NCBI GenBank assembly: GCA_037893245.1
Contig: JBAIAA010000074.1
Coordinates: 868,001 to 932,000 of the forward strand
Source: Crossaster papposus
Taxonomy: Eukaryota > Echinodermata > Asteroidea > Velatida > Solasteridae
Length of the DNA: 64,000 nt
Direction of reading: 5' to 3'
Positions 1 through 64,000 of this stretch are shown one piece after another. Positions within the stretch are counted from its first letter, which is position 1. Every line of letters starts with the position of its first letter. The position numbers and the translations under genes were made by a program. The notes below the pieces were generated by a model. The model was not told where the DNA came from and ran no database searches. It saw nothing but the letters and a program-made list of their open reading frames with translations.

Positions 1-405
1 ATCGAAATATTGAGCTCTAACATAGAAATCATTTGGAGCATAAACGGAAGCAATAGACATAACCTCGTTTTCCCATTGGAATTCTCCCATGATCCACCTG
101 CCTTCCTCATCGCAAGTAATATTACTGATATCAATACCCGATTTTTCAGAGGTGAGAATTGCCACACCCCTTGATTGGCGGTTACCATGACTAAAATGCA
201 TTTTTCCTTTCCATTCTCTGCTCCATGTAATTTCATCGTTTTGCTCACTGTGAGTTTCTTGCAAAAATATAATACTGTATTTTTTCCTAATAAGATAATC
301 AAACAAGACATTTCGTTTTAAATCTCTTCTCAGGCCATTAACATTAATAGTTGCGATGGATAAAAAAGACATGCAAACAAATAAAGCAAAGAGCAACTTA
401 ATCAT
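1..405 (-). CDS. LINE ORF2, N-terminal APE endonuclease (cut by window edge)
   Basis: The reverse strand is open from an ATG at 405 to the window edge (135 codons, exactly in frame). It reads as the start of a non-LTR retrotransposon polyprotein, an apurinic endonuclease-like domain that nicks target DNA before reverse transcription. Visible motifs, in order, are IATINVNGLR, the catalytic-Glu motif FLQETHS, RGVAIL and SVYAPND. The ATG lies 25 bases after the ORF1 stop, the usual bicistronic LINE arrangement. The reverse transcriptase lies outside the window. No frameshift is seen in the visible part. Family is certain at the level of APE-type non-LTR element; the clade cannot be fixed without the RT. 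Confidence 0.85.
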   Translation of the reverse strand, partial: MIKLLFALFVCMSFLSIATINVNGLRRDLKRNVLFDYLIRKKYSIIFLQETHSEQNDEITWSREWKGKMHFSHGNRQSRGVAILTSEKSGIDISNITCDEEGRWIMGEFQWENEVMSIASVYAPNDFYVRAQYFD

Positions 406-430
406 CGTTATTGGTCAAAAAAAGGAAAGA

Positions 431-2791
431 CTACTTTTTATCGGTTGTTCTCCCGCGTCCTCTCCCCGTTCTCTGTGCTGGCGACGATGACGGCGCTGGC
501 TTGCTCGTAGTTGACGGGCGTGGCTTGCTGGATTGGGTTGACTGGCTGGACTGGTTAGACTGGCTGGACTGGCTGGACTGGTTAGGCCGGCTTGACGGAC
601 TCTCCTGACTGGCTTGGTTGGACGCGCTGGGCTGGCTTGATTGGGTCGCCAGACTGGGTTGGCTAGACTGACTGGTCTGACTGGATTGGCCAGACTGATC
701 GGGATAGTCCGACCACAAAACTTGGCTGGAATTGCCTGTTAAACTCGCCTGGCTTATTACATTTTCGTGTTGTTTGGTCTGGTTTGACTGACTCGGTCGT
801 CTGGCTTGGAAATCCTGTAGGATAACGTGTTTTTCCAGGGTGTGGGGCTGGCTGATCCCGTGGGCTTGGTCAGGTTGACTGGACTGGTCAGTTTGACCGG
901 TCTGACCTGGCTGACTAGGTCGGTTGGCCCCATTGCCATTACTGGCCTCGTTTGATTGGTGGGGCTGGCTGTTTTGATCGGCATGGTCTGGCTTACTGGT
1001 CTCGCCGGCGTGGTCTGGCAAGCGGGACCGACGAGACTGACTTGACTCACTAGATCGGTTGGCGCGATTGCCGTTACTAGCTTGACTGGATTGGCGGGGT
1101 TTGCTGGTCTGATCGGCATGGTCTGGCTTACTAGTCTCGCCGGCGTGGTCGGACTGGCGAGATTGATGAGATTGACTTGACTCACCAGGTCGGTCGGTCC
1201 GTTTGTCGATGCTGGCTTGGCTTGATTGGCGATCGTCATGGTCCGGTTGACTGGTCTGAGCAGGCAAAGGGATCTTGCTGGACTGGTTAGACTGGCTGGA
1301 CTGGCTGGACTGGCTGGACTGGCTGGGTTGGCTTGGATGGTGGGGCTGACTAGACCGACGGGACTGGTGGCTCGATTGACTGGACTGACGGGCCAAGTTC
1401 AACTGTCGGTCCTGGTTCGGCTTGCGAAACTGACTGGGCGGGCGTAAGTCTCGACGAGACTGATTGGTTTCGCGAGCCTCGCTTGGTATTGTCGATTTAC
1501 AGGTTGGACTCGTCTTTGGTGTTTTTTTACTGTCACCATCCTGAGATTTTCTTTCCCACGATATACGTTTTTTCCTCCTCCGTGTCACTCCTCTCCTCGT
1601 GTACAGGACAAAGTCGTCCGAATCTTGGTTTCCGTCTTGGTCTTCTGGTACTAAAGAGCCCTCATCCGAAAAATCCTGACTTTCGGGTTCATGTTCAACC
1701 TCCATATCGCCTTCCGGCTCCGCGTCCCTACCCTTGTCTTTAGGCTCGTCCCTAGCCTGTTTTCTGCCTTCAGATACATCGTCTTCCTCTCTGCTCTTGC
1801 GCTTTCTACTTTCTGCGTCTTTTTGTGCTAGATCCCAGAACCCTTTGCGTTGGGTAGATGGTTTTCCCGTCTCTCGGCTCTTCGTCGATGTGTCTCGAAC
1901 CTGATCACTACGCTTTTCCTTGCCCCGATTAAGACTCTCACCTCCGTCTTCCTCAAATTCGGATGTTCCTTCTTCGCTTCCTGTATAACCATCGGTGTCG
2001 TCGTCATCTCTGCCCGCGTCTGGGATCTTTAGTACGGGCGTCTGTTGTTTATCATCAGCTGCTTTAGCTATGGTGCCCGTGGCTCCCTCGTCTCCCCCGT
2101 CTCCCCGATGCCATGATGACCGGTGGTCCTCACTCCCACAGATGAAGCAACGACCTCGGTAGGTACAGTCTCGGGCAAAATGTCCAGGCCGGTTGCAAAG
2201 TTTACATGTCTTTTCCTGCCCTCTATGGTGAGCAGGAAGTGTAAAAATACCAATCTTTATGAAGCTGGGTATGGCTTTCTTGATATCTTTGATCAACACG
2301 CTGCGGACTCCCGTCTCGATGTCGCCGTTGAATTGGTGAAACTGTCTGCGTGCGCTGACGGGTGTGCCGAATTCGGACAGGGCTCCCATCACCGTCATGT
2401 CGGACATTTCATAGGGCGCCTTGATGTAAACCACTGTAGATCTTTCCACGTTTGACCGCTCACAACTGACCAGCGTGTTCTGCAGAATCATGCCACGCCT
2501 CGCTACTTCCATGCAGTGTCTTTCATTACTGAAAGACACATTGTACCATCCATTGTCTAGTTGCGCTATACACTTTATTGTGTCAATTGTTTGTAACTCC
2601 TTTTCAATTGCCTCATAGACATCTCTGGCTGCGATAGTCTCCAAATTTCTTGCATTAAAGCGTATTGTGTTCGGGCGATCAAGCCTATAGTTTTTTGTTC
2701 CCGTCCGGAACATGGTGAGATTCAAGATGGCCTCGGCGGTGGTTTGCCTTGGCCAAAACTTGACAGGAAGCTTTCCGAAAAAAGCCTCCAA
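431..2791 (-). CDS. LINE ORF1, nucleic-acid-binding protein with two zinc knuckles and a Ser/Gln-rich tail
   Basis: An intact 786-residue frame. Residues about 40-130 have the alpha/beta look of the RNA-recognition-like region of LINE ORF1 proteins. Two knuckles follow: a CCHC at about residues 196-209 (C-x2-C-x4-H-x4-C) and a variant at about 215-228 (C-x2-C-x4-H-x4-H). Next comes an acidic/basic charged segment (about 230-430) and then some 330 residues rich in Ser and Gln with repeats such as SQSSQSNQSSQ. At DNA level this tail is a diverged minisatellite of 'ctggactgg' type (about 530-1440). ORF1 proteins bind the element RNA. The open frame suggests recent activity. The ATG at 2791 is the first good start. 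Confidence 0.85.
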   Translation of the reverse strand: MEAFFGKLPVKFWPRQTTAEAILNLTMFRTGTKNYRLDRPNTIRFNARNLETIAARDVYEAIEKELQTIDTIKCIAQLDNGWYNVSFSNERHCMEVARRGMILQNTLVSCERSNVERSTVVYIKAPYEMSDMTVMGALSEFGTPVSARRQFHQFNGDIETGVRSVLIKDIKKAIPSFIKIGIFTLPAHHRGQEKTCKLCNRPGHFARDCTYRGRCFICGSEDHRSSWHRGDGGDEGATGTIAKAADDKQQTPVLKIPDAGRDDDDTDGYTGSEEGTSEFEEDGGESLNRGKEKRSDQVRDTSTKSRETGKPSTQRKGFWDLAQKDAESRKRKSREEDDVSEGRKQARDEPKDKGRDAEPEGDMEVEHEPESQDFSDEGSLVPEDQDGNQDSDDFVLYTRRGVTRRRKKRISWERKSQDGDSKKTPKTSPTCKSTIPSEARETNQSRRDLRPPSQFRKPNQDRQLNLARQSSQSSHQSRRSSQPHHPSQPSQSSQSSQSSQSNQSSKIPLPAQTSQPDHDDRQSSQASIDKRTDRPGESSQSHQSRQSDHAGETSKPDHADQTSKPRQSSQASNGNRANRSSESSQSRRSRLPDHAGETSKPDHADQNSQPHQSNEASNGNGANRPSQPGQTGQTDQSSQPDQAHGISQPHTLEKHVILQDFQARRPSQSNQTKQHENVISQASLTGNSSQVLWSDYPDQSGQSSQTSQSSQPSLATQSSQPSASNQASQESPSSRPNQSSQSSQSNQSSQSTQSSKPRPSTTSKPAPSSSPAQRTGRGRGRTTDKK

Positions 2792-2945
2792 AATTGTCTA
2801 AAATGACTACTATGCGGGCTCGTTTTGGTCTACGGCACTTACCCCATAAAATAGTAGACTTTGGATGCCAATTTCTGGCAAATAGACGAATAAATTAGCG
2901 GAGAATCAGGAGCGTTTGACGAAACACGTCTTGCGCCATGAACGC
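2792..2945 (-). other. Probable LINE 5' untranslated region
   Basis: About 150 bases between the ORF1 start and the ATTT microsatellite. It has no coding potential. By position it is the element's 5' leader, and the 5' boundary is probably the microsatellite. No target-site duplication can be checked because the 3' end is outside the window. Confidence 0.4.
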
Positions 2946-3097
<152 letters not shown>

Positions 3098-3688
3098 AAC
3101 CACTTCCAACAGCGGAGGAACCGCCAATTACAGGAATGGGAATTGAGAAATTGAGAAATGTATAGACGTTGGGGAATTGTAAGATTAGATAATCATTAAT
3201 GTGTACCCCTTCACAGGCGTATTATTGTAAAGAAAATGCAGAATAACTAATTAATAAAAAGTAGAAGCAGTATTTGGAAAAAAAGGCTGTTTTTTCCTCA
3301 ACGCTGATCGGAAGTCCAGCGCCGTTGGAAATTGATACAAAAATACCACTTCGCTTAAAAATGTCAGCACACCAGAGGCAATGATTTTACAGGATGCTTC
3401 AGACTGTCATTCCCTAACAGTCCAGTAAAGTATTTTGTGATAATTTGGTAATTAACTTGTTTAATGTTTGCAATTTACTAAATCCAGATCAGTAGAACAA
3501 ACTGCATTGTGAATTATCTTTTTGGGAAGAGATTAATTTTGTACTGTCATACACAAATACTAATATATTAATTTATGTTGTGGGACCAGTTTTATTTAAC
3601 TCGTCCATTGTCGCCCCGGCAAAGAAAAGTATATAGAAGACCCCTTTCAACTTTCGTGCACAAATATTGTTTCCTTTTTACCTCTAAG
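3098..3688. repeat. Diverged copy of the local dispersed repeat
   Basis: Positions about 3335-3455 ('ataccacttcgcttaaaa', 'tcagactgtcattccctaa', 'gtaaagtattttgtgataatt') match the segment at about 11515-11630 and, more distantly, the start of each tandem unit (for example 28500-28560). No coding signal is seen before the cysteine-rich exon. Positions 3660-3688 form a T-rich polypyrimidine tract ending in AG. Confidence 0.5.
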
Positions 3689-4018
3689 TTAGGTTTTGTG
3701 CCATCAAGTCTGTTTTATCGGATCGGAGCGCAACCCACAATCTGGTACCCCACCCTGTTGTTTCCTACCGTACAAAGATCCGTGCAAATGCACCGTTGTG
3801 CGTCTCGGCGGGATGCACATCCCTGCTTTGTCATATCAGCAAGAGGCGCCCACTACCTGTACGAGCTCTGTCTGGTTGAGCATAGGTTGAGCGAGGACTC
3901 GGTCGAAATCCAAACTTATTTTGATTGTAATGAAATGGCTACGACTACCGCTACAATAGGTGACGGGGGAACAATTCCGACTCGAATTAATGTTTTATTT
4001 CCAGCTATAGGCCTATAG
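3689..4018 (+). pseudogene. Broken copy of the cysteine-rich (VWC-like) secreted-protein exon
   Basis: From about 3698 the translation has CHQVCFIGS, NPQSGTPP and DPCKCT, matching the exons at 27169 and 62452. A pyrimidine-rich tract and AG (3687-3688, alternatively 3691-3692) precede it. A one-base loss in 'ggcgcccactac' (about 3846-3856; the intact copy has one more c) shifts the frame. After the shift the conserved tail is recognisable in the next frame (YLYELC, LSEDSVEIQTYFDC, then a short Thr-rich stretch). Seen: homology and the frameshift. Inferred: a dead or exonised paralogue. No first exon is visible upstream within the window. Confidence 0.6.
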
Positions 4019-4548
4019 TTATAATTTACTTGGTAAACATTTAAAGTTTTTTTCTTTTTTTTCTTTTTCTAATCACTAGTTTATACGCCGTGTACCGATA
4101 ACTGCTTTAATATGTATTAACATTATTCAAAATTTTACTTTCATATAACGTTCAGTCATTCATCTTTTAAACATAAAAACCAAATCAGTTATCTGGTGTA
4201 ACTGTCAATCCCCGTGTGTTACAAACTCATATCAAAGTGTAAGGATGTGCCAATACCAAAAATTCTAACCCGTTTTGCCAAGATTAACCAAGCGCGGTAA
4301 TTTAAAGCGCCACCAAGCGGCGACACGCAGTTCCTCAACATGCTGTCTCCCTTGCCGCTGGCCTGCGCACCGTTTGCTTTTATCAGAATAAACAAAAGGA
4401 GTGACTCGAACCCAGGTGTCGGTGTAATAGATTATTCAACCCACCATCCCGCCTGCCCTTACAAAAGGTCCAGACAAAACTGCGCACATTTCTATGGGGA
4501 AAGTGTGCTTATGTCATAATGTACATGTACAGAAACAACCGACAGAAA
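4019..4548. other. Intergenic, nothing recognised
   Basis: AT-rich sequence with no open frame of note and no clear terminal repeats. Confidence 0.5.
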
Positions 4549-4560
4549 TCATCCAAATTG

Positions 4561-4845
4561 GGGGAGTCGGGTTGGTGTAGCGGCTCTTTCCTCGCCTTCC
4601 ACCACTATGACCCGGGTTCGAATCCGGCCTGGGCCAATATGTGGATTGGGTTTTCAGTCCCTGCCTGACTCCGTGGGTTTTTCCCCAGGATATTCTTCTG
4701 GGGTTTTCCTCCCACCTCTAAAACTGTAACTTCTTCACATTAATTGTTAAATGAAATAAAAAATTGTTGAATGAAATTTGTTCCCGCCGTGAATATGGCC
4801 ATTGATGCTGGTACGGCGTTAAACCCTAAAACTCACTCACTCACT
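4561..4845 (+). mobile_element. tRNA-derived SINE with (ACTC)n tail
   Basis: The head holds a pol III A-box-like GTTGGTGTAGCGG and a B box GGTTCGAATCC. The body has the stretch 'cccaggatattcttctgggg'. The 3' end reads 'ggcgttaaaccctaaa' followed by ACTC repeats. A 12-bp target-site duplication (tcatccaaattg) flanks it at 4549-4560 and about 4846-4857. Other full copies are at 42657, 49144 and, reversed, 53783. Mobilisation would depend on a LINE in trans. Confidence 0.92.
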
Positions 4846-4857
4846 CATCCAAATTGT

Positions 4858-5109
4858 GTGAATGCGCCACATACAAATACCCGAAACAGCCGAGAACATG
4901 TTTTTACTTGGGCACGTGTAAACCTGGGTATGATTGATACAGATTGTCATTTTCTGCGGCCATAAAAAAACACGAAAACCTAATCGAAGGAAGCATGCAG
5001 TTCACACTTACACACCAATGTTATTTATTTTCTCGCTTAGCAGCAACGGTTGAGTGTCTGAATCCGCAGCCTCTTGGTATGGAGGACGGGACAATCCCAA
5101 ATGACCACA
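4858..5109. other. Spacer between the SINE and the inverted-repeat element
   Basis: No feature recognised. Confidence 0.4.
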
Positions 5110-5669
5110 TAATAGTCATTAGTCAGATTACTACAATAATATTGCATTTAGTGATACAAGCACCAAAATTGGCACACATGCTTATTTTGGGTCACTTTAC
5201 ACAAAAACCCCGTTAGCCAAATTAAAATCCAAGATGGCCGCCATTTTTTAAGATGGCCGCCAATGAAGGCTAAATATCACCGAAATATTGATGTACGGAT
5301 GGATAGAATGGCAATACAAGCACAAAACTTGGCATTTAACATCTGTTCAGTCTCCCTGTTGTGTTGGCATATCCAAAACAGGACATTAGGCACTTGAACA
5401 TTCAAGATGGTCCCCATTTTCCAAAATGGTCGCCACTGAATGGTTGGTAGTAGTGTTACCAAGGATCAAACAGTAATACAAGGACCAAAATGGGCATTTA
5501 ATCTCCATTTGAATCCAATATTATGCTAAAATTGTCAACCACTTCGTAATTCAAGATGGCTACCATTTTTAAAGATGGCCGCCACAAGATGACTCAGCCT
5601 ATATGTTACAAAAAAGTGACACACAAATCGTAACATATCTGGTACAGAGACATACAACACACTTTAAAA

Positions 5670-5970
5670 ACAGATTGGTTGAAAATAACCAATATATTGG
5701 TCGATTTCAACCAATCTAGTTGGTAGATATGTAGATAAATAACCAATCTGATATTGCATTACCTAGTTAATCCATATTGGTTATAACACCAACCAATGCA
5801 ATGTTGGTTAATTTAACCAATCCACAATGGACTCCAACCAATTTGTATTGGTAATTTGTATTGGTTATAGCACTAACCAATACATAATATTCGTGTTGGT
5901 TAACACGCAACCAATTTGCATAACACCAACCAAACCATTTTGCATAACACCAACCAATACAATATTTAAT
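5670..5970. repeat. ACCAAT/ATTGGT motif cluster, left side
   Basis: Some 20 irregularly spaced copies of AACCAAT or its complement, often as ACCAATATATTGGT palindromes. The mirrored tract is at 7839-8220. Confidence 0.8.
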
Positions 5971-6365
5971 TCAAAGGTTCCCACGCAACCAATCACATAA
6001 CGTGGACAAATTACCGATGGAATTAACTTAATACACATTGCAATTACGTATTCCTATTATATATTAGCTACCGAACACTTACTACACACTTAGCTATTGT
6101 CGTTGTTAGTTTTATAGTTCGATTTTTTGTCCACGACGAAGTCACAGCTATTTTTGTATGAATAATGTCAAAAGTTGAATACGGATGAAATTTAATGTCA
6201 ATTTTTCACTATGTTTGAACAAACATCTAAATTCAATCATGGAATCGTTTGAATAAATACATATTATGGTCAAAAACGTGCATTTTGGACTAAATACCAC
6301 AATTTAACATCGAGTGTTGTCAAAACAAATTTTCTCACTTCTGATTGGTCAGTTGCTGTAGTAGC

Positions 6366-6505
6366 CTTGGTCAAGGCGTTCATCGTTACCCGTCCGTACG
6401 TACAGCGCAGCGGTAATCTGAGCTCAAACAACGACCTCACGCGGCCACTATTATATGCAAACTAACTGAGGCTACTTGAACGCCTTGGATCATTAGGTTT
6501 TGGGG
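6366..6505 (+). mobile_element. Palindromic MITE, left member of an inverted pair
   Basis: Begins 'ccttggtcaaggcgttca' and ends 'ttgaacgccttggatcatt', so its own ends are inverted repeats. A diverged copy lies in opposite orientation at 7615-7822. No coding capacity. Confidence 0.65.
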
Positions 6506-7614
6506 GCGGTGCTCATTATGCTAATAGATTAAGCTGACCTTTATAGTCGTTTTCTTATTGGTCGATAGTTGCGTAGAAACTGCATAATTTGAGCTAGCGG
6601 TGAAAGGTCATAGCTAGCTCGCAACTGTTTACGAACACCGCCATCGTTGACATATTTTATCGGAGAAAGTTGAGTGATTTTTACGAAGGCTTGTAGGAAT
6701 TACACATGAAGATTTGAACTGTCTTGCTTGATTGGTGAGGGTCGCAGTTATTTTCGCTCGTTTTGCTGGGTATTTTCTTGAATGTTGACAATGTTATGGT
6801 CAAAACTAGTTGTGTTTAGCTGCTTAGTTTTGAGTTTTCAACCGCGGTGACTGGAGAAGGCCGCGACTCTATTGAAACGTGTCGAACTCGGCCCTACATT
6901 ATGTCGCACACATCTAATCCAGCTGATCTGAAAACCGTGGCTCGGTAAAACGCGGAACTCTGATAATTAAATGCCTTGCCGGCTGAATTTTGCCAAGAAA
7001 ATAATCTGAGGAGTTATTGGGGATATAAGACACTTGTCCCTGTTTAAATTACGATATTGCGATCACTTTGAAGGTTGGTTCTGCAGCCGTAAACATGCCC
7101 CCTCCCCACAGCGTTGGACCATGCATGCTTGAACCACAATGTGGCGATACCGCACAGACCAGCATGCCTGGGTTAATGCCGATTATGCGGCGATAAGAAA
7201 CTGACCGAACACGCTGAAAACTGACGCTGAGTACCTGGTCGTACGTGCGAGCTTCGAGCAAAATGGGGCTCAGGCTGCCTGAAAAATGACGGATTTCCCA
7301 TAACCTGTCGGCCAATTCACAAAGACCACGAAGAAAGGATTCTAATGGCCTTTCGCTGCTCGGGTCTGAAATCTTTGAGGGATAATATTTTCGCTGTAAA
7401 ATTCAAACAACACGACAGATCTTCGGACGAAAGACGACGCTGAATATCTGCCATTTTGTCTTAAATGTCATGCTGCATCAAATTTGATGACGTCGGGTTT
7501 CAACCGCGTTGTGATTGGACACTTCACATCTTAGCCCCGCCTATACTTATCTGTATTCGCATACGAGGTCATGCGCCACAAATGTGGCGCAAAATATAGG
7601 AAAAACATAAGATT
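6506..7614. other. Interior of the inverted-repeat cluster
   Basis: About 1.1 kb between the two palindromic MITEs. The longest frame (88 residues, minus, 7049-7315) resembles nothing I know and is probably chance. No terminal structure is seen. Confidence 0.4.
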
Positions 7615-7822
7615 TCAAAAACCCAATGATCCAAGGCGAAAAAGTAGCCTCAGTTGATTTGCATAAATAGTGGCCGTATGAGGTCGCTGTTCGCGCTGTA
7701 TCTTTGCACGGGGCGCAAGCAAGCTAGCATGCAGCATATGCGGGGCGGCGCGCGTACAGTGTATTTCTGGACGGTTAACGACGGACGGATAACGACGAAC
7801 TCGCCTTGACCAAGGCTATTGC
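7615..7822 (-). mobile_element. Palindromic MITE, right member of an inverted pair
   Basis: Reverse-complement relative of 6366-6505: shares 'aatgatccaaggcg', 'tagtggccgtatgaggtcg' and 'cgccttgaccaaggct'. It carries an extra GC-rich middle (about 7705-7760) absent from the left copy. Confidence 0.65.
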
Positions 7823-7838
7823 TGTAGGTATATTTCCT

Positions 7839-8220
7839 ACATTATGAATAACCAATATATTGGTTAATACCTTTGTAACAAGCTCAACCACTATGACTGG
7901 TTGAAGGACAACCAACATATTGGTTATGAATAACCAATAGATTGGTTGATACCTTGGTTGCAAGCTCAACTAATATAACTGGTTGAAGGATAACGAATAT
8001 ATTGGTTATGAATAACCAATAGATTGGTTAATATCTTGGTTGCAAGCTCAACCACTATGACTGGTTGAAGGACAACCAACATATTGGTTATGAATAACCA
8101 ATAGATTTGTTGATACCTTGGTTGCAAGCTCAACTAATATAACTGGTTGAGGAAAAACCAATATATTGGTTATGAATAACCAATAGATTGGTTAATACCT
8201 TGGTTGCAAGCTCAACCAGG
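7839..8220. repeat. Tandem repeat of about 82 bp built on ACCAAT palindromes
   Basis: About four and a half copies. The landmark 'attggttatgaataaccaa' recurs near 7918, 8000, 8082 and 8165. Each unit contains several AACCAAT/ATTGGTT sites. Confidence 0.9.
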
Positions 8221-8292
8221 ACTGATGAGATTGATTTGCTCTATGCATGGGATGTTAAAACACAGACTGTAAGCATCAAAGGCACGCTAAGT

Positions 8293-9069
8293 AAACAGGT
8301 CAAAAGAAATAAGTCTCCCCCCCCCCTGCGAAATGTGCATTTTTCTGGAAGACAGTTATAGGCTCCTTATAACCTGTTACACAAATGTAAAATGTAGTCT
8401 GTTACACATTTATTGTGAAATAAATTTTCTTCCAACAGTTAACCTTCGCCTTGAAATGCTGCCATTTATTAAATGTGATGACCAATACAAAATGACACTT
8501 TCTTGCATAGGGATTGGACAAATGGAGAAAATCATGTTTTTACATAATTTGTTAATAATCTTTCCACACTTCAATTAATTTTTCAAAAGTGTACAAATGT
8601 AAACACGCATTTATTTTTTTTGTTTGGTTTTTAGTTTCATTACTGAAACGAAAGGACCAACAAAAACAACTTTCCATTTCCACAAAACCTTTATGCTTTA
8701 AACAAAATTGTTTTGCTTGAGTCACTCTAATTTAATTACAAAAATTTAAAACAAAAACATTAAATGCATGTTTACATTTGTACACTTTAGGAAAATTAAT
8801 TGAAGTGAGGAAAGAATATTAAAAGATTCTGAAAAAACATGATTTTCTCCATTTGTCAAATCCCTATGCAAGAAAGTGTCATTTTTTATTGGTCATCACA
8901 TTTAATAAATGGCAGCATATCAAGGCGTAGGTTAACTGTTTGGTGAAACTCTATTGCACAATAAATGTGTAACATTTTACATTTTTGTAACAGGTTAAAT
9001 TAAGGAGTCTAACTGTCTTCCAGAAAAATGCAAATTGCCCAGGGGGACTTATTTCTTTTGACCTGTTTA
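8293..9069. mobile_element. Long foldback (inverted repeat with arms of about 320 bp)
   Basis: The left arm starts 'aaacaggtcaaaagaaataa' and the right arm ends with its complement near 9069. Shared inner blocks include the 'ctggaagacagtta' and 'tgtgatgaccaata' segments. The spacer is about 140 bp (8620-8755). No coding capacity survives; the frame at 8333-8578 is chance. A C-run lies at 8318-8326 in the left arm. Confidence 0.88.
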
Positions 9070-9821
9070 TGTCTTCAAATGTTCAGTAACGCAAATACAA
9101 AATAAAGAGTTAATCTTGGAAAGCAATTACGACAGTAATGGTAAGAATCTCAAGTCAGGTCGCAATTCTTGTCACCATTTTCTTCTTTACTGACACCCGC
9201 TATTGTTATAAATTGGTATTGTACGTACGTGTTAGCAGCCATTTTGAAAAATGGCGGCCATTTTTGATTTCCAGTGATTTGTGATTTGTTAATTATAAAT
9301 GACCAACGAGAGGTAAATTGCAGCTTTATTGTATGAACATTTGGTTTCTTTTGTAAAATAGCCAATGTATGTCATTCAATGAAAGCAATCTTGGAAAAAA
9401 TGGCCGCCATCTTGAATGTTTAAGTTGTTTCTATTTTTGAATTGATAAGGGGTACATTTGGTGGATAGTTGCAACTGTTGGTGCTTGTATGACCAATTAA
9501 TCCAATGTAACATTAAGTGTTACCATTTAGTGGCAGCCATCTTGGAAAAATGGCCGCCATATTGGATTTTAATTTTGCTAACGGGGTTTTTGTGTACAGT
9601 GACCCCAAAGGAGTAGTTATGCCAATTTTGGTGCTTGTATCATCAAATGCAATATTGTGGTGAAAAAAAGTTATTAATCTGCAGGACTACTGGGTAGTAT
9701 AGTTACGCAACCACATTGCTGGCGTACCAGCAAATCATAAATATACAGATTTATCTCTGCAGACCAGCCACAAACATAAAATCCTATGATACCTCACGCG
9801 GCCAAACCGTTTCAGTATCTC

Positions 9822-9930
9822 CCCCCCAAAAAAAAAAAAAAAATAATAATAAATAAATAAAATAAATAATAATAATACAATTACAAATAAATAAAGTAAT
9901 AAAATTAAAAATAAAATAAATAACGAAACC
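9822..9930. repeat. A-rich simple repeat (poly-A, AAT/AAAT)
   Basis: C-run, then 17 A, then irregular AAT and AAAT units. It may be the tail of a retroposon, but no body is recognisable on either side. Confidence 0.8.
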
Positions 9931-10024
9931 GATGAGAAACAGTTCTGGCTTGTAAAAAAACCCATAAACACCCTTCCCTTCCCATTTTCCTGCAAAAACA
10001 TTTCATCTTTTACTAAAAAGTGTG

Positions 10025-10970
10025 ACGAATCCTTGACCTGTTTGTGAGCAATTGTAAACAAGCCCCATCAGGATCAGGGACGTGTTATATACATCCTTCT
10101 CATTTTGTTGTCTGTTAACTTTTCGTTTCTAAAGCAATATTCATCAAAAATCCATTGGAAGATATGATAAACCATTGGTAATTGCTTGAGTTATCAGGAA
10201 TGGGTGGATTTTGGAATTGTTTTTTATAGTAAATATCCGAAGTTTTACAATCATGGATGCTGAAAAAACAAACTAGAAAAACGGCGTTTGTTTTCAACTA
10301 GCGTCGGGTAGTTCTTGTTCTTTCCTTTTTGTTAGCAATCGCCGTCTGGCGATTGTGATTTTTTTAATCAAATTAATTTCGGACCAATTACGGGATATCT
10401 AGCGCAATAATTTTGCTGGATGACTAAAATCATTATTTACTTTCAAATAAGTAAGATATTTCCTAATAATTCGGTTGTAAAATTGTTCGATATCTGCAAA
10501 TGGTGTACCCTATACCTTTTAAGGACTTTACTGCCAAGTGGGTAATTTACCCAAAGATGATCGCATTGTTCACAGTGTTGTAAGTCTAGAGGCTTAGGCC
10601 GATATTCATAGAAGCCTGCTGAGGCTAGTTGGCTGCTAAAAAGACCCCTATATGGCAGGTAGGCATAGTTGGAAGCTAAGTGATATTCATACAACTTTGA
10701 TAAGCGTATGGTTACTAAGTTGGCTGCTATTTAGTGCTGAAGTTAGAGTTGATCTCGGGTGTCTCTAAGTCACTGAGACGCTGAGTTAATACGGAATAGT
10801 CCTATAGCATATCAATGCGGTACTGTGTATCTGTATACTCACTGGGCAACATTCAGTGCTGGTCCATACATGTACATTCAAGGAGGCGCACTCGTTCCTG
10901 TGTTATAATTTCCCTCTATCAACTATAAGATCATGTACTCTTAAATTATGAAAGATGTACAATTCTCCCA
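10025..10970 (+). repeat. Segmental duplicate, copy A (first-exon family, intron-1 side)
   Basis: Starts at 'cgaatccttgacctgtttg' and is nearly identical to 12817-13650 plus 14462-14570, at an offset of about 2792 bp. It corresponds to the intron that follows the signal-peptide exon in other copies, but here the exon is missing: the upstream sequence is unrelated. The 65-bp segment before it (9957-10020, 'cataaacacccttccc...') is duplicated again at about 10970-11030. It lacks the SINE present at the same site in copies from 20 kb onward. Confidence 0.85.
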
Positions 10971-11024
10971 TAAACACCCTTCCCTTCTCATTTTCCTGCA
11001 AAAACATTTCATCTTTTACTAAAA

Positions 11025-11345
11025 AACCTATTAGTCTCACAGAAAAGGGAAAAAACATTCCACATAACTCAGCGTTACACGTCCTTCAATTTAATGTCCT
11101 TCCCATGTGACCGAGAATCATTCCAATAATTAAACAAAACCTGTGAGCCGCATGTATGATTACGCTCCTTCCCAATAAACACTTTAACTAAAGAAAACTA
11201 ATAGTCTCACAGAAAAAAAATATAAAAAAATCCACATAACCCAGCGTTACACGTTCTTCAATTTAATGTCCTCCCCATGTGACCGAGAATCGTTCTAATA
11301 AAAAACACGTGAGCCGCATGTATGATTACGCTTCTTCCCAATAAA
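11025..11345. repeat. Tandem dimer of about 165-175 bp
   Basis: Two copies, each carrying 'gtctcacagaaaa', 'agcgttacacgt', 'atgtgaccgagaatc' and 'gagccgcatgtatgattacg'. No coding potential. Confidence 0.85.
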
Positions 11346-11429
11346 CTCTAGGATTGATCAAACAGACACACACAAAATAAACTGATCTTTCCTTGAAGTA
11401 TGCCTGCATAAAACCGGTTTCTCCTTGCT

Positions 11430-12060
11430 ATTTTCTTGACAGAGAAACAATTAATTTGACAGACTGTGAAACACTTTGATTCGAAAGACTGCCAATCGTT
11501 GAGAAATGTAGTACAACAATACCACTTTACTTGAAAATATCAGCACACTAGGAGCCATGGTTTTTTATGATGTTTCAGGCTGTCATTCCTTAATAGTTCA
11601 GTAAAGTATTTCGTGATAATTTAGTCATTTTAAAACCATATCATTGGCAAATGTTGTATACATAGACCGTACAAAAAAATGTGTTTTAGGAATTGGTTTT
11701 TTAAAAGCGCGTGAAACTAAAGAAATTAAATGTGAGAGTTGCTATATGATGAATTTGAATACAAAATGTTTCAAAATAGCCGGGGAAACCTATACAGGTT
11801 GAGTATTTCCCCCTCAAATGCACGACGTAGCGTATAATGTTAGGTACAACAAATTCTTCTAACTACACCGTGAGAATCTCATGAATTTGAGAGGCACAGA
11901 GTAATTTGTTGCACGCCATCTGACTTGCTGCCTTCGTTGCATCATCTTTAATTATTTCGACCCTCTGGGTACGTTTTGTTTTCTAAAGGTTAATTGTATA
12001 CACGTTTGTGTGAATACCTGGACCAACCTTAATTGCTACTGAGGATAGGAGTCTTGTATC
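11430..12060 (+). repeat. Diverged copy of the first part of the tandem unit
   Basis: Matches the region 28500-28980 of the array: 'gtaaagtatttcgtgataat', 'cctatacaggttgagtattt', 'catcatctttaat', 'cgaccctctgggtacg'. This is the upstream flank of the signal-peptide exon at 12737. Confidence 0.75.
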
Positions 12061-12319
12061 GTGCCGTTTTATAAGGAATCGTGACAGTGTTTAGGGCGGC
12101 GATGGGCTTCATTGTTCAATTTTAAAATTACATTTTTGTTCATTTCAAGATGGCGTTTTGTTTGAGCTACAAACTGTAATTCCTGGGGAATGCTCATTGG
12201 TTGTTACGTTACCCGCTTTCAGGATAAGCCCCGCCCATGCTGTGATCTTGCACCAATCCAAAATGTTTTTACTCTCCTTGCAAGCTCAAGCTCGGTTCTG
12301 ATTGGCTGTATGTTGGCTA

Positions 12320-12327
12320 TGACGTCA
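12320..12327 (+). promoter_or_regulatory. CRE-like TGACGTCA in the promoter module
   Basis: A perfect palindromic CREB/ATF-type octamer about 410 bp upstream of the start codon at 12737. It is conserved at the equivalent place in unit 2 (33233-33240) and mutated to TGACGTGA in unit 5 (about 47170). CCAAT-like sites lie nearby. Binding is inferred from motif identity and paralogue conservation. Confidence 0.4.
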
Positions 12328-12657
12328 ACCTTGTCTGTGGTCTGCGGCTGCTTAGCTGATGCGGCAAACTATGTACGTTTGAGTACTTGCCGATATACGA
12401 TGAACGCTAACAGAGTGTTGCGCATTTCTTCTATAAGATACGGTTTAGAGCTACGATGTTATTTAGTCTCCTATCCGTCTGATCGTCGTTCAGTGCTCTC
12501 CATACGTATCTGCCTACTAAAGTCGCGTTGTGTCGCGTTGTGTATCGATTGTTGAAGTCGCTGATGAATAAATCCAAAACGAATTCTCAATCTTTGCATT
12601 ATTCGGGCAAAGCTTCGGTTTAGTTTTAAGTTTAGGCCTTCCCGATTGTTGTCGAGT

Positions 12658-12664
12658 TATAATT
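12658..12664 (+). promoter_or_regulatory. TATA-like box of first-exon copy 1
   Basis: TTATAAT after 'gttgtcgag', about 78 bp upstream of the ATG. Paralogues have TATATAC (19771) and TTATAAG (33559) after the same 'gttgtcgag' context, and the 61-kb gene has TATATAAT at 60975, each about 100 bp from its ATG. Confidence 0.5.
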
Positions 12665-12736
12665 GGCGTTGGCGTGTGAGTCGTTGATAAATACACCCAG
12701 CGGATTGGCGCTCGGAATTCACCGGAATCTTGGAGA

Positions 12737-12782
12737 ATGGACGGACCAGCAGCTTTGGTTCTGATGCTGTCGGGAATGGCAG
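12737..12782 (+). CDS. Signal-peptide first exon, copy 1 (MDGPAALVLMLSGMA-)
   Basis: A short exon of 15 codons plus one base: ATG, a small polar start, a hydrophobic core (AALVLML), then ATGGCAG followed directly by a strong donor (gtaag). It therefore ends in phase 1. The same length, frame and donor are found at 19872 and 33663, and a related exon at 61077. Expected role: secretion signal of a cysteine-rich extracellular protein. The nearest downstream matching phase-1 exon is at 27169, with another first exon (19872) in between, so whether this copy is spliced to anything is unknown. Confidence 0.5.
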
Positions 12783-12808
12783 GTAAGATTGAATTTCTGT
12801 CACTTGTG

Positions 12809-13650
12809 GTATTTCCTCGAATCCTTGACCTGTTTGTGAGCAATTGTAGACAAGCCCCATCAGGATCAGGGACGTGTTATATACATCTTTCTCATTTTGT
12901 TGTCTGTTAACTTTTCGTTTCTAAAGCAATATTCATCAAAAATCCATTGGAAGATATGATACACCATTGGTAATTGCTTGAGTTATCAAGAATGGGTGGA
13001 TTTTGGAATTGTTTTTTATAGTAAATATCCGAAGTTTTACAATCATGGATGCCGACAAAACAAACTAGAAAAACGGCGTTTGTTTTCAACCAGCGTCGGG
13101 TAGTTCTTGTTCTTTCCTTTTTGTTAGCAATCGCCGTCTGGCGATCGCGATTTTTTTAATCAAATTAATTTCGGAACAATTACGGGATATCTAGCGCAAT
13201 AATTTTGCTGGATGACTAAAATCATTATTTACTTTCAAATAAGTAAGATATTTCCTAATAATTCGGTTGTAAAATTGTTCGATATCTGCAAATGGTGTAC
13301 CCTATACCTTTTAAGGACTTTACTGCCAAGTGGGTAATTTACCCAAAGATGATCGCATTGTTCACAGTGTTGTAAGTCTAGAGACTTAGGCCGATATTCA
13401 TAGAAGCCTGCTGAGGCTAGTTGGCTGCTAAAAAGACCCCTATATGGCAGGTAGGCATAGTTGAAAGCTAATTGATATTCATACAACTTTGATAAGCGTA
13501 TGGTTACTAAGTTGGCTGCTATTTAGTCCTGAAGTTAGAGTTGATCTCGGGTGTCTCTAAGTCACTGAGACGCTGAGTTAATACGGAATAGTCCTATAGC
13601 ATATCAATGCGGTACTGTGTATCTGTATACTCACTGGGCAACATTCAGTG
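12809..13650 (+). repeat. Segmental duplicate, copy B (intron 1 after first exon 1)
   Basis: Near-identical to 10025-10860. The duplicate is interrupted at 13651 and resumes at 14462 ('ctggtccatacatgtacatt'), so the insertion can be sized by comparison with copy A. Confidence 0.88.
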
Positions 13651-14318
13651 TTGTTATACCACGGCAATAGATTGTGAATTTGTATTGGTCGAGAAGCGTT
13701 CACGTGACATGCAACAAAAACGCATGTATCCGAGTGTGCCGATGTATGTGAGCATGGTATGAGTGATGTCCGCCGAGTACGCGTGGTACATGAGTTCATG
13801 TACCCCACGGGGTACATGAACTTTCTTTTTCCAGGCCGCGGAATCTTTTTTTACACGCTAGCGCATAGCCTGGCCGGCCATTTCTGTGATAAATACCATG
13901 GAAGCGACTGATATTAGAGTCTAGCAACGCTGTGTTATATTAGCTGGTACTACGTAAATTGATGTATGTTCCCGTGCGATGTAAACAGGGAACAGTGAAG
14001 TTAGCACTAACGACCGCCATTGTTGTTTACACCGGCTTTCGTTTATGCTGTTCGTCTGCTTTTTTTCTGTTCCAATTTTGCCTTATTTTCTCCGTAATGT
14101 CGGCAGACGACAGCATTAAGTCACCTCCAAAGAAGCGATTTCTGTCTCGTTCAAAAGAGGAGATCAGAAATTTGATTTTCGAGCAGGACAGCGCCAGTAC
14201 GAAGAAAAACACGGAACATTCAGTGCGACTACTTCGGCAATTTTGCACCGCAACGGGAACGGACCCATAACAAACAATTCTTGCCTGCTGTAATCTATTA
14301 CCGTGGTATAACAAAACA
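13651..14318. mobile_element. TIR element carrying a Crypton-like ORF fragment
   Basis: The left end 'ttgttataccacggcaatag' and right end (reverse complement at about 14295-14318) form an inverted repeat of about 23 bp. The whole stretch 13651-14461 is absent from the paralogous site near 10860, which gives direct evidence of insertion. The internal ORF at 14097-14270 occupies the right third. No transposase of its own is visible. Confidence 0.65.
14097..14270 (+). pseudogene. N-terminal fragment resembling Crypton-type (DUF3504-like) proteins
   Basis: A 57-residue frame starting MSADDS with a basic SPPKKR segment, then the pattern 'DSASTKKNTEHSVRLLRQFC'. This pattern is typical of the start of the tyrosine-recombinase-related domain in Crypton transposons and host proteins derived from them (QRICH1/ZMYM2/KIAA1958 group). 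It stops just before the right inverted repeat, so all catalytic residues are missing. Family assignment is from memory of the motif and is moderate. It could be the true start of a degraded element or a captured exon. Confidence 0.45.
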
Positions 14319-14461
14319 ATTGTTGCCTGCTGTGATATGGTCCATGGCGTTTTGTACACCCTCGGGGGCAAATGGCACCCTCGGCTTCGCATCGGGTGCC
14401 ATTTTCCCCCTCGGGTGTACAAAACGCCATGGACCATGTCACAGCAGGCAACAATTGTTAA
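14319..14461. mobile_element. Perfect-arm hairpin element with CTCGGCTTCGC loop
   Basis: Arms of about 64 bp ('caattgttgcctgctgtg', 'ccatggcgttttgtacaccc') face their complements around a loop containing 'ctcggcttcgc'. It adjoins the TIR element and shares the 'ttgcctgctgt' motif with its right end, so the two may be one family. Confidence 0.8.
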
Positions 14462-14570
14462 CTGGTCCATACATGTACATTCAAGGAGGCGCACTCGTTC
14501 CTGTGTTATAATTTCTCTCTATCAACTATAAGATCCTGTACTCTTAAATTATGAAACATGTACAATTCTC

Positions 14571-15040
14571 AATTAGAAAAACGTCCACTGAGGCGTCAAT
14601 GCCCCGCTCTTCTATAACTTCGCCAATTATAATTCGCCATTGCCTCTCAGTTGTTTGTTAATGGTCGGCTACTGCTGCAGAGTGCAGCAGCCTAATTCAA
14701 GTCCCATTGAAAACAGTGTAAAATCAACAATGTTCAGGACCAAGTTTCATGCACACCGACATGGGGTTTCTCAAACAACAATCAGATTATTGTCTTGGTC
14801 TTTATCTTTCCATTTCTTTTCAATTTTTAGTGGGTTAGCAAATTACATTTTTTAATATTCACACCAAAAGAAACTCACCTCCCGAAAAGTGATACTTCCC
14901 GAGCCTGCAAGCAGCCATTTTACAAATGGCATCCCTCCACGTTCTATGGAAATTAGAACCCATTTTTCAACCGTAATTTTGCCAAGTATGCCCCCAGATT
15001 GAAGCTAAAAAACCAGAGAGTTGATCCTATGCTATATGCT
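14571..15040. other. Unassigned spacer
   Basis: No gene or terminal repeat recognised. A short inverted motif 'ctgctgcagagtgcagcag' lies at about 14671-14689. Confidence 0.4.
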
Positions 15041-16860
15041 AATGTTCTATTGGTTGTGGGAAATCTAGCCCTATGCTAGGTGAGGATAATTTACAAGGCT
15101 ACTTTCTTATTGACATCTTTGTGTTTACTATCAAGAACGTCTTTTAATTCATCAAACGTTTCCGCTATAAATACAGTGTTTTTTTCATCACTATAATTAG
15201 CTTCACGTGTCTTCCCTTTACCATGTTTTACCTTCCACATCGCCATGCCTGTGTAGATATCCATGCACAAATAATAGGCCACACGTATCAGATTTACTGT
15301 TGTTCATAAAGCAATTTTACCCATCCAAAAATATAAAAAAACTATTGAAATGCAAATTCACATTTTATAGTTTTTGTTTGTTTGACAAACTGCCTAATGT
15401 CCTAGCTGCGTGTTTAAAATATCTAGCTGGGCCGATATTTATAAAAGCCTGCTAAGCCCAGTTGGCGGCTAAAATGGCCCCTAGTTGACAGCCAAGCCTA
15501 GTTGGAAGCTAAGTGATAATCATAAATCATTTGCTAAGCTTAGTCTGTTGCTAAGTTGGCTGCTGACGTTAGGGTTGATCTGGGGTGTCTACAAGTTACT
15601 AGTTAGCAACTAAATCGTTTGTTACGTAACATTTGACATTGGATAACATGGTTCTTGGATTCAAATCTAAGTTTTGAGAGACTATTTTTTGTTAATCTCC
15701 CAATGTTATATTGGTTGTTGTGAATCTAGCCCTATGCTGGGTGAGGATAATTTCCCAAGCATCTTTCTTCTTGCGATTGGAGTAGTGTGCTTACTCTCAA
15801 AAAGTTTTTCAATTCACCAAAGTTTTTGCTATAAATACGATGTTTTTATATAATTAGCTTCACGTTTCTTCCCTTTACCATGTTTTACCTTCCACATCAC
15901 CATGCCTGTGTAGATATCCATGCACACATAATAGGCCACACGTATCAAATTTACTGATGTTCATAAAGCAATTTTACCCATCCAAAAATCACAATACCCT
16001 ATTAAAACGCAAAATCATATTTTCTATTTTGTGTTTGTTTGACGAACTGCCTAATGTCCTAGCTGTGTGTTTGAAATATCTAGCTGGGCCGATATTTATA
16101 AAAGCCTGCTAAGCCCAGTTGGCGGCTAAAATGGCCCCTAGTTGACAGCCAAGCCTAATTGGAAGCTAAGTGATAATCATAAATCATTTGCTAAGCTTAG
16201 TCTGTTGCTAAGTTGGCTGCTGACGTTAGATTTGATCTGGGGTGTCTACAAGTTACTAGTTAGCAACTAAATCGTTTGTTACGTAACCTTTTGACATTGG
16301 ATAACATGGTTCTTGGATTCAAATCTACGTTTTAAGAGACTATTTTTTTTCTTTTTTTTCTAATGTTATATTGGTTGTTGGGAATCTAGCCCTATGCTGG
16401 ATGAGGATAAATTCCTAAGCATCTTTCTTCTTGCGATTGGTGTTGGCATCTTTGTGCTTACTCTCAAAAACGTTTTTCAATTCATCAAACTTTCCCGCTA
16501 TAAATAAGTTTTGTTTTTTATCACTCTAATTAGCTTTATATGTTTCTTTCATTTGCCATGTTTACCTTCCGCATCGCCATGCTTGTGTAGATTTCAATGC
16601 ATACATATAGGCCTCATGGGTCAGAATTACTGATGTTCCTAAAAGTCATTTGACCCATCCAAAACATCACCTTACCCTATTGACATGCAAATTCGCATTT
16701 TACGGTTTTTGGGGGTTTGAGGAACTGCCTTTTGTCCTAGCAGAGTGCTTAACATATCTAGCTGCCAACTAGCTGGCAATATTCTTAGCAAGGTTTTATG
16801 AATAGAAAATTTGTTGGTAACCACGGAGCAGAAAATTACGGATTTATCGGGCTGCTAAGG
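15041..16860. repeat. Tandem trimer, period about 660 bp
   Basis: Landmarks recur at about 15050, 15710 and 16372 ('ttggttgt...atctagccctatgct') and at about 15246, 15905 and 16577 ('tgtgtagat...ccatgcac'). Each unit also has 'gcctgctaagcccagttgg' and 'ataacatggttcttggattc'. The third unit is truncated and more diverged. Segments of this family recur, partly inverted, inside every unit of the 28-58 kb array and near 10600 and 13400. A 63-residue minus frame at 15091-15282 is broken in the other copies, so it is not supported as a gene. Confidence 0.88.
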
Positions 16861-16863
16861 CTA

Positions 16864-17521
16864 ATGGCCCAGTCACAATGTCGGCGATCTGTCGGGGATT
16901 AGTTTTGGCCGGGGGTCGTCGTAGAAAATAAAGAATCCTTGAACAATCCTAGCAATAATCCTAATAAAAGTGGAGCAGTCACATTGTCTGAGATTTTTTC
17001 AAGGATTTTGACCCGGTTTTGTCGAAAAATCGTGGGATTAGCATCGGAGACGATATCTGCGAGCAGATATTACTACGATTCTACTGTACGATTCGTCGGA
17101 GACGATCACAGAAAGCGTACGAATCGTCGCAGGGCGCCTCCGATTCAGTCGGAGGGCGCCGGAGACCACTCGCAGACATTGAATCTCAACCTGAATTTCC
17201 AATCCCACACAGAATCTTGCGACTAGTCTCAGATTATTCGGAGGACGCCTCCGATTAATCGGAGGGCATCGTAGGTCATCGGAGATTGTGTCTGGGATGC
17301 CCAAAATGGGTGAAAAATCTTGCGAGCAATCTTAACATTTTAAGTTCAAAGTTGGGGACCGCGACGGGTGTGGCGATGCCAAAAAAATCTGCGACAAGCC
17401 GCAGGCGTCCGGAGAGCGCCTCCGACGGGTGCAAAATCGTGAGATCTGTCTCAAGATTTTGTTCAAATTTCCCGGTTTTACCCATCGCCGACGCATCGCA
17501 ACTGATTTGTGACTGGCCCAT
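16864..17521. mobile_element. Non-autonomous TIR transposon with TA target duplication (TIR ATGGCCCAGTCACAA)
   Basis: The left end is 'atggcccagtcacaatgtc' and the right end is the near-complement '...ttgtgactggcccat', flanked by TA at 16862-16863 and 17522-17523. Outside, the host repeat reads through (gctaaggc-TA-gttggctgct), as expected at an insertion site. The interior is dominated by reiterated 'tcggagg', 'gcgcctccg' and 'gacgatc' motifs in both orientations. The short frames inside are by-products. Confidence 0.8.
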
Positions 17522-18210
17522 TAGTTGGCTGCTATGTTAGCAGGCTTTTATGAATATTGGCCCTAGTCCCGGTCTGAAGGACGTCTCGAGATCTTCGTTG
17601 AAGTCTCGGCCTTGGTCTCGGTCTCGTCCTAACAAAGTCTCGAGTCTCAGAGGGCTCGTCTCGGCCCCGGTCGCAATTGTTTTCCCAAACAGGAATGCCA
17701 TTACGAGGCAATGCTTGCTCTTGATTGGTCGAAAACGTCTACGTCATCAACTTGGTAATTCAACATGTCTGCGCCTATGTTATGTTGATTCGATTAACAT
17801 GATCAGGAAAATACGCACAGAAATACCTATTCAAAATTATCCTGACCTTTAAGTAGATATATATAAGTAGATATATTACACTTATTACCGATTATGCATT
17901 TATGTATTCATTACGTTCCAGTACGCACAATTTGCCACTTATATCGCTGTTTTCTTTGCGTCCTATCCATCCTTGTCAAGTTGGTCATCATAGGCTATTG
18001 TGTTGGTGGCGTGTATTGTGTGCATTATGTATAGCATTCGCTTCAGGCTTGTCAGGAGGCTGACAGTGTCTTTTATCAGTTTATTAGCCCATTGTGGTGT
18101 GTGCCATCGATCGCTCTGTGGCCGATGCAGTATTACTGTGCCATTTTTGCAGCGGCTGTAGAATTTATAGTCGCTGTCAGAAACGTTTGTCGCTATCGTT
18201 TTGGCCTTTG
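17522..18210. other. Repeat remnant plus 'gtctcgg' low-complexity tract
   Basis: 17524-17565 continues the 15-kb repeat. 17566-17680 is rich in 'ggtctcg' reiterations. The rest shows no recognisable feature. Confidence 0.5.
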
Positions 18211-18217
18211 GAGCATT

Positions 18218-18456
18218 CATCAAAAATCTGTTTCTATAACTCCATTAACAATTCTCTTGTCAGCCGTGTTGTTTTCATTGAAAATGCATTGAAAAGACAT
18301 GGCCGCTCAAAACCCACGAATTTGTAATGGAACTTATAGGAACATTACAAATTCGTGGGTTTGAGCGGCCATGGTTTTTCAATGCATTTTCAATGAAAAC
18401 AAACATGGCCGACAAGAGAATTGTTAATGAAAGTTATAGAAACAGATTTTTCTTTG
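18218..18456. mobile_element. Palindromic MITE, arms of about 110 bp
   Basis: Left arm blocks 'aaaatctgtttctataact', 'attgaaaatgcattg' and 'cacgaatttgtaatg' are mirrored in the right arm around a centre near 18337. There is no coding potential despite short open frames. Confidence 0.85.
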
Positions 18457-18587
18457 ACTTTTGTCAGACCTGACATGTCAAAATCTGTTTTGGTCAAACA
18501 AATTAGATTTACACAAATCAAAACTTTTTCAAACTCGGTTGGGTAATAAATGCTTCAGAGGCCAACACGGTAGCGACAGATCATCAT

Positions 18588-18710
18588 GGGGTGGGGGGGG
18601 TGGGGGTGGGGGTGGGGGTGTTGTGGGGGGGGAGGTGGGGTGAAGAGGTGGGGAGGTGAGGTGGGGAGGTGGGGTGGGGGTTGGGGAGGTGGGGGTGGGG
18701 AGGTGGGGAG
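18588..18710 (+). repeat. G-rich tract (GGGGT/GGGGAGGT)n
   Basis: A near-continuous series of G3-G8 runs spaced by T, A or GA: strong G-quadruplex potential on the plus strand. Proline-rich minus frames here are artefacts. Confidence 0.9.
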
Positions 18711-19152
18711 GTAACATTAGTCTAGAGAGTGTATGGGTATGGGGAGTCCCTCGGTCTCATATCGTGCTGGATACTGCTATCAGGCGAAAAGGTTTAGTTA
18801 TCCTTTAAAAAAAATGACGTCAAGGAGAGTTTGCGCATGCGTGAGCGAAACATCACGTTGGCTTTACCCCAGCCTTTTGTTAAACCCTGAACGGTTCCAT
18901 TATTACGTGTCAAACCAGACTCGGAACAAATTGTTCTTTATGCTCTGTTAAACGTCTGCCGTTTTGCAACACGCGGGTACGGCAGGATATAAATTAGCGA
19001 ATGTATACAGTGCATGTACGTGTCGTACGTGTATATACCGGCCCTTTTGAAGAAAAATTGCAATTGTCATATCCAATGGTGCATATACAACCTTGAAGGT
19101 AATTTACAACAATTGGTTTTGCTGTAATTTTTAGAAATAGATGTATTTTCTG
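18711..19152. other. Spacer
   Basis: Nothing recognised. Confidence 0.4.
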
Positions 19153-19220
19153 GTTTTTTTTTTTTTTTTTTTTTTTTTTTTGGGGGGGGAGGGGGGGGGG
19201 GGGTGGGGGAGGGGGGGGGT
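19153..19220 (+). repeat. Poly-T followed by G-rich run
   Basis: About 30 T, then some 40 bases of G with scattered A and T. Another G-quadruplex-prone tract. Confidence 0.9.
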
Positions 19221-19362
19221 AGTGTGTTGCATCAAATAACACTGACTTGTTCGACGCTTTGGGTTTGCGTTGACGCTGGAAAGTTCAGGAAAACCAATCT
19301 TGTTCTTGTAGTCTGGTTCCCTGACTCTACATAAGATGGAACAGAACAATGTATATATGATA

Positions 19363-19640
19363 CTAGCAGGATGCCGCGCTTCGGGCGGCACCTGCTAGCT
19401 AGGTGAAATCGTAACTTATAGATACATCTTTTGACGTCTTAAAAACATAATGGATTGTATGAAAAACAAATCGCGAAATTTAGCGAGTAGAGTACCAGCT
19501 AGAAAGTATTTCGAGCGCACGAAATTATTTCGAGCTCACGAACAATTTTTTTTGGAGCGCACGAAGTCCTTTCGTGGCTACGAAAACTTTTCGAAAACTT
19601 TTCGAGCTCACGAAATAAGTTATTTTGAGTGCACGAAAAA
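19363..19640. other. Hairpin resembling a Helitron 3' end, then 'cacgaaa' motif cluster
   Basis: On the minus strand the sequence forms a GC hairpin (tgccgcccgaagcgcggca), then 'tcctgctag' followed by T, like the hairpin-CTRR terminus of Helitrons. No matching 5' end is confirmed. Positions 19505-19640 hold repeated 'cgagcncacgaa' motifs in loose tandem. Confidence 0.35.
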
Positions 19641-19770
19641 AACTCAAATTATTAAAGTCGCGTCGGTGTCCCGATCGTTGAAGTCGCTGATGAATACATC
19701 CAAAACGATATTTCTATATTTGCATTAATCGGGCAAAGCTTCGGTTTACGCTTCCCGATTGTTGTCGAGT

Positions 19771-19777
19771 TATATAC
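19771..19777 (+). promoter_or_regulatory. TATA box of first-exon copy 2
   Basis: TATATAC after 'gttgtcgagt', 101 bp upstream of the ATG at 19872; same spacing as at 33559 and 60975. Confidence 0.55.
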
Positions 19778-19871
19778 GTGGGCATAGTAGCACTAGTTTG
19801 CGTTGGCGTGTGAGTCGTTGATAATTACATCCTAGTGGATTGGTGCTCAGAATTCACTTGAATCTTGGAGA

Positions 19872-19917
19872 ATGGACGGAGCAGCAGCTGTGGTTCTGAT
19901 GCTGTCAACAATGGCAG
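19872..19917 (+). CDS. Signal-peptide first exon, copy 2 (MDGAAAVVLMLSTMA-)
   Basis: Fifteen codons plus one base, then donor gtaag (19918). It differs from copy 1 by a few residues with the hydrophobic core kept. Ending in phase 1, it would join in frame to the phase-1 acceptor at 27168, giving a signal peptide followed by a cysteine-rich module. That intron would be about 7.3 kb and would contain a SINE and a dead Ty3/gypsy element in antisense. The splice is inferred from phase and homology with the 61-63 kb gene. This is the most plausible partner of the 27169 exon. Confidence 0.55.
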
Positions 19918-20010
19918 GTAAGATTTATTATCTGTTACATGTGGTATTTCCTCGAATCCTTGACCTGTTTGTCAGCAATTGTAGACAATCTCCATCAGGA
20001 TCAGGGACGT

Positions 20011-20271
20011 AGTGTATTAATATTATTAATTCTTTCTGGTAATGAAACCAAGGATCCCTCAAAAGCGCCCAATGCACTGTAGCTCGCAACTCTGAATAAA
20101 CCTGTAAAGAAAACACAAATGAAAAAAAGGTACAGTTTTGAAGGTTGGAGACAAACCCACGGAATCAGACAGGGACTGAAAACCCAATCCATACATTTGC
20201 CTAGGCCGGATTCGAACCCGGGTCACAGCGGTGGAAGGCAAGAAAAGAACCGCTACGCCAACCTAATTCCC
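20011..20271 (-). mobile_element. tRNA-derived SINE, second 3'-tail type
   Basis: On the minus strand: GTTGGCGTAGCGGTTC (A-box region), GGTTCGAATCCGG (B box), then a tail ending 'tttcattaccagaaagaat' and TAATAA. It is absent from the paralogous introns at 10085 and 12877, which read straight from the 'gggacgt' flank into 'ctcattttgttg'. It is present at the same site in every copy from here to 56 kb. Confidence 0.85.
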
Positions 20272-20985
20272 TCTCATTTTGTTGTGTGTAAACCTTTCGT
20301 TTCTAAAGCAATATTCATCAACAATCAATTTAAAGGTAGGATACACTATTGGTAATTCAATTTTTTTGACAATTACGGAATATCTAGCGCAGTCATTTTG
20401 CTGGATGCCTGGAATTATTTACTTTTAAATAAGTAAAATATTTGTAAATATTTCGGTAGTAAAATTGTTTGATTTCTGTAAAATGGTGTACCCTAACTGC
20501 GACGTACCACCGTACTTGTTTTCGAAGTCGCTTCGCAGTAAATTTTTTTTTATAGATTTGTCATCATTTTTTTAAATAAATCTCATAGTTCAGGTATTCC
20601 TAGTTCAAAACATGCCGAATAGCATGGTAAGTGCTGCTTGAACCCTAGTTGAACCAGTGACCCAGCTTTTAGCAAAGCAAAGTGCTGCCCCACGAGTACC
20701 CATTACATTGTGTACATAAAGGGGCCTTTCAAGTCTGGGTTTTCCAGACCTACCCAAGCATTTAATCATGCTATTGTTGTCTTGCCCCATTCAACAACAC
20801 CTGCTGGGATCGAATATATTCAGACATTATGGGAAAGTACTGTGTTGACATATAAAGCCATTAAACCGAACAGCATGGGGGTTACACACGAAATACAACC
20901 GACTTTGAAAAAAGTACGGACACGCGTTCGTGTAAAAACAAAATGGCCGCACGTCGCAAGGTTAAGGACTTCACTTCCAAAAAAG
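20272..20985. other. Intron-type unit sequence, then unassigned DNA
   Basis: 20272-20500 matches the intron-1 block of the array ('taaagcaatattcatcaa', 'atatctagcgcag'). 20500-20985 has no recognised feature. Confidence 0.5.
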
Positions 20986-21243
20986 CGGATAATTTTCTTC
21001 CCGCGATTGGTGTTGTCGTCATTATGCTTACTCTCAAGAACGTCTTTTAATATTGAACCTTTCCGCTATAAATACGGTTTGTTTATCACTATAATTAGCT
21101 TTACGTTTTTTCCCTGTAGCATGTTTACCTTCCACATCGCCACGCTTTAGTAGATTTCAATGCACACATTATGGGCCTCATGTCTCAGATTTACTGCTGT
21201 CCATAAAGCCATTTGACCCATTCAAAAATCACCATACCCTATT
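20986..21243. repeat. Fourth copy of the 660-bp repeat, truncated
   Basis: Shares 'cttactctcaa', 'ctataaatac', 'acatcgcca' and 'accataccctattg' with the 15-16.8 kb trimer and is cut off at 21243 where the retroelement begins. Confidence 0.75.
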
Positions 21244-21845
21244 GTAACGTAGAACCGTTTGCTTGGGTCGATACACACAGGAAGGAGACCCAAGCCAGGC
21301 ATTTTCTGGTTTCGGTGGTTTATAGGCCGTATATTCTAACTACTTCTGTGGTAGAACACTGACATGAAGTTTACCGTTAAAACGCGGCACTAAAACCGCT
21401 CCAGCGCTTGCGCCATCCGGAACATATTGCCTAGGCGTACTTGTAGGGCTCCACTGAGCAGTTCCACCATGGAACCGCTCTGGTGCCCTCTACTGACCAA
21501 CCGGCACAGACGCTACACATCCGCCGTCGAGGACCTTGTTCGTCTTAAAACAGGACGGCGGGCATCTACCGCCGCACACCCGGAATACCCGGACATAAGG
21601 CGCGAGACGCCAACAACAACACAACAACAACAAAAATTAGTCAAAGTTCGTCTAGGATGTGGGAGGTGGCCGGCGCCGAAACTCGGCCTGCCTAAACAGC
21701 TGCTCCCAGAACTCTTGTGGGACGTTGTCAGGGTAGCATGGAGTGGGGCGTTCAAGGGTGCAGCAGTTTTCCCAGGGAGGCCGTACTGCTGCCCCTCGTA
21801 CGGCTGCAGGAGTCGGTGGTAGGTCCTCCCCACCCGACTGGTCAC

Positions 21846-22797
21846 TCATGTCCCCCGGTGGCACCGCAGAAGGACCCCCGGCACTGGGCTGGATGCTAGT
21901 GATGCCTGCCCGTCCGGAGGCGGCTGTCCTTCCTCCGTGACTCGGTTTGGGTCCGCCGGTTGGTCCCGTGCAGCACGTCTCCACCAGTCCACCTGGGCGT
22001 CACCCAAGTACGGTTTCAGTTGGTTGAAATGGCCCACATTTGCCTTGGCGCGTGGCCACTTTTGGATCTGGTAGGTGACGTCGTCGGGCCTCTTCAGCAC
22101 GGGCCCGTCCCACCAGCACTGCAGCTTGGGCGTGCGACCCACCTTCATGGAGTGGGTGTAGAGCCACACGGCGCGTCCGGGCTCGTAGCCCGACGATCGT
22201 ACTGTTGCTTCTGGTGCGTCTGGCTTCCCTTCAGGTGTTGCCGAGCGAACTCGTGAGCGCGCTCTATCTTCGCCCTTAACTCGTCCACATACTACTGTTC
22301 CGTCGCCCTAACGTCGGCTCCTCTAGCTGGCCCACCACCAAGTCCAACGGAAGTCGCACCTCCCCCGCTTCACCATTTCGTTGGACTGAGGGTGGAACGG
22401 TGTAGTGCGGGTCTTGTAGACACCCAGTAGACGGCAGGTGTCCTGGAAGAGCCGGGCCTCGAATTCCCTCTCCTGATCTGTGTGGATCTCGAGGGGGGCG
22501 CCGAATTAGATGCTTGTATTCCCGGTATTGGTCTTTGGAAACCGCCCGTGAGGTTCTGTACATCGGCGCACCTACCAAGTACTGCTGCAGTGGGGCCCGG
22601 AGAGGTCGAGGGGCTGGCTTCTTGGACCCACACTTGTGGCATTTCCGGCACCACTCCGCCGCCTGACGTTGCATCCTCCGGAAGTACATCGACTCCTGTT
22701 TCAGCCAAGCAACCGTCCGGGCGACCCCCAAGTGCCCCGATGTCCTGCCATCATGGGTCAACCGCAAGACGCCCTTCATCCACGTCCGCCGGACCAC
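21846..22797 (-). pseudogene. Integrase region of the Ty3/gypsy element
   Basis: The HHCC zinc-binding module is visible (GHLGVARTVAWL then CRKCHKC). Next is a core in shifted frames with a recognisable second-Asp segment (EIHTDQEREFE). The C-terminal chromodomain-proximal GPY/F-like segment is at 21846-22169 (LQCWWDGPV, HFNQLKPYL). The part of the core bearing the first catalytic Asp appears deleted. At least two frame changes are needed to read through. Confidence 0.8.
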
Positions 22798-24200
22798 TAC
22801 CTTTCACGTCGGGGGTCCGCCATGGAGCTACTCCCACCTTATCTGCAATACGCCTGGGGCAGTCGCAGGGTCTCCCCTTCGCCCACCAGAACTTCGTGCC
22901 CTCGTCCAGGGCCGACAAGTCCGACCAGCCGGGTCTGGGAGCCCCGCCATCTAGCCACTGGGCGATCCGGCCCAACTCCGGGTTGTCGCGCTGTTCCTGT
23001 TTCTGCTCCTCGGGGTCCCAAGCTGCCAAGAGTCCCTCCACGGTGGTGGTCTCCTCCCGCTCAGCTTGGGGCCCCTTGATATAGCACTCGTGACTGATCT
23101 CGCCCGATCGCCCACATTGACCGCACGGAATCCTGGAGACGGCGTCAGCGTTCGTGCGCTTCTTGCCCGCCTGGTGTTCCACGTCGAACTCGTCGCACCC
23201 CAGCCTCTGGACCCACCTGGCCGTTTGCCCCTCCGTCTTACAAAAGTTGAACAACCACCATCGGGATCCATGGTCCGTTCAGAGCAGGAACCGTTTATCG
23301 AGTCTCTCCGAGTGTTGCAGTAGTTGCGTTCGGCTTTGGACAAGGTGCGGCTCCCGTAGGCGATCACCTGCTCACCCTCTTTCCCTTCCTGTGCCATCAC
23401 TGCTCCGATGGTGCACTTGCTGGCGTCCGTATCTAAGACGTAACAGTACCCTGTGTCCGGGTAACGCAGCACCCGACCAAGAAAACGCTCTCTGGTTCTT
23501 GGTGGTCAGGGCATGGAGGAGGCGGGCGATCTCGGCGAAATTCACGATGAACCGCCTATAGTAGGAGGCGAGGCCAAGAAAACACCGGACTTGGGTCAGG
23601 CTCGCGGGTTGCGGCCATCTCCTGATGACCGCAACCTTTTCCGGGTCTGTCCTTACTCCCTTGGCTGACACGAGTTGGCCCAGGAAGGACACCTCCTTCT
23701 TAAAGAGGCTACACTTCTTGGACTTGAGTCTCAACTCAGCGGCCCGGAACCGTTCCAGGACTACCGCCAACCTCTTTTGGTGCTCCTCGAAGTCCGCCCC
23801 CCACACGCTCGCGTCACCCAGATAAACCACCGCCACCTGCCACTGCAGTTCCTTCAGCACTTGTTTCATCAGGCGCTCGAAAGTCGCCGGGGTGTTACAC
23901 AGCCCGAACGGAATCACGGTGAACTGATACAGCCCGTTCTGCATGCCGAAAGCTGTCTTCTCCCGGTCCCCCTTTTCTATTCCGACCTGTTAGTAGCCGG
24001 TGGCCAGGTCGAGGGTGCTGAACCATTTCACCCTGATCAACGCGTCGAGGATGTCCTCAATCCTGGGAATGGGGTACGCGTTCTAGACTGTTGCCTAGTT
24101 GACCATCCTTCTTTCGGACCAGCACCACCGGCGACGACTAAGGGCTACCGGAGAGTTCCACCACGCCATCCCGCAGCATCTGCTGTACCTGTTGGTCGGC
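22798..24200 (-). pseudogene. Reverse transcriptase / RNase H region of the Ty3/gypsy element
   Basis: Motifs in order: SPVVLVRKKDG (about 24115), STLDLATGY, QFTVIPFGLCNTPATF, the active-site block as YLGDASV, FLGLASYYRRFI, then RNase H DTDASKCTIGAV and the linker NADAVSRIPC. The YxDD catalytic pair reads Gly-Asp, nonsense codons stand in place of Trp in two conserved blocks, and the stretch before the NAYPIP-like motif is missing. Inactive. Confidence 0.85.
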
Positions 24201-24450
24201 CTCCTTTCGCTTATGGAGCAGCAACCTCCTCGGTGGTTGGGGAATAGGAGTCGCGTCTCCCGTGTTGATGGCGTGTCTGGTCAGCTCTGTGTTCCCAAGG
24301 CGACCGTCGGGGCCGGTGAACGCCCCAGCGGACTCCGTCAGTAACCCGTCCAGTCGAGAAAGTTTGGTCCGGTCAAGGCCCGCCGCCCCTCGTTCCAGGA
24401 TGTGTTGAAGGTGAGGCGGAACCTCCGGCTGTGCGTCCCTTGGGGGATGG

Positions 24451-25035
24451 CTAGCGGCAGACTCTCGCTTTCTTTAGCTCTATCACGTCCAACTCCTCCA
24501 CCGGCGGAACGAAAGCCAAACGACTGCCCTGGTAGATTGTCACTGGGTCGGCCGTCGGGTTGAAGACTCTCACCGGCACGGTTCCATTCTTGGTGTCAAC
24601 CAGACTGGTGCCGACCCCAACCCGGCAGTTGTCCGTAGCATCAAAGTTTGGGTACACCATCCCGACTTCCGCCTGCGACTCGCTCCTTATCTCGCCGGCA
24701 AAGATCGCTTCGTGTCCGGCCGTGACTACCATGTTCTTCGCTACCTGCGCCCTCGCCACGATAGACTTGTGTGCGATACCCCCTAGGGGAACCGTTCTCC
24801 CGTTGAGGGGGACCGTGTGGTCGTCCCCTTGCAGTGGTACTTCAACAGGAAGTCGATCCCCAGACTCACGTCCGGCTCAAGGTTCCTCTTCCCCTCGTCG
24901 GCCTAGGACTGCCGTCCGCCATCCTCATGCCTGGGACCGCAGGACGGAGGCTCCGTTTCTCGGCGCTGAAACTTTCTGCGATCAGGCTCACCGTCGCCCC
25001 AGTGTCGAGGAGGCAACGCACTGGCCTCCTGGCCA
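24451..25035 (-). pseudogene. Aspartic protease region of the Ty3/gypsy element
   Basis: The active-site motif LLDTGATVSLI is at about 24975-25010 in one frame. The downstream inter-domain segment (AGHEAIFAGEI, GTSLVDTKNG, PVRVFNP) is open at 24451-24759 in another, so at least one frameshift separates them. Confidence 0.75.
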
Positions 25036-25659
25036 TTATCCCATCAATTTAGTTGGCTCCAGACGCCTCCGTCGCGGCTGGCTTGGCTTGATCCGTCGGT
25101 CTAGGAACCGGCGGTCTCGGCCCTCCTTCGGCCCAGGCCGGGGCGGCGGGGGGCCGGCCCTCTTTTTCCGTCGGGGGCAGTCTCTCCTGAAGTGGCCAAA
25201 CTCGCGGCACCTGAAGCACTTCACCTGAGCCGGCGCGTTAGGCTTGTATCCCACTAGAACGACCGACGAAGGTTCTACAGCAGGAACTGAAGGAAGCTGT
25301 CCTACCAACCTCACGTCTCCGACTACCCGTCCCCAGTGGTTCCGGCCCTGTGGCGACTCCGGTTGCGGCCAGCCTAGGCGCGGCTCCCTCCGCAGGCCTA
25401 TGAGCTCTCCCAACGTCAGACACTCCACCGGGGAGCACTGAGAGGTGTCTTCCCATGGCGTCTCCTCTCTGAGGCGGCCCTTCGCGTGCAGAACAACCCC
25501 GTCACGTTGGCCCCGGTGCGGAGCAGTGCTGATGGGTCCGCTCCGTTGGTTCGTGTGCGGAGCAGCTCCGCTCCGTTGGCCCGTGTGCAGAGCAGCTCCG
25601 CTCCGTTGACTCCCATGTGGAGCAGTGCCGATTGCTCCGCTCATTTGGCTTGTGCGCAA
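25036..25659 (-). pseudogene. Gag-like nucleocapsid with CCHC knuckle
   Basis: One clear zinc knuckle, CFRCREFGHFRRDC (C-x2-C-x4-H-x4-C, about 25181-25224), followed by a basic Pro-rich tail. The N-terminal part consists of the QRSGAAPHT-type repeats encoded by the minisatellite. No capsid domain is recognisable upstream. Confidence 0.7.
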
Positions 25660-26160
25660 AACAGCTCCGCCCCTTTGGCTCCCGTACGGAGCAGCCCCAA
25701 CGTCTCCGCCCCGTTGACTTGTGTGCGGAGCAGCGCTGACGGCTCCGCTCCGTTGACTCAGGTTCAGAGCAGTGTCGATGGCTCCGCTTCATTTGCTTGT
25801 GCGCGGAGCAGTTCCGCCCCGTTGTCTCTCGTGCGGAGCAGCACCGAAGGCTCCGCCCTGTAAACTTGCGTGCAGAGCAGCTCCGTTTCATTGACTCTCG
25901 CGCGGAGCAGTGCCGACAGCTCCGCTCCATTGGCTCGTGTGCAGAGCAGCTCCACCCTGTTGGCTCCCGTGCGGAGCAGCTCCGGCGGATCCGCTTCACT
26001 TCATTGTGCGCGGAGCAGCTGCGTCCCTCTGGCTCCCGTGAAGAGCAGCTCTGACGGCTCCGCTCCATTGCCGCGGGTGCGGAGCAACCTCGTCCCCCTG
26101 CTCCCTGTGAGGAGCAGTTCCAATGGCTCCTCCGCCCCGTTGACTCGCCGGAAGAACCCT
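25490..26160. repeat. GC-rich minisatellite (gcggagcagctccgctcc-type)
   Basis: About 20 or more imperfect copies of a unit of roughly 27-33 bp containing 'tgcggagcag' and 'ctccgctccgttg'. It lies between the nucleocapsid and the element's 5' side, encodes RSCSAHEPTER-like repeats in one minus frame, and is open in several frames. Confidence 0.85.
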
Positions 26161-26800
26161 TGCCCCGTTGCCCCAGGGCGGCCTCCCGTCTTCCTGCCGG
26201 CTTCGAGCAATAGTTCCATGTGGAGTCCTCGCTCCACGGGAGGGCGCTGTTCTGGTGACCACCAGACGACCCCCCGCCCCCGATGTATCGACAAACGGAC
26301 TGAAAATACACTGGGTTCGTATAGGGAGTGTGGGTGTCTCGTCGATGCCCCGCCACCGCTGCAATGACAGCACGCTGTCGTCTGCAGCACGCCCCCCCCC
26401 CCCCCCCACGCACTGGGGTAGCGTAGTAAACCCAGGGAGTGTCCTTGCGGAGCCCCGCCCCCGCCGCATCGACGGCCACTGCTTGGCCTCGCTTCGCGTG
26501 GAACAAGCCGACTGCCTAGCCGCCGTATACAGCATCCCTACAGAAGATCTGGGAAATGTCACAACTGAGGCCCTGCCCCGGCTGCATCGACAGGCACAGC
26601 TTGAAATCGCGTGGAGCGAAACGGCTGCTGCGCCGCCGTCTACAACATGTGGCGGCCCCCCTCCGGACCCTGGACAAAATATGGGAAAGAGCGCCCTCAC
26701 TCCGAATCGGAGTGGACGTACTGTCGCCCCCAGCCCTTGGCGCATGTCCCGAAAATTCCCGCTATCCTTCCTCAACTGTTTCCCCAGGAAACCCTCCGAA
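26161..26800. other. 5' side of the retroelement or adjoining GC-rich DNA
   Basis: GC-rich with a C-run at 26390-26408 and Pro/Arg-rich frames on both strands that look like composition artefacts. No gag capsid motif and no LTR copy is seen. Confidence 0.4.
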
Positions 26801-26804
26801 TCCC

Positions 26805-27040
26805 AGACCGTTATAACGCCCTGAAACAGCCATATAATGCCCTAATACGGCGTTATAAGGTCTTACAAAAAAATTATTGATGAATAAAAAGAGCGGACAC
26901 AAATAATGCTTCACACATAACTAAAATGTAATGGATGTGTGCCCACCCTCGATGGAAGTTGTTACAACGCCGTATAATAGGGCGTTATAACGCTGCAAAT
27001 TTAGGGCGGTATACTAAAGGCGTTATTACAACGTAATTAA
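26805..27040. repeat. GGCGTTATAA motif cluster (possible MITE)
   Basis: Repeated 'gttataacgcc', 'cggcgttataagg', 'gccgtataatagggcg' and 'ggcgttattac' in both orientations on either side of an AT-rich middle. Ends not defined. Confidence 0.5.
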
Positions 27041-27168
27041 AACAGATATGTTCTTGGCGGAAATCAGCCACCGTAAAAATCACCGATAGCTTGGGTTATC
27101 TGCTTTGTTTAATCACCCGTACAAAAGACTAAGTGACGTTATGTTTTATGTGCGAACGTACATTACAG

Positions 27169-27383
27169 TGATGGTCACGTGCCATCAAGTCTGCTTAATC
27201 GGCTCAATGTACAACCCACAAGCTGGTATCCCACCCCGTTGGTTCCTACCGTACAACGATCCTTGCACATGTACCGCTGTACGTAGGGAGCCCCACTACC
27301 TGGACGAGCTGTGTGTGCACGACTCACGCACATATCCGACTAATTTATTTAACATAAGTTTGAAATTGATCTGTGAATGCTGA
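27169..27383 (+). CDS. Cysteine-rich (VWC-like) exon, copy 2
   Basis: An acceptor 'ttacag' at 27163-27168 opens a phase-1 exon. The translation has TCHQVCLIGS, YNPQAGIPP, DPCTCT and HYLDELC, then runs to a TGA at 27381-27383. It matches the 62452 exon but lacks about 13 codons between the CxC and the HYLDEL segment, in frame, and has no mucin repeats. The spacing C-x3-C...DPC-x-C recalls half of a von Willebrand factor C module. Likely function: a short secreted cysteine-rich protein when joined to a first exon such as 19872. It may be the last exon, since no strong donor is evident. Confidence 0.55.
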
Positions 27384-27894
27384 CTTTCGGCAACAGCTTC
27401 AACGAATGTGATCAAAGGGTGAGCAAACGTTGAAATTGTGCGTAATATTATGTCTTAGAACAAGTTTGACGTCTTCTTGGAGGCATGTGAGGCCGCTTTG
27501 GTCGGGTCCTGGATTCTGGAGTTGAGGACATTTAGTGTTGCGTTTTCAGGGTTGGTTAGTCAACCTTGAATAGGTATGTTCAATTTAAACAAATATATAT
27601 TTATTCATCCACTGGCATTGTGTGTTAACTTTATTTCATACGGAAGCAATGGTGCTTCGCAAGTTTCATATTTGCACACCCTTAAATTATGAATGTTTAG
27701 ATATTGTACTGTGAATATAATAATTTGTATTAGTAAATTGCTTGTCTTGAAAATGTCTATGAATTGTATTATCGACAGACTAACTGGATTGTATTGATCT
27801 TTTCAAAGTCAATACATTCCTTTGTATAAAAAGGGACAATTGCCAACTTGAGATTGCCTATAACATGATCTTTTCTATTTTTCTATAATAGACC
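27384..27894. other. Possible 3' untranslated region
   Basis: AT-rich sequence without repeats recognised elsewhere in the window. Confidence 0.35.
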
Positions 27895-28065
27895 TAATGG
27901 CTGTCGTTTTGGATAGTAGTTGTCGTTTTGGGTAGTGATTGTTTTTAGATAGTGCTTGTCGTTTTTGATAGAAGTAGTCGTTTTTGATAGAAGTAGTCGT
28001 TTTGATAACGTCATCGTTTTAAAATAGCGGTTGTCGTGTTGATATCGATTGTCATATTTTGTATA
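27895..28065 (+). repeat. Loose tandem repeat of 'gtcgtttttgatag'
   Basis: About seven units of roughly 20-25 bp with the shared core 'tgtcgttttggatag' or 'agtcgtttttgatag'. Confidence 0.75.
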
Positions 28066-28188
28066 GTTGTCATACCAAAATTTGTGGAAATATTGTAAAT
28101 TGAATTGTCTATGTAATATCCAGCTTGCATATCAAATGTGTGCAACTGTTTGCAACTGTGCCAACTGTTGACAAATTATATAAAAATC

Positions 28189-28194
28189 AATAAA
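28189..28194 (+). terminator. Candidate polyadenylation signal AATAAA
   Basis: Lies about 800 bp after the stop of the 27169 exon and just before the array. Only the hexamer supports it. Confidence 0.25.
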
Positions 28195-28280
28195 ATTGTA
28201 GATATATATTTTCTTCAAGAAAACAAGTTTGCTTTCCTGTCCTAAATTTGTGCAGTAGCCCTTCCGTATCGGTTACACTA

Positions 28281-31258
28281 AACAAATTACATTCTGTTTG
28301 GGCCAAACTCCGGGTGTAAACGGACTTAAAAACACTTAAAACAGTTTTCAAAAATCGTTCTACCCTGGCGAAGTTTTAGCTCTGCGAATGCTGTATATAT
28401 TCCAAGAAAATGACATTTATAAGATTTCGACTTGTAACCAACTACTTTGGACTTCTTTTGTTTATTTCTTTAAAATGACAGCATATCAGAAGGAATAATT
28501 TCACAAGAAGTCTATAATAACAGTTTAGTAAAAGATTTCGTGATAATTAAGGCTTTTAAAAATATATACTGAGAAATGTTGTGTACATATACCGTTAAAA
28601 AAAAAATGTTTTTTTAAGAATTGCTTTTGTAGAAGCGTGAGAAACTAACAAAAATTAATGTGAGAGTTGCTATGATGAATTTGAATAACAAATGTTTCAA
28701 AATAGCCGAGAAAACCTATACAGGTTGAGTGTTTTCCCCTCAAGTGTATAGGGTATCATGTTGGGTACAACGAATTTTTTTGACTACCCCGTGGAATCCC
28801 ATTAATTTAAAAGGCGCATAGAGTAATTTGTTTCACGCCAACTGACTTGTTGCCTTCATTGCATCATCTTTAATCATTTCGACCCTCCGGGTACGTTTCT
28901 TTTTCTAAAGGTTCGTTGTTTACACGTCTGTGTAATTCCCTACACCGACCTTGATTGCTATTGAGGAGTCTGTGTTTGTTACTAGAATCCGTGTCCGTTT
29001 GTACGCAGTGCCGCGCTGTTTCATAACGATTCGTGACTGTTTACGAACGAGATGGTATTCATGAGCCTGGTCTCACGGTGGTCTACGGCCACTTAGCTGA
29101 CGTGGCAAACTACGTACGTTCGAGTACTCGCCGATATACGGCGAACGCTAACGGATTTTGTCATGTGGTATTTTTTCGAATCCTTGACCTGTTTGTGAGC
29201 ATTTGTAGACAATCTCCATCAGTATCGGGGACGTAGTGTGTTATTATTATTAATTCTTTCTGGTAATGAAACTATGGATTCATCAAAAGCGCCGTATAGG
29301 CACTGTATCTCGCAAGCCTAAAGAAACCTGTAGAGAAAAGACAGTGAGAAAAAGATACAGTCTTAGAGGTGGGGGAAAAACCCACGAACTTAAACAGGCA
29401 GAAACTGAAAACCCAATCCACATTTACCCAGGCCGGATTCGAACCCGGGTCACAACGGCGGAAGGTGAGGAAAGAACCGCTACGCCAACCTGAATCCCTC
29501 TCATTTGGTTGTGTGAACTTTTCGTTTCTAAAGCAATATTCATTAAAAGTCAATTCAAAGGTAGGATACATAGGCCCATAGGTAATACAGGATATCTAGC
29601 ACAGTTATTTTAATGGATGCCTGAAATCATTATTCACTTTTAAATAAGTGAGATATTTCTGAATAATTCGGTAGTAAAATTGCTCGATATCTGTAAATGG
29701 TTTACCCTATCTTTAAGGACTTCACTGCCTCCAACCTGGATAATTTACCCAAAGATGATCGCATTGTTAACAGTGTTGTAAGTCTCGAGACCTGGGCTGA
29801 TATTAATAAAAGCCTGCGAAGCCTATACATGTGGTTGGCTGCTAAAATAGCCCCTAGTTGACAGCTAAGCCTAGTTGGAAACTAAGTGATATCCAAAAAA
29901 CTTTGCAAAGCTTGTGGTTGCTAAGTTGGCTGCTATTTAGTGTTAACGTTAGAGTTAATCTGATGTGTCTCTAAGTCAATAGTTCTCACCCAATATAGGG
30001 CTAGATTCTCCACAACCAATAGAACATTGGGATACCTAACAAATTAATAGGCTTTCAAAACTCAAATCTGAGTCCAAGAACCATGTTATCCAATGTAAAA
30101 TATCCCGTAACAAAATAGATCTCGCAAATCGCAGCAACCGGGGTCTGAGTTTGCTTCGTTATTGACAGTACGTATAGGTCTCGTGAAATCGCTGCGATCG
30201 GGGACCAAGTTTGGTAAAATGTTGTCAAGTTATAAGTTTCGCGGAAATGCAACGATCGAAAACCTAAATATTGATCTGGCAATAAAACTGCTCAGGACCT
30301 TACGTAAACAAACCCGTTACCTTGTCGAAGATGAGTTGTTCCAGCTGTCCTGTTGCATAGGGTAATAAATCATATTTATTTAAAACATTTTTCTCTGCAC
30401 GTCCATATCAGTTCATCTTAAATGTATGCACAAATATAAATAGTTGTGGTACTTAATAAATCAAGATTAAGTTTAGTCAAAATTACAAAAGCAGTATACA
30501 CTAATGTTGATAAATTGTTTGACAAAAACGTTCATTTTCGTTATTTTTGCATTCTATAGGCTCACTTTCAATTTTTTTTTTTTTAATGTGGCACAAAATA
30601 TTAAGGTAAATGTTTAATCAACAAAATTTAATTATTCATCTGAGAAGACTGGTATTAATTTGTAATTAAACTTTAGGTCATTTATATCCCTAAGTTGCAA
30701 AAAAGAAAATGTTGCCTCACTTTCAATTCAATATGGCCGACTCGTGAATAAAGCCCTTATACATTCACTGCAAATTTCGCCCGAATTATGTTCGACTAAT
30801 ACCAATACCTTTTGTGATGTCACAAATCCACGTTTGCTTCTGTGCAGAGTATAAACTGACCTTTACAAAAAGATGAGGTTCTTCAAGAATTATATAACAT
30901 TATATATAAAAAACAATAATGAAACTCTTAGACATCCAAAAAATATAATATTTAAGCATTGCTCATTATTTCACTATTCATAAAACATGTATATAGATAG
31001 AGATGGCACTAATAGTTTGTCCACATTATTAGAAGTTAATACAAGTGGTTGGAAAAGTGGAATACTAACTCGTAAATTTGTGGAATTCTTGGCATTGAGA
31101 GTTGTGAAGGAGATTTGTTTAAAGGAATGGTTGCACGTGTGCCTATTATTTTCAACAATGTATTTTTTAAATAATTGCATGCATGACCACGTATCCTTGG
31201 CAACAAACGTTGATTAATTTTACGTCACTGCTCCAACGCAAGTTGAAGTAATAGTCTA
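28281..31258 (+). repeat. Array unit 1
   Basis: It has a deletion joining the anchor directly to 'acagttttcaaaaatcg', removing the C-rich tract, and lacks the small ATGCGTCT-TCG-AGACGCAT hairpin of other units. The first exon is also lost by a deletion near 29157. The SINE is at about 29238-29500 and the conserved small frame at 30162-30365. Confidence 0.85.
29238..29500 (-). mobile_element. SINE (second tail type) in array unit 1
   Basis: Same element, site and orientation as at 20011: B box GGTTCGAATCCGG on the minus strand at about 29430-29445. Confidence 0.85.
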
Positions 31259-32043
31259 AACAAATTACATTCTGTTTGGGCCAAACCCCGGGTGTAAACG
31301 GACTTAAAAGCACTCAATTGTTTTTAAGGATACAGCTATCCACGAGGCCGCACCCCTTTAAAAAGCGATCAATCACAGTGCATCATTTCAGGTCCGACAA
31401 ATTGTGGCCATTTTGCCCAACATAAATTACTTTAACATGCTTTACCGCACACTTAATGTTGATTTAACGTTTATTTCAATTGTACACTCCGATTCTAGCG
31501 CTTCTGTGGAGGACACAACGAAAATTTAATAGATGTATAAAAACTATCAATTTCTTTTCATGCTTAGAACATTTATCTGTCAATTTTTTTGCAAACGACG
31601 AGGCAGATGGCAGGCTGGTAATGGCTGCTGTTTTATGAATTATCCCCATTGAATACTGAATTATAAATCGTAATGGTAGAATTGTATGTTTGTCTTTTTC
31701 ATCGACATTTACCCCCCCCCCCCTCCCCCTTGACATTTATCTGTCACTGACTGCACTTAAAGTTGTAGCATTTGTCAGTTGTGATTGTTTATTGTTTGAA
31801 GCAGCAACAGTTTTCAAAAATCGATCTACCCTGACGAAGTTTTAGCTCTGCGAATGCTGTATATATTCCAAGAAAATGACATTTATAGGATTTCGACTTG
31901 TAACCAACTACTTATGACATTTTCGCAAAATGCGTCTTCGAGACGCATCTTTGGACTTCTTTTGATTATTTCTTTAAAATGACAGCATATCAGAAGGAAT
32001 AATTTCACAAGAAGTCTATAATAACAGTTCAGTAAAATATATA

Positions 32044-32506
32044 TAGGACATGCGTCATTCCTGTCTTGCTGTACGGCTCAGAAACCTGGACACTCTTGAA
32101 ACCCGATCTCAGAAGACTTGAGTCATTCCATCAAAGGTGTCAACGCTCGATCCTAGGTATCAAGTGGTTTGACTTCATCAATAATAACGAGGTCACCCGC
32201 AGAACAGGATTGCCAACCATCAACCACCAAATCCAACGTCGCCGCACTGCCTTCTTTGGTCACGTCGCTCGCCTGGCTGACAACATTCCAGCCAAAATTG
32301 CTCTGGGCATTGCCATCAACTCCAAGAGAGGTCGACCGCCGGTTCCCGGCTGGAAAAGACCCCATGGCCGTCCAAGATCATCCTGGTTGTAACAACTTGG
32401 ACGGCCTAGCGAGATTGACTACATGTGGAATAGGCTGTAGGATGTGGGCACAGGAGATCGGCGCGACGGACCTTTGCTGTCTATGCGGATGAGTGAGTGA
32501 GTGAGT
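32044..32506 (+). mobile_element. 5'-truncated non-LTR retrotransposon (ORF2 C-terminus) with (GAGT)n tail
   Basis: Encodes the typical C-terminal end of RTE/CR1-like LINE polyproteins: LLYGSETWTL, RRLESFHQRCQRSILGI, FFGHVARL, RPHGRPRSSW, then an in-frame stop where the family continues. It ends in GAGT repeats. Flanks read 'cagtaaa' before (about 32031) and 'gagtaaag' after, a short target-site duplication, and the other units are uninterrupted at this point. Different LINE from that at 1-2791. Confidence 0.88.
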
Positions 32507-33232
32507 AAAGTATTTCGTGATAATTAAGTCTTTTAACAAATATATATTGACAAATGTTGTGTACATATACTGTTAAAAAAAAGGTGTTTTTTTTAAGAAT
32601 TGCTTTTGTAGAAGCGTGAGAAACTGAAGAAATTAAATGTGAGAGTTGCTATGATGAATTTGAATAACAAATGTTTCCAAATAGCCGAGAAAACCTATAC
32701 AGGTTGAGTATTTTCCCCTCAAGTGCACGACGTAGGGTATCATGTTGGGTACAACGAATTTTTCCGACTACACCGTGGGAAATCCCATTAATTTAAAAGG
32801 CGCATAGAGTAATTTGTTTCATGCCAACTGACTTCTTGCCTCCATTGCATCATCTTTAATCATTTCGACCCTCCGGGTACGTTTCTTTTTCTAAAGGTTT
32901 GTGGTTTACACGTCTGTGTAATTGCCTAGACCGACCTCATTGCTACTAGGGGAGTCTGTTTTTGTTACTAGAATCCATGTCCGTTTGTACGCAGTGCCGC
33001 GCTGTTTCATAACGATTCGTGACTGTTTACAAACGAGATGGTATTCATTGTTCAGTTTCAAGGCGATATTTTCGTTAGTTTGAAGACGGTGTTTTGCTTT
33101 AGCTAGAAACTGTAATTACCAGGGAATGCTCATTGGCTGTTACGTTGCCCGCTTCTAGCGTTAGCTCCACCTATGCTGTAAACTTGCGTCATGTGTACAT
33201 GTCTCTACTTTCCTCGCAATGTATGTTGACTA

Positions 33233-33240
33233 TGACGTCA
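33233..33240 (+). promoter_or_regulatory. CRE-like TGACGTCA, unit 2 promoter
   Basis: Same octamer in the same context ('gttgactatgacgtca') as at 12320, 430 bp upstream of the ATG. Confidence 0.4.
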
Positions 33241-33558
33241 GCCTGGCATCACGGTGGTCTACGGCTACTTAGCTGACGTGGCAAACTACGCACCTTTGAG
33301 AGTACTTGCCGATATACGATGAACGTGTTCAGCATTTTGTCTATCAGAAACGGTTTCGAGCTACGTAACGATATATTTAGTCGGTCTGATCGTCGTTCAC
33401 TGCTCTAGTACATGCGTAGCTGCCTATTAAAGTCGCGTTGGTGTATTGATCGTTGAAGTCGCTGATGAATAAATCCAAAACGAAATCTCGATCTTTGCAT
33501 TAATCCGGCAAAGCTTTGGTTTAGTTTCAAGTTTAGGCGCTTTCCGATTGTTGTCGAG

Positions 33559-33565
33559 TTATAAG
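33559..33565 (+). promoter_or_regulatory. TATA box of first-exon copy 3
   Basis: TTATAAG after 'gttgtcgag', 104 bp before the ATG. Confidence 0.55.
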
Positions 33566-33662
33566 AGTGCGTATAGTAGCACTTTAGTTGGCGTTGGCGG
33601 GTGAGTCGTTGATAATTACATCCTAGCGGATTGGTGCTCAGAATTCACCTAAATATTGGAGA

Positions 33663-33708
33663 ATGGATGGAGCAGCAGCTTTGGTGCTGATGCTGTCAAC
33701 AATGACAG
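33663..33708 (+). CDS. Signal-peptide first exon, copy 3 (MDGAAALVLMLSTMT-)
   Basis: Same length, frame, phase 1 and gtaag donor as copies 1 and 2. No cysteine-rich exon follows before the separate first exon at 61077, so this copy may be an orphan or could skip to 62452. The hydrophobic core is intact. Confidence 0.5.
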
Positions 33709-33821
33709 GTAAGATGTATTATCTGTCACATGTGGTATTTTCTCGAATCCTTGACCTGTTTGTGAGCATTTGTAGACAATCTCCATCATGATCAGGGACG
33801 TATATGGTGTGTTATTATTAT

Positions 33822-34066
33822 TAATTCTTTCTGGTAATGAAACTAAGGATTCATCAAAAGCGCCGTATAGGCACTGTAGCTCGCAAGCCTAAAGAAACCT
33901 GTAGAGAGAAGACAGTGAGAAGAAGATACAGTTTTAGAGGTGGGGAAGGGGGACCACGAAATCAGGCAGGAACTGAAAACCAAATTCACATTTACCCAGG
34001 CCGGATTCGAACCCGGGTCACAACGGTGAAAGGCGAGGAAAGAACTGCTACGCCAGCCTGAATCAC
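33822..34066 (-). mobile_element. SINE (second tail type) in array unit 2
   Basis: Same site and orientation as in unit 1; body slightly rearranged near 33945-33960. Confidence 0.85.
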
Positions 34067-35848
34067 TCTCATTTGGTTGTGTGAACTTTTCGTTTCTAAA
34101 GCAATATTCATCAAAAACCAATTCAAAGGTAAAATGCATATAATTCAATTTTTCAGAACAATAACAGGATATCTAGCGCAGTTATTTTGCTGGATGCTTG
34201 GAATCATTATTTACTTTCAAATAAGTAAGATATTTCTGAATAATTCGGTAGTAAAATGTTTCGATATCTGTAAATGGTTTACCCTACTTTTAAGAACTTC
34301 ACTGCCCCAAACCGGATAATTTACCCAAAGATGATCGCATTGTTAACAGTGTTGTAAGTCTCGAGACCTGGACTGATATTAATAAAACCTGCGAAGCCTA
34401 TAGTTGGCTTCTAAAATAGCCCCTAGTTCACAGCTAAGCCTAGTTGGAAGCTAAGTGATATTATTAAAACTCTGCTAAGCTTATGGTTGCTAAGTTGGCT
34501 GCTATTTAGTGTTAACGTTAGAGTTAATCTGATGTGTCTCTATATAAGTCAATAGTTTGCAAATTATCCTCACCCAATATAGGGCTAGATTCTCCACAAC
34601 CAATAGAACATTGGGATACCTAACAAATTAATAGGCTTTCAAAACTCAAATCTGAATCCAAGAACCATGTTATCCAATGTAAAATATCTCGTAACAAAAT
34701 GGATCTCGCGAATCGCAGCGACCGGGGACTAAGTTTGCTTGGTTATTGACAGTACTTATAGGTCTCGTGAAATCGCCGCGATCGGGGACCAAGTTTGGTA
34801 AAATGTTGTCAAGTTATAGGTTTCGCGAAAATGCAACGATCGAAAACCTAAATATTGATCTGGCAATAAAACTGCTCAGGCCATACGTAAACAAACCTGT
34901 TACCTTGTCGAAAATGAGTTGTTCCAGCTGTCCTGTTGCGTAGGGTAATAAATCATGTATTTTTTTTCAACATCTTTCTCTGCACGTCCATATCAGTTCA
35001 TATTAAATGTATGCACAAATAATAATAGTTGTGGTACTTAATAAATCAGGATTAAACTTAGTCAAAATTACAAAAGCAGTATACTCTAATGTTGATAAAG
35101 TGTTTGACAAAAACGTTAATTATACTATTTTTGAATTCTATAGCCTCACTTTCATTTTTTTTTAAATGTGGCACAAAATATTAAGGTAAATGTTTAATCC
35201 ACAAAATTTAATTATTCATCTGAGAAGACTGGTATTAATTTGTAATTAAACTTTAGGTCATTTATATCCCTAAGTTGCAAAAAAGAAAATGTTGCCTCAC
35301 TTTCAATTCAGTATGGCCGACTCGTGAATAAAGCCCTTATACATTCGCTGCAAAATTCGCCCGAATTATGTTCGACTAATACGAATACCTTTCGTGATGT
35401 CACAAATACACGTTTGCATTTGCTTTTGTGCAGAGTATAAACTGACCTTTACACAAAAAATGAGGTTCTTCAAGATTTATATAACATTATATATAAAAAA
35501 AATAAAAAATAATGATACTCTTAGACATCCAAAAAATATAATATTTAAGCTTGCTCATTATTTCACTATTCATAAAACATGTATATAGATAGAGATGGCA
35601 CCAATAGTTTGTCCACAGTATTAGAAGTTAATACAAGTGGTTGGCAAATTGGAATACTAACTCGTAAATTTGTGGGATTCTTGGCATTGATGAGAGTTGT
35701 AAAGGAGATTAAAGGAATGGTTGCACGTGTGCCTATTATTTTCAACAATGTATTTTTTATATAATTGCATGCATGACTACGTATCCTTGGCAACAAACGT
35801 AGATTAATTTTACGTCACTGCTCCAACGCGAGTTAAAGTAATAGTCTA

Positions 35849-38744
35849 AACAAATTACATTCTGTTTGAGCCAAACCCCGGGTGTAAACGGACTTAAAAG
35901 CACTTAATTGTTTTTAAGGAATACAGCTATCCACGAGGCCGCACCCCTTTAAAAAGCGATTAATCACAGTGCATCATTTCAGGTCCGACAAATTGTCGCC
36001 ATTTTGCCCAACATAAATTACTTTATCATGCTTTACCGCACACTTAATAAGGGAATAAATGTGTGTTCGGTCGGTTTTAATCACTCTGTTTAATACCGCT
36101 TGGAGTCTGGGTGCTGATAATTACCCGAGCCGAAGGCGAGGGTAATTATCAGCACCCAGACTCCAAGCGGTATTAAACAGAGTGATTAATACCGACCGAA
36201 CACACATTTATTCCCATTCATAAATACCTTTTTTGTAAAATTCAGCCATAAAAGCCCCGAAAATCACGGAAAATTGTCGCAAGTAAATTTCGGTGTTTCG
36301 CCATTCTGTGCGTGTCAAACGACATCTTTCCGCCTCTGTCGCTCTACACAATACATGCAATAAAGCGTATTTACTAGGAACCAGACTATTACTGCTATTG
36401 ACAACCTCGTTTTCAGCGTGTCAAGCTGTACGCGCCCAACACCACCCTACTATTGGAGACGATGTACGGTTGGAAATAAAGTGAGCCCTGGGGACGAGTA
36501 TAATGCGACATCGCGTGACGTATTTTGCTGCCAACTGGTATTAAACACTTCCAGCCATGTCTTTATCGTCCGTTTAATACCGGCCACGTGACGGGCTCTC
36601 GACCAATAGAAATGCCTAAACTGTCCCAGGTATTTATGAATGTTGATTTAACGTTTATTTCAATTGTACACTCCAATTCTAGCGCTTCTGTGGAGGACAC
36701 AATGAAAATGTAATAGATGTATGAAAACTATCAATTTCTGTTCATGCTTAGAACATTTATCTGTCAATTTTTTGCAAACGACGAGGCAGATGGCAGGCTG
36801 GTAATGGCTGCTGTTTTATGAATTATCCCCATTGAATACTGAATTATAAATCGTAATGGTAGAATTGTATGTTTGTCTTTTTCATCGACATTTACCCCCC
36901 CCCCCCCCCCCACCCCCCCCCCCCCCCCGCCCCTCCCCCTTGACATTTATCTACCACTGACTGCACTTAAAGTTGTAGCATTTGTCAGTTGTGATTGTTT
37001 ATTGTTTGAAGCAGCAACAGTTTTCAAAAATCGATCTACCCTGACGAAGTTTTAGCTCTGCGAATGCTGTATATATTCCAAGAAAATGACATTTATAAGA
37101 TTTCGACTTGTAACCAACTACTTATGAAATGTTCACAAAATGCGTCTTCGAGACGCATCTTTGGACTTCTTTTGATTATTTCTTTAAAATGACAGCATAT
37201 CAGAAGGAATAATTTCAGAAGAAGTCTATAATAACAGTTCAGTAAAGTATTTCGTGATAATTAAGGCTTTTAAAAATATATATTGACAAATGTTGTGTAC
37301 ATATACCGTTAAAAAAAAAATGTTTATTTAAGAATTGCTTTTGTAGAAGCTTGAGAAACTGAAGAAATTAAATGTGAGAGTTGCTATGATGAATTTAAAT
37401 AACAAATGTTTCAAAATAGCCGAGGAAACCTATACAGGTTGAGTATTTTCCCCTCAAGTGCACGACGTAGGGTATCATGTTGGGTACAACGAATTTTTCT
37501 GACTACCCCGTGGAATCCCATTAATTTAAAAGGCGTATAGAGTAATTTGTTTCACGCCAACTGACTTGTTGCCTTCATTGCATCATCTTTAATTATTTCG
37601 ACCCTCCAGGTACGTTTCTTTTTCTAAAGGTTCGTTGTTTACACGTCTGTGTAATTGCCTAGACCGACCTTGATTGCTATTGAGGAGTCTGTGTTTGTTA
37701 CTAGAATCCGTGTCAGTTTGTATGCAGTGCCGCGCTGTTTCATAACGATTCGTGACTGTTTACGAACGAGATAGTATTCATGAGCCTGGTCTCACGGTGG
37801 TCTACGGCCACTTAGCTGACGTGGCAAACTACGTACGTTCGAGTATTTGTTTAAAACATCTTTCTCTGCACGTCCATATCAGTTCATCTTAAGTTTATGC
37901 ACAAATATTAATAGTTGTGGTAATAAATCAAGATAAAATTTAGTCAAAATTACAAAAGCAGTATACTCTAATGTCGATAAAGTGTTTGACAAAAACGTTC
38001 ATTTTTGATAAGGTCCAAGACTATTTTTGCATTCTTCAGCCTCACTTTCATTTTTTTTTTTAATGTAGCACAAAATATTAAGGTAAATGTTGAATCAACA
38101 ACATTTTATTATTCATCTGAGAAAAGTGGTATTAATTTGTAATTAAACTTTAGGTCATTTATATCCCTAGTTGCAAAAAAGAAAATGTTGCCTCACTTTC
38201 AATTCAGTATGGCCGACTCGTGAATAAAGCCCTTATACTTTCGCTGCAAAATTCGCCCGAATTATGTTGGACTAATACGAATACCTTTCGTAATGTCACA
38301 AATCCACGTTTGTATTTGCTTCTGTGCAGAGTATAAACTGACCTTTACAAAAAAATGAGGTTCTTCAAGATTTATATAACATTATATATAAAAAAAATAA
38401 AAAATAATGATACTCTTAGACATCCAAAAAATATAATATTTAAGCTTGCTCATTATTTCACTATTCATAAAACATGTATATAGATAGAGATGGCACTAAT
38501 AGTTTGTCCACAGTATTAGAAGTTAATACAAGACGGTTGGCAAAGTGGAATACTAACTCGTAAATTTGTGGGATTCTTGGCATTGATGAGAGTTGTAAAG
38601 GAGATTAAAGGAATGGTTGCACGTGTGCCTATTATTTTCAACAATGTATTTTTTATATAATTGCATGCATGACTACGTATCCTTGGCAACAAACGTAGAT
38701 TAATTTTACGTCACTGCTCCAACGCGAGTTAAAGTAATAGTCTA
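35849..38744 (+). repeat. Array unit 3 (shortened)
   Basis: Lacks everything between the promoter region and the 'ttaaaacatctttctctgc' block: at about 37846 'gtacgttcgagta' joins directly to 'tttgtttaaaacatc'. From about 35665 to 37846 it is virtually identical to 38561-40742. Confidence 0.88.
36049..36641. mobile_element. Composite foldback insertion in unit 3 with CTCGGCTTCGC-type loop
   Basis: Absent from units 1, 2, 5, 6 and 7, which read 'cacttaatgttgattta' without break. Part one (36051-36215) is a hairpin with arms of 76 bp that differ at about one position, with loop 'cgagccgaaggcgag'. Part two (36216-36641) is bounded by inverted 'attcataaatacct'. Flanks show only 'aat'. No transposase. 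The frame at 36293-36484 is not supported as a gene. Confidence 0.85.
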
Positions 38745-38944
38745 AACAAATTACATTCTGTTTGAGCCAAACCCCGGGTGTAAACGGACTTAAAAGCACT
38801 TAATTGTTTTTAAGGAATACAGCTATCCACGAGGCCGCACCCCTTTAAAAAGCGATTAATCACAGTGCATCATTTCAGGTCCGACAAATTGTCGCCATTT
38901 TGCCCAACATAAATTACTTTATCATGCTTTACCGCACACTTAAT

Positions 38945-39537
38945 AAGGGAATAAATGTGTGTTCGGTCGGTTTTAATCACTCTGTTTAATACCGCTTGGA
39001 GTCTGGGTGCTGATAATTACCCGAGCCGAAGGCGAGGGTAATTATCAGCACCCAGACTCCAAGCGGTATTAAACAGAGTGATTAATACCGACCGAACACA
39101 CATTTATTCCCATTCATAAATACCTTTTTTGTAAAATTCAGCCATAAAAGCCCCGAAAATCACGGAAAATTGTCGCAAGTAAATTTCGGTGTTTCGCCAT
39201 TCTGTGCGTGTCAAACGACATCTTTCCGCCTCTGTCGCTCTACACAATACATGCAATAAAGCGTATTTACTAGGAACCAGACTATTACTGCTATTGACAA
39301 CCTCGTTTTCAGCGTGTCAAGCTGTACGCGCCCAACACCACCCTACTATTGGAGACGATGTACGGTTGGAAATAAAGTGAGCCCTGGGGACGAGTATAAT
39401 GCGACATCGCGTGACGTATTTTGCTGCCAACTGGTATTAAACACTTCCAGCCATGTCTTTATCGTCCGTTTAATACCGGCCACGTGACGGGCTCTCGACC
39501 AATAGAAATGCCTAAACTGTCCCAGGTATTTATGAAT
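38945..39537. mobile_element. Composite foldback insertion, unit 4 copy
   Basis: Identical by eye to 36049-36641 at an offset of 2896 bp, so it was copied with the unit rather than inserted again. Confidence 0.88.
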
Positions 39538-40875
39538 GTTGATTTAACGTTTATTTCAATTGTACACTCCAATTCTAGCGCTTCTGTGGAGGACACAATG
39601 AAAATGTAATAGATGTATGAAAACTATCAATTTCTGTTCATGCTTAGAACATTTATCTGTCAATTTTTTGCAAACGACGAGGCAGATGGCAGGCTGGTAA
39701 TGGCTGCTGTTTTATGAATTATCCCCATTGAATACTGAATTATAAATCGTAATGGTAGAATTGTATGTTTGTCTTTTTCATCGACATTTACCCCCCCCCC
39801 CCCCCCCCACCCCCCCCCCCCCCCCCGCCCCTCCCCCTTGACATTTATCTACCACTGACTGCACTTAAAGTTGTAGCATTTGTCAGTTGTGATTGTTTAT
39901 TGTTTGAAGCAGCAACAGTTTTCAAAAATCGATCTACCCTGACGAAGTTTTAGCTCTGCGAATGCTGTATATATTCCAAGAAAATGACATTTATAAGATT
40001 TCGACTTGTAACCAACTACTTATGAAATGTTCACAAAATGCGTCTTCGAGACGCATCTTTGGACTTCTTTTGATTATTTCTTTAAAATGACAGCATATCA
40101 GAAGGAATAATTTCAGAAGAAGTCTATAATAACAGTTCAGTAAAGTATTTCGTGATAATTAAGGCTTTTAAAAATATATATTGACAAATGTTGTGTACAT
40201 ATACCGTTAAAAAAAAAATGTTTATTTAAGAATTGCTTTTGTAGAAGCTTGAGAAACTGAAGAAATTAAATGTGAGAGTTGCTATGATGAATTTAAATAA
40301 CAAATGTTTCAAAATAGCCGAGGAAACCTATACAGGTTGAGTATTTTCCCCTCAAGTGCACGACGTAGGGTATCATGTTGGGTACAACGAATTTTTCTGA
40401 CTACCCCGTGGAATCCCATTAATTTAAAAGGCGTATAGAGTAATTTGTTTCACGCCAACTGACTTGTTGCCTTCATTGCATCATCTTTAATTATTTCGAC
40501 CCTCCAGGTACGTTTCTTTTTCTAAAGGTTCGTTGTTTACACGTCTGTGTAATTGCCTAGACCGACCTTGATTGCTATTGAGGAGTCTGTGTTTGTTACT
40601 AGAATCCGTGTCAGTTTGTATGCAGTGCCGCGCTGTTTCATAACGATTCGTGACTGTTTACGAACGAGATAGTATTCATGAGCCTGGTCTCACGGTGGTC
40701 TACGGCCACTTAGCTGACGTGGCAAACTACGTACGTTCGAGTACTTGCCGATATACGGCGAACTCTAACGGAGTGTTCAGCATTTCGTCATGTGGTATTT
40801 TTTCGAATCCTTGACCTGTTTGTGAGCATTTGTAGACAATCTCCATCCGGATCAGGGACGTAGTGTGTTATTATT

Positions 40876-41128
40876 ATTAATTCTTTCTGGTAATGAAACT
40901 AAGGATTCATCAAAAGCGCCGTATAGGCACTGTAGCTTGCAAGCCTAAAGAAACCTGTAGAGAGAAGACAGTGAGAAGAAGATACAGTTTTAGAGGTGGG
41001 GGGGGGGGGGGGGGGAACTACGAAATCAGGCAGGAACTGAAAACCAAATCCACATTTACCCAGGCCGGATTCGAACCCGGGTCACAACGGCGGAAGGCGA
41101 GGAAAGAACTGCTACGCCAACCTGAATC
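40876..41128 (-). mobile_element. SINE (second tail type) in array unit 4
   Basis: Same site as in units 1 and 2. A G-run (about 40998-41015) has expanded within it. Confidence 0.85.
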
Positions 41129-42656
41129 CCTCTCATTTGGTTGTGTGAACTTTTCGTTTCTAAAGCAATATTCATTAAAAATCAATTCAAAGGTAGGATA
41201 CATATAGGAATTCAATTTTTCGGAACAATTACAGGATATCTAGCGCAGTTATTTTAATGGATGCCTGGAATCATTATTCACTTTTAAATAAGTGAGATAT
41301 TTCTGAATAATTCGGTAGTCAAATTGTTCGATATCTGTAAATGGTTTACCCTACCTATAAGGACTTCACTACCCCAAAACCGGATAATTTACCTAAAGAT
41401 GATCGCATTGTTAACAGTGTTGTAAGTCTCGAGACCTGGGCTGATATTCATAAAAGCCTGCGAAGCCTATACATGTAGTTGGCTGCTAAAATAGCCCCTA
41501 GTTGACAGCTAAGCCTAGTTGGAAGCTAATTGATATTAAAAAAACTTTGCTAAGCTTATGGTTGCTAAGTTGGCTGCTATTTAGTGTTAACGTTAGAGTT
41601 GATCTGAGGTGTCTCTAAGTCACTAGTTTGCAAATTATCCTCACCCGGCATAGGGCTAGATTCTCCACAACCAATAGAACATTGGGATACCTAACAAATT
41701 AATAGGCTTTCAAAACTCAAATCTGAATCCAAGAACCATGTTATCCAATGTAGAATATCCCGTAACAAAATAGATCTCGCGAATTGCAGCGACCGGAGTC
41801 TGAGTTTGCTTGGTTATTGACAGTACGTATAGGTCTCGTGAAATCGCCGCGATCGGGGACCAAGTTTGGTACAATTTTGTCAAGTTATAAGTTTCGCGGA
41901 AATGCGACGATCGAAAACCTAAATATTGATCTGGCAATAAAACTGCTCAGGCCATACGTAAACAAACCCGTTACCTTGTCGAAGATGAGTTGTTCCAGCT
42001 GTCCTGTTGCATAGGGTAATAAATCATATTTGTTTAAAACATCTTTCTCTGCACGTCCATATCAGTTCATCTTAAATGTATGCACAAATATTAATAGTTG
42101 TGGTAATAAATCAGGATAAAATATAGTCAAAATTACAAAAGCAGTATACTCTAATGTCGATAAAAACTGTTTGACAAAAACGTTCATTTTTGATAAGGTC
42201 CAAGACTATTTTTGCATTCTTCAGCCTCACTTTCATTTTTTTTTTTAATGTGGCACAAAATATTAAGGTAAATGTTTAATCCACAAAATTTAATTATTCA
42301 TCTGAGAAGACTGGTATTAATTTGTAATTAAACTTTAGGTCATTTATATCCCTAAGTTGCAAAAAAGAAAATGTTGCCTCACTTTCAATTCAGTATGGCC
42401 GACTCGTGAATAAAGCCCTTATACATTCGCTGCAAAATTCGCCCGAATTATGTTCGACTAATACGAATACCTTTCGTGATGTCACAAATACACGTATGCA
42501 TTTGCTTTTGTGCAGAGTATAAACTGACCTTTACACAAAAAATGAGGTTCTTCAAGATTTACATAACATTATATATAAAAAACAATAATGATACTCTTTG
42601 ACATCCCAAAATTCTATTATTTAAGCATTGCTCATTATTTCATTATTCATAAAACA

Positions 42657-42946
42657 GGGGAGTCGGGTTGGTGTAGCGGTTCTTTCCTCGCCTTCCACCA
42701 CTATGACCCGGGTTCAAATCCGGACTGGGCCAATAATTATGTGGATTGGATTTTCAGTCCCTGCCTGACTCCGTGGGTTTTTCCCCAGGATATTCTTCTG
42801 GGGTTTTCCTCCCACCTCTAAAACTGTAACTTCTTCACATTAATTGTTGAATGAAATAACAAATTGTTGAATGAAATTTGTTCCCGCCGTGAATATGGCC
42901 ATTGATGCTGGGACGGCGTTAAACCCTAAAAACTCACTCACTCACT
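42657..42946 (+). mobile_element. tRNA-derived SINE with (ACTC)n tail, unit 4
   Basis: Same family as 4561. The target-site duplication 'tcataaaaca' is on both sides. An identical insertion with the same duplication is in unit 5 (49144), while units 1, 2, 3 and 6 have the empty site 'attcataaaacatg' (attcatgaaacatg in unit 6). Confidence 0.92.
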
Positions 42947-44632
42947 CATAAAACATGTATATAGATAGAGATGACACTAATAGTTTGTCTACATTATTAG
43001 AAGTTAATACAAGTGGTTGGAAAAGTGGAATACTAACTCGTAAATGTGTGGAATTCTTGGCATTGAGAGTTGTGAAGGAGATTAAAGGAATGGTTGCATG
43101 TGTGCCTATTATTATTTTCAACAATGTATTTTTTTAATAATTGCATGTATGACTACGTATCCTTGGCAACAAACGTAAATTAATTTTACGTCACTGCTCC
43201 AACGCGAGTTGAAGTAATAGTCTAAACAAATTACATTATGTTTGGGCCAAACCCCCGGTGTAAACGGACTTAAAAGCACTTAATTGTTTTTAAGGAATAC
43301 AGCTATCCACGAGGCCACACCCCTTTAAAAAGCAATCAATCACAGTGCATCATTTCAGGTCCGACAATATGTCGCCATTTTGCCCAACAGAAATTACTTT
43401 ATCATGCTTTACCGCACACTTAATGTTGATTTAACGTTTATTTCAATTGTACACTCCGATTCTAGCGCTTCTGTAGAGGACACAACGAAAATGTAATAGA
43501 TGTATGAAAACTGTCAATTTCTTTTCATGCTTAGAACATTTATCTGTCAATTTTTTGCAAACGACGAGGCAGATGGCAGGCTGGTAATGGCTGCTGTTTT
43601 ATGAATTATCCCCATTGAATACTGAATTATAAATCGTAATGGTAGAATTTTATGTTTGTCTTTTTCATCGACATTTACCCCCCCCCCCCCAAACGCCCCG
43701 CCCCCTCCCCCTTGACATTTATCTGTCACTGACTGCACTTAAAGTTGTAGCATTTGTCAGTTGTGATTGTTTATTGTTTGAAGCAGCAACAGTTTTCAAA
43801 AATCGATCTACCCTGACGAAGTTTTAGCTCTGCGAATGTTGTATATATTCCAAGAAAATGACATTTATAAGATTTCGAATTGTAACCAACAACTTATGAA
43901 ATTTTCACAAAATGCGTCTTCGAGACGCATCTTTGGACTTCTTTTGATTATTTCTTTAAAATGACAGCATATCAGAAGGAATAATTTCAGAAGAAGTCTA
44001 TAATAACAGTTCAGTAAAGTATTTCGTGATAATTAAGGCTTTTAAAAATATATATTGACAAATGTTGAGTACATATACCGTTAAAAAAAAATTGTTTTTT
44101 TAAGAATTCCTTTTGTAGAAGCGTGAGAAACTGAAGAAATTAAATGTGAGAGTTGCTATGATGAATTTGAATAACAAATGTTTCAAAATAGCCGAGAAAA
44201 CCTATACAGGTTGAGTATTTCCCCCTCAAGTGCACGACGTAGGGTATCATGTTGAGTACAACGAATTTTTCTGACTACCCCGTGGAATCCCATTAATTTA
44301 AAAGGCGCATAGAGTAATTTGTTCACGCCAACTGACTTGTTGCCTTCATTGCATCATCTTTAATTATGTCGTCCCTCCAGGTACGTTTCTTTTTCTAAAG
44401 GTTCATTGTTTACACGTCTGTGTAATTGCCTAGACCGACCTTGATTGCTATTGAGGAGTCTGTGTTTGTTACTAGAATCCGTGTCCGTTTGTACGCAGTG
44501 CCGCGCTGTTTCATAACGATTCGTGACTGTTTACGAACTTGATGGTATTCATTGTTCAGTTTCAAGGTGATATTTTCGTTAGTTTCAAATCGGTGTTTTG
44601 CTTTAGCTAGAAACTGTAATTACCAGACAATG

Positions 44633-47063
44633 CCCAGGTGAAAATTCCAGTTGAAACCAGTTAAACTTTCAACTGGTTTCAACTGTTTTGAACTGGAATT
44701 AACTGGTATCCAACTGGTACGTGATGGAATCAACTGGCATCAACTGGTAGCTCAATCAGATTCAACAAAAACCAGTTGAAACCAGTTGTAAGCAGTTAAA
44801 GAACCAGTTACCAACTGGTAATTTGTGTGGCGACAATAGGAACCAGTTGAAACCAGTTGTAGGAACATTTACTGGTCAATCTTGTGGCGACAATAGGAAA
44901 CAGTTTAAACCAGTTGAATGAACCAGTTACCAACTGGTCATTCTTGTGGTGAAAATAGGAAACAGTACAAACCAGTTGAAGGAACCAGTTACCAACTGGT
45001 CATTCTTGTGCCGACAACAGGAAACAGTTCAAATCAGTTGAAGGAACCAGTTACGTACGTACCCTGAACTGGTCTTTTTTATTAACAATAACCAGTTGAA
45101 ACCAATTGTTGAAACCAGTTACATGTACCAACTGGTCAAGTGAACAGGAACCAAATAAAACATTCTTTAAAAGTCTAATTACATCCCCAACAAAATCAAC
45201 AGACAGCACATTTTCCCCAACTTTATTTATTAAAAATACCTATTGCCAAGAACCAACACCCCCCTCGACTTCCGCAATACCAGTTGCAAAAATCAGTGGC
45301 AAGATTCGAACCAGTTGCAAGATTCGAACCAGTTGCAAGAACCAGTTGCAAGAACCAGTTGCAAGAACCAGTTGCAAGAACCAGTTGCAAGAAACCAGTT
45401 GCAAGAAACCAGTTGCGCCAAAACCAGTTGCGCCAAAACCAGTTGCGCCAAAACCAGTTGCGCCAAAACCAGTTGCAAGAAACCAGTTGCGCCAAAACCA
45501 GTTGCGCCAAAACCAGTTGCGCCAAAACCAGTTGCGCCAAAACCAGTTGCGCCAAAACCAGTTGCGCCAAAACCAGTTGCGCCAAAACCAGTTGCGCCAA
45601 AACCAGTTGCGCCAAAACCAGTTGCGCCAAAACCAGTTGCGCCAAAACCAGTTGCGCCAAAACCAGTTGCGCCAAAACCAGTTGCGCCAAAACCAGTTGC
45701 GCCAAAACCAGTTGCGCCAAAACCAGTTGCGCCAAAACCAGTTGCGCCAAAACCAGTTGCGCCAAAACCAGTTGCGCCAAAACCAGTTGCGCCAAAACCA
45801 GTTGCGCCAAAACCAGTTGCGCCAAAACCAGTTGCGCCAAAACCAGTTGCGCCAAAACATGCAGTTGCAAAAGCCAGTTGCAGAAACCAGTTGCAGAAAC
45901 CAGTTGCAGAAACCAGTTGCAGAAACCAGTTGCAGAAACCAGTTGCAGAAACCAGTTGCAGAAACCAGTTGCAGAAACCAGTTGCAGAAACCAGTTGCAG
46001 AAACCAGTTGCAGAAACCAGTTGCAGAAACCAGTTGCAGAAACCAGTTGCAGAAACCAGTTGCAGAAACCAGTTGCAGAAACCAGTTGCAGAAACCAGTT
46101 GCAGAAACCAGTTGCAGAAACCAGTTGCAGAAACCAGTTGCAGAAACCAGTTGCAGAAACCAGTTGCAGAAACCAGTTGCAGAAACCAGTTGCAGAAACC
46201 AGTTGCAGAAACCAGTTGCAGAAACCAGTTGCAGAAACCAGTTGCAGAAACCAGTTGCAGAAACCAGTTGCAGAAACCAGTTGCAGAAACCAGTTGCAAA
46301 AACCAGTTGCAAAAACCAGTTGCAAAAACCAGTTGCAAAAACCAGTTGCAAAAACCAGTTGCAAAAACCAGTTGCAAAAACCAGTTGCAAAAACCAGTTG
46401 CAAAAACCATGCAGTTGCGAAAACCAGTTGAAAAACCAGTTGCAAAACCAGTTGCAATAGTCGATGTTAAATTGTGGTATTTTGTCCAAAAATGCACTTT
46501 TGTGACATTATATGTAATTATTCAAACGATTCCATGATTGAATTTATATTTTTGTGCAAACATAGTTAAAAATTCCCATTACATTCCATTCGTATTCAAA
46601 TTTTGACATTATTCATAAAAACTAGCTGTGACTATGTCGTGGACAAAAAAGTGTAGTATAAAACTAACTAACGGCGATGGCTAAGTGTGTAGTATGTATT
46701 TACATGTAGTAGGTAATATATAAGAGTAGGTTATTATTGGATGTATAACTACTTCCCCTATAGTAATGTTTAATAAGTAAATTCCATTGGTATTATTTCA
46801 TTACGGAATTCCACGCAGTTATATATCAGAACGTTCATTGGTTTTTGGTTTCAAAACCAGTTAAGCCAGTTAAACCAGTTCAATACCAGTTAAACCAGTT
46901 CAATACCAGTTAAACCAGTTAAACCAGTTCAATACCAGTTAAACCAGTTCAATACCAGTCACCAATTCCCAGTTGAACTGGACCAGTTGAGACCAGTTCG
47001 ACTGGTTTTAACTGGTCCCAACTGGTCCAGTTCAACTGGTTTCAACTGGAATTTTCACCTGGG
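44633..47063. mobile_element. Satellite-like TIR element made of CCAGTT motifs
   Basis: Termini are perfect inverted repeats starting CCCAGGTGAAAATTCCAG. They sit inside a unit sequence that is continuous elsewhere ('accagggaatgctcattggc'), with TG on both flanks. Nearly the whole interior consists of AACCAGTT/AACTGGTT in both orientations, except an AT-rich spacer at about 46455-46850 without the motif. No transposase. All six frames are open over the arrays because the repeats lack stops; none of these frames is a gene. Confidence 0.88.
45283..46450 (+). repeat. Three consecutive minisatellites of 13, 15 and 13 bp sharing CCAGTTGC
   Basis: 45283-45405: ccagttgcaagaa (13 bp). 45405-45858: ccagttgcgccaaaa (15 bp, about 29 copies, with one gcaagaa interruption at about 45474). 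45878-46410: ccagttgcagaaa then ccagttgcaaaaa (13 bp, about 40 copies). Very homogeneous, so recently expanded. Confidence 0.95.
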
Positions 47064-47377
47064 TGCCCATTGGCTGTTACGTTGCCCGCTTCTAGCGTTA
47101 GCTCCACCCATGCTGTAAACTTGGGCCATGTATAAATGTTTCTACTTTCCTCGCAATGTAGGTTGACTATGACGTGAGCCTGGTCTCACGGTGGTCTACG
47201 GCCACTTAGCTGACGTGGCAAACTATGTACGTTCGAGTACTTGCCGATATACGGCAAACGCTAACTAAACGGAGTGTTCAGCATTTCGTCATGTGGTATT
47301 TTTTCGAATCCTTGACCTGTTTGTGAGCATTTGTAGACAATCTCCATCAGGATCAGGGACGTAGTGTGTTATTATTA

Positions 47378-47626
47378 TTATTTCTTTCTGGTAATGAAAC
47401 TAAGGATTCATCAAAAGCGCCGTATAGGCACTGTATCTCGCAAGCCTAAAGAAACCTGTAGAGAAAAGACAGTGAGAAGAAGATACAGTCTTAGAGGTGG
47501 GGGAAAAACCCACGAAATCAGGCAGAAACTGAAAACCCAATCCACATTTACCCAGGCCGGATTCGAACCCGGGTCACAACGGTGGAAGGCGAGGAAAGAA
47601 CCAATACGCCAACCTGAATCCCTCTC
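47378..47626 (-). mobile_element. SINE (second tail type) in array unit 5
   Basis: Same site and orientation as in the other units. Confidence 0.85.
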
Positions 47627-49143
47627 ATTTGGTTGTGTGAACTTTTCGTTTCTAAAGCAATATTCATTAAAAATCAATTCAAAGGTAGGATACATTATAG
47701 GTAATTCAATTTTTCGGAACAATTACAGGATATCTAGCGCAGTTATTTTAATGGATGCCTGGAATCATTATTCACTTTTAAATAAGTGAGATATTTCTGA
47801 ATAATTCGGTAGTAAAATGTTTCGATATCTGTAAATGGTTTACCCTACTTTTAAGAACTTCACTGCCCCCAAACCGGATAATTTACCCAAAGATGATCGC
47901 ATTGTTAACAGTGTTGTAAGTCTCGAGACCTGGGCTGATATTAATAAAAGCCTGCGAAACCTATACATATAGTTGGCTGCTAAAATAGCCCCTAGTTGAC
48001 AGCTAAGCTATAGTTGGAAGCTAAGTGATATTATTAAAACTTCTCTAATCTTATGATTGCTAAGGTGGCTACTATTTAGTGTTAACGTTAGAGTTAATCT
48101 GAGGTGTCTCTAAGTCAATAGTTTGCAAATTATCCTCACCCAACATAGGGCTAGATTCTCCACAACCAATAGAACATTGGGATACCTAACAGCTTTCAAA
48201 ACTAAAATCTGAATCCAAGAACCATGTTATCCAATGTAGAATATCCCGTAACAAAATAGATCTCGCGAATTGCAGCGACCGGAGTCTGAGTTTGCTTGGT
48301 TATTGACAGTATGTATAGGTCTCGTGAAATCGCCGCGATCGGGGACCAAGTTTGGTAAAATGTTGTCAAGTTATAAGTTTCGCGGAAATGCAACGATCGA
48401 AAACCTAAATGTTGATCTCGCAATAAAACTGCTCAGACCAAACGTAAACAAACCCGTTACCTTGTCGAAGATGAGTTGTTCCAGCTGTCCTGTTGCATAG
48501 GGTAATAAATCATATTTGTTTAAAACATCTTTCTCTGCACGTCCATATCAGTTCATCTTAAATGTATGCACAAATATTAATAGTTGTGGTAATAAATCAG
48601 GATAAAATATAGTCAAAATTACAAAAGCAGTATACTCTAATGTCGATAAAGACTGTTTGACAAAAACGTTCATTTTTGATAAGGTCCAAGACTATTTTTG
48701 CATTCTTCAGCCTCACTTTCATTATTTTATTTTAATGTGGCACAAAATATTAAGGTAAATGTTTAATCCACAAAATTTAATTATTCATCTGAGAAGACTG
48801 GTATTAATTTGTAATTAAACTTTAGGTCATTTATATCCCTAAGTTGCAAAAAAGAAAATGTTGCCTCACTTTCAATTCAGTATGGCCGACTCGTGAATAA
48901 AGCCCTTATACATTCGCTGCAAAATTCGCCCGAATTATGTTCGACTAATACGAATACCTTTCGTGATGTCACAAATACACGTTTGCATTTGCTTTTGTGC
49001 AGAGTATAAACTGACCTTTACACAAAAAATGAGGTTCTTCAAGATTTACATAACATTATATATAAAAAACAATAATGATACTCTTTGACATCCCAAAATT
49101 CTATTATTTAAGCATTGCTCATTATTTCATTATTCATAAAACA

Positions 49144-49430
49144 GGGGAGTCGGGTTGGTGTAGCGGTTCTTTCCTCGCCTTCCACCACTATTACCCGGGT
49201 TCAAATCCGGACTGGGCCAATATGTGGATTGGGTTTTCAGTCCCTGCCTGACTCCGTGGGTTTTTCCCCAGGATATTCTTCTGGGGTTTTCCTCCCACCT
49301 CTAAAACTGTAACTTCTTCACATTAATTGTTGAATGAAATAACAAATTGTTGAATGAAATTTGTTCCCGCCGTGAATATGGCCATTGATGCTGGGACGGC
49401 GTTAAACCCTAAAAACTCACTCACTCACTC
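49144..49430 (+). mobile_element. tRNA-derived SINE with (ACTC)n tail, unit 5
   Basis: Same insertion as at 42657, including the tcataaaaca duplication; inherited by unit duplication. Confidence 0.92.
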
Positions 49431-49893
49431 ATAAAACATGTATATAGATAGAGATGACACTAATAGTTTGTCTACATTATTAGAAGTTAATACAAGTGGT
49501 TGGAAAAGTGGAATACTAACTCGTAAATGTGTAGAATTCTTGGCATTGAGAGTTGTGAAGGAGATTAAAGGAATGGTTGCATGTGTGCCTATTATTATTT
49601 TCAACAATGTATTTTTTTAATAATTGCATGTATGACTACGTATCCTTGGCAACAAACGTAAATTAATTTTACGTCACTGCTCCAACGCGAGTTGAAGTAA
49701 TAGTCTAAACAAATTACATTCTGTTTGGGCCAAACCCCGGGTGTAAACGGACTTAAAAGCACTTAATTGTTTTTAAGGAATACAGCTATCCACGAGGCCA
49801 CACCCCTTTAAAAAGCGATCAATCACAGTGCATCATTTCAGGTCCGACAATATGTCGCCATTTTGCCCAACAGAAATTACTTTATCATGCTTA

Positions 49894-52170
49894 ATGGCCC
49901 TGTCACACTAGAACGTTTTAGGCCAACGCGTGAGTAGCGCGTTAAAAATAGTTGATACGCTGGCAAACGCTGAACTTCCACAGAAAAAGTCAAGTGGAAC
50001 CGTGATTTCAGCGTGTCCATAACGCGTTAATAACGGGTTCATAGCGTTCACCAGCGCGTGAATAACGCGTTAGTAACGCGCTCGACGACTGATGAACGAC
50101 TGCCCAGCGCGTGAGTAGCGCGGTCCAACGCGCGCCAGCGTACGGCAACGACCACATGATTAGTTGTACAAAAAGATGACGCGCTACTACAGTAATGGCC
50201 CTGTCACACCAGAACGTTTTAGGCCAACGTGCTGAAATTTCGGCAACACGCGGGTAAACGTTGACCAATGCTAGGCCAGCGTTCGCAACGCGCTGAGCGC
50301 GTTACCCACACGCTGGAACACGCTGTCACACGCTGAGACAAAAATACGTTTTTCAACATACCTAAAAAAAATCAGCGTTTGCCAGCGTGTGACTGCACAC
50401 GCTGGCGGCGCGCAAGAAGGCCGTTACTCACGCGTCGAACGCGCTAGACGATCGTTACCAACCCACTACTCTCACGCTGGCGACCCGCTGTCGTATTTTT
50501 ACTATAAATCAGTGATGCGTTCCTTACACGCTGAGCGCGTTCCTCACACGCTACTAATGGCCCTGTCACACCAGAACATTTTAGGCCAACGCGTGAGTAG
50601 CGTGTTGTAATGTTGGCAACACGCTGGCAAACGCTGACCAACGCTAGGCCAGCGTTAGCAACACGCCGAGCGCGTTACTCACACGCTGGGACACGCTGTC
50701 ACACGCTGAGGAAAACAGATTTTGTTAAACATACCTACAATTTCCAGCGTTTGCCAGCGTGTGACTGCACACGCTGGCGGTGCGTTGGAGGTTCGTTACC
50801 CACGCGTCGAACACGCTAGACGATCGTTATCAACCCGCTACTCACACGCTGGCGTACGCTGGCGTACGCTTGCGACACGCTGGTTATGGCCCTGCCACAC
50901 CAGAACGTTTTAGGCCAATTGCTGAACTTTCACAGAAAAAAGTCAAGTGGAACCGTGATTTCAGCGTGTCCATACAGGTTGATAACGGGTCCATAGAGTA
51001 TGCCAGCGCGTGAGTAGCGTGTGAGGAACGCGCTCAGCGTGTAAGGAACGCATCACTGATTTATAGTACAAATACGACAGCGGGTCGCCAGCGTGAGAGT
51101 AGTGGGTTGGTAACGATCGTCTAGCGCGTTCGACGCGTGAGTAACGGCCTTCCTGCGCGCCGCCAGCGTGTGCAGTCACACGCTGGCAAACGCTGAATAT
51201 TTTTAGGTATGTTGAAAAATGTATTTTTGCCTCAGCGTGTGACAGCGTGTTTCAGCGTTTGGGTAACGCGCTCAGCGCGTTGCGAACGCTGGCCTAGCGT
51301 TGGTCAACGTTTACCCGCGTGTTGCCGAAATTCCAACACGTTGGCCTAAAACGTTCTGGTGTGACAGGGCCATTACTGTAGTAGCGCGTCGTCTTTTTGT
51401 ACAACTAATCATGTGGTCGTTGCCGTACGCTGGCGCGCGTTGGACCGCGCTACTCACGCGCTGGGCAGTCGTTCATCAGTCGTCGAGCGCGTTACTAACG
51501 CGTTATTCACGCGCTGGCGAACGCTATGAACCCGTTATCAACGCGTTATGGACACGCTGAAATCACGGTTCCATTTGACTTTTTCTGTGGAAGTTCAGCG
51601 TTTGCCAGCGTATCAACTATTTTTAACGCGCTACTCACGCGTTGGCCTAAAACGTTCTGGTGTGACAGGGCCATTACGCGCTGGCATACGCTATGAACCC
51701 GTTATCAACCTGTATGGACACGCTGAAATCACGGTTCCACTTGACTTTTTCTGTGAAAGTTCAGCAATTGCCAGCGTATCAACTATTTTTTAACGCGCTA
51801 CTCATGCATTGGCCTAAAACGTCCTGGTGTGGCAGGGCCATAACCAGCGTGTCGCAAGCGTACGTCGGCGTATGCCATCGTGTGAGTAGCGGGTTGATAA
51901 CGATCGCCTAGCGTGTTCGACGCGTGAGTAACGAATCTAAAACGCGCCGCCAGCGTGTGCAGTCACACGCTGGCAAACGCTGGAAATTGTAGCTATGTTG
52001 AAACTAATATTTTTTCCTCAGCGTATGACAGCGTGTCCCAGCGTGTGAGTAACGCGCTCATCGTGTTGCTAACGCTGGCCTAGCGTTGGTCAGCGTTTGC
52101 CAGCGTGTTGCCAAAATTACAACACGCTACTCACGCGTTGGCCTAAAATGTTCTGGTGTGACAGGGCCAT
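49894..52170. mobile_element. Nested palindromic TIR elements with ACGCTGGC motif (TA target)
   Basis: Outer ends ATGGCCCTGTCACACY with TA on both flanks. The termini occur four times in each orientation: at about 49894, 50194, 50556 and 50887, and inverted at about 51375, 51673, 51843 and 52170. Mirror pairing gives two interleaved palindromes centred near 50784 and 51364. The interior is saturated with 'cacgctggc', 'acgcgtgag' and 'aacgctg'. No transposase; mirrored frames such as 50389 plus and 50961 minus are artefacts of the palindrome. Confidence 0.85.
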
Positions 52171-52751
52171 TACCGCACACTTAATGTTGATTTAACGTTT
52201 ATTTCAATTGTACACTCCGATTCTAGCGCTTCTGTAGAGGACACAACGAAAATGTAATAGATGTATGAAAACTATCAATTTCTTTTCATGCTTAGAACAT
52301 TTATCTGTCAATTTTTTGCAAACGACGAGGCAGATGGCAGGTTGGTAATGGCTGCTGTTTTATGAATTATCCCCATTGAATACTGAATTATAAATCGTAA
52401 TGGTAGAATTTTATGTTTGTCTTTTTCATCGCCTCCCCCCCCCCCCCCCGCCCACCGCCCCGCCCCCTCCCCCTTGACATTTATCTGTCACTGACTGCAC
52501 TTAAAGTTGTAGCATTTGTCAGTTGTGATTGTTTATTGTTTGAAGCAGCAACAGTTTTCAAAAATCGATCTACCCTGACGAAGTTTTAGCTCTGCGAATG
52601 CTGTATATATTCCAAGAAAATGAAATTTATAAGATTTCGACTTGTAACCAACAACTTATGAAATTTTCACAAAATGCGTCTTTGAGACGCATCTTTGGAC
52701 TTCTTTTGATTATTTCTTTAAAATGACAGCATATCAGAAGGAATAATTTAA

Positions 52752-53466
52752 AGATGGACTACAACGGAATAATGATAAAGGCTGTGTTGCTGTTTTTTGT
52801 TCGAGAAATGTATAATGATTACTAATATATCATTAGTATTCAATAAATCTTCTTCCTTCATGCAAAAAAACAACAAAATTGATCGGCGTTCTACGACCCA
52901 GAAAAACTCAGTTTCAGCAAAAGCCCTTAACTCATGAATAATTCATACTTTGTGTGTGACGTACTACCCATGAAAACGCATACATATGGTGGCCCTGAAG
53001 GGACTCCGCAGATCGCGAATATTGACGTCAAATTTGACGTCAATATTCGCGACTTTTGGGGAAAGTCGTGAATATCGACGTCAAATTTGACGTCAATATT
53101 CGCGACTTTTTTGGAAAGTCGTGAATATTGACGTCAAATTTGACGTCGATATTCGCGATCTGCGGAGTCCCTTCAGGGCCACCATGTATGCGTTTTCATG
53201 GGTAGTACGTCATCACTTTTCGCGGGTTTACAAGTCCGCTGGTACTATATCGTGGATTTCATTGTGGTTTTCAGTGGATCTTTGCCGGGAACCAGTACAG
53301 GGCGGGAAATTTCAAAATCGAAGAATCGAGGTCTAATTTTTTCGGTCAAATTGCAACAAAATTATTTAGAGAAAAACATGACCGTAACAATAAAGTGTTA
53401 CCTGAACACAACATAAACAAGGTCCGATAATAAATTTAATGTGTGAGTTTTCGTTGTAGTCCATCT
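52752..53466. mobile_element. TTAA-target non-autonomous element (piggyBac/Kolobok-like)
   Basis: Inverted termini AGATGGACTACAACG, flanked on both sides by TTAA (52748-52751 and 53467-53470). Excising it with one TTAA restores the unit sequence 'aatttaacaagaagtc', one base different from other units. A TTAA duplication is characteristic of piggyBac and Kolobok superfamilies. No transposase. A 256-bp palindrome occupies its middle. Confidence 0.85.
52958..53213. repeat. Near-perfect palindrome, arms of about 128 bp
   Basis: Centred near 53085. Outer arms contain 'tgacgtactacccatgaaaa', inner arms 'ggtggccctgaagggactc' and 'gcgaatattgacgtcaaatt'. The inner part is the same family as the 58612-59990 element. 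Confidence 0.9.
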
Positions 53467-53782
53467 TTAACAAGAAGTCTATAATAACAGTTCAGTAAAG
53501 TATTTCGTGATAATTAAGGCTTTTAAAAATATATATTGACAAATGTTGTGTACATATACCGTTAAAAAAAAAATTGTTTTGTTAAGAATTGCTTTTGTAG
53601 AAGCGTGAGAAACTGAAGAAATTAAATGTGAGAGTTGCTATGATGAATTTGAATAACAAATGTTTCAAAATAGCCGAGAAAACCTATACAGGTTGAGTAT
53701 TTTCCCCTCAAGTGCACGACGTAGGGTATCATGTTGGGTACAACGAATTTTTCTGACTACCCCGTGGAATTCCATTAATTTA

Positions 53783-54247
53783 GTGAGTGAGTGAGGTTTT
53801 AGGGTTTAACGCCGTCCCAGCATCAATGGCCATATTCACGGCGGGAACAAATTTCATTCAACAATTTTTTTATTTCATTCAACAATTAATGTGAAGAAGT
53901 TACAGTTTTAGAGGTGGGAGGAAAACCCCAGAAAAATATCCTGGGGAAAAACCCACGGAATCAGGCAGGGACTGAAAACCCAATCCACATATTGGCCCAG
54001 GCCGGATTCGAACCCGGGTCATATAGTGGTGGAAGGCGAGGAAAGAACCGCTACACCAACCCTCCTCCCCTCCCCCCTCCCCTCCCCCCTCCCTTCCCCT
54101 CCCCTCCCCCCTCCCCTCCCCTCCCCTCCCCTCCCCTCCCCTCCCCTCCCCTCCCCTCCCCTCCCCTCCCCTCCCCTCCCCTCCCCTCCCCTCCCCTCCC
54201 CTCCCCTCCCCTCCCCTCCCCTCCCCTCCCCTCCCCTCCCCTCCCCC
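53783..54247 (-). mobile_element. tRNA-derived SINE with expanded CCCCT head
   Basis: Reverse-oriented copy of the 4561 family, from the (GTGA)n end at 53783 to the A-box region at about 54045. The target-site duplication 'tccattaattta' (53771-53782, 54248-54259) encloses both the SINE and the pentanucleotide tract, so the microsatellite formed within the SINE's own 5' end. Confidence 0.92.
54059..54247 (+). repeat. (CTCCC)n pentanucleotide microsatellite
   Basis: About 37 copies, irregular at the left end and perfect afterwards. It replaces the 'cgactcccc' that normally heads the SINE (minus strand 'ggggagtcg'). Confidence 0.95.
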
Positions 54248-54713
54248 TCCATTAATTTAAAAGGCGCAAAGAGTAATTTGTTTCACGCCGACTGACTTGT
54301 TGCCTTCATTGCATCATCTTTAATCATTTCGTCCCTAAGGATACCTTTCTTTTTCTAAAGGTTCGTTATTTACACGTCTGTGTAATTGCCTAGACCGACC
54401 TTGATTGCTATTGAGGAGTCTGTGTTTGTTACTAGAAGCCGTGTCCGTTTGTACGCAGTGCCGCGCTGTTTCATAACAATTCGTGACTGTTTACGAACGA
54501 GATGGTATTCATGAGCCTGGTCTCGCGGTGGTCTACGGCCACTTAGCTGACATGGCAAACTAAGTACGTTCGAGTACTTGCCGATATACGGCGAACGCTA
54601 ACAGAGTGTTCAGCATTTCGTCATGTGGTATTTTTTCGAATCCTTGACCTGTTTGTGAGCATTTGTAGACAATCTCCATCCGGATCAGGGACGTAGTGTG
54701 TTATTATTATTAA

Positions 54714-55758
54714 CTAGGCGGTCACCCGGGGTTTGTCGGTTCTCGGGTTTGTAGCTACTTCCCTGGATGGATGGGGATTGTGGATACATGTTGACTCTAT
54801 CATGGAGGTGCCAAATAAAAATGTTGAAAGAAACACATTCACAAATATGGTTAATGATACTTTTAAAATGGGAGATATTTGTGGGAGATGTATGACATAT
54901 TTGATGATGCAATAATTACATTTGCAAGACTTCAGGATAGATTACATTGGTTGTAACCAAAGTATTGTTCATGAAGCCTTGTGAGTTGGTTGGTTCTACT
55001 TTCACATATGTCATGAAATGCCCGAGCTCGTGAGAATGCTACATATAGCTGTCCATGTGAAAACACTGGTGCTGGTAAATATATCAAGATTTAAACATTC
55101 TGGCTATTTTATGTATTTTTTTAAGGACATCCATTGCAAGCATGTAAACATTGAAATCAGTATTGCGCAATACAGACATGAAACAGCCAAATAAGAACGA
55201 CCAACAGCTCTAACTACCCCCCAGGGGATATCTGGGTGGCGATTGATAACAGCTGTGTTTGTTCTCTACCAAGGCCGCTCAAAGAGATATCAGAGACTTT
55301 TTTTGACAGCGGCTAAACACAAAGGGATCAGATTTCGATTTGTCTGCACAACTCTATGGCTTTTGGCCCAAACCATTATTTTGAAGGGATGTTTCACCCC
55401 CTGAATGACCTCCTGGGTTAAACAAAATTTTCCCAGTCCATTAGCCCGATAGGACAAACTTTGAAAATTCGACCCTTAGACGACCTTTGACCCCGGAAGA
55501 CCCGAAAAACGCTAACCCGTTTTATTTCGCATCGAGCATTGCGATCACCGAGTTTAAGCACGATCCGACCAACTTCAAAAAGGTGACCCCTAGATGACCT
55601 TTGACCTCGCACGCCCTAGCGAATGCAAACTGGTTCTCGCGGGGACCGAGCCGGACCCACCCACCGAGTTTGAACGCCGCACGACCCCGGGAAGGGGACG
55701 AAAAAGCGCGCACAGACAGACACACAGACAGACAGAGAGTAGCGTATTATTATATAGA
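54714..55758 (-). mobile_element. Helitron, deletion derivative
   Basis: The minus strand starts TCTATATAATAATACGC at 55758 and ends ...GGTGACCGCCTAG at 54714. It is inserted exactly between A and T with no target duplication: flanks rejoin to 'attattaattctttctgg', the sequence found in the other units. TC start, CTRR end and A/T insertion are the Helitron signature. A fragment of the helicase gene survives inside. No Rep domain is visible in the 1045 bp. Confidence 0.9.
54955..55080 (-). pseudogene. Helitron helicase C-terminal fragment
   Basis: The minus strand reads LPAPVFSHGQLYVAFSRARA followed by FHDI, the conserved last motif of PIF1-like Helitron helicases, near the 3' end of the element where it belongs. 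Upstream motifs are absent. Confidence 0.85.
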
Positions 55759-55769
55759 TTCTTTCTGGT

Positions 55770-56018
55770 AATGAAACTAAGGATTCATCAAAAGCGCCGT
55801 ATATGCACTGTAGCTTGCAAGCCTAAAGAAACCTGTAGAGAGAAGACAATGAGAAGAAGATACAGTTTTAGAGGTGGGGGGGGGGGGGGGGGGAACTACG
55901 AAATCAGGCAGGAACTGAAAACCAAATCCACATTTACCCAGGCCGGATTCGAACCCGGGTCACAACGGTGAAAGGCGAGGAAAGAACTGCTACGCCAACC
56001 TGAATCCCTCTCATTTGG
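55770..56018 (-). mobile_element. SINE (second tail type) in array unit 6
   Basis: Same site as in the other units, now separated from its left flank by the Helitron. Contains a G-run at about 55876-55893. Confidence 0.85.
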
Positions 56019-57779
56019 TTGTGTGAACTTTTCGTTTCTAAAGCAATATTCATTAAAAGTCCATTCAAAGGTAGGATACATAGGCCCATAGGTAATTCAA
56101 TTTTTCGGAACAATTACAGGATATCTAGCACAGTAATTTTAATGGATGCCTGAAATCATTATTCATTTTTAAATAAGTGAGATATTTCTGAATAATTCGG
56201 TAGTAAAATTGTTCGATATCTGTAAATGGTTTACCCTATCTTTAAGGACTTCACTGCCTCCAAACCGGATAATTTACCCAAAGATGATCGCATTGTTAAC
56301 AGTGTTGTAAGTCTCGAGACCTAGGCTGATATTAATAAAAGCCTGCGAAGCCTATACATGTAGTTGGCTGCTAAAATAGCACCTAGTTGACAGCTAAGCC
56401 TAGTTGGAAACTAAGTGATATTCAAAAAACTTTGCAAAGCTTGTGGTTGCTAAGTTGGCTGCTATTTAGTGTTAACGTTAGAGTTAATCTAATGTGTCTC
56501 TAAGTCAATAGTTCTCACCCAATATAGGGCTAAATTCTCCACAACCAATAGAACATTGGGATACCTAACAAATTAATAGGCTTTCAAAACAAAAATCTGA
56601 ATCCAAGAACCATGTTATCCAATGTAAAATATCCCGTAACAAAATAGATCTCGCAAATCGCAGCAACCGGGGTCTGAGTTTGCTTCGTTATTGACAGTAC
56701 GTATAGGTCTCGTGAAATCGCTGCGATCAGGGACCAAGTTTGGTAAAATGTTGTCAAGTTATAAGTTTCGCGGAAATGCAACGATCGAAAACCTAAATAT
56801 TGATCTGGCAATAAAACTGCTCAGGCCATACGTAAACAAACCCGTTACCTTGTCAAAGATGAGTTGTTCCAGCTGTCCTGTTGCATAGGGTAATAAATCA
56901 TATTTATTTAAAACATCTTTCTCTGCACGTCCATATCAGTTCATCTTAAATGTATGCACAAATATAAATAGTTGTGGTACTTAATAAATCAGGATTAGGT
57001 TTAGTCAAAATTACAAAAGCAGTATACTCTAATGTTGATAAATTGTTTGACAAAAACGTTCATTTTCGTTATTTTTGCATTCTATAGGCTCACTTTCAAT
57101 TTTGTTGTTAATGTGGCACAAAATATTAAGGTAAATGTTTAATCAACAAAATTTAATTATTCATCTGAGAAGACTGGTATTAATTTGTAATTAAACTTTA
57201 GGTCATTTTTATCCCTAAGTTGCAAAAAAGAAAATGTTGCCTCACTTTCAATTCAATATGGCCGACTCGTGAATAAAGCCCTTATACATTCACTGCAAAA
57301 TTCGCCCGAATTATGTTCGACTAATACCAATACCTTTTGTGATGTCACAAATCCACGTTTGCTTCTGTGCAGAGTATAAACTGACCTTTACAAAAATATG
57401 AGGTTCTTCAAGAATTATATAACATTATATATAAAAAACAATAATGAAACTCTTAGACATTCCAAAAATCTAATATTTAAGCATTGCTCATTATTTCACT
57501 ATTCATGAAACATGTATATAGATAGAGATGGCACTACTTTGTCCACATTATTAGAAGTTAATACAAGTGGTTGGAAAAGTGGAATACTAACTCGTAAATT
57601 TGGGGAATTCTTGGCATTGAGAGTTGTGAAGGAGATTTTTTAAAGGAATGGTTGCACGTGTGCCTATTTTTTTCAACAATGTATTTTTTAAATAAATGCA
57701 TGCATGACCACGTATCCTTGGCAACAAACGTTGATTAATTTTACGTCACTGCTCCAACGCAAGTTGAAGTAATAGTCTA

Positions 57780-58500
57780 AACAAATTACATTCTGTTTGG
57801 GCCAAACCCCGGGTGTAAACGGACTTAAAAGCACTTAATTGTTTTTAAGGAATACAGCTATCCACGAGGCCACACCCCTTTAAAAGGCGATCAATCACAG
57901 TGCAACATTTCAGGTCCGACAAATTGTCGCCATTTTGCCCGACATAAATTACTTTAACATGCTTTACCGCACACTTTAATGTTGATTTAACGTTTATTTT
58001 AATTGTACACTCCGATTCCAGCGCTTCTGTGGAGAATACAATTGAATAGATGAATGAAAGCTATCTATTTATTTCATTTCAAGCTTAGAAAATTAATTTG
58101 TCAATGTTGTCCAAACGACGAGGCAGATGGCAGGCTGGTAATGGTTGCTTTTTATGAATTGTAGTGGTAGAATTTTATGTTTGTCCTTTTCATCGACATT
58201 TACCCCTCCCCTCCCCCTTGACATTTATCTGTCACTGACTGCACTTATAGTTGTAGCATTTGTCAGTTGTGATTGTTTATTGTTTGAAGCAGCAACACTT
58301 TTCAAAAAACGATCTACCTTGACGAAGTTTTAGCTCTGCGAATGCTGTATATATTCCAAGAAAATGACATTTTTAAGATTTTGACAGTGTAACCAACTAT
58401 TTATGAATATATTCAAAAAATGCGTCTCGGAGACACATCTTTAGACTTCTTTTGATTATTTCTTCAAAATGAAAGCATATCAGAAGGAATAATTTCAGAG
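57780..58500 (+). repeat. Array unit 7 (partial, most diverged)
   Basis: Keeps the anchor, C-tract remnant, 'gatctaccttgacgaag' and 'gcatatcagaaggaataatt', then departs from the unit at about 58497. It marks the right edge of the array. Confidence 0.85.
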
Positions 58501-58611
58501 GGAGTCTTTAATTCTTGACATCATGTAAGCAAATAAACAATAATTTGGTTGGTTACTTTTTGGATAGTTGCAAACAGTATATACGTTCCCTTTATTAGAT
58601 TGAGGGTTACG

Positions 58612-59990
58612 TATGGTGGCCCTGAAGGGACTACGCAGATCGTGAATATTGACGTCAATATTCACGACAAATTTCACGACTTTCCTCAAAGTCGCGAATA
58701 TTGACGTCAATATTGACGTCAATATTCACGACTTTCCTCCAAAGTCGCGAATATTGACGTCAAATTTGACGTCAAATTTCGCGACTTGCCTCCAAAGTCG
58801 CGAATATTGACGTCAAATTTGACGTCAAATTTCACGACCAGACATAAATTTTGACGCGAAGTTTTTTCAAGCAAACTAAGTTGTCTTCCATTCCTCCATG
58901 TTTTTGGCTAGTCTTGCTCCAAGACTGAGTTTTTGTTCTGGGGCGCGCCGTCCGTCTAGTCCATGCAGTTCATCAATCATCAATACTCAGAAATCGGGCT
59001 TATTGAGGGCGCCCTCGATTGTCACGAGAGATCAGTGGATTTGTTTTAAAGGTATAGGTAGGATACGGTATGATACACCATTGGTAATTACTTGAATTAT
59101 CATGAATGGGTGGATTTTGGGGGTTGGATTTTATAGTAAATCTCGTTTAACTGACCTTTACAATAATTTATTGATGGCGAGAAAATCACGAAAAACTGCG
59201 TTTGTTTTCAACCGCCGTCGGGCAGTTGAATATTCTTGTTATTATTCGGGGTTTTTTCGATCGCCGTCCGGTGAACAAAATCGGAATAATTACAGGATAT
59301 TTTGCGCGATCATTTAGCTGGATGCCTAGAATCATAATTTACCTTCAAAATAAGTAAGATATTTCTTAATAATTCGGGAGTAAATATTGTTGATATCTGT
59401 ACCCTACCTTTAAGTTCAGTTCACGAGATTTGTTTCTGAACTTGAAACAAATCCACTGATATCTCGTGACAATCGAGGGCGCCCTTAATATAAGCCCGTT
59501 TTCGGAGTATGGGGGATTAATGAACTGCATAGACAGACGGACGGCGCGCCCCGGACAAATGAAAATCTCAGTCTTGGAGCAAGACTAGCCAAAACCTAGC
59601 TTGCTGGAACAAAATTCGCGTCAAAATATTCGCGACTTTGGGGCAAGTCGCGAAATTTGACGTCAAATTTGACGTCAATATTCGCGACTTTTGGGGAAAG
59701 TCGTGAATATTGACGTCAAAATTGACGTTAATATTCGCGACTTTGAGAAAAGTCGTGAATTTTGTCGCGAATATTGACGTCAATATTCGCGACTTTCTCC
59801 AAAAGTCGCGAATATTGACGCGAATGTCGACGTCAAATTTGACGTCAATATTTGCGACTTTTGGGGAAAGTCGTGAATATTGACGTCAATATTGACGTCA
59901 ATATTCGCGACTTTGAGGAAAGTCGTGAAATTTGTCGTAAATATTGACGTCAATATTCACGATCTGCGTTGTCCCTTCAGGGCCACCATA
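58612..59990. mobile_element. Foldback element with TTGACGTC-motif arms and 6-bp target duplication
   Basis: Ends TATGGTGGCCCTGAAGGGAC, inverted at 59971-59990, with direct repeats GTTACG immediately outside. The outer arms (58612-58850 and 59610-59990) are made of 'gtcgcgaatattgacgtcaa' reiterations. A second inverted pair lies inside (about 58895-59055 and 59433-59600, with 'gtcttgctccaagactgag' and 'atcgagggcgccct'). The spacer 59060-59430 resembles the intron block at 10140-10300. Built by successive insertions. Confidence 0.85.
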
Positions 59991-60014
59991 GTTACGCGTA
60001 TGTTTACGAGTAAA

Positions 60015-60195
60015 TGCCGGTTCATACTAGGCGCGAAAGCGATTGCGATACGAATTTGACGACACAGGGCGTTCGCTGCGAACATTCGCTCAAGTTGAAA
60101 TGTGTTCAACTTTTGCGATTTCGCATCGCGAAAACTCCCCCTGACGTCACAAATTCGCGTTCGCGTTTGCTTTCGCGCCGAGTATGAACCGGCCT
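60015..60195. mobile_element. Short MITE with GCCGGTTCATACT termini
   Basis: Inverted ends GCCGGTTCATACTAGGCGCG and its complement near 60194, with a 'cgcgaaagcgattgcg'-rich interior and central TGACGTCA. A degenerate relative occurs in each array unit (for example 30800-30870, 'gtgatgtcacaaatccacg', 'cagagtataaactgacc'). Confidence 0.75.
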
Positions 60196-60960
60196 TAACG
60201 AACACAAATAAGCTCTTCAATCATTCATTCGCGGCACTGCGCTTCAGTGAAGAAGACAATTATGGAGCAGCAACAAATATTCATCCATCGCCAACAAAAC
60301 AACAAAACAAACCAATTTACAAACTGGAGGCAAAAACAGGTATAGCCCGGTTCTTTTGTATGTATTCATAACAAATAATAATAATTTGGAAGCTACGCGC
60401 TGGTTCCAAATCGACTCCATTGGAGTAATGAATGGAAACCAGTTCATATTCCAATCATATAATAAAGAACATGTACTAACATAAATCGCAGACGGGTCAG
60501 TGCGGTTATACCTGACCGGTTAAATTTCTCCTGCAAGTGTCAGTGAATTTAACTTCAAACTTTAACCTAATGAACTTGTTTTAATTTGTTTTGCAGCTAT
60601 ACATGTACTTTGTTTTATGTTATTGTTCTAGGTGATATTACTATTAAAAGGCATCAAAGAATGTACCCTGAATTCAGTGGCGGCACCAGACTCCGGGGAA
60701 AATTTAGATTCTAGATGCCCTGTGGTTCAATCCGAGGCATTTCCTGGCCACACTCCCCTGGCGTTTGAGCTGAAAATGCATGGAAACGTTTCCGACGCTG
60801 CAACCACGCCACTATGTTTGTTTTACACAAGGATCCAAACACCTTTATAATAAGCAGTGGAGACCAAGATCACTTACCATCTAGATACATGTACTCGGCA
60901 CGGGTGGACTATTGAACAAGAACTATCCAATCAGAGCACGAAGCCCATCAGCGTTCCCCA
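60196..60960. other. Upstream region of the 61-kb gene
   Basis: No gene is supported. A 72-residue frame at 60632-60850 resembles nothing I recognise and may be TE-derived ('gtggcggcaccagactccgg'). Confidence 0.4.
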
Positions 60961-60974
60961 GCGCCTACCTAGCC

Positions 60975-60982
60975 TATATAAT
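60975..60982 (+). promoter_or_regulatory. TATA box (TATATAAT) of the secreted mucin-like gene
   Basis: Consensus TATA element 102 bp before the ATG, the same spacing as in the three paralogous first exons. Transcription would be expected to start near 61005. Confidence 0.65.
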
Positions 60983-61076
60983 CGGTGGTCCGCTGTATGT
61001 AGCTCTCCAGAGGCGAGTTGGCGTAATATCTGTAGGCCGTATGGTTATTTCATCAACGGATTTTGGAACGAGGAGA

Positions 61077-63485
61077 ATGGACGAAGTAGTAGTTTGGGTT
61101 GTGCTGTGGTTATCGGTATTTGCATGTAGATTCGATTTTTCATAACGCACCAAATACCGCTTTTAAATTATAGTGATTGAGTCAATGAATTTCTGTTCAG
61201 GGATTGAACGCTGTGTACGTTTTTTGAATGTACTTGACCTATTTTATATTGTTTTATTCATTATACTATTTTTGGTTTTTACTATGCAACTAACGCTGCG
61301 TTCCAATCGCGTCGTGTTTATCGTGTTTACCGTGAATTTCTCCATGTTCACGAGTGGGTTGCATTCCAAACGCTACCCGTGGTCCTGTCACACCAGAACG
61401 TTTTAGGCCAACGCGTGAGTAGCGCTTTAAAAATAGTTGATACGCTGGCAAACGCTGAACTTCCACAGAAAAGGTCAAGTGGAACCGTGATTTCAGCGTG
61501 TTCATAGCGAGTTGATAACGGGTTCATAGCGTTCGCCAGCGCGTAAGTAACGCGTTAGTAACGCGTTTCCTTTTATAGCCGTCCCACCTTCGGTTGCCGT
61601 TTGGTGCGCCACCGGTACATGTTCGGAATACAAACGGAATTGCCGGAATACGCTCAGAATGCGATCGGAATAGTTCGGAATGCATGCGGAATAGTCCGGA
61701 ATTACGTCGCTTTTGACCGGTAGACGTTCGGTGAACAATTCGGTGCATATTCTTTGCAACCGGAGACGAACGGAATATAAACGAAATGTTCTGAAAGCGG
61801 TCGGTCTTGAGATCAATGTACGGTGATGATCGGAGAGGTTCTGAATATAGACGGATTGCAATCGGAATGGCAACTTATTAAATCCGGAATAAGACCGGAT
61901 TATAATCGGTGTATTTTAAATTCTGGCTGGTTTTTTGACATTTTTCTCCGAACGTGTCCGAATTAAAAATATTTCAGATCGGTTTATGAACGGAATTATA
62001 GATTCGGACAAGTGTGACAGGGGCTTTATATAATTTCAGGACTCTTTGGTATACGTAAATACGGACTCTTTGGTATATATTGCGCATGTTTTGTTTCAGT
62101 GATGATCATGATATTTGTGGGGCAAAGAATGTGCCCCTAGTTGGAAATTATATGATAACATTGCAGCAGTGGCAGCTTTTTGAGTGTTATCATCGTTTTC
62201 GTTTTGTTTAATGGCCGCCAATAATGCTTGTTACCACATAATTGATCCGGTAACAAACATATTGGCGGCCATTTTTAGAAATAAAAGCTTCCACCGCTCA
62301 TTCTGCAATGCTATCACACATTTTCCAACTCTTGGTGTGCATACCTTCGCACAAAATCGTTATGAGAATTACTCTTCTCGGTCATTTGATACCGGTGGCA
62401 TAATTGTTAATATAATTTGTATATATATGTTTCTTTGCATTTTTACGTAAGTGCTGGCATCATGTCATCAAATCTGCTTCATTGGATCGGAGTACAACCC
62501 ACAGTCTGGTACCCCACCCCGTCGGTTCCTACCGTACACAGATCCGTGTGGATGCACCGCTGTGCGTCTCGGCGGAATGCGCATCCCTGCTTCGTCATAC
62601 CAGCAAAAGGCGCCCCACTACCTGGACGAGCTTTTCCTCAGCGAGGACTCCGACGAAATTCGAGCTTACTTCAACTGTACCCCGGCGACCACGGCGAGCC
62701 CGGCGACCACGGCGAGCCCGGCGACCACGGCGAGCCCGGCGACCACGGCGAGCCCGGCGACCACGGCGAGCCCGGCGACCACGGCGAGCCCGGCGACCAC
62801 GGCGAGCCCGGCGACCACGGCGAGCCCGGCGACCACGGCGAGCCCGGCGACAACGGCGAGCCCGGCGACCACGGCGAGCCCGGCGACCACGGCGAGCCCG
62901 GCGACCACGGCGAGCCCGGCGACCACGGCGAGCCCGGCGACCACGGCGAGCCCGGCGACCACGGCGAGCCCGGCGACCACGGCGAGCCCGGCGACCACGG
63001 CGAGCCCGGCGACCACGGCGAGCCCGGCGACCACGGCGAGCCCGGCGACCACGGCGAGCCCGGCGACCACGGCGAGCCCGGCGACCACGGCGAGCCCGGC
63101 GACCACGGCGAGCCCGGCGACCACGGCGAGCCCGGCGACCACGGCGAGCCCGGCGACCACGGCGAGCCCGGCGACCACGGCGAGCCCGGCGACCACGGCG
63201 AGCCCGGCGACCACGGCGAGCCCGGCGACCACGGCGAGCCCGGCGACCACGGCGAGCCCGGCGACCACGGCGAGCCCGGCGACCACGGCGAGCCCGGCGA
63301 CCACGGCGAGCCCGGCGACCTCTGAGAGTCCAGCAGCCAATGCGAGGCCAGCGGCCAATGCGAGGCCAGCGATCAGTAAGATGTTATCTAATACCATTTT
63401 AAAAAGCTGCTATTCTTTTGTTGGACAAAGCATTATGACTACGTTTCAGGCCCGAGTACATGTTGCCATGAAACTCACGCTTTGA
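61077..63485 (+). CDS. Secreted cysteine-rich (VWC-like) mucin-like protein, two exons
   Basis: Exon 1 is 61077-61125: MDEVVVWVVLWLSVFA, a signal peptide ending in phase 1 at donor 'tgtaga'. Its 5' UTR matches the other first exons (gttggcgt..., cggatt, gagaATGGACG). Exon 2 starts at 62452 after a T-rich tract and AAG, also phase 1, so the frame joins. It gives LLASCHQICFIGS, YNPQSGTPP, DPCGCT, HYLDEL and FNCT (a possible N-glycosylation site), then 35 PATTAS repeats for dense O-glycosylation, then a 58-residue tail to the stop at 63485 (360 residues in all). A gtaag at 63376 could instead splice on after phase 1, making exon 2 a symmetric 1-1 exon. The fragment CxxxxGxxYxxxxGxxP...DPCxC recalls a von Willebrand C module; mucus or extracellular coat is the inferred location. 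The 61126-62451 intron holds a TIR element. Splicing is predicted, not observed. Confidence 0.62.
61379..62028. mobile_element. Chimeric TIR element in intron 1 (CGGAAT motif)
   Basis: The left 200 bp is the end of the ACGCTGGC family (ggtcctgtcacaccagaacg). The remainder is filled with 'cggaat', 'attccg' and 'gttcgg' reiterations and ends 'aagtgtgacaggggctt', an imperfect inverted partner of the left end. It looks like two families joined. Confidence 0.65.
62209..62276. mobile_element. Short hairpin MITE (AATGGCCGCCAATA)
   Basis: AATGGCCGCCAATA ... TTGTTACC faces its complement GGTAACAA ... TATTGGCGGCCATT around a 12-bp loop, within the gene's intron. Confidence 0.75.
62682..63311 (+). repeat. 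18-bp coding minisatellite, 35 copies (PATTAS)
   Basis: ccggcgaccacggcgagc repeated 35 times without indels. The single variant (cgacaac at about 62848) is silent in the PATTAS frame and changes an amino acid in both other plus frames. The +1 frame reads a collagen-like GDHGEP series, but the conserved upstream module runs into PATTAS. Confidence 0.95.
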
Positions 63486-63491
63486 GCGTGG

Positions 63492-63563
63492 GCAGGGTAG
63501 GGTAGGATAGAGTGGGGTGGGAGGTGGGGTGGGAAGTGGGGTGGAGTGAGAGGGGGGAGGGGT
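63492..63563 (+). repeat. G-rich tract (GGGGTGGGA)n
   Basis: Seven bases after the stop codon, with many G3-G6 runs; G-quadruplex-prone in the presumed 3' UTR. Confidence 0.85.
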
Positions 63564-63571
63564 AGCCTTTT

Positions 63572-63665
63572 GACAAGGCCTCGTGACTCTGGCTAAGCGG
63601 CTGAGATGAGTCTAGATACCCGGGGTGAACGCGCGACCGAGTGACGAATGTCACGAGGCCTTTTG
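63572..63665. repeat. Small inverted repeat (AAGGCCTCGTGAC)
   Basis: A 13-bp perfect inverted repeat at 63575-63587 and 63650-63662 encloses about 60 bp. It may be a tiny MITE. Confidence 0.5.
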
Positions 63666-64000
63666 CAATGTAGGTTTCACTGCTCGGCATGAATTATTCA
63701 TAGATACATATTAGCATGCCAATACGCCCAATCGGAACGGCGATCTCCCAGTTGGCTTCGTTCGTGATTCGTTCAATATCAAAGCATGTAGGAAAAGGTA
63801 AAAAAACGTATATAAATTTTGCTTCTGAGTTGAATATATGAATGATAAATACAAGATATCACATTTAAATCTACTTTACATGCAAAATTGCAATAAATTA
63901 GAAAGCAACTGATGATTTGAGCTAAATATTGTAAGTGACATGATTGGACATTCCCTGTTTGTAAAATGAACTAGTCCAACTCAAATATAAGCTGACGTCA
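63666..64000. other. 3' flank with candidate AATAAA
   Basis: AT-rich. AATAAA at 63892-63897 is about 410 bp after the stop of the mucin-like gene and is the best candidate poly(A) signal. Nothing else recognised. Confidence 0.35.

Follow-up and report, generated by a model that had tools for sequence, protein, structure and literature searches.

A two-exon gene organisation joining a five-cysteine module to an 18-bp PATTAS array in Crossaster papposus, and a probable family of mucin-like proteins

Introduction

Proteins in which Pro/Thr/Ser-rich repeats lie beside cysteine-rich domains include the vertebrate gel-forming mucins, with their large VWD/C8/TIL architecture, and stickleback spiggin, which is a tandem gene family. 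Small secreted cysteine modules with a C-x-C motif include the VWC and single-VWC domains, which have about eight to ten cysteines. SmPoMuc of Schistosoma mansoni consists of approximately 6–10 genes of 15 exons, with a 27-bp repeat exon lying in 1-kb genomic repeats, and its authors call the family specific to that species (PMC2576457). For the mucin genes of Trypanosoma cruzi, a review gives a share of 25% pseudogenes (PMC7602482).

In the present study we analysed a window of 64,000 nucleotides (the whole stretch of DNA under study; contig 74, positions 868001–932000) of C. papposus and searched the 1.02-Gb assembly of 1841 contigs from which it comes. A sequence-only reading had proposed a two-exon secreted protein at positions 61077–63485 of the window, with a new VWC-like cysteine module heading a mucin, and as a whole this reading was partly supported. 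Judging from the gene anatomy, the family, the exon linkage, the module constraint and the array turnover, all seen in the sequence, we conclude that the locus probably belongs to a large multigene family that turns over fast, encodes secreted mucin-like proteins and has expanded through duplication, with decay of copies.

Results

Anatomy of the focal gene

Analysis of the locus confirmed the two-exon gene organisation at 61077–63485 on the forward strand, with corrections to its first description. Exon 1 (61077–61125) starts with the ATG at 61077 and contains 16 codons (MDEVVVWVVLWLSVFA) plus one base, ending in T|GTAGAT with the donor GT at 61126. It is hydrophobic, common to the family and a putative signal peptide, and it begins with MDE; two acidic residues at the start are unusual in a signal peptide. 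A predicted phase 1 intron extends from 61126 to about 62450 with its acceptor AG at 62450–62451, and the phase 1 junction claimed earlier was supported. The start of exon 2 and the five-cysteine module (62452–62678) follow, with the first cysteine at 62463 and the last at 62676–62678; the C-x3-C and DPC-x-C motifs described earlier were found together with the final cysteine. The module runs in frame into a Pro/Thr/Ser/Ala-rich, mucin-type array of 18-bp PATTAS units (62681–63320), then into 17 residues of degenerate units (63321–63371) and a tail (63372–63485) made up of ISKMLSNTI (63372–63398), 28 more residues and the stop TGA (63483–63485). A possible polyadenylation signal, AATAAA, lies at 63892–63897. 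The joining of exon 1 to exon 2, as predicted from the two exons, gives MDEVVVWVVLWLSVFA-L-LAS-CHQICFIGSEYNPQSGTPPRRFLPYTDPCGCTAVRLGGMRIPASSYQQKAPHYLDELFLSEDSDEIRAYFNC-TPATTAS..., a frame ending at 63485 without a stop or frameshift.

The TATA box reported earlier was found as TATATAA at 60975–60981 (forward strand), in a promoter/5′ UTR block common to family members. By itself this motif is weak evidence, because 79 such motifs are present on the same strand of the window. The focal anatomy goes beyond chance, since other places in the genome show the same combination of promoter block, exon 1, acceptor, module and tail. Within the tail, ATCA|GTAAGA was considered as a splice donor and dropped, as it was absent among the sites scoring above 3 in a donor matrix; a small intron at 63374–63449 is conceivable and would alter the last residues alone.

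An Rfam scan and a tRNA scan of the window each gave no match. Several other repeats are present in the window. Between 28445 and 58512, stretches of 2.3–2.9 kb occur in several copies with 91–98% identity, including a tandem pair at 34957–37849 and 37843–40747. A minisatellite of 13–15 bp units (AACCAGTTGCAAA, AAACCAGTTGCGCCA) at 45327–46457 has several frames on both strands open over 400 codons. A SINE-like repeat with a tRNA-like box and a CTCACTCACTCA tail was found at 4561–4848, 42657–42949, 49144–49432 and 53782–54071, the last three copies being 95–97% identical to the first, and an 833-bp direct duplicate with 98% identity lies at 10026–10858 and 12818–13650.

A cysteine module that may represent a new domain family

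The cysteine spacing of the module, C-x3-C-x23-C-x-C-x40-C, was invariant in all 12 aligned modules. A Pfam search of 12 modules with E up to 10 returned no family for any of them, a search with the focal module likewise gave none, and no VWD, C8, TIL or cystine-knot domain was matched in the module. The VWC-like assignment was not borne out, as there was no VWC/SVWC profile match among the 12 modules and the module has five cysteines. A profile search of the PDB returned three FANCM chains alone (E 0.42–0.53), which we took as chance, and these searches agree with the earlier remark that no described family could be recognised. AlphaFold2 run on the three module copies of the window gave a model too poor to use (pLDDT 52.5, pTM 0.39). 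Viral contigs yielded no relatives among six pattern matches, and prokaryote contigs yielded one among nine, where the similarity covered 15 residues of an archaeal bin and was also taken as chance. The mollusc haemocyanin profile PF14830 was matched neither here nor in any of 14 controls and was therefore uninformative. A literature search for PATTAS with mucin found no paper, and in wider searches, with most subscription papers outside their coverage, no described family with the cysteine module was seen. The module is a candidate for a new domain family.

A genome-wide family with linked exons

Searching the assembly with the module gave 430 first-look candidates; the best 150 of these were scored and all 150 matched, none with a stop, in a best-first list that is biased towards intact copies and misses broken ones such as copy c1 of the window (see below). 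When a more distant module served as query, 452 candidates were obtained; all 150 that were scored matched, many of them at the same places as the focal-module matches. From the best 150 of the 430, we hand-picked 72 focal-type modules on 41 contigs by identity and open frame. Fetched copies (numbered with L) were assigned to types by tree and anatomy. The focal type comprised 21 fetched copies, mostly chosen for long open frames, and the focal copy itself (22 in all), with c1 as sister to this type in the tree. The second type, often met on contigs 164, 632 and 697, comprised eight fetched copies and c3 of the window. L032 stood for one of the other, small types, and L035 and L036 for another. 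Twenty loci were selected mainly because their open frames were long, and the later-picked loci mainly because theirs were short; many family copies look broken.

The acceptor AG was kept in all 22 focal-type copies. An exon-1 motif was found at most 6 kb away in 14 of the 22, and 12 of these 14 had at least one ATG-bearing motif; no motif was found within 6 kb in the other eight loci (2 kb searched for L040). A looser alignment showed a truncated exon 1 also in L023 and L027, and exon 1 of L015 and L020 has ATA in place of ATG. Two exon-1 copies lie upstream of one module in both L021 (the ATG copy at 2.2 kb and the ATA copy at 0.7 kb) and L026, which makes alternative first exons possible at these two loci.

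The linkage was also seen from the exon-1 side. An exon-1 query of the genome gave 143 candidates, of which 40 were scored and all matched, and for 31 of the 40 a hand-listed module lies downstream on the same strand at 0.37–7.5 kb (373–622 bp in 25 and 1.3–7.5 kb in six). The remaining nine had no listed module within 8 kb. Similarly, a promoter-block query gave 146 candidates, and all 40 scored matched; a listed module lies within 8 kb of 15 of them, and the other 25 lack one. Such module-less matches may be overcounted, because the list holds 72 picked of 150 scored of 430; they suggest that the promoter–exon 1 block was duplicated alone, or that there are longer introns or other second exons. 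In the approximately 1.5 kb read at each of two such loci no module was present: L047 has the promoter and exon 1 with ATG and donor, and L048 the promoter and an exon 1 with ATA and no donor GT. The sequence-only reading had named, as what would speak against it, a cysteine exon occurring only as a genome-wide repeat with random flanks. The module is indeed repeated genome-wide, but the focal-type flanks are not random, because exon 1, acceptor and tail are common to the copies.

The focal copy compared with its relatives

The family form of exon 1 is MDGVVVWVVLRISALA with the donor CAG|GT, mostly GTAGA or GTAGG; against the GCAG|GT of the family, the focal site GCAT|GTAGAT is a weaker donor. 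Immediately before the donor the focal copy has T, where all 13 other loci with the exon-1 motif have G. A crude scan for signal exons, based on a donor matrix, missed the focal exon 1 (donor score −0.7; no picks in 57000–62440); in the rest of the window it passed nine starts on the forward strand and three on the reverse. The focal intron also has about 0.8 kb (approximately 61246–62056) that is extra compared with several copies, and a repeat at 61380–61565 within it recurs at 49.9–51.8 kb of the window. These features, together with the 28 residues beyond ISKMLSNTI, would fit a copy of a real family that is recently decaying or silent, its donor weak, its intron invaded by repeats and its usual stop passed. 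We regard this as a serious possibility that falls short of being probable. The focal exons as joined have no stop or frameshift and the module retains all five cysteines, and passing the stop is no special defect of this copy: among the 19 copies with a tail, 11 stop directly after ...TI and eight, the focal one included, read through.

Constraint on the module and the question of a mobile element

Two further module copies are present in the window, both on the forward strand, and similarity among the three begins near the AG acceptor in each. Copy c1 (3699–4018) has a module at 3699–3949 with a one-base loss near 3843, ends in ...YFDCNEMATTTATIG... and continues after the module into a short T-rich tail without an array; it looks like a pseudogene. 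Copy c3 (27169–27383) is of the second type, with a TTACAG acceptor, a 39-nt in-frame gap that removes 13 codons of the module, and a stop TGA at 27381–27383. The second-type exon has a TTACAG-like acceptor and, in seven of the eight copies, an end ...QSTG at a donor-like ACAG|GTTAGA, which suggests that it is probably a phase 1-1 exon with further exons.

Among the forward frames, dN/dS was lowest in the module frame in both types. For the 22 focal-type modules it was 0.45, and the remaining two frames gave 0.77 and 1.68; for the eight second-type modules it was 0.24, compared with 1.11 and 1.93. Among the three window copies, the module frame gave 0.27–0.53 and the other two forward frames 0.69–2.47, with 15, 15 and 29 substitutions (three pairs summed) at codon positions 1, 2 and 3 respectively. 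The reverse frames gave 0.50–1.43, with stops in every one, and for the c1–c3 pair one of them (0.57) was close to the module frame (0.53). The similarity of focal-type copies is centred on the module: mean identity was 93.5% without gaps in the module (22 copies), 84.8% with 22% gaps in the intron end beside it (22 copies) and 65.9% with 29% gaps in the 3′ flank (19 copies). The common sequence fades on both sides without one sharp border, a pattern more in keeping with segmental duplication than with a mobile unit whose ends are fixed.

A Gypsy-like retroelement lies on the reverse strand at 21800–27280, where Pfam matches were obtained in two of the three reverse-strand pieces scanned near c3 (reverse transcriptase RVT_1, E 8e-16; zinc knuckle, E 8e-6), and c3 is approximately 1.4 kb beyond its gag piece. 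A gag-like stretch also lies upstream in three of the eight fetched second-type copies (L031/L043, L034 and L037, where only a short piece is present besides the gag repeat array), in the same order and orientation as at c3, 0.4–2.7 kb away at differing offsets. These neighbours, the hundreds of module candidates genome-wide, and the promoter and exon 1 found without a listed module nearby could mean that the module travels as a domain of a mobile element, which copies it, and is not part of a host gene family; we consider this improbable. The other five second-type copies had no gag match in the approximately 2 kb upstream, and no LTR pair was recognised around the element of the window; the only direct repeats flanking it, at approximately 19.9–20.3 and 29.2–29.5 kb, are copies of a repeat that also occurs in other parts of the window. 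Moreover, the genes have their own promoter, an exon for a putative signal peptide and a module frame under constraint, and the focal type lacks a shared sharp border. For the second type, both retroelement-borne copying and a duplicated segment already containing the element would fit.

Array turnover

The focal array has a period of 18, 35.6 copies and 99% matches. Of the 35 repeats counted earlier as exact, 34 are so and the remaining one differs by a synonymous ACC>ACA change. Its 231 residues (P 17, T 31, S 16 and A 34%) form a long Pro/Thr/Ser-rich tandem-repeat domain, one of the features of secreted mucins. Units in the focal-type copies were PATTAS, PATTPN, PATTAR, PATTAN, PAATAS, PETTAT and mixtures of these. 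In the 20 copies without a frameshift, array length ranged from 132 to 816 residues and P+T+S+A from 81 to 100%, compared with 75% in L026 and 27% in L016. The arrays of 19 of the 22 copies run in frame to a common SKM/SKI tail, a share that is not a genome-wide estimate because the loci were mostly picked for long open frames; L015 ends without this tail, and the arrays of L016 and L026 contain frameshifts.

The array can also be read in another frame, open at 62411–63325, as perfect Gly-X-Y repeats, and L016 and L026 switch partly to it. Translation as a collagen-like (GDHGEP)n protein is nevertheless extremely unlikely: the constraint on the module falls in the PATTAS frame, it is this frame in which the 19 copies (from a set mostly picked for long frames) reach the tail, and the sole focal unit variant is synonymous in it and H>N in the collagen frame.

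Within the PATTAS arrays the amino acids were not detectably constrained, as 29 of 77 single-base unit variants were synonymous, compared with 22.8 expected (20 loci). Off-register spacings were in frame in 75 of 78 cases, and four of seven that were not multiples of 9 kept the frame. This is weak evidence, because the unit consists of two similar 9-bp halves, and frame-keeping was dropped as proof of translation for the same reason. Closely related copies differed in their arrays. L045 and L046 encode the same module protein, and their DNA is 94% identical in the first 1.7 kb, yet they have 337 and 256 residues respectively after the module (tail included) and a different unit order, and L017 and L028 share 97.8% module DNA identity and differ in array flavour. 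As read from these alignments, array turnover outruns module change.

Discussion

In a secreted mucin-like family of this kind, a transcript would carry exon 1 as the signal peptide, and splicing would join it to exon 2 with its compact five-cysteine module. The module is probably disulphide-bonded, and the odd cysteine could bind a second chain. The Pro/Thr/Ser/Ala array would be densely O-glycosylated in the Golgi to give a stiff, hydrated rod, and the released protein may form mucus or coat a surface, with a use in mucus, adhesion, a hard-part matrix, reproduction or defence being conceivable. The module may serve as a constant working head for anchoring, pairing or binding. The array would then be an adjustable spacer that carries glycans, with unequal exchange and slippage altering its unit, flavour and length, while gene copies would multiply via segmental duplication and then decay. 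A bolder proposal, which we think unlikely, is a germline-diversified repertoire in which dozens of co-regulated secreted mucins have one undescribed binding head in common and glycan-carrying arrays with a faster turnover than that of the genes, so that every individual would have a set of its own, serving in the mucus as a recognition or defence coat.

A constant head with freely evolving arrays is a natural experiment on array length and unit in a mucus-type protein, and the family is also informative on how minisatellites inside genes yield new proteins. Such genes would probably be collapsed in a short-read assembly.

Compared with described systems, the module resembles VWC/SVWC domains in being a small, probably secreted cysteine module with C-x-C, but it has five cysteines and no profile match. 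Pro/Thr/Ser-rich repeats beside cysteine-rich domains are shared with the gel-forming mucins and with stickleback spiggin; unlike the gel-forming mucins, the module here matched no VWD, C8 or TIL domain. The T. cruzi mucins (TcMUC) are likewise a large family with threonine-rich tandem repeats and have a signal peptide, which is putative in the present genes, but they are protozoan and GPI-anchored, whereas the present genes are from an animal, have a cysteine module and show no obvious hydrophobic C-terminus (PMC7602482). SmPoMuc is similarly a mucin multigene family of one animal, in which tandem repeats vary in number, recombination is frequent and both truncated copies and traces of retroelements occur (PMC2576457). 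Its genes have fifteen exons, and a duplicated unit of exon 2 holds the repeat; the genes found here differ in their two exons, exonic 18-bp array and cysteine head, and in their 72 hand-listed copies on 41 contigs. As described in these two sources, neither SmPoMuc nor TcMUC has the cysteine head or the gene plan of the present family, and the two are its nearest described parallels.
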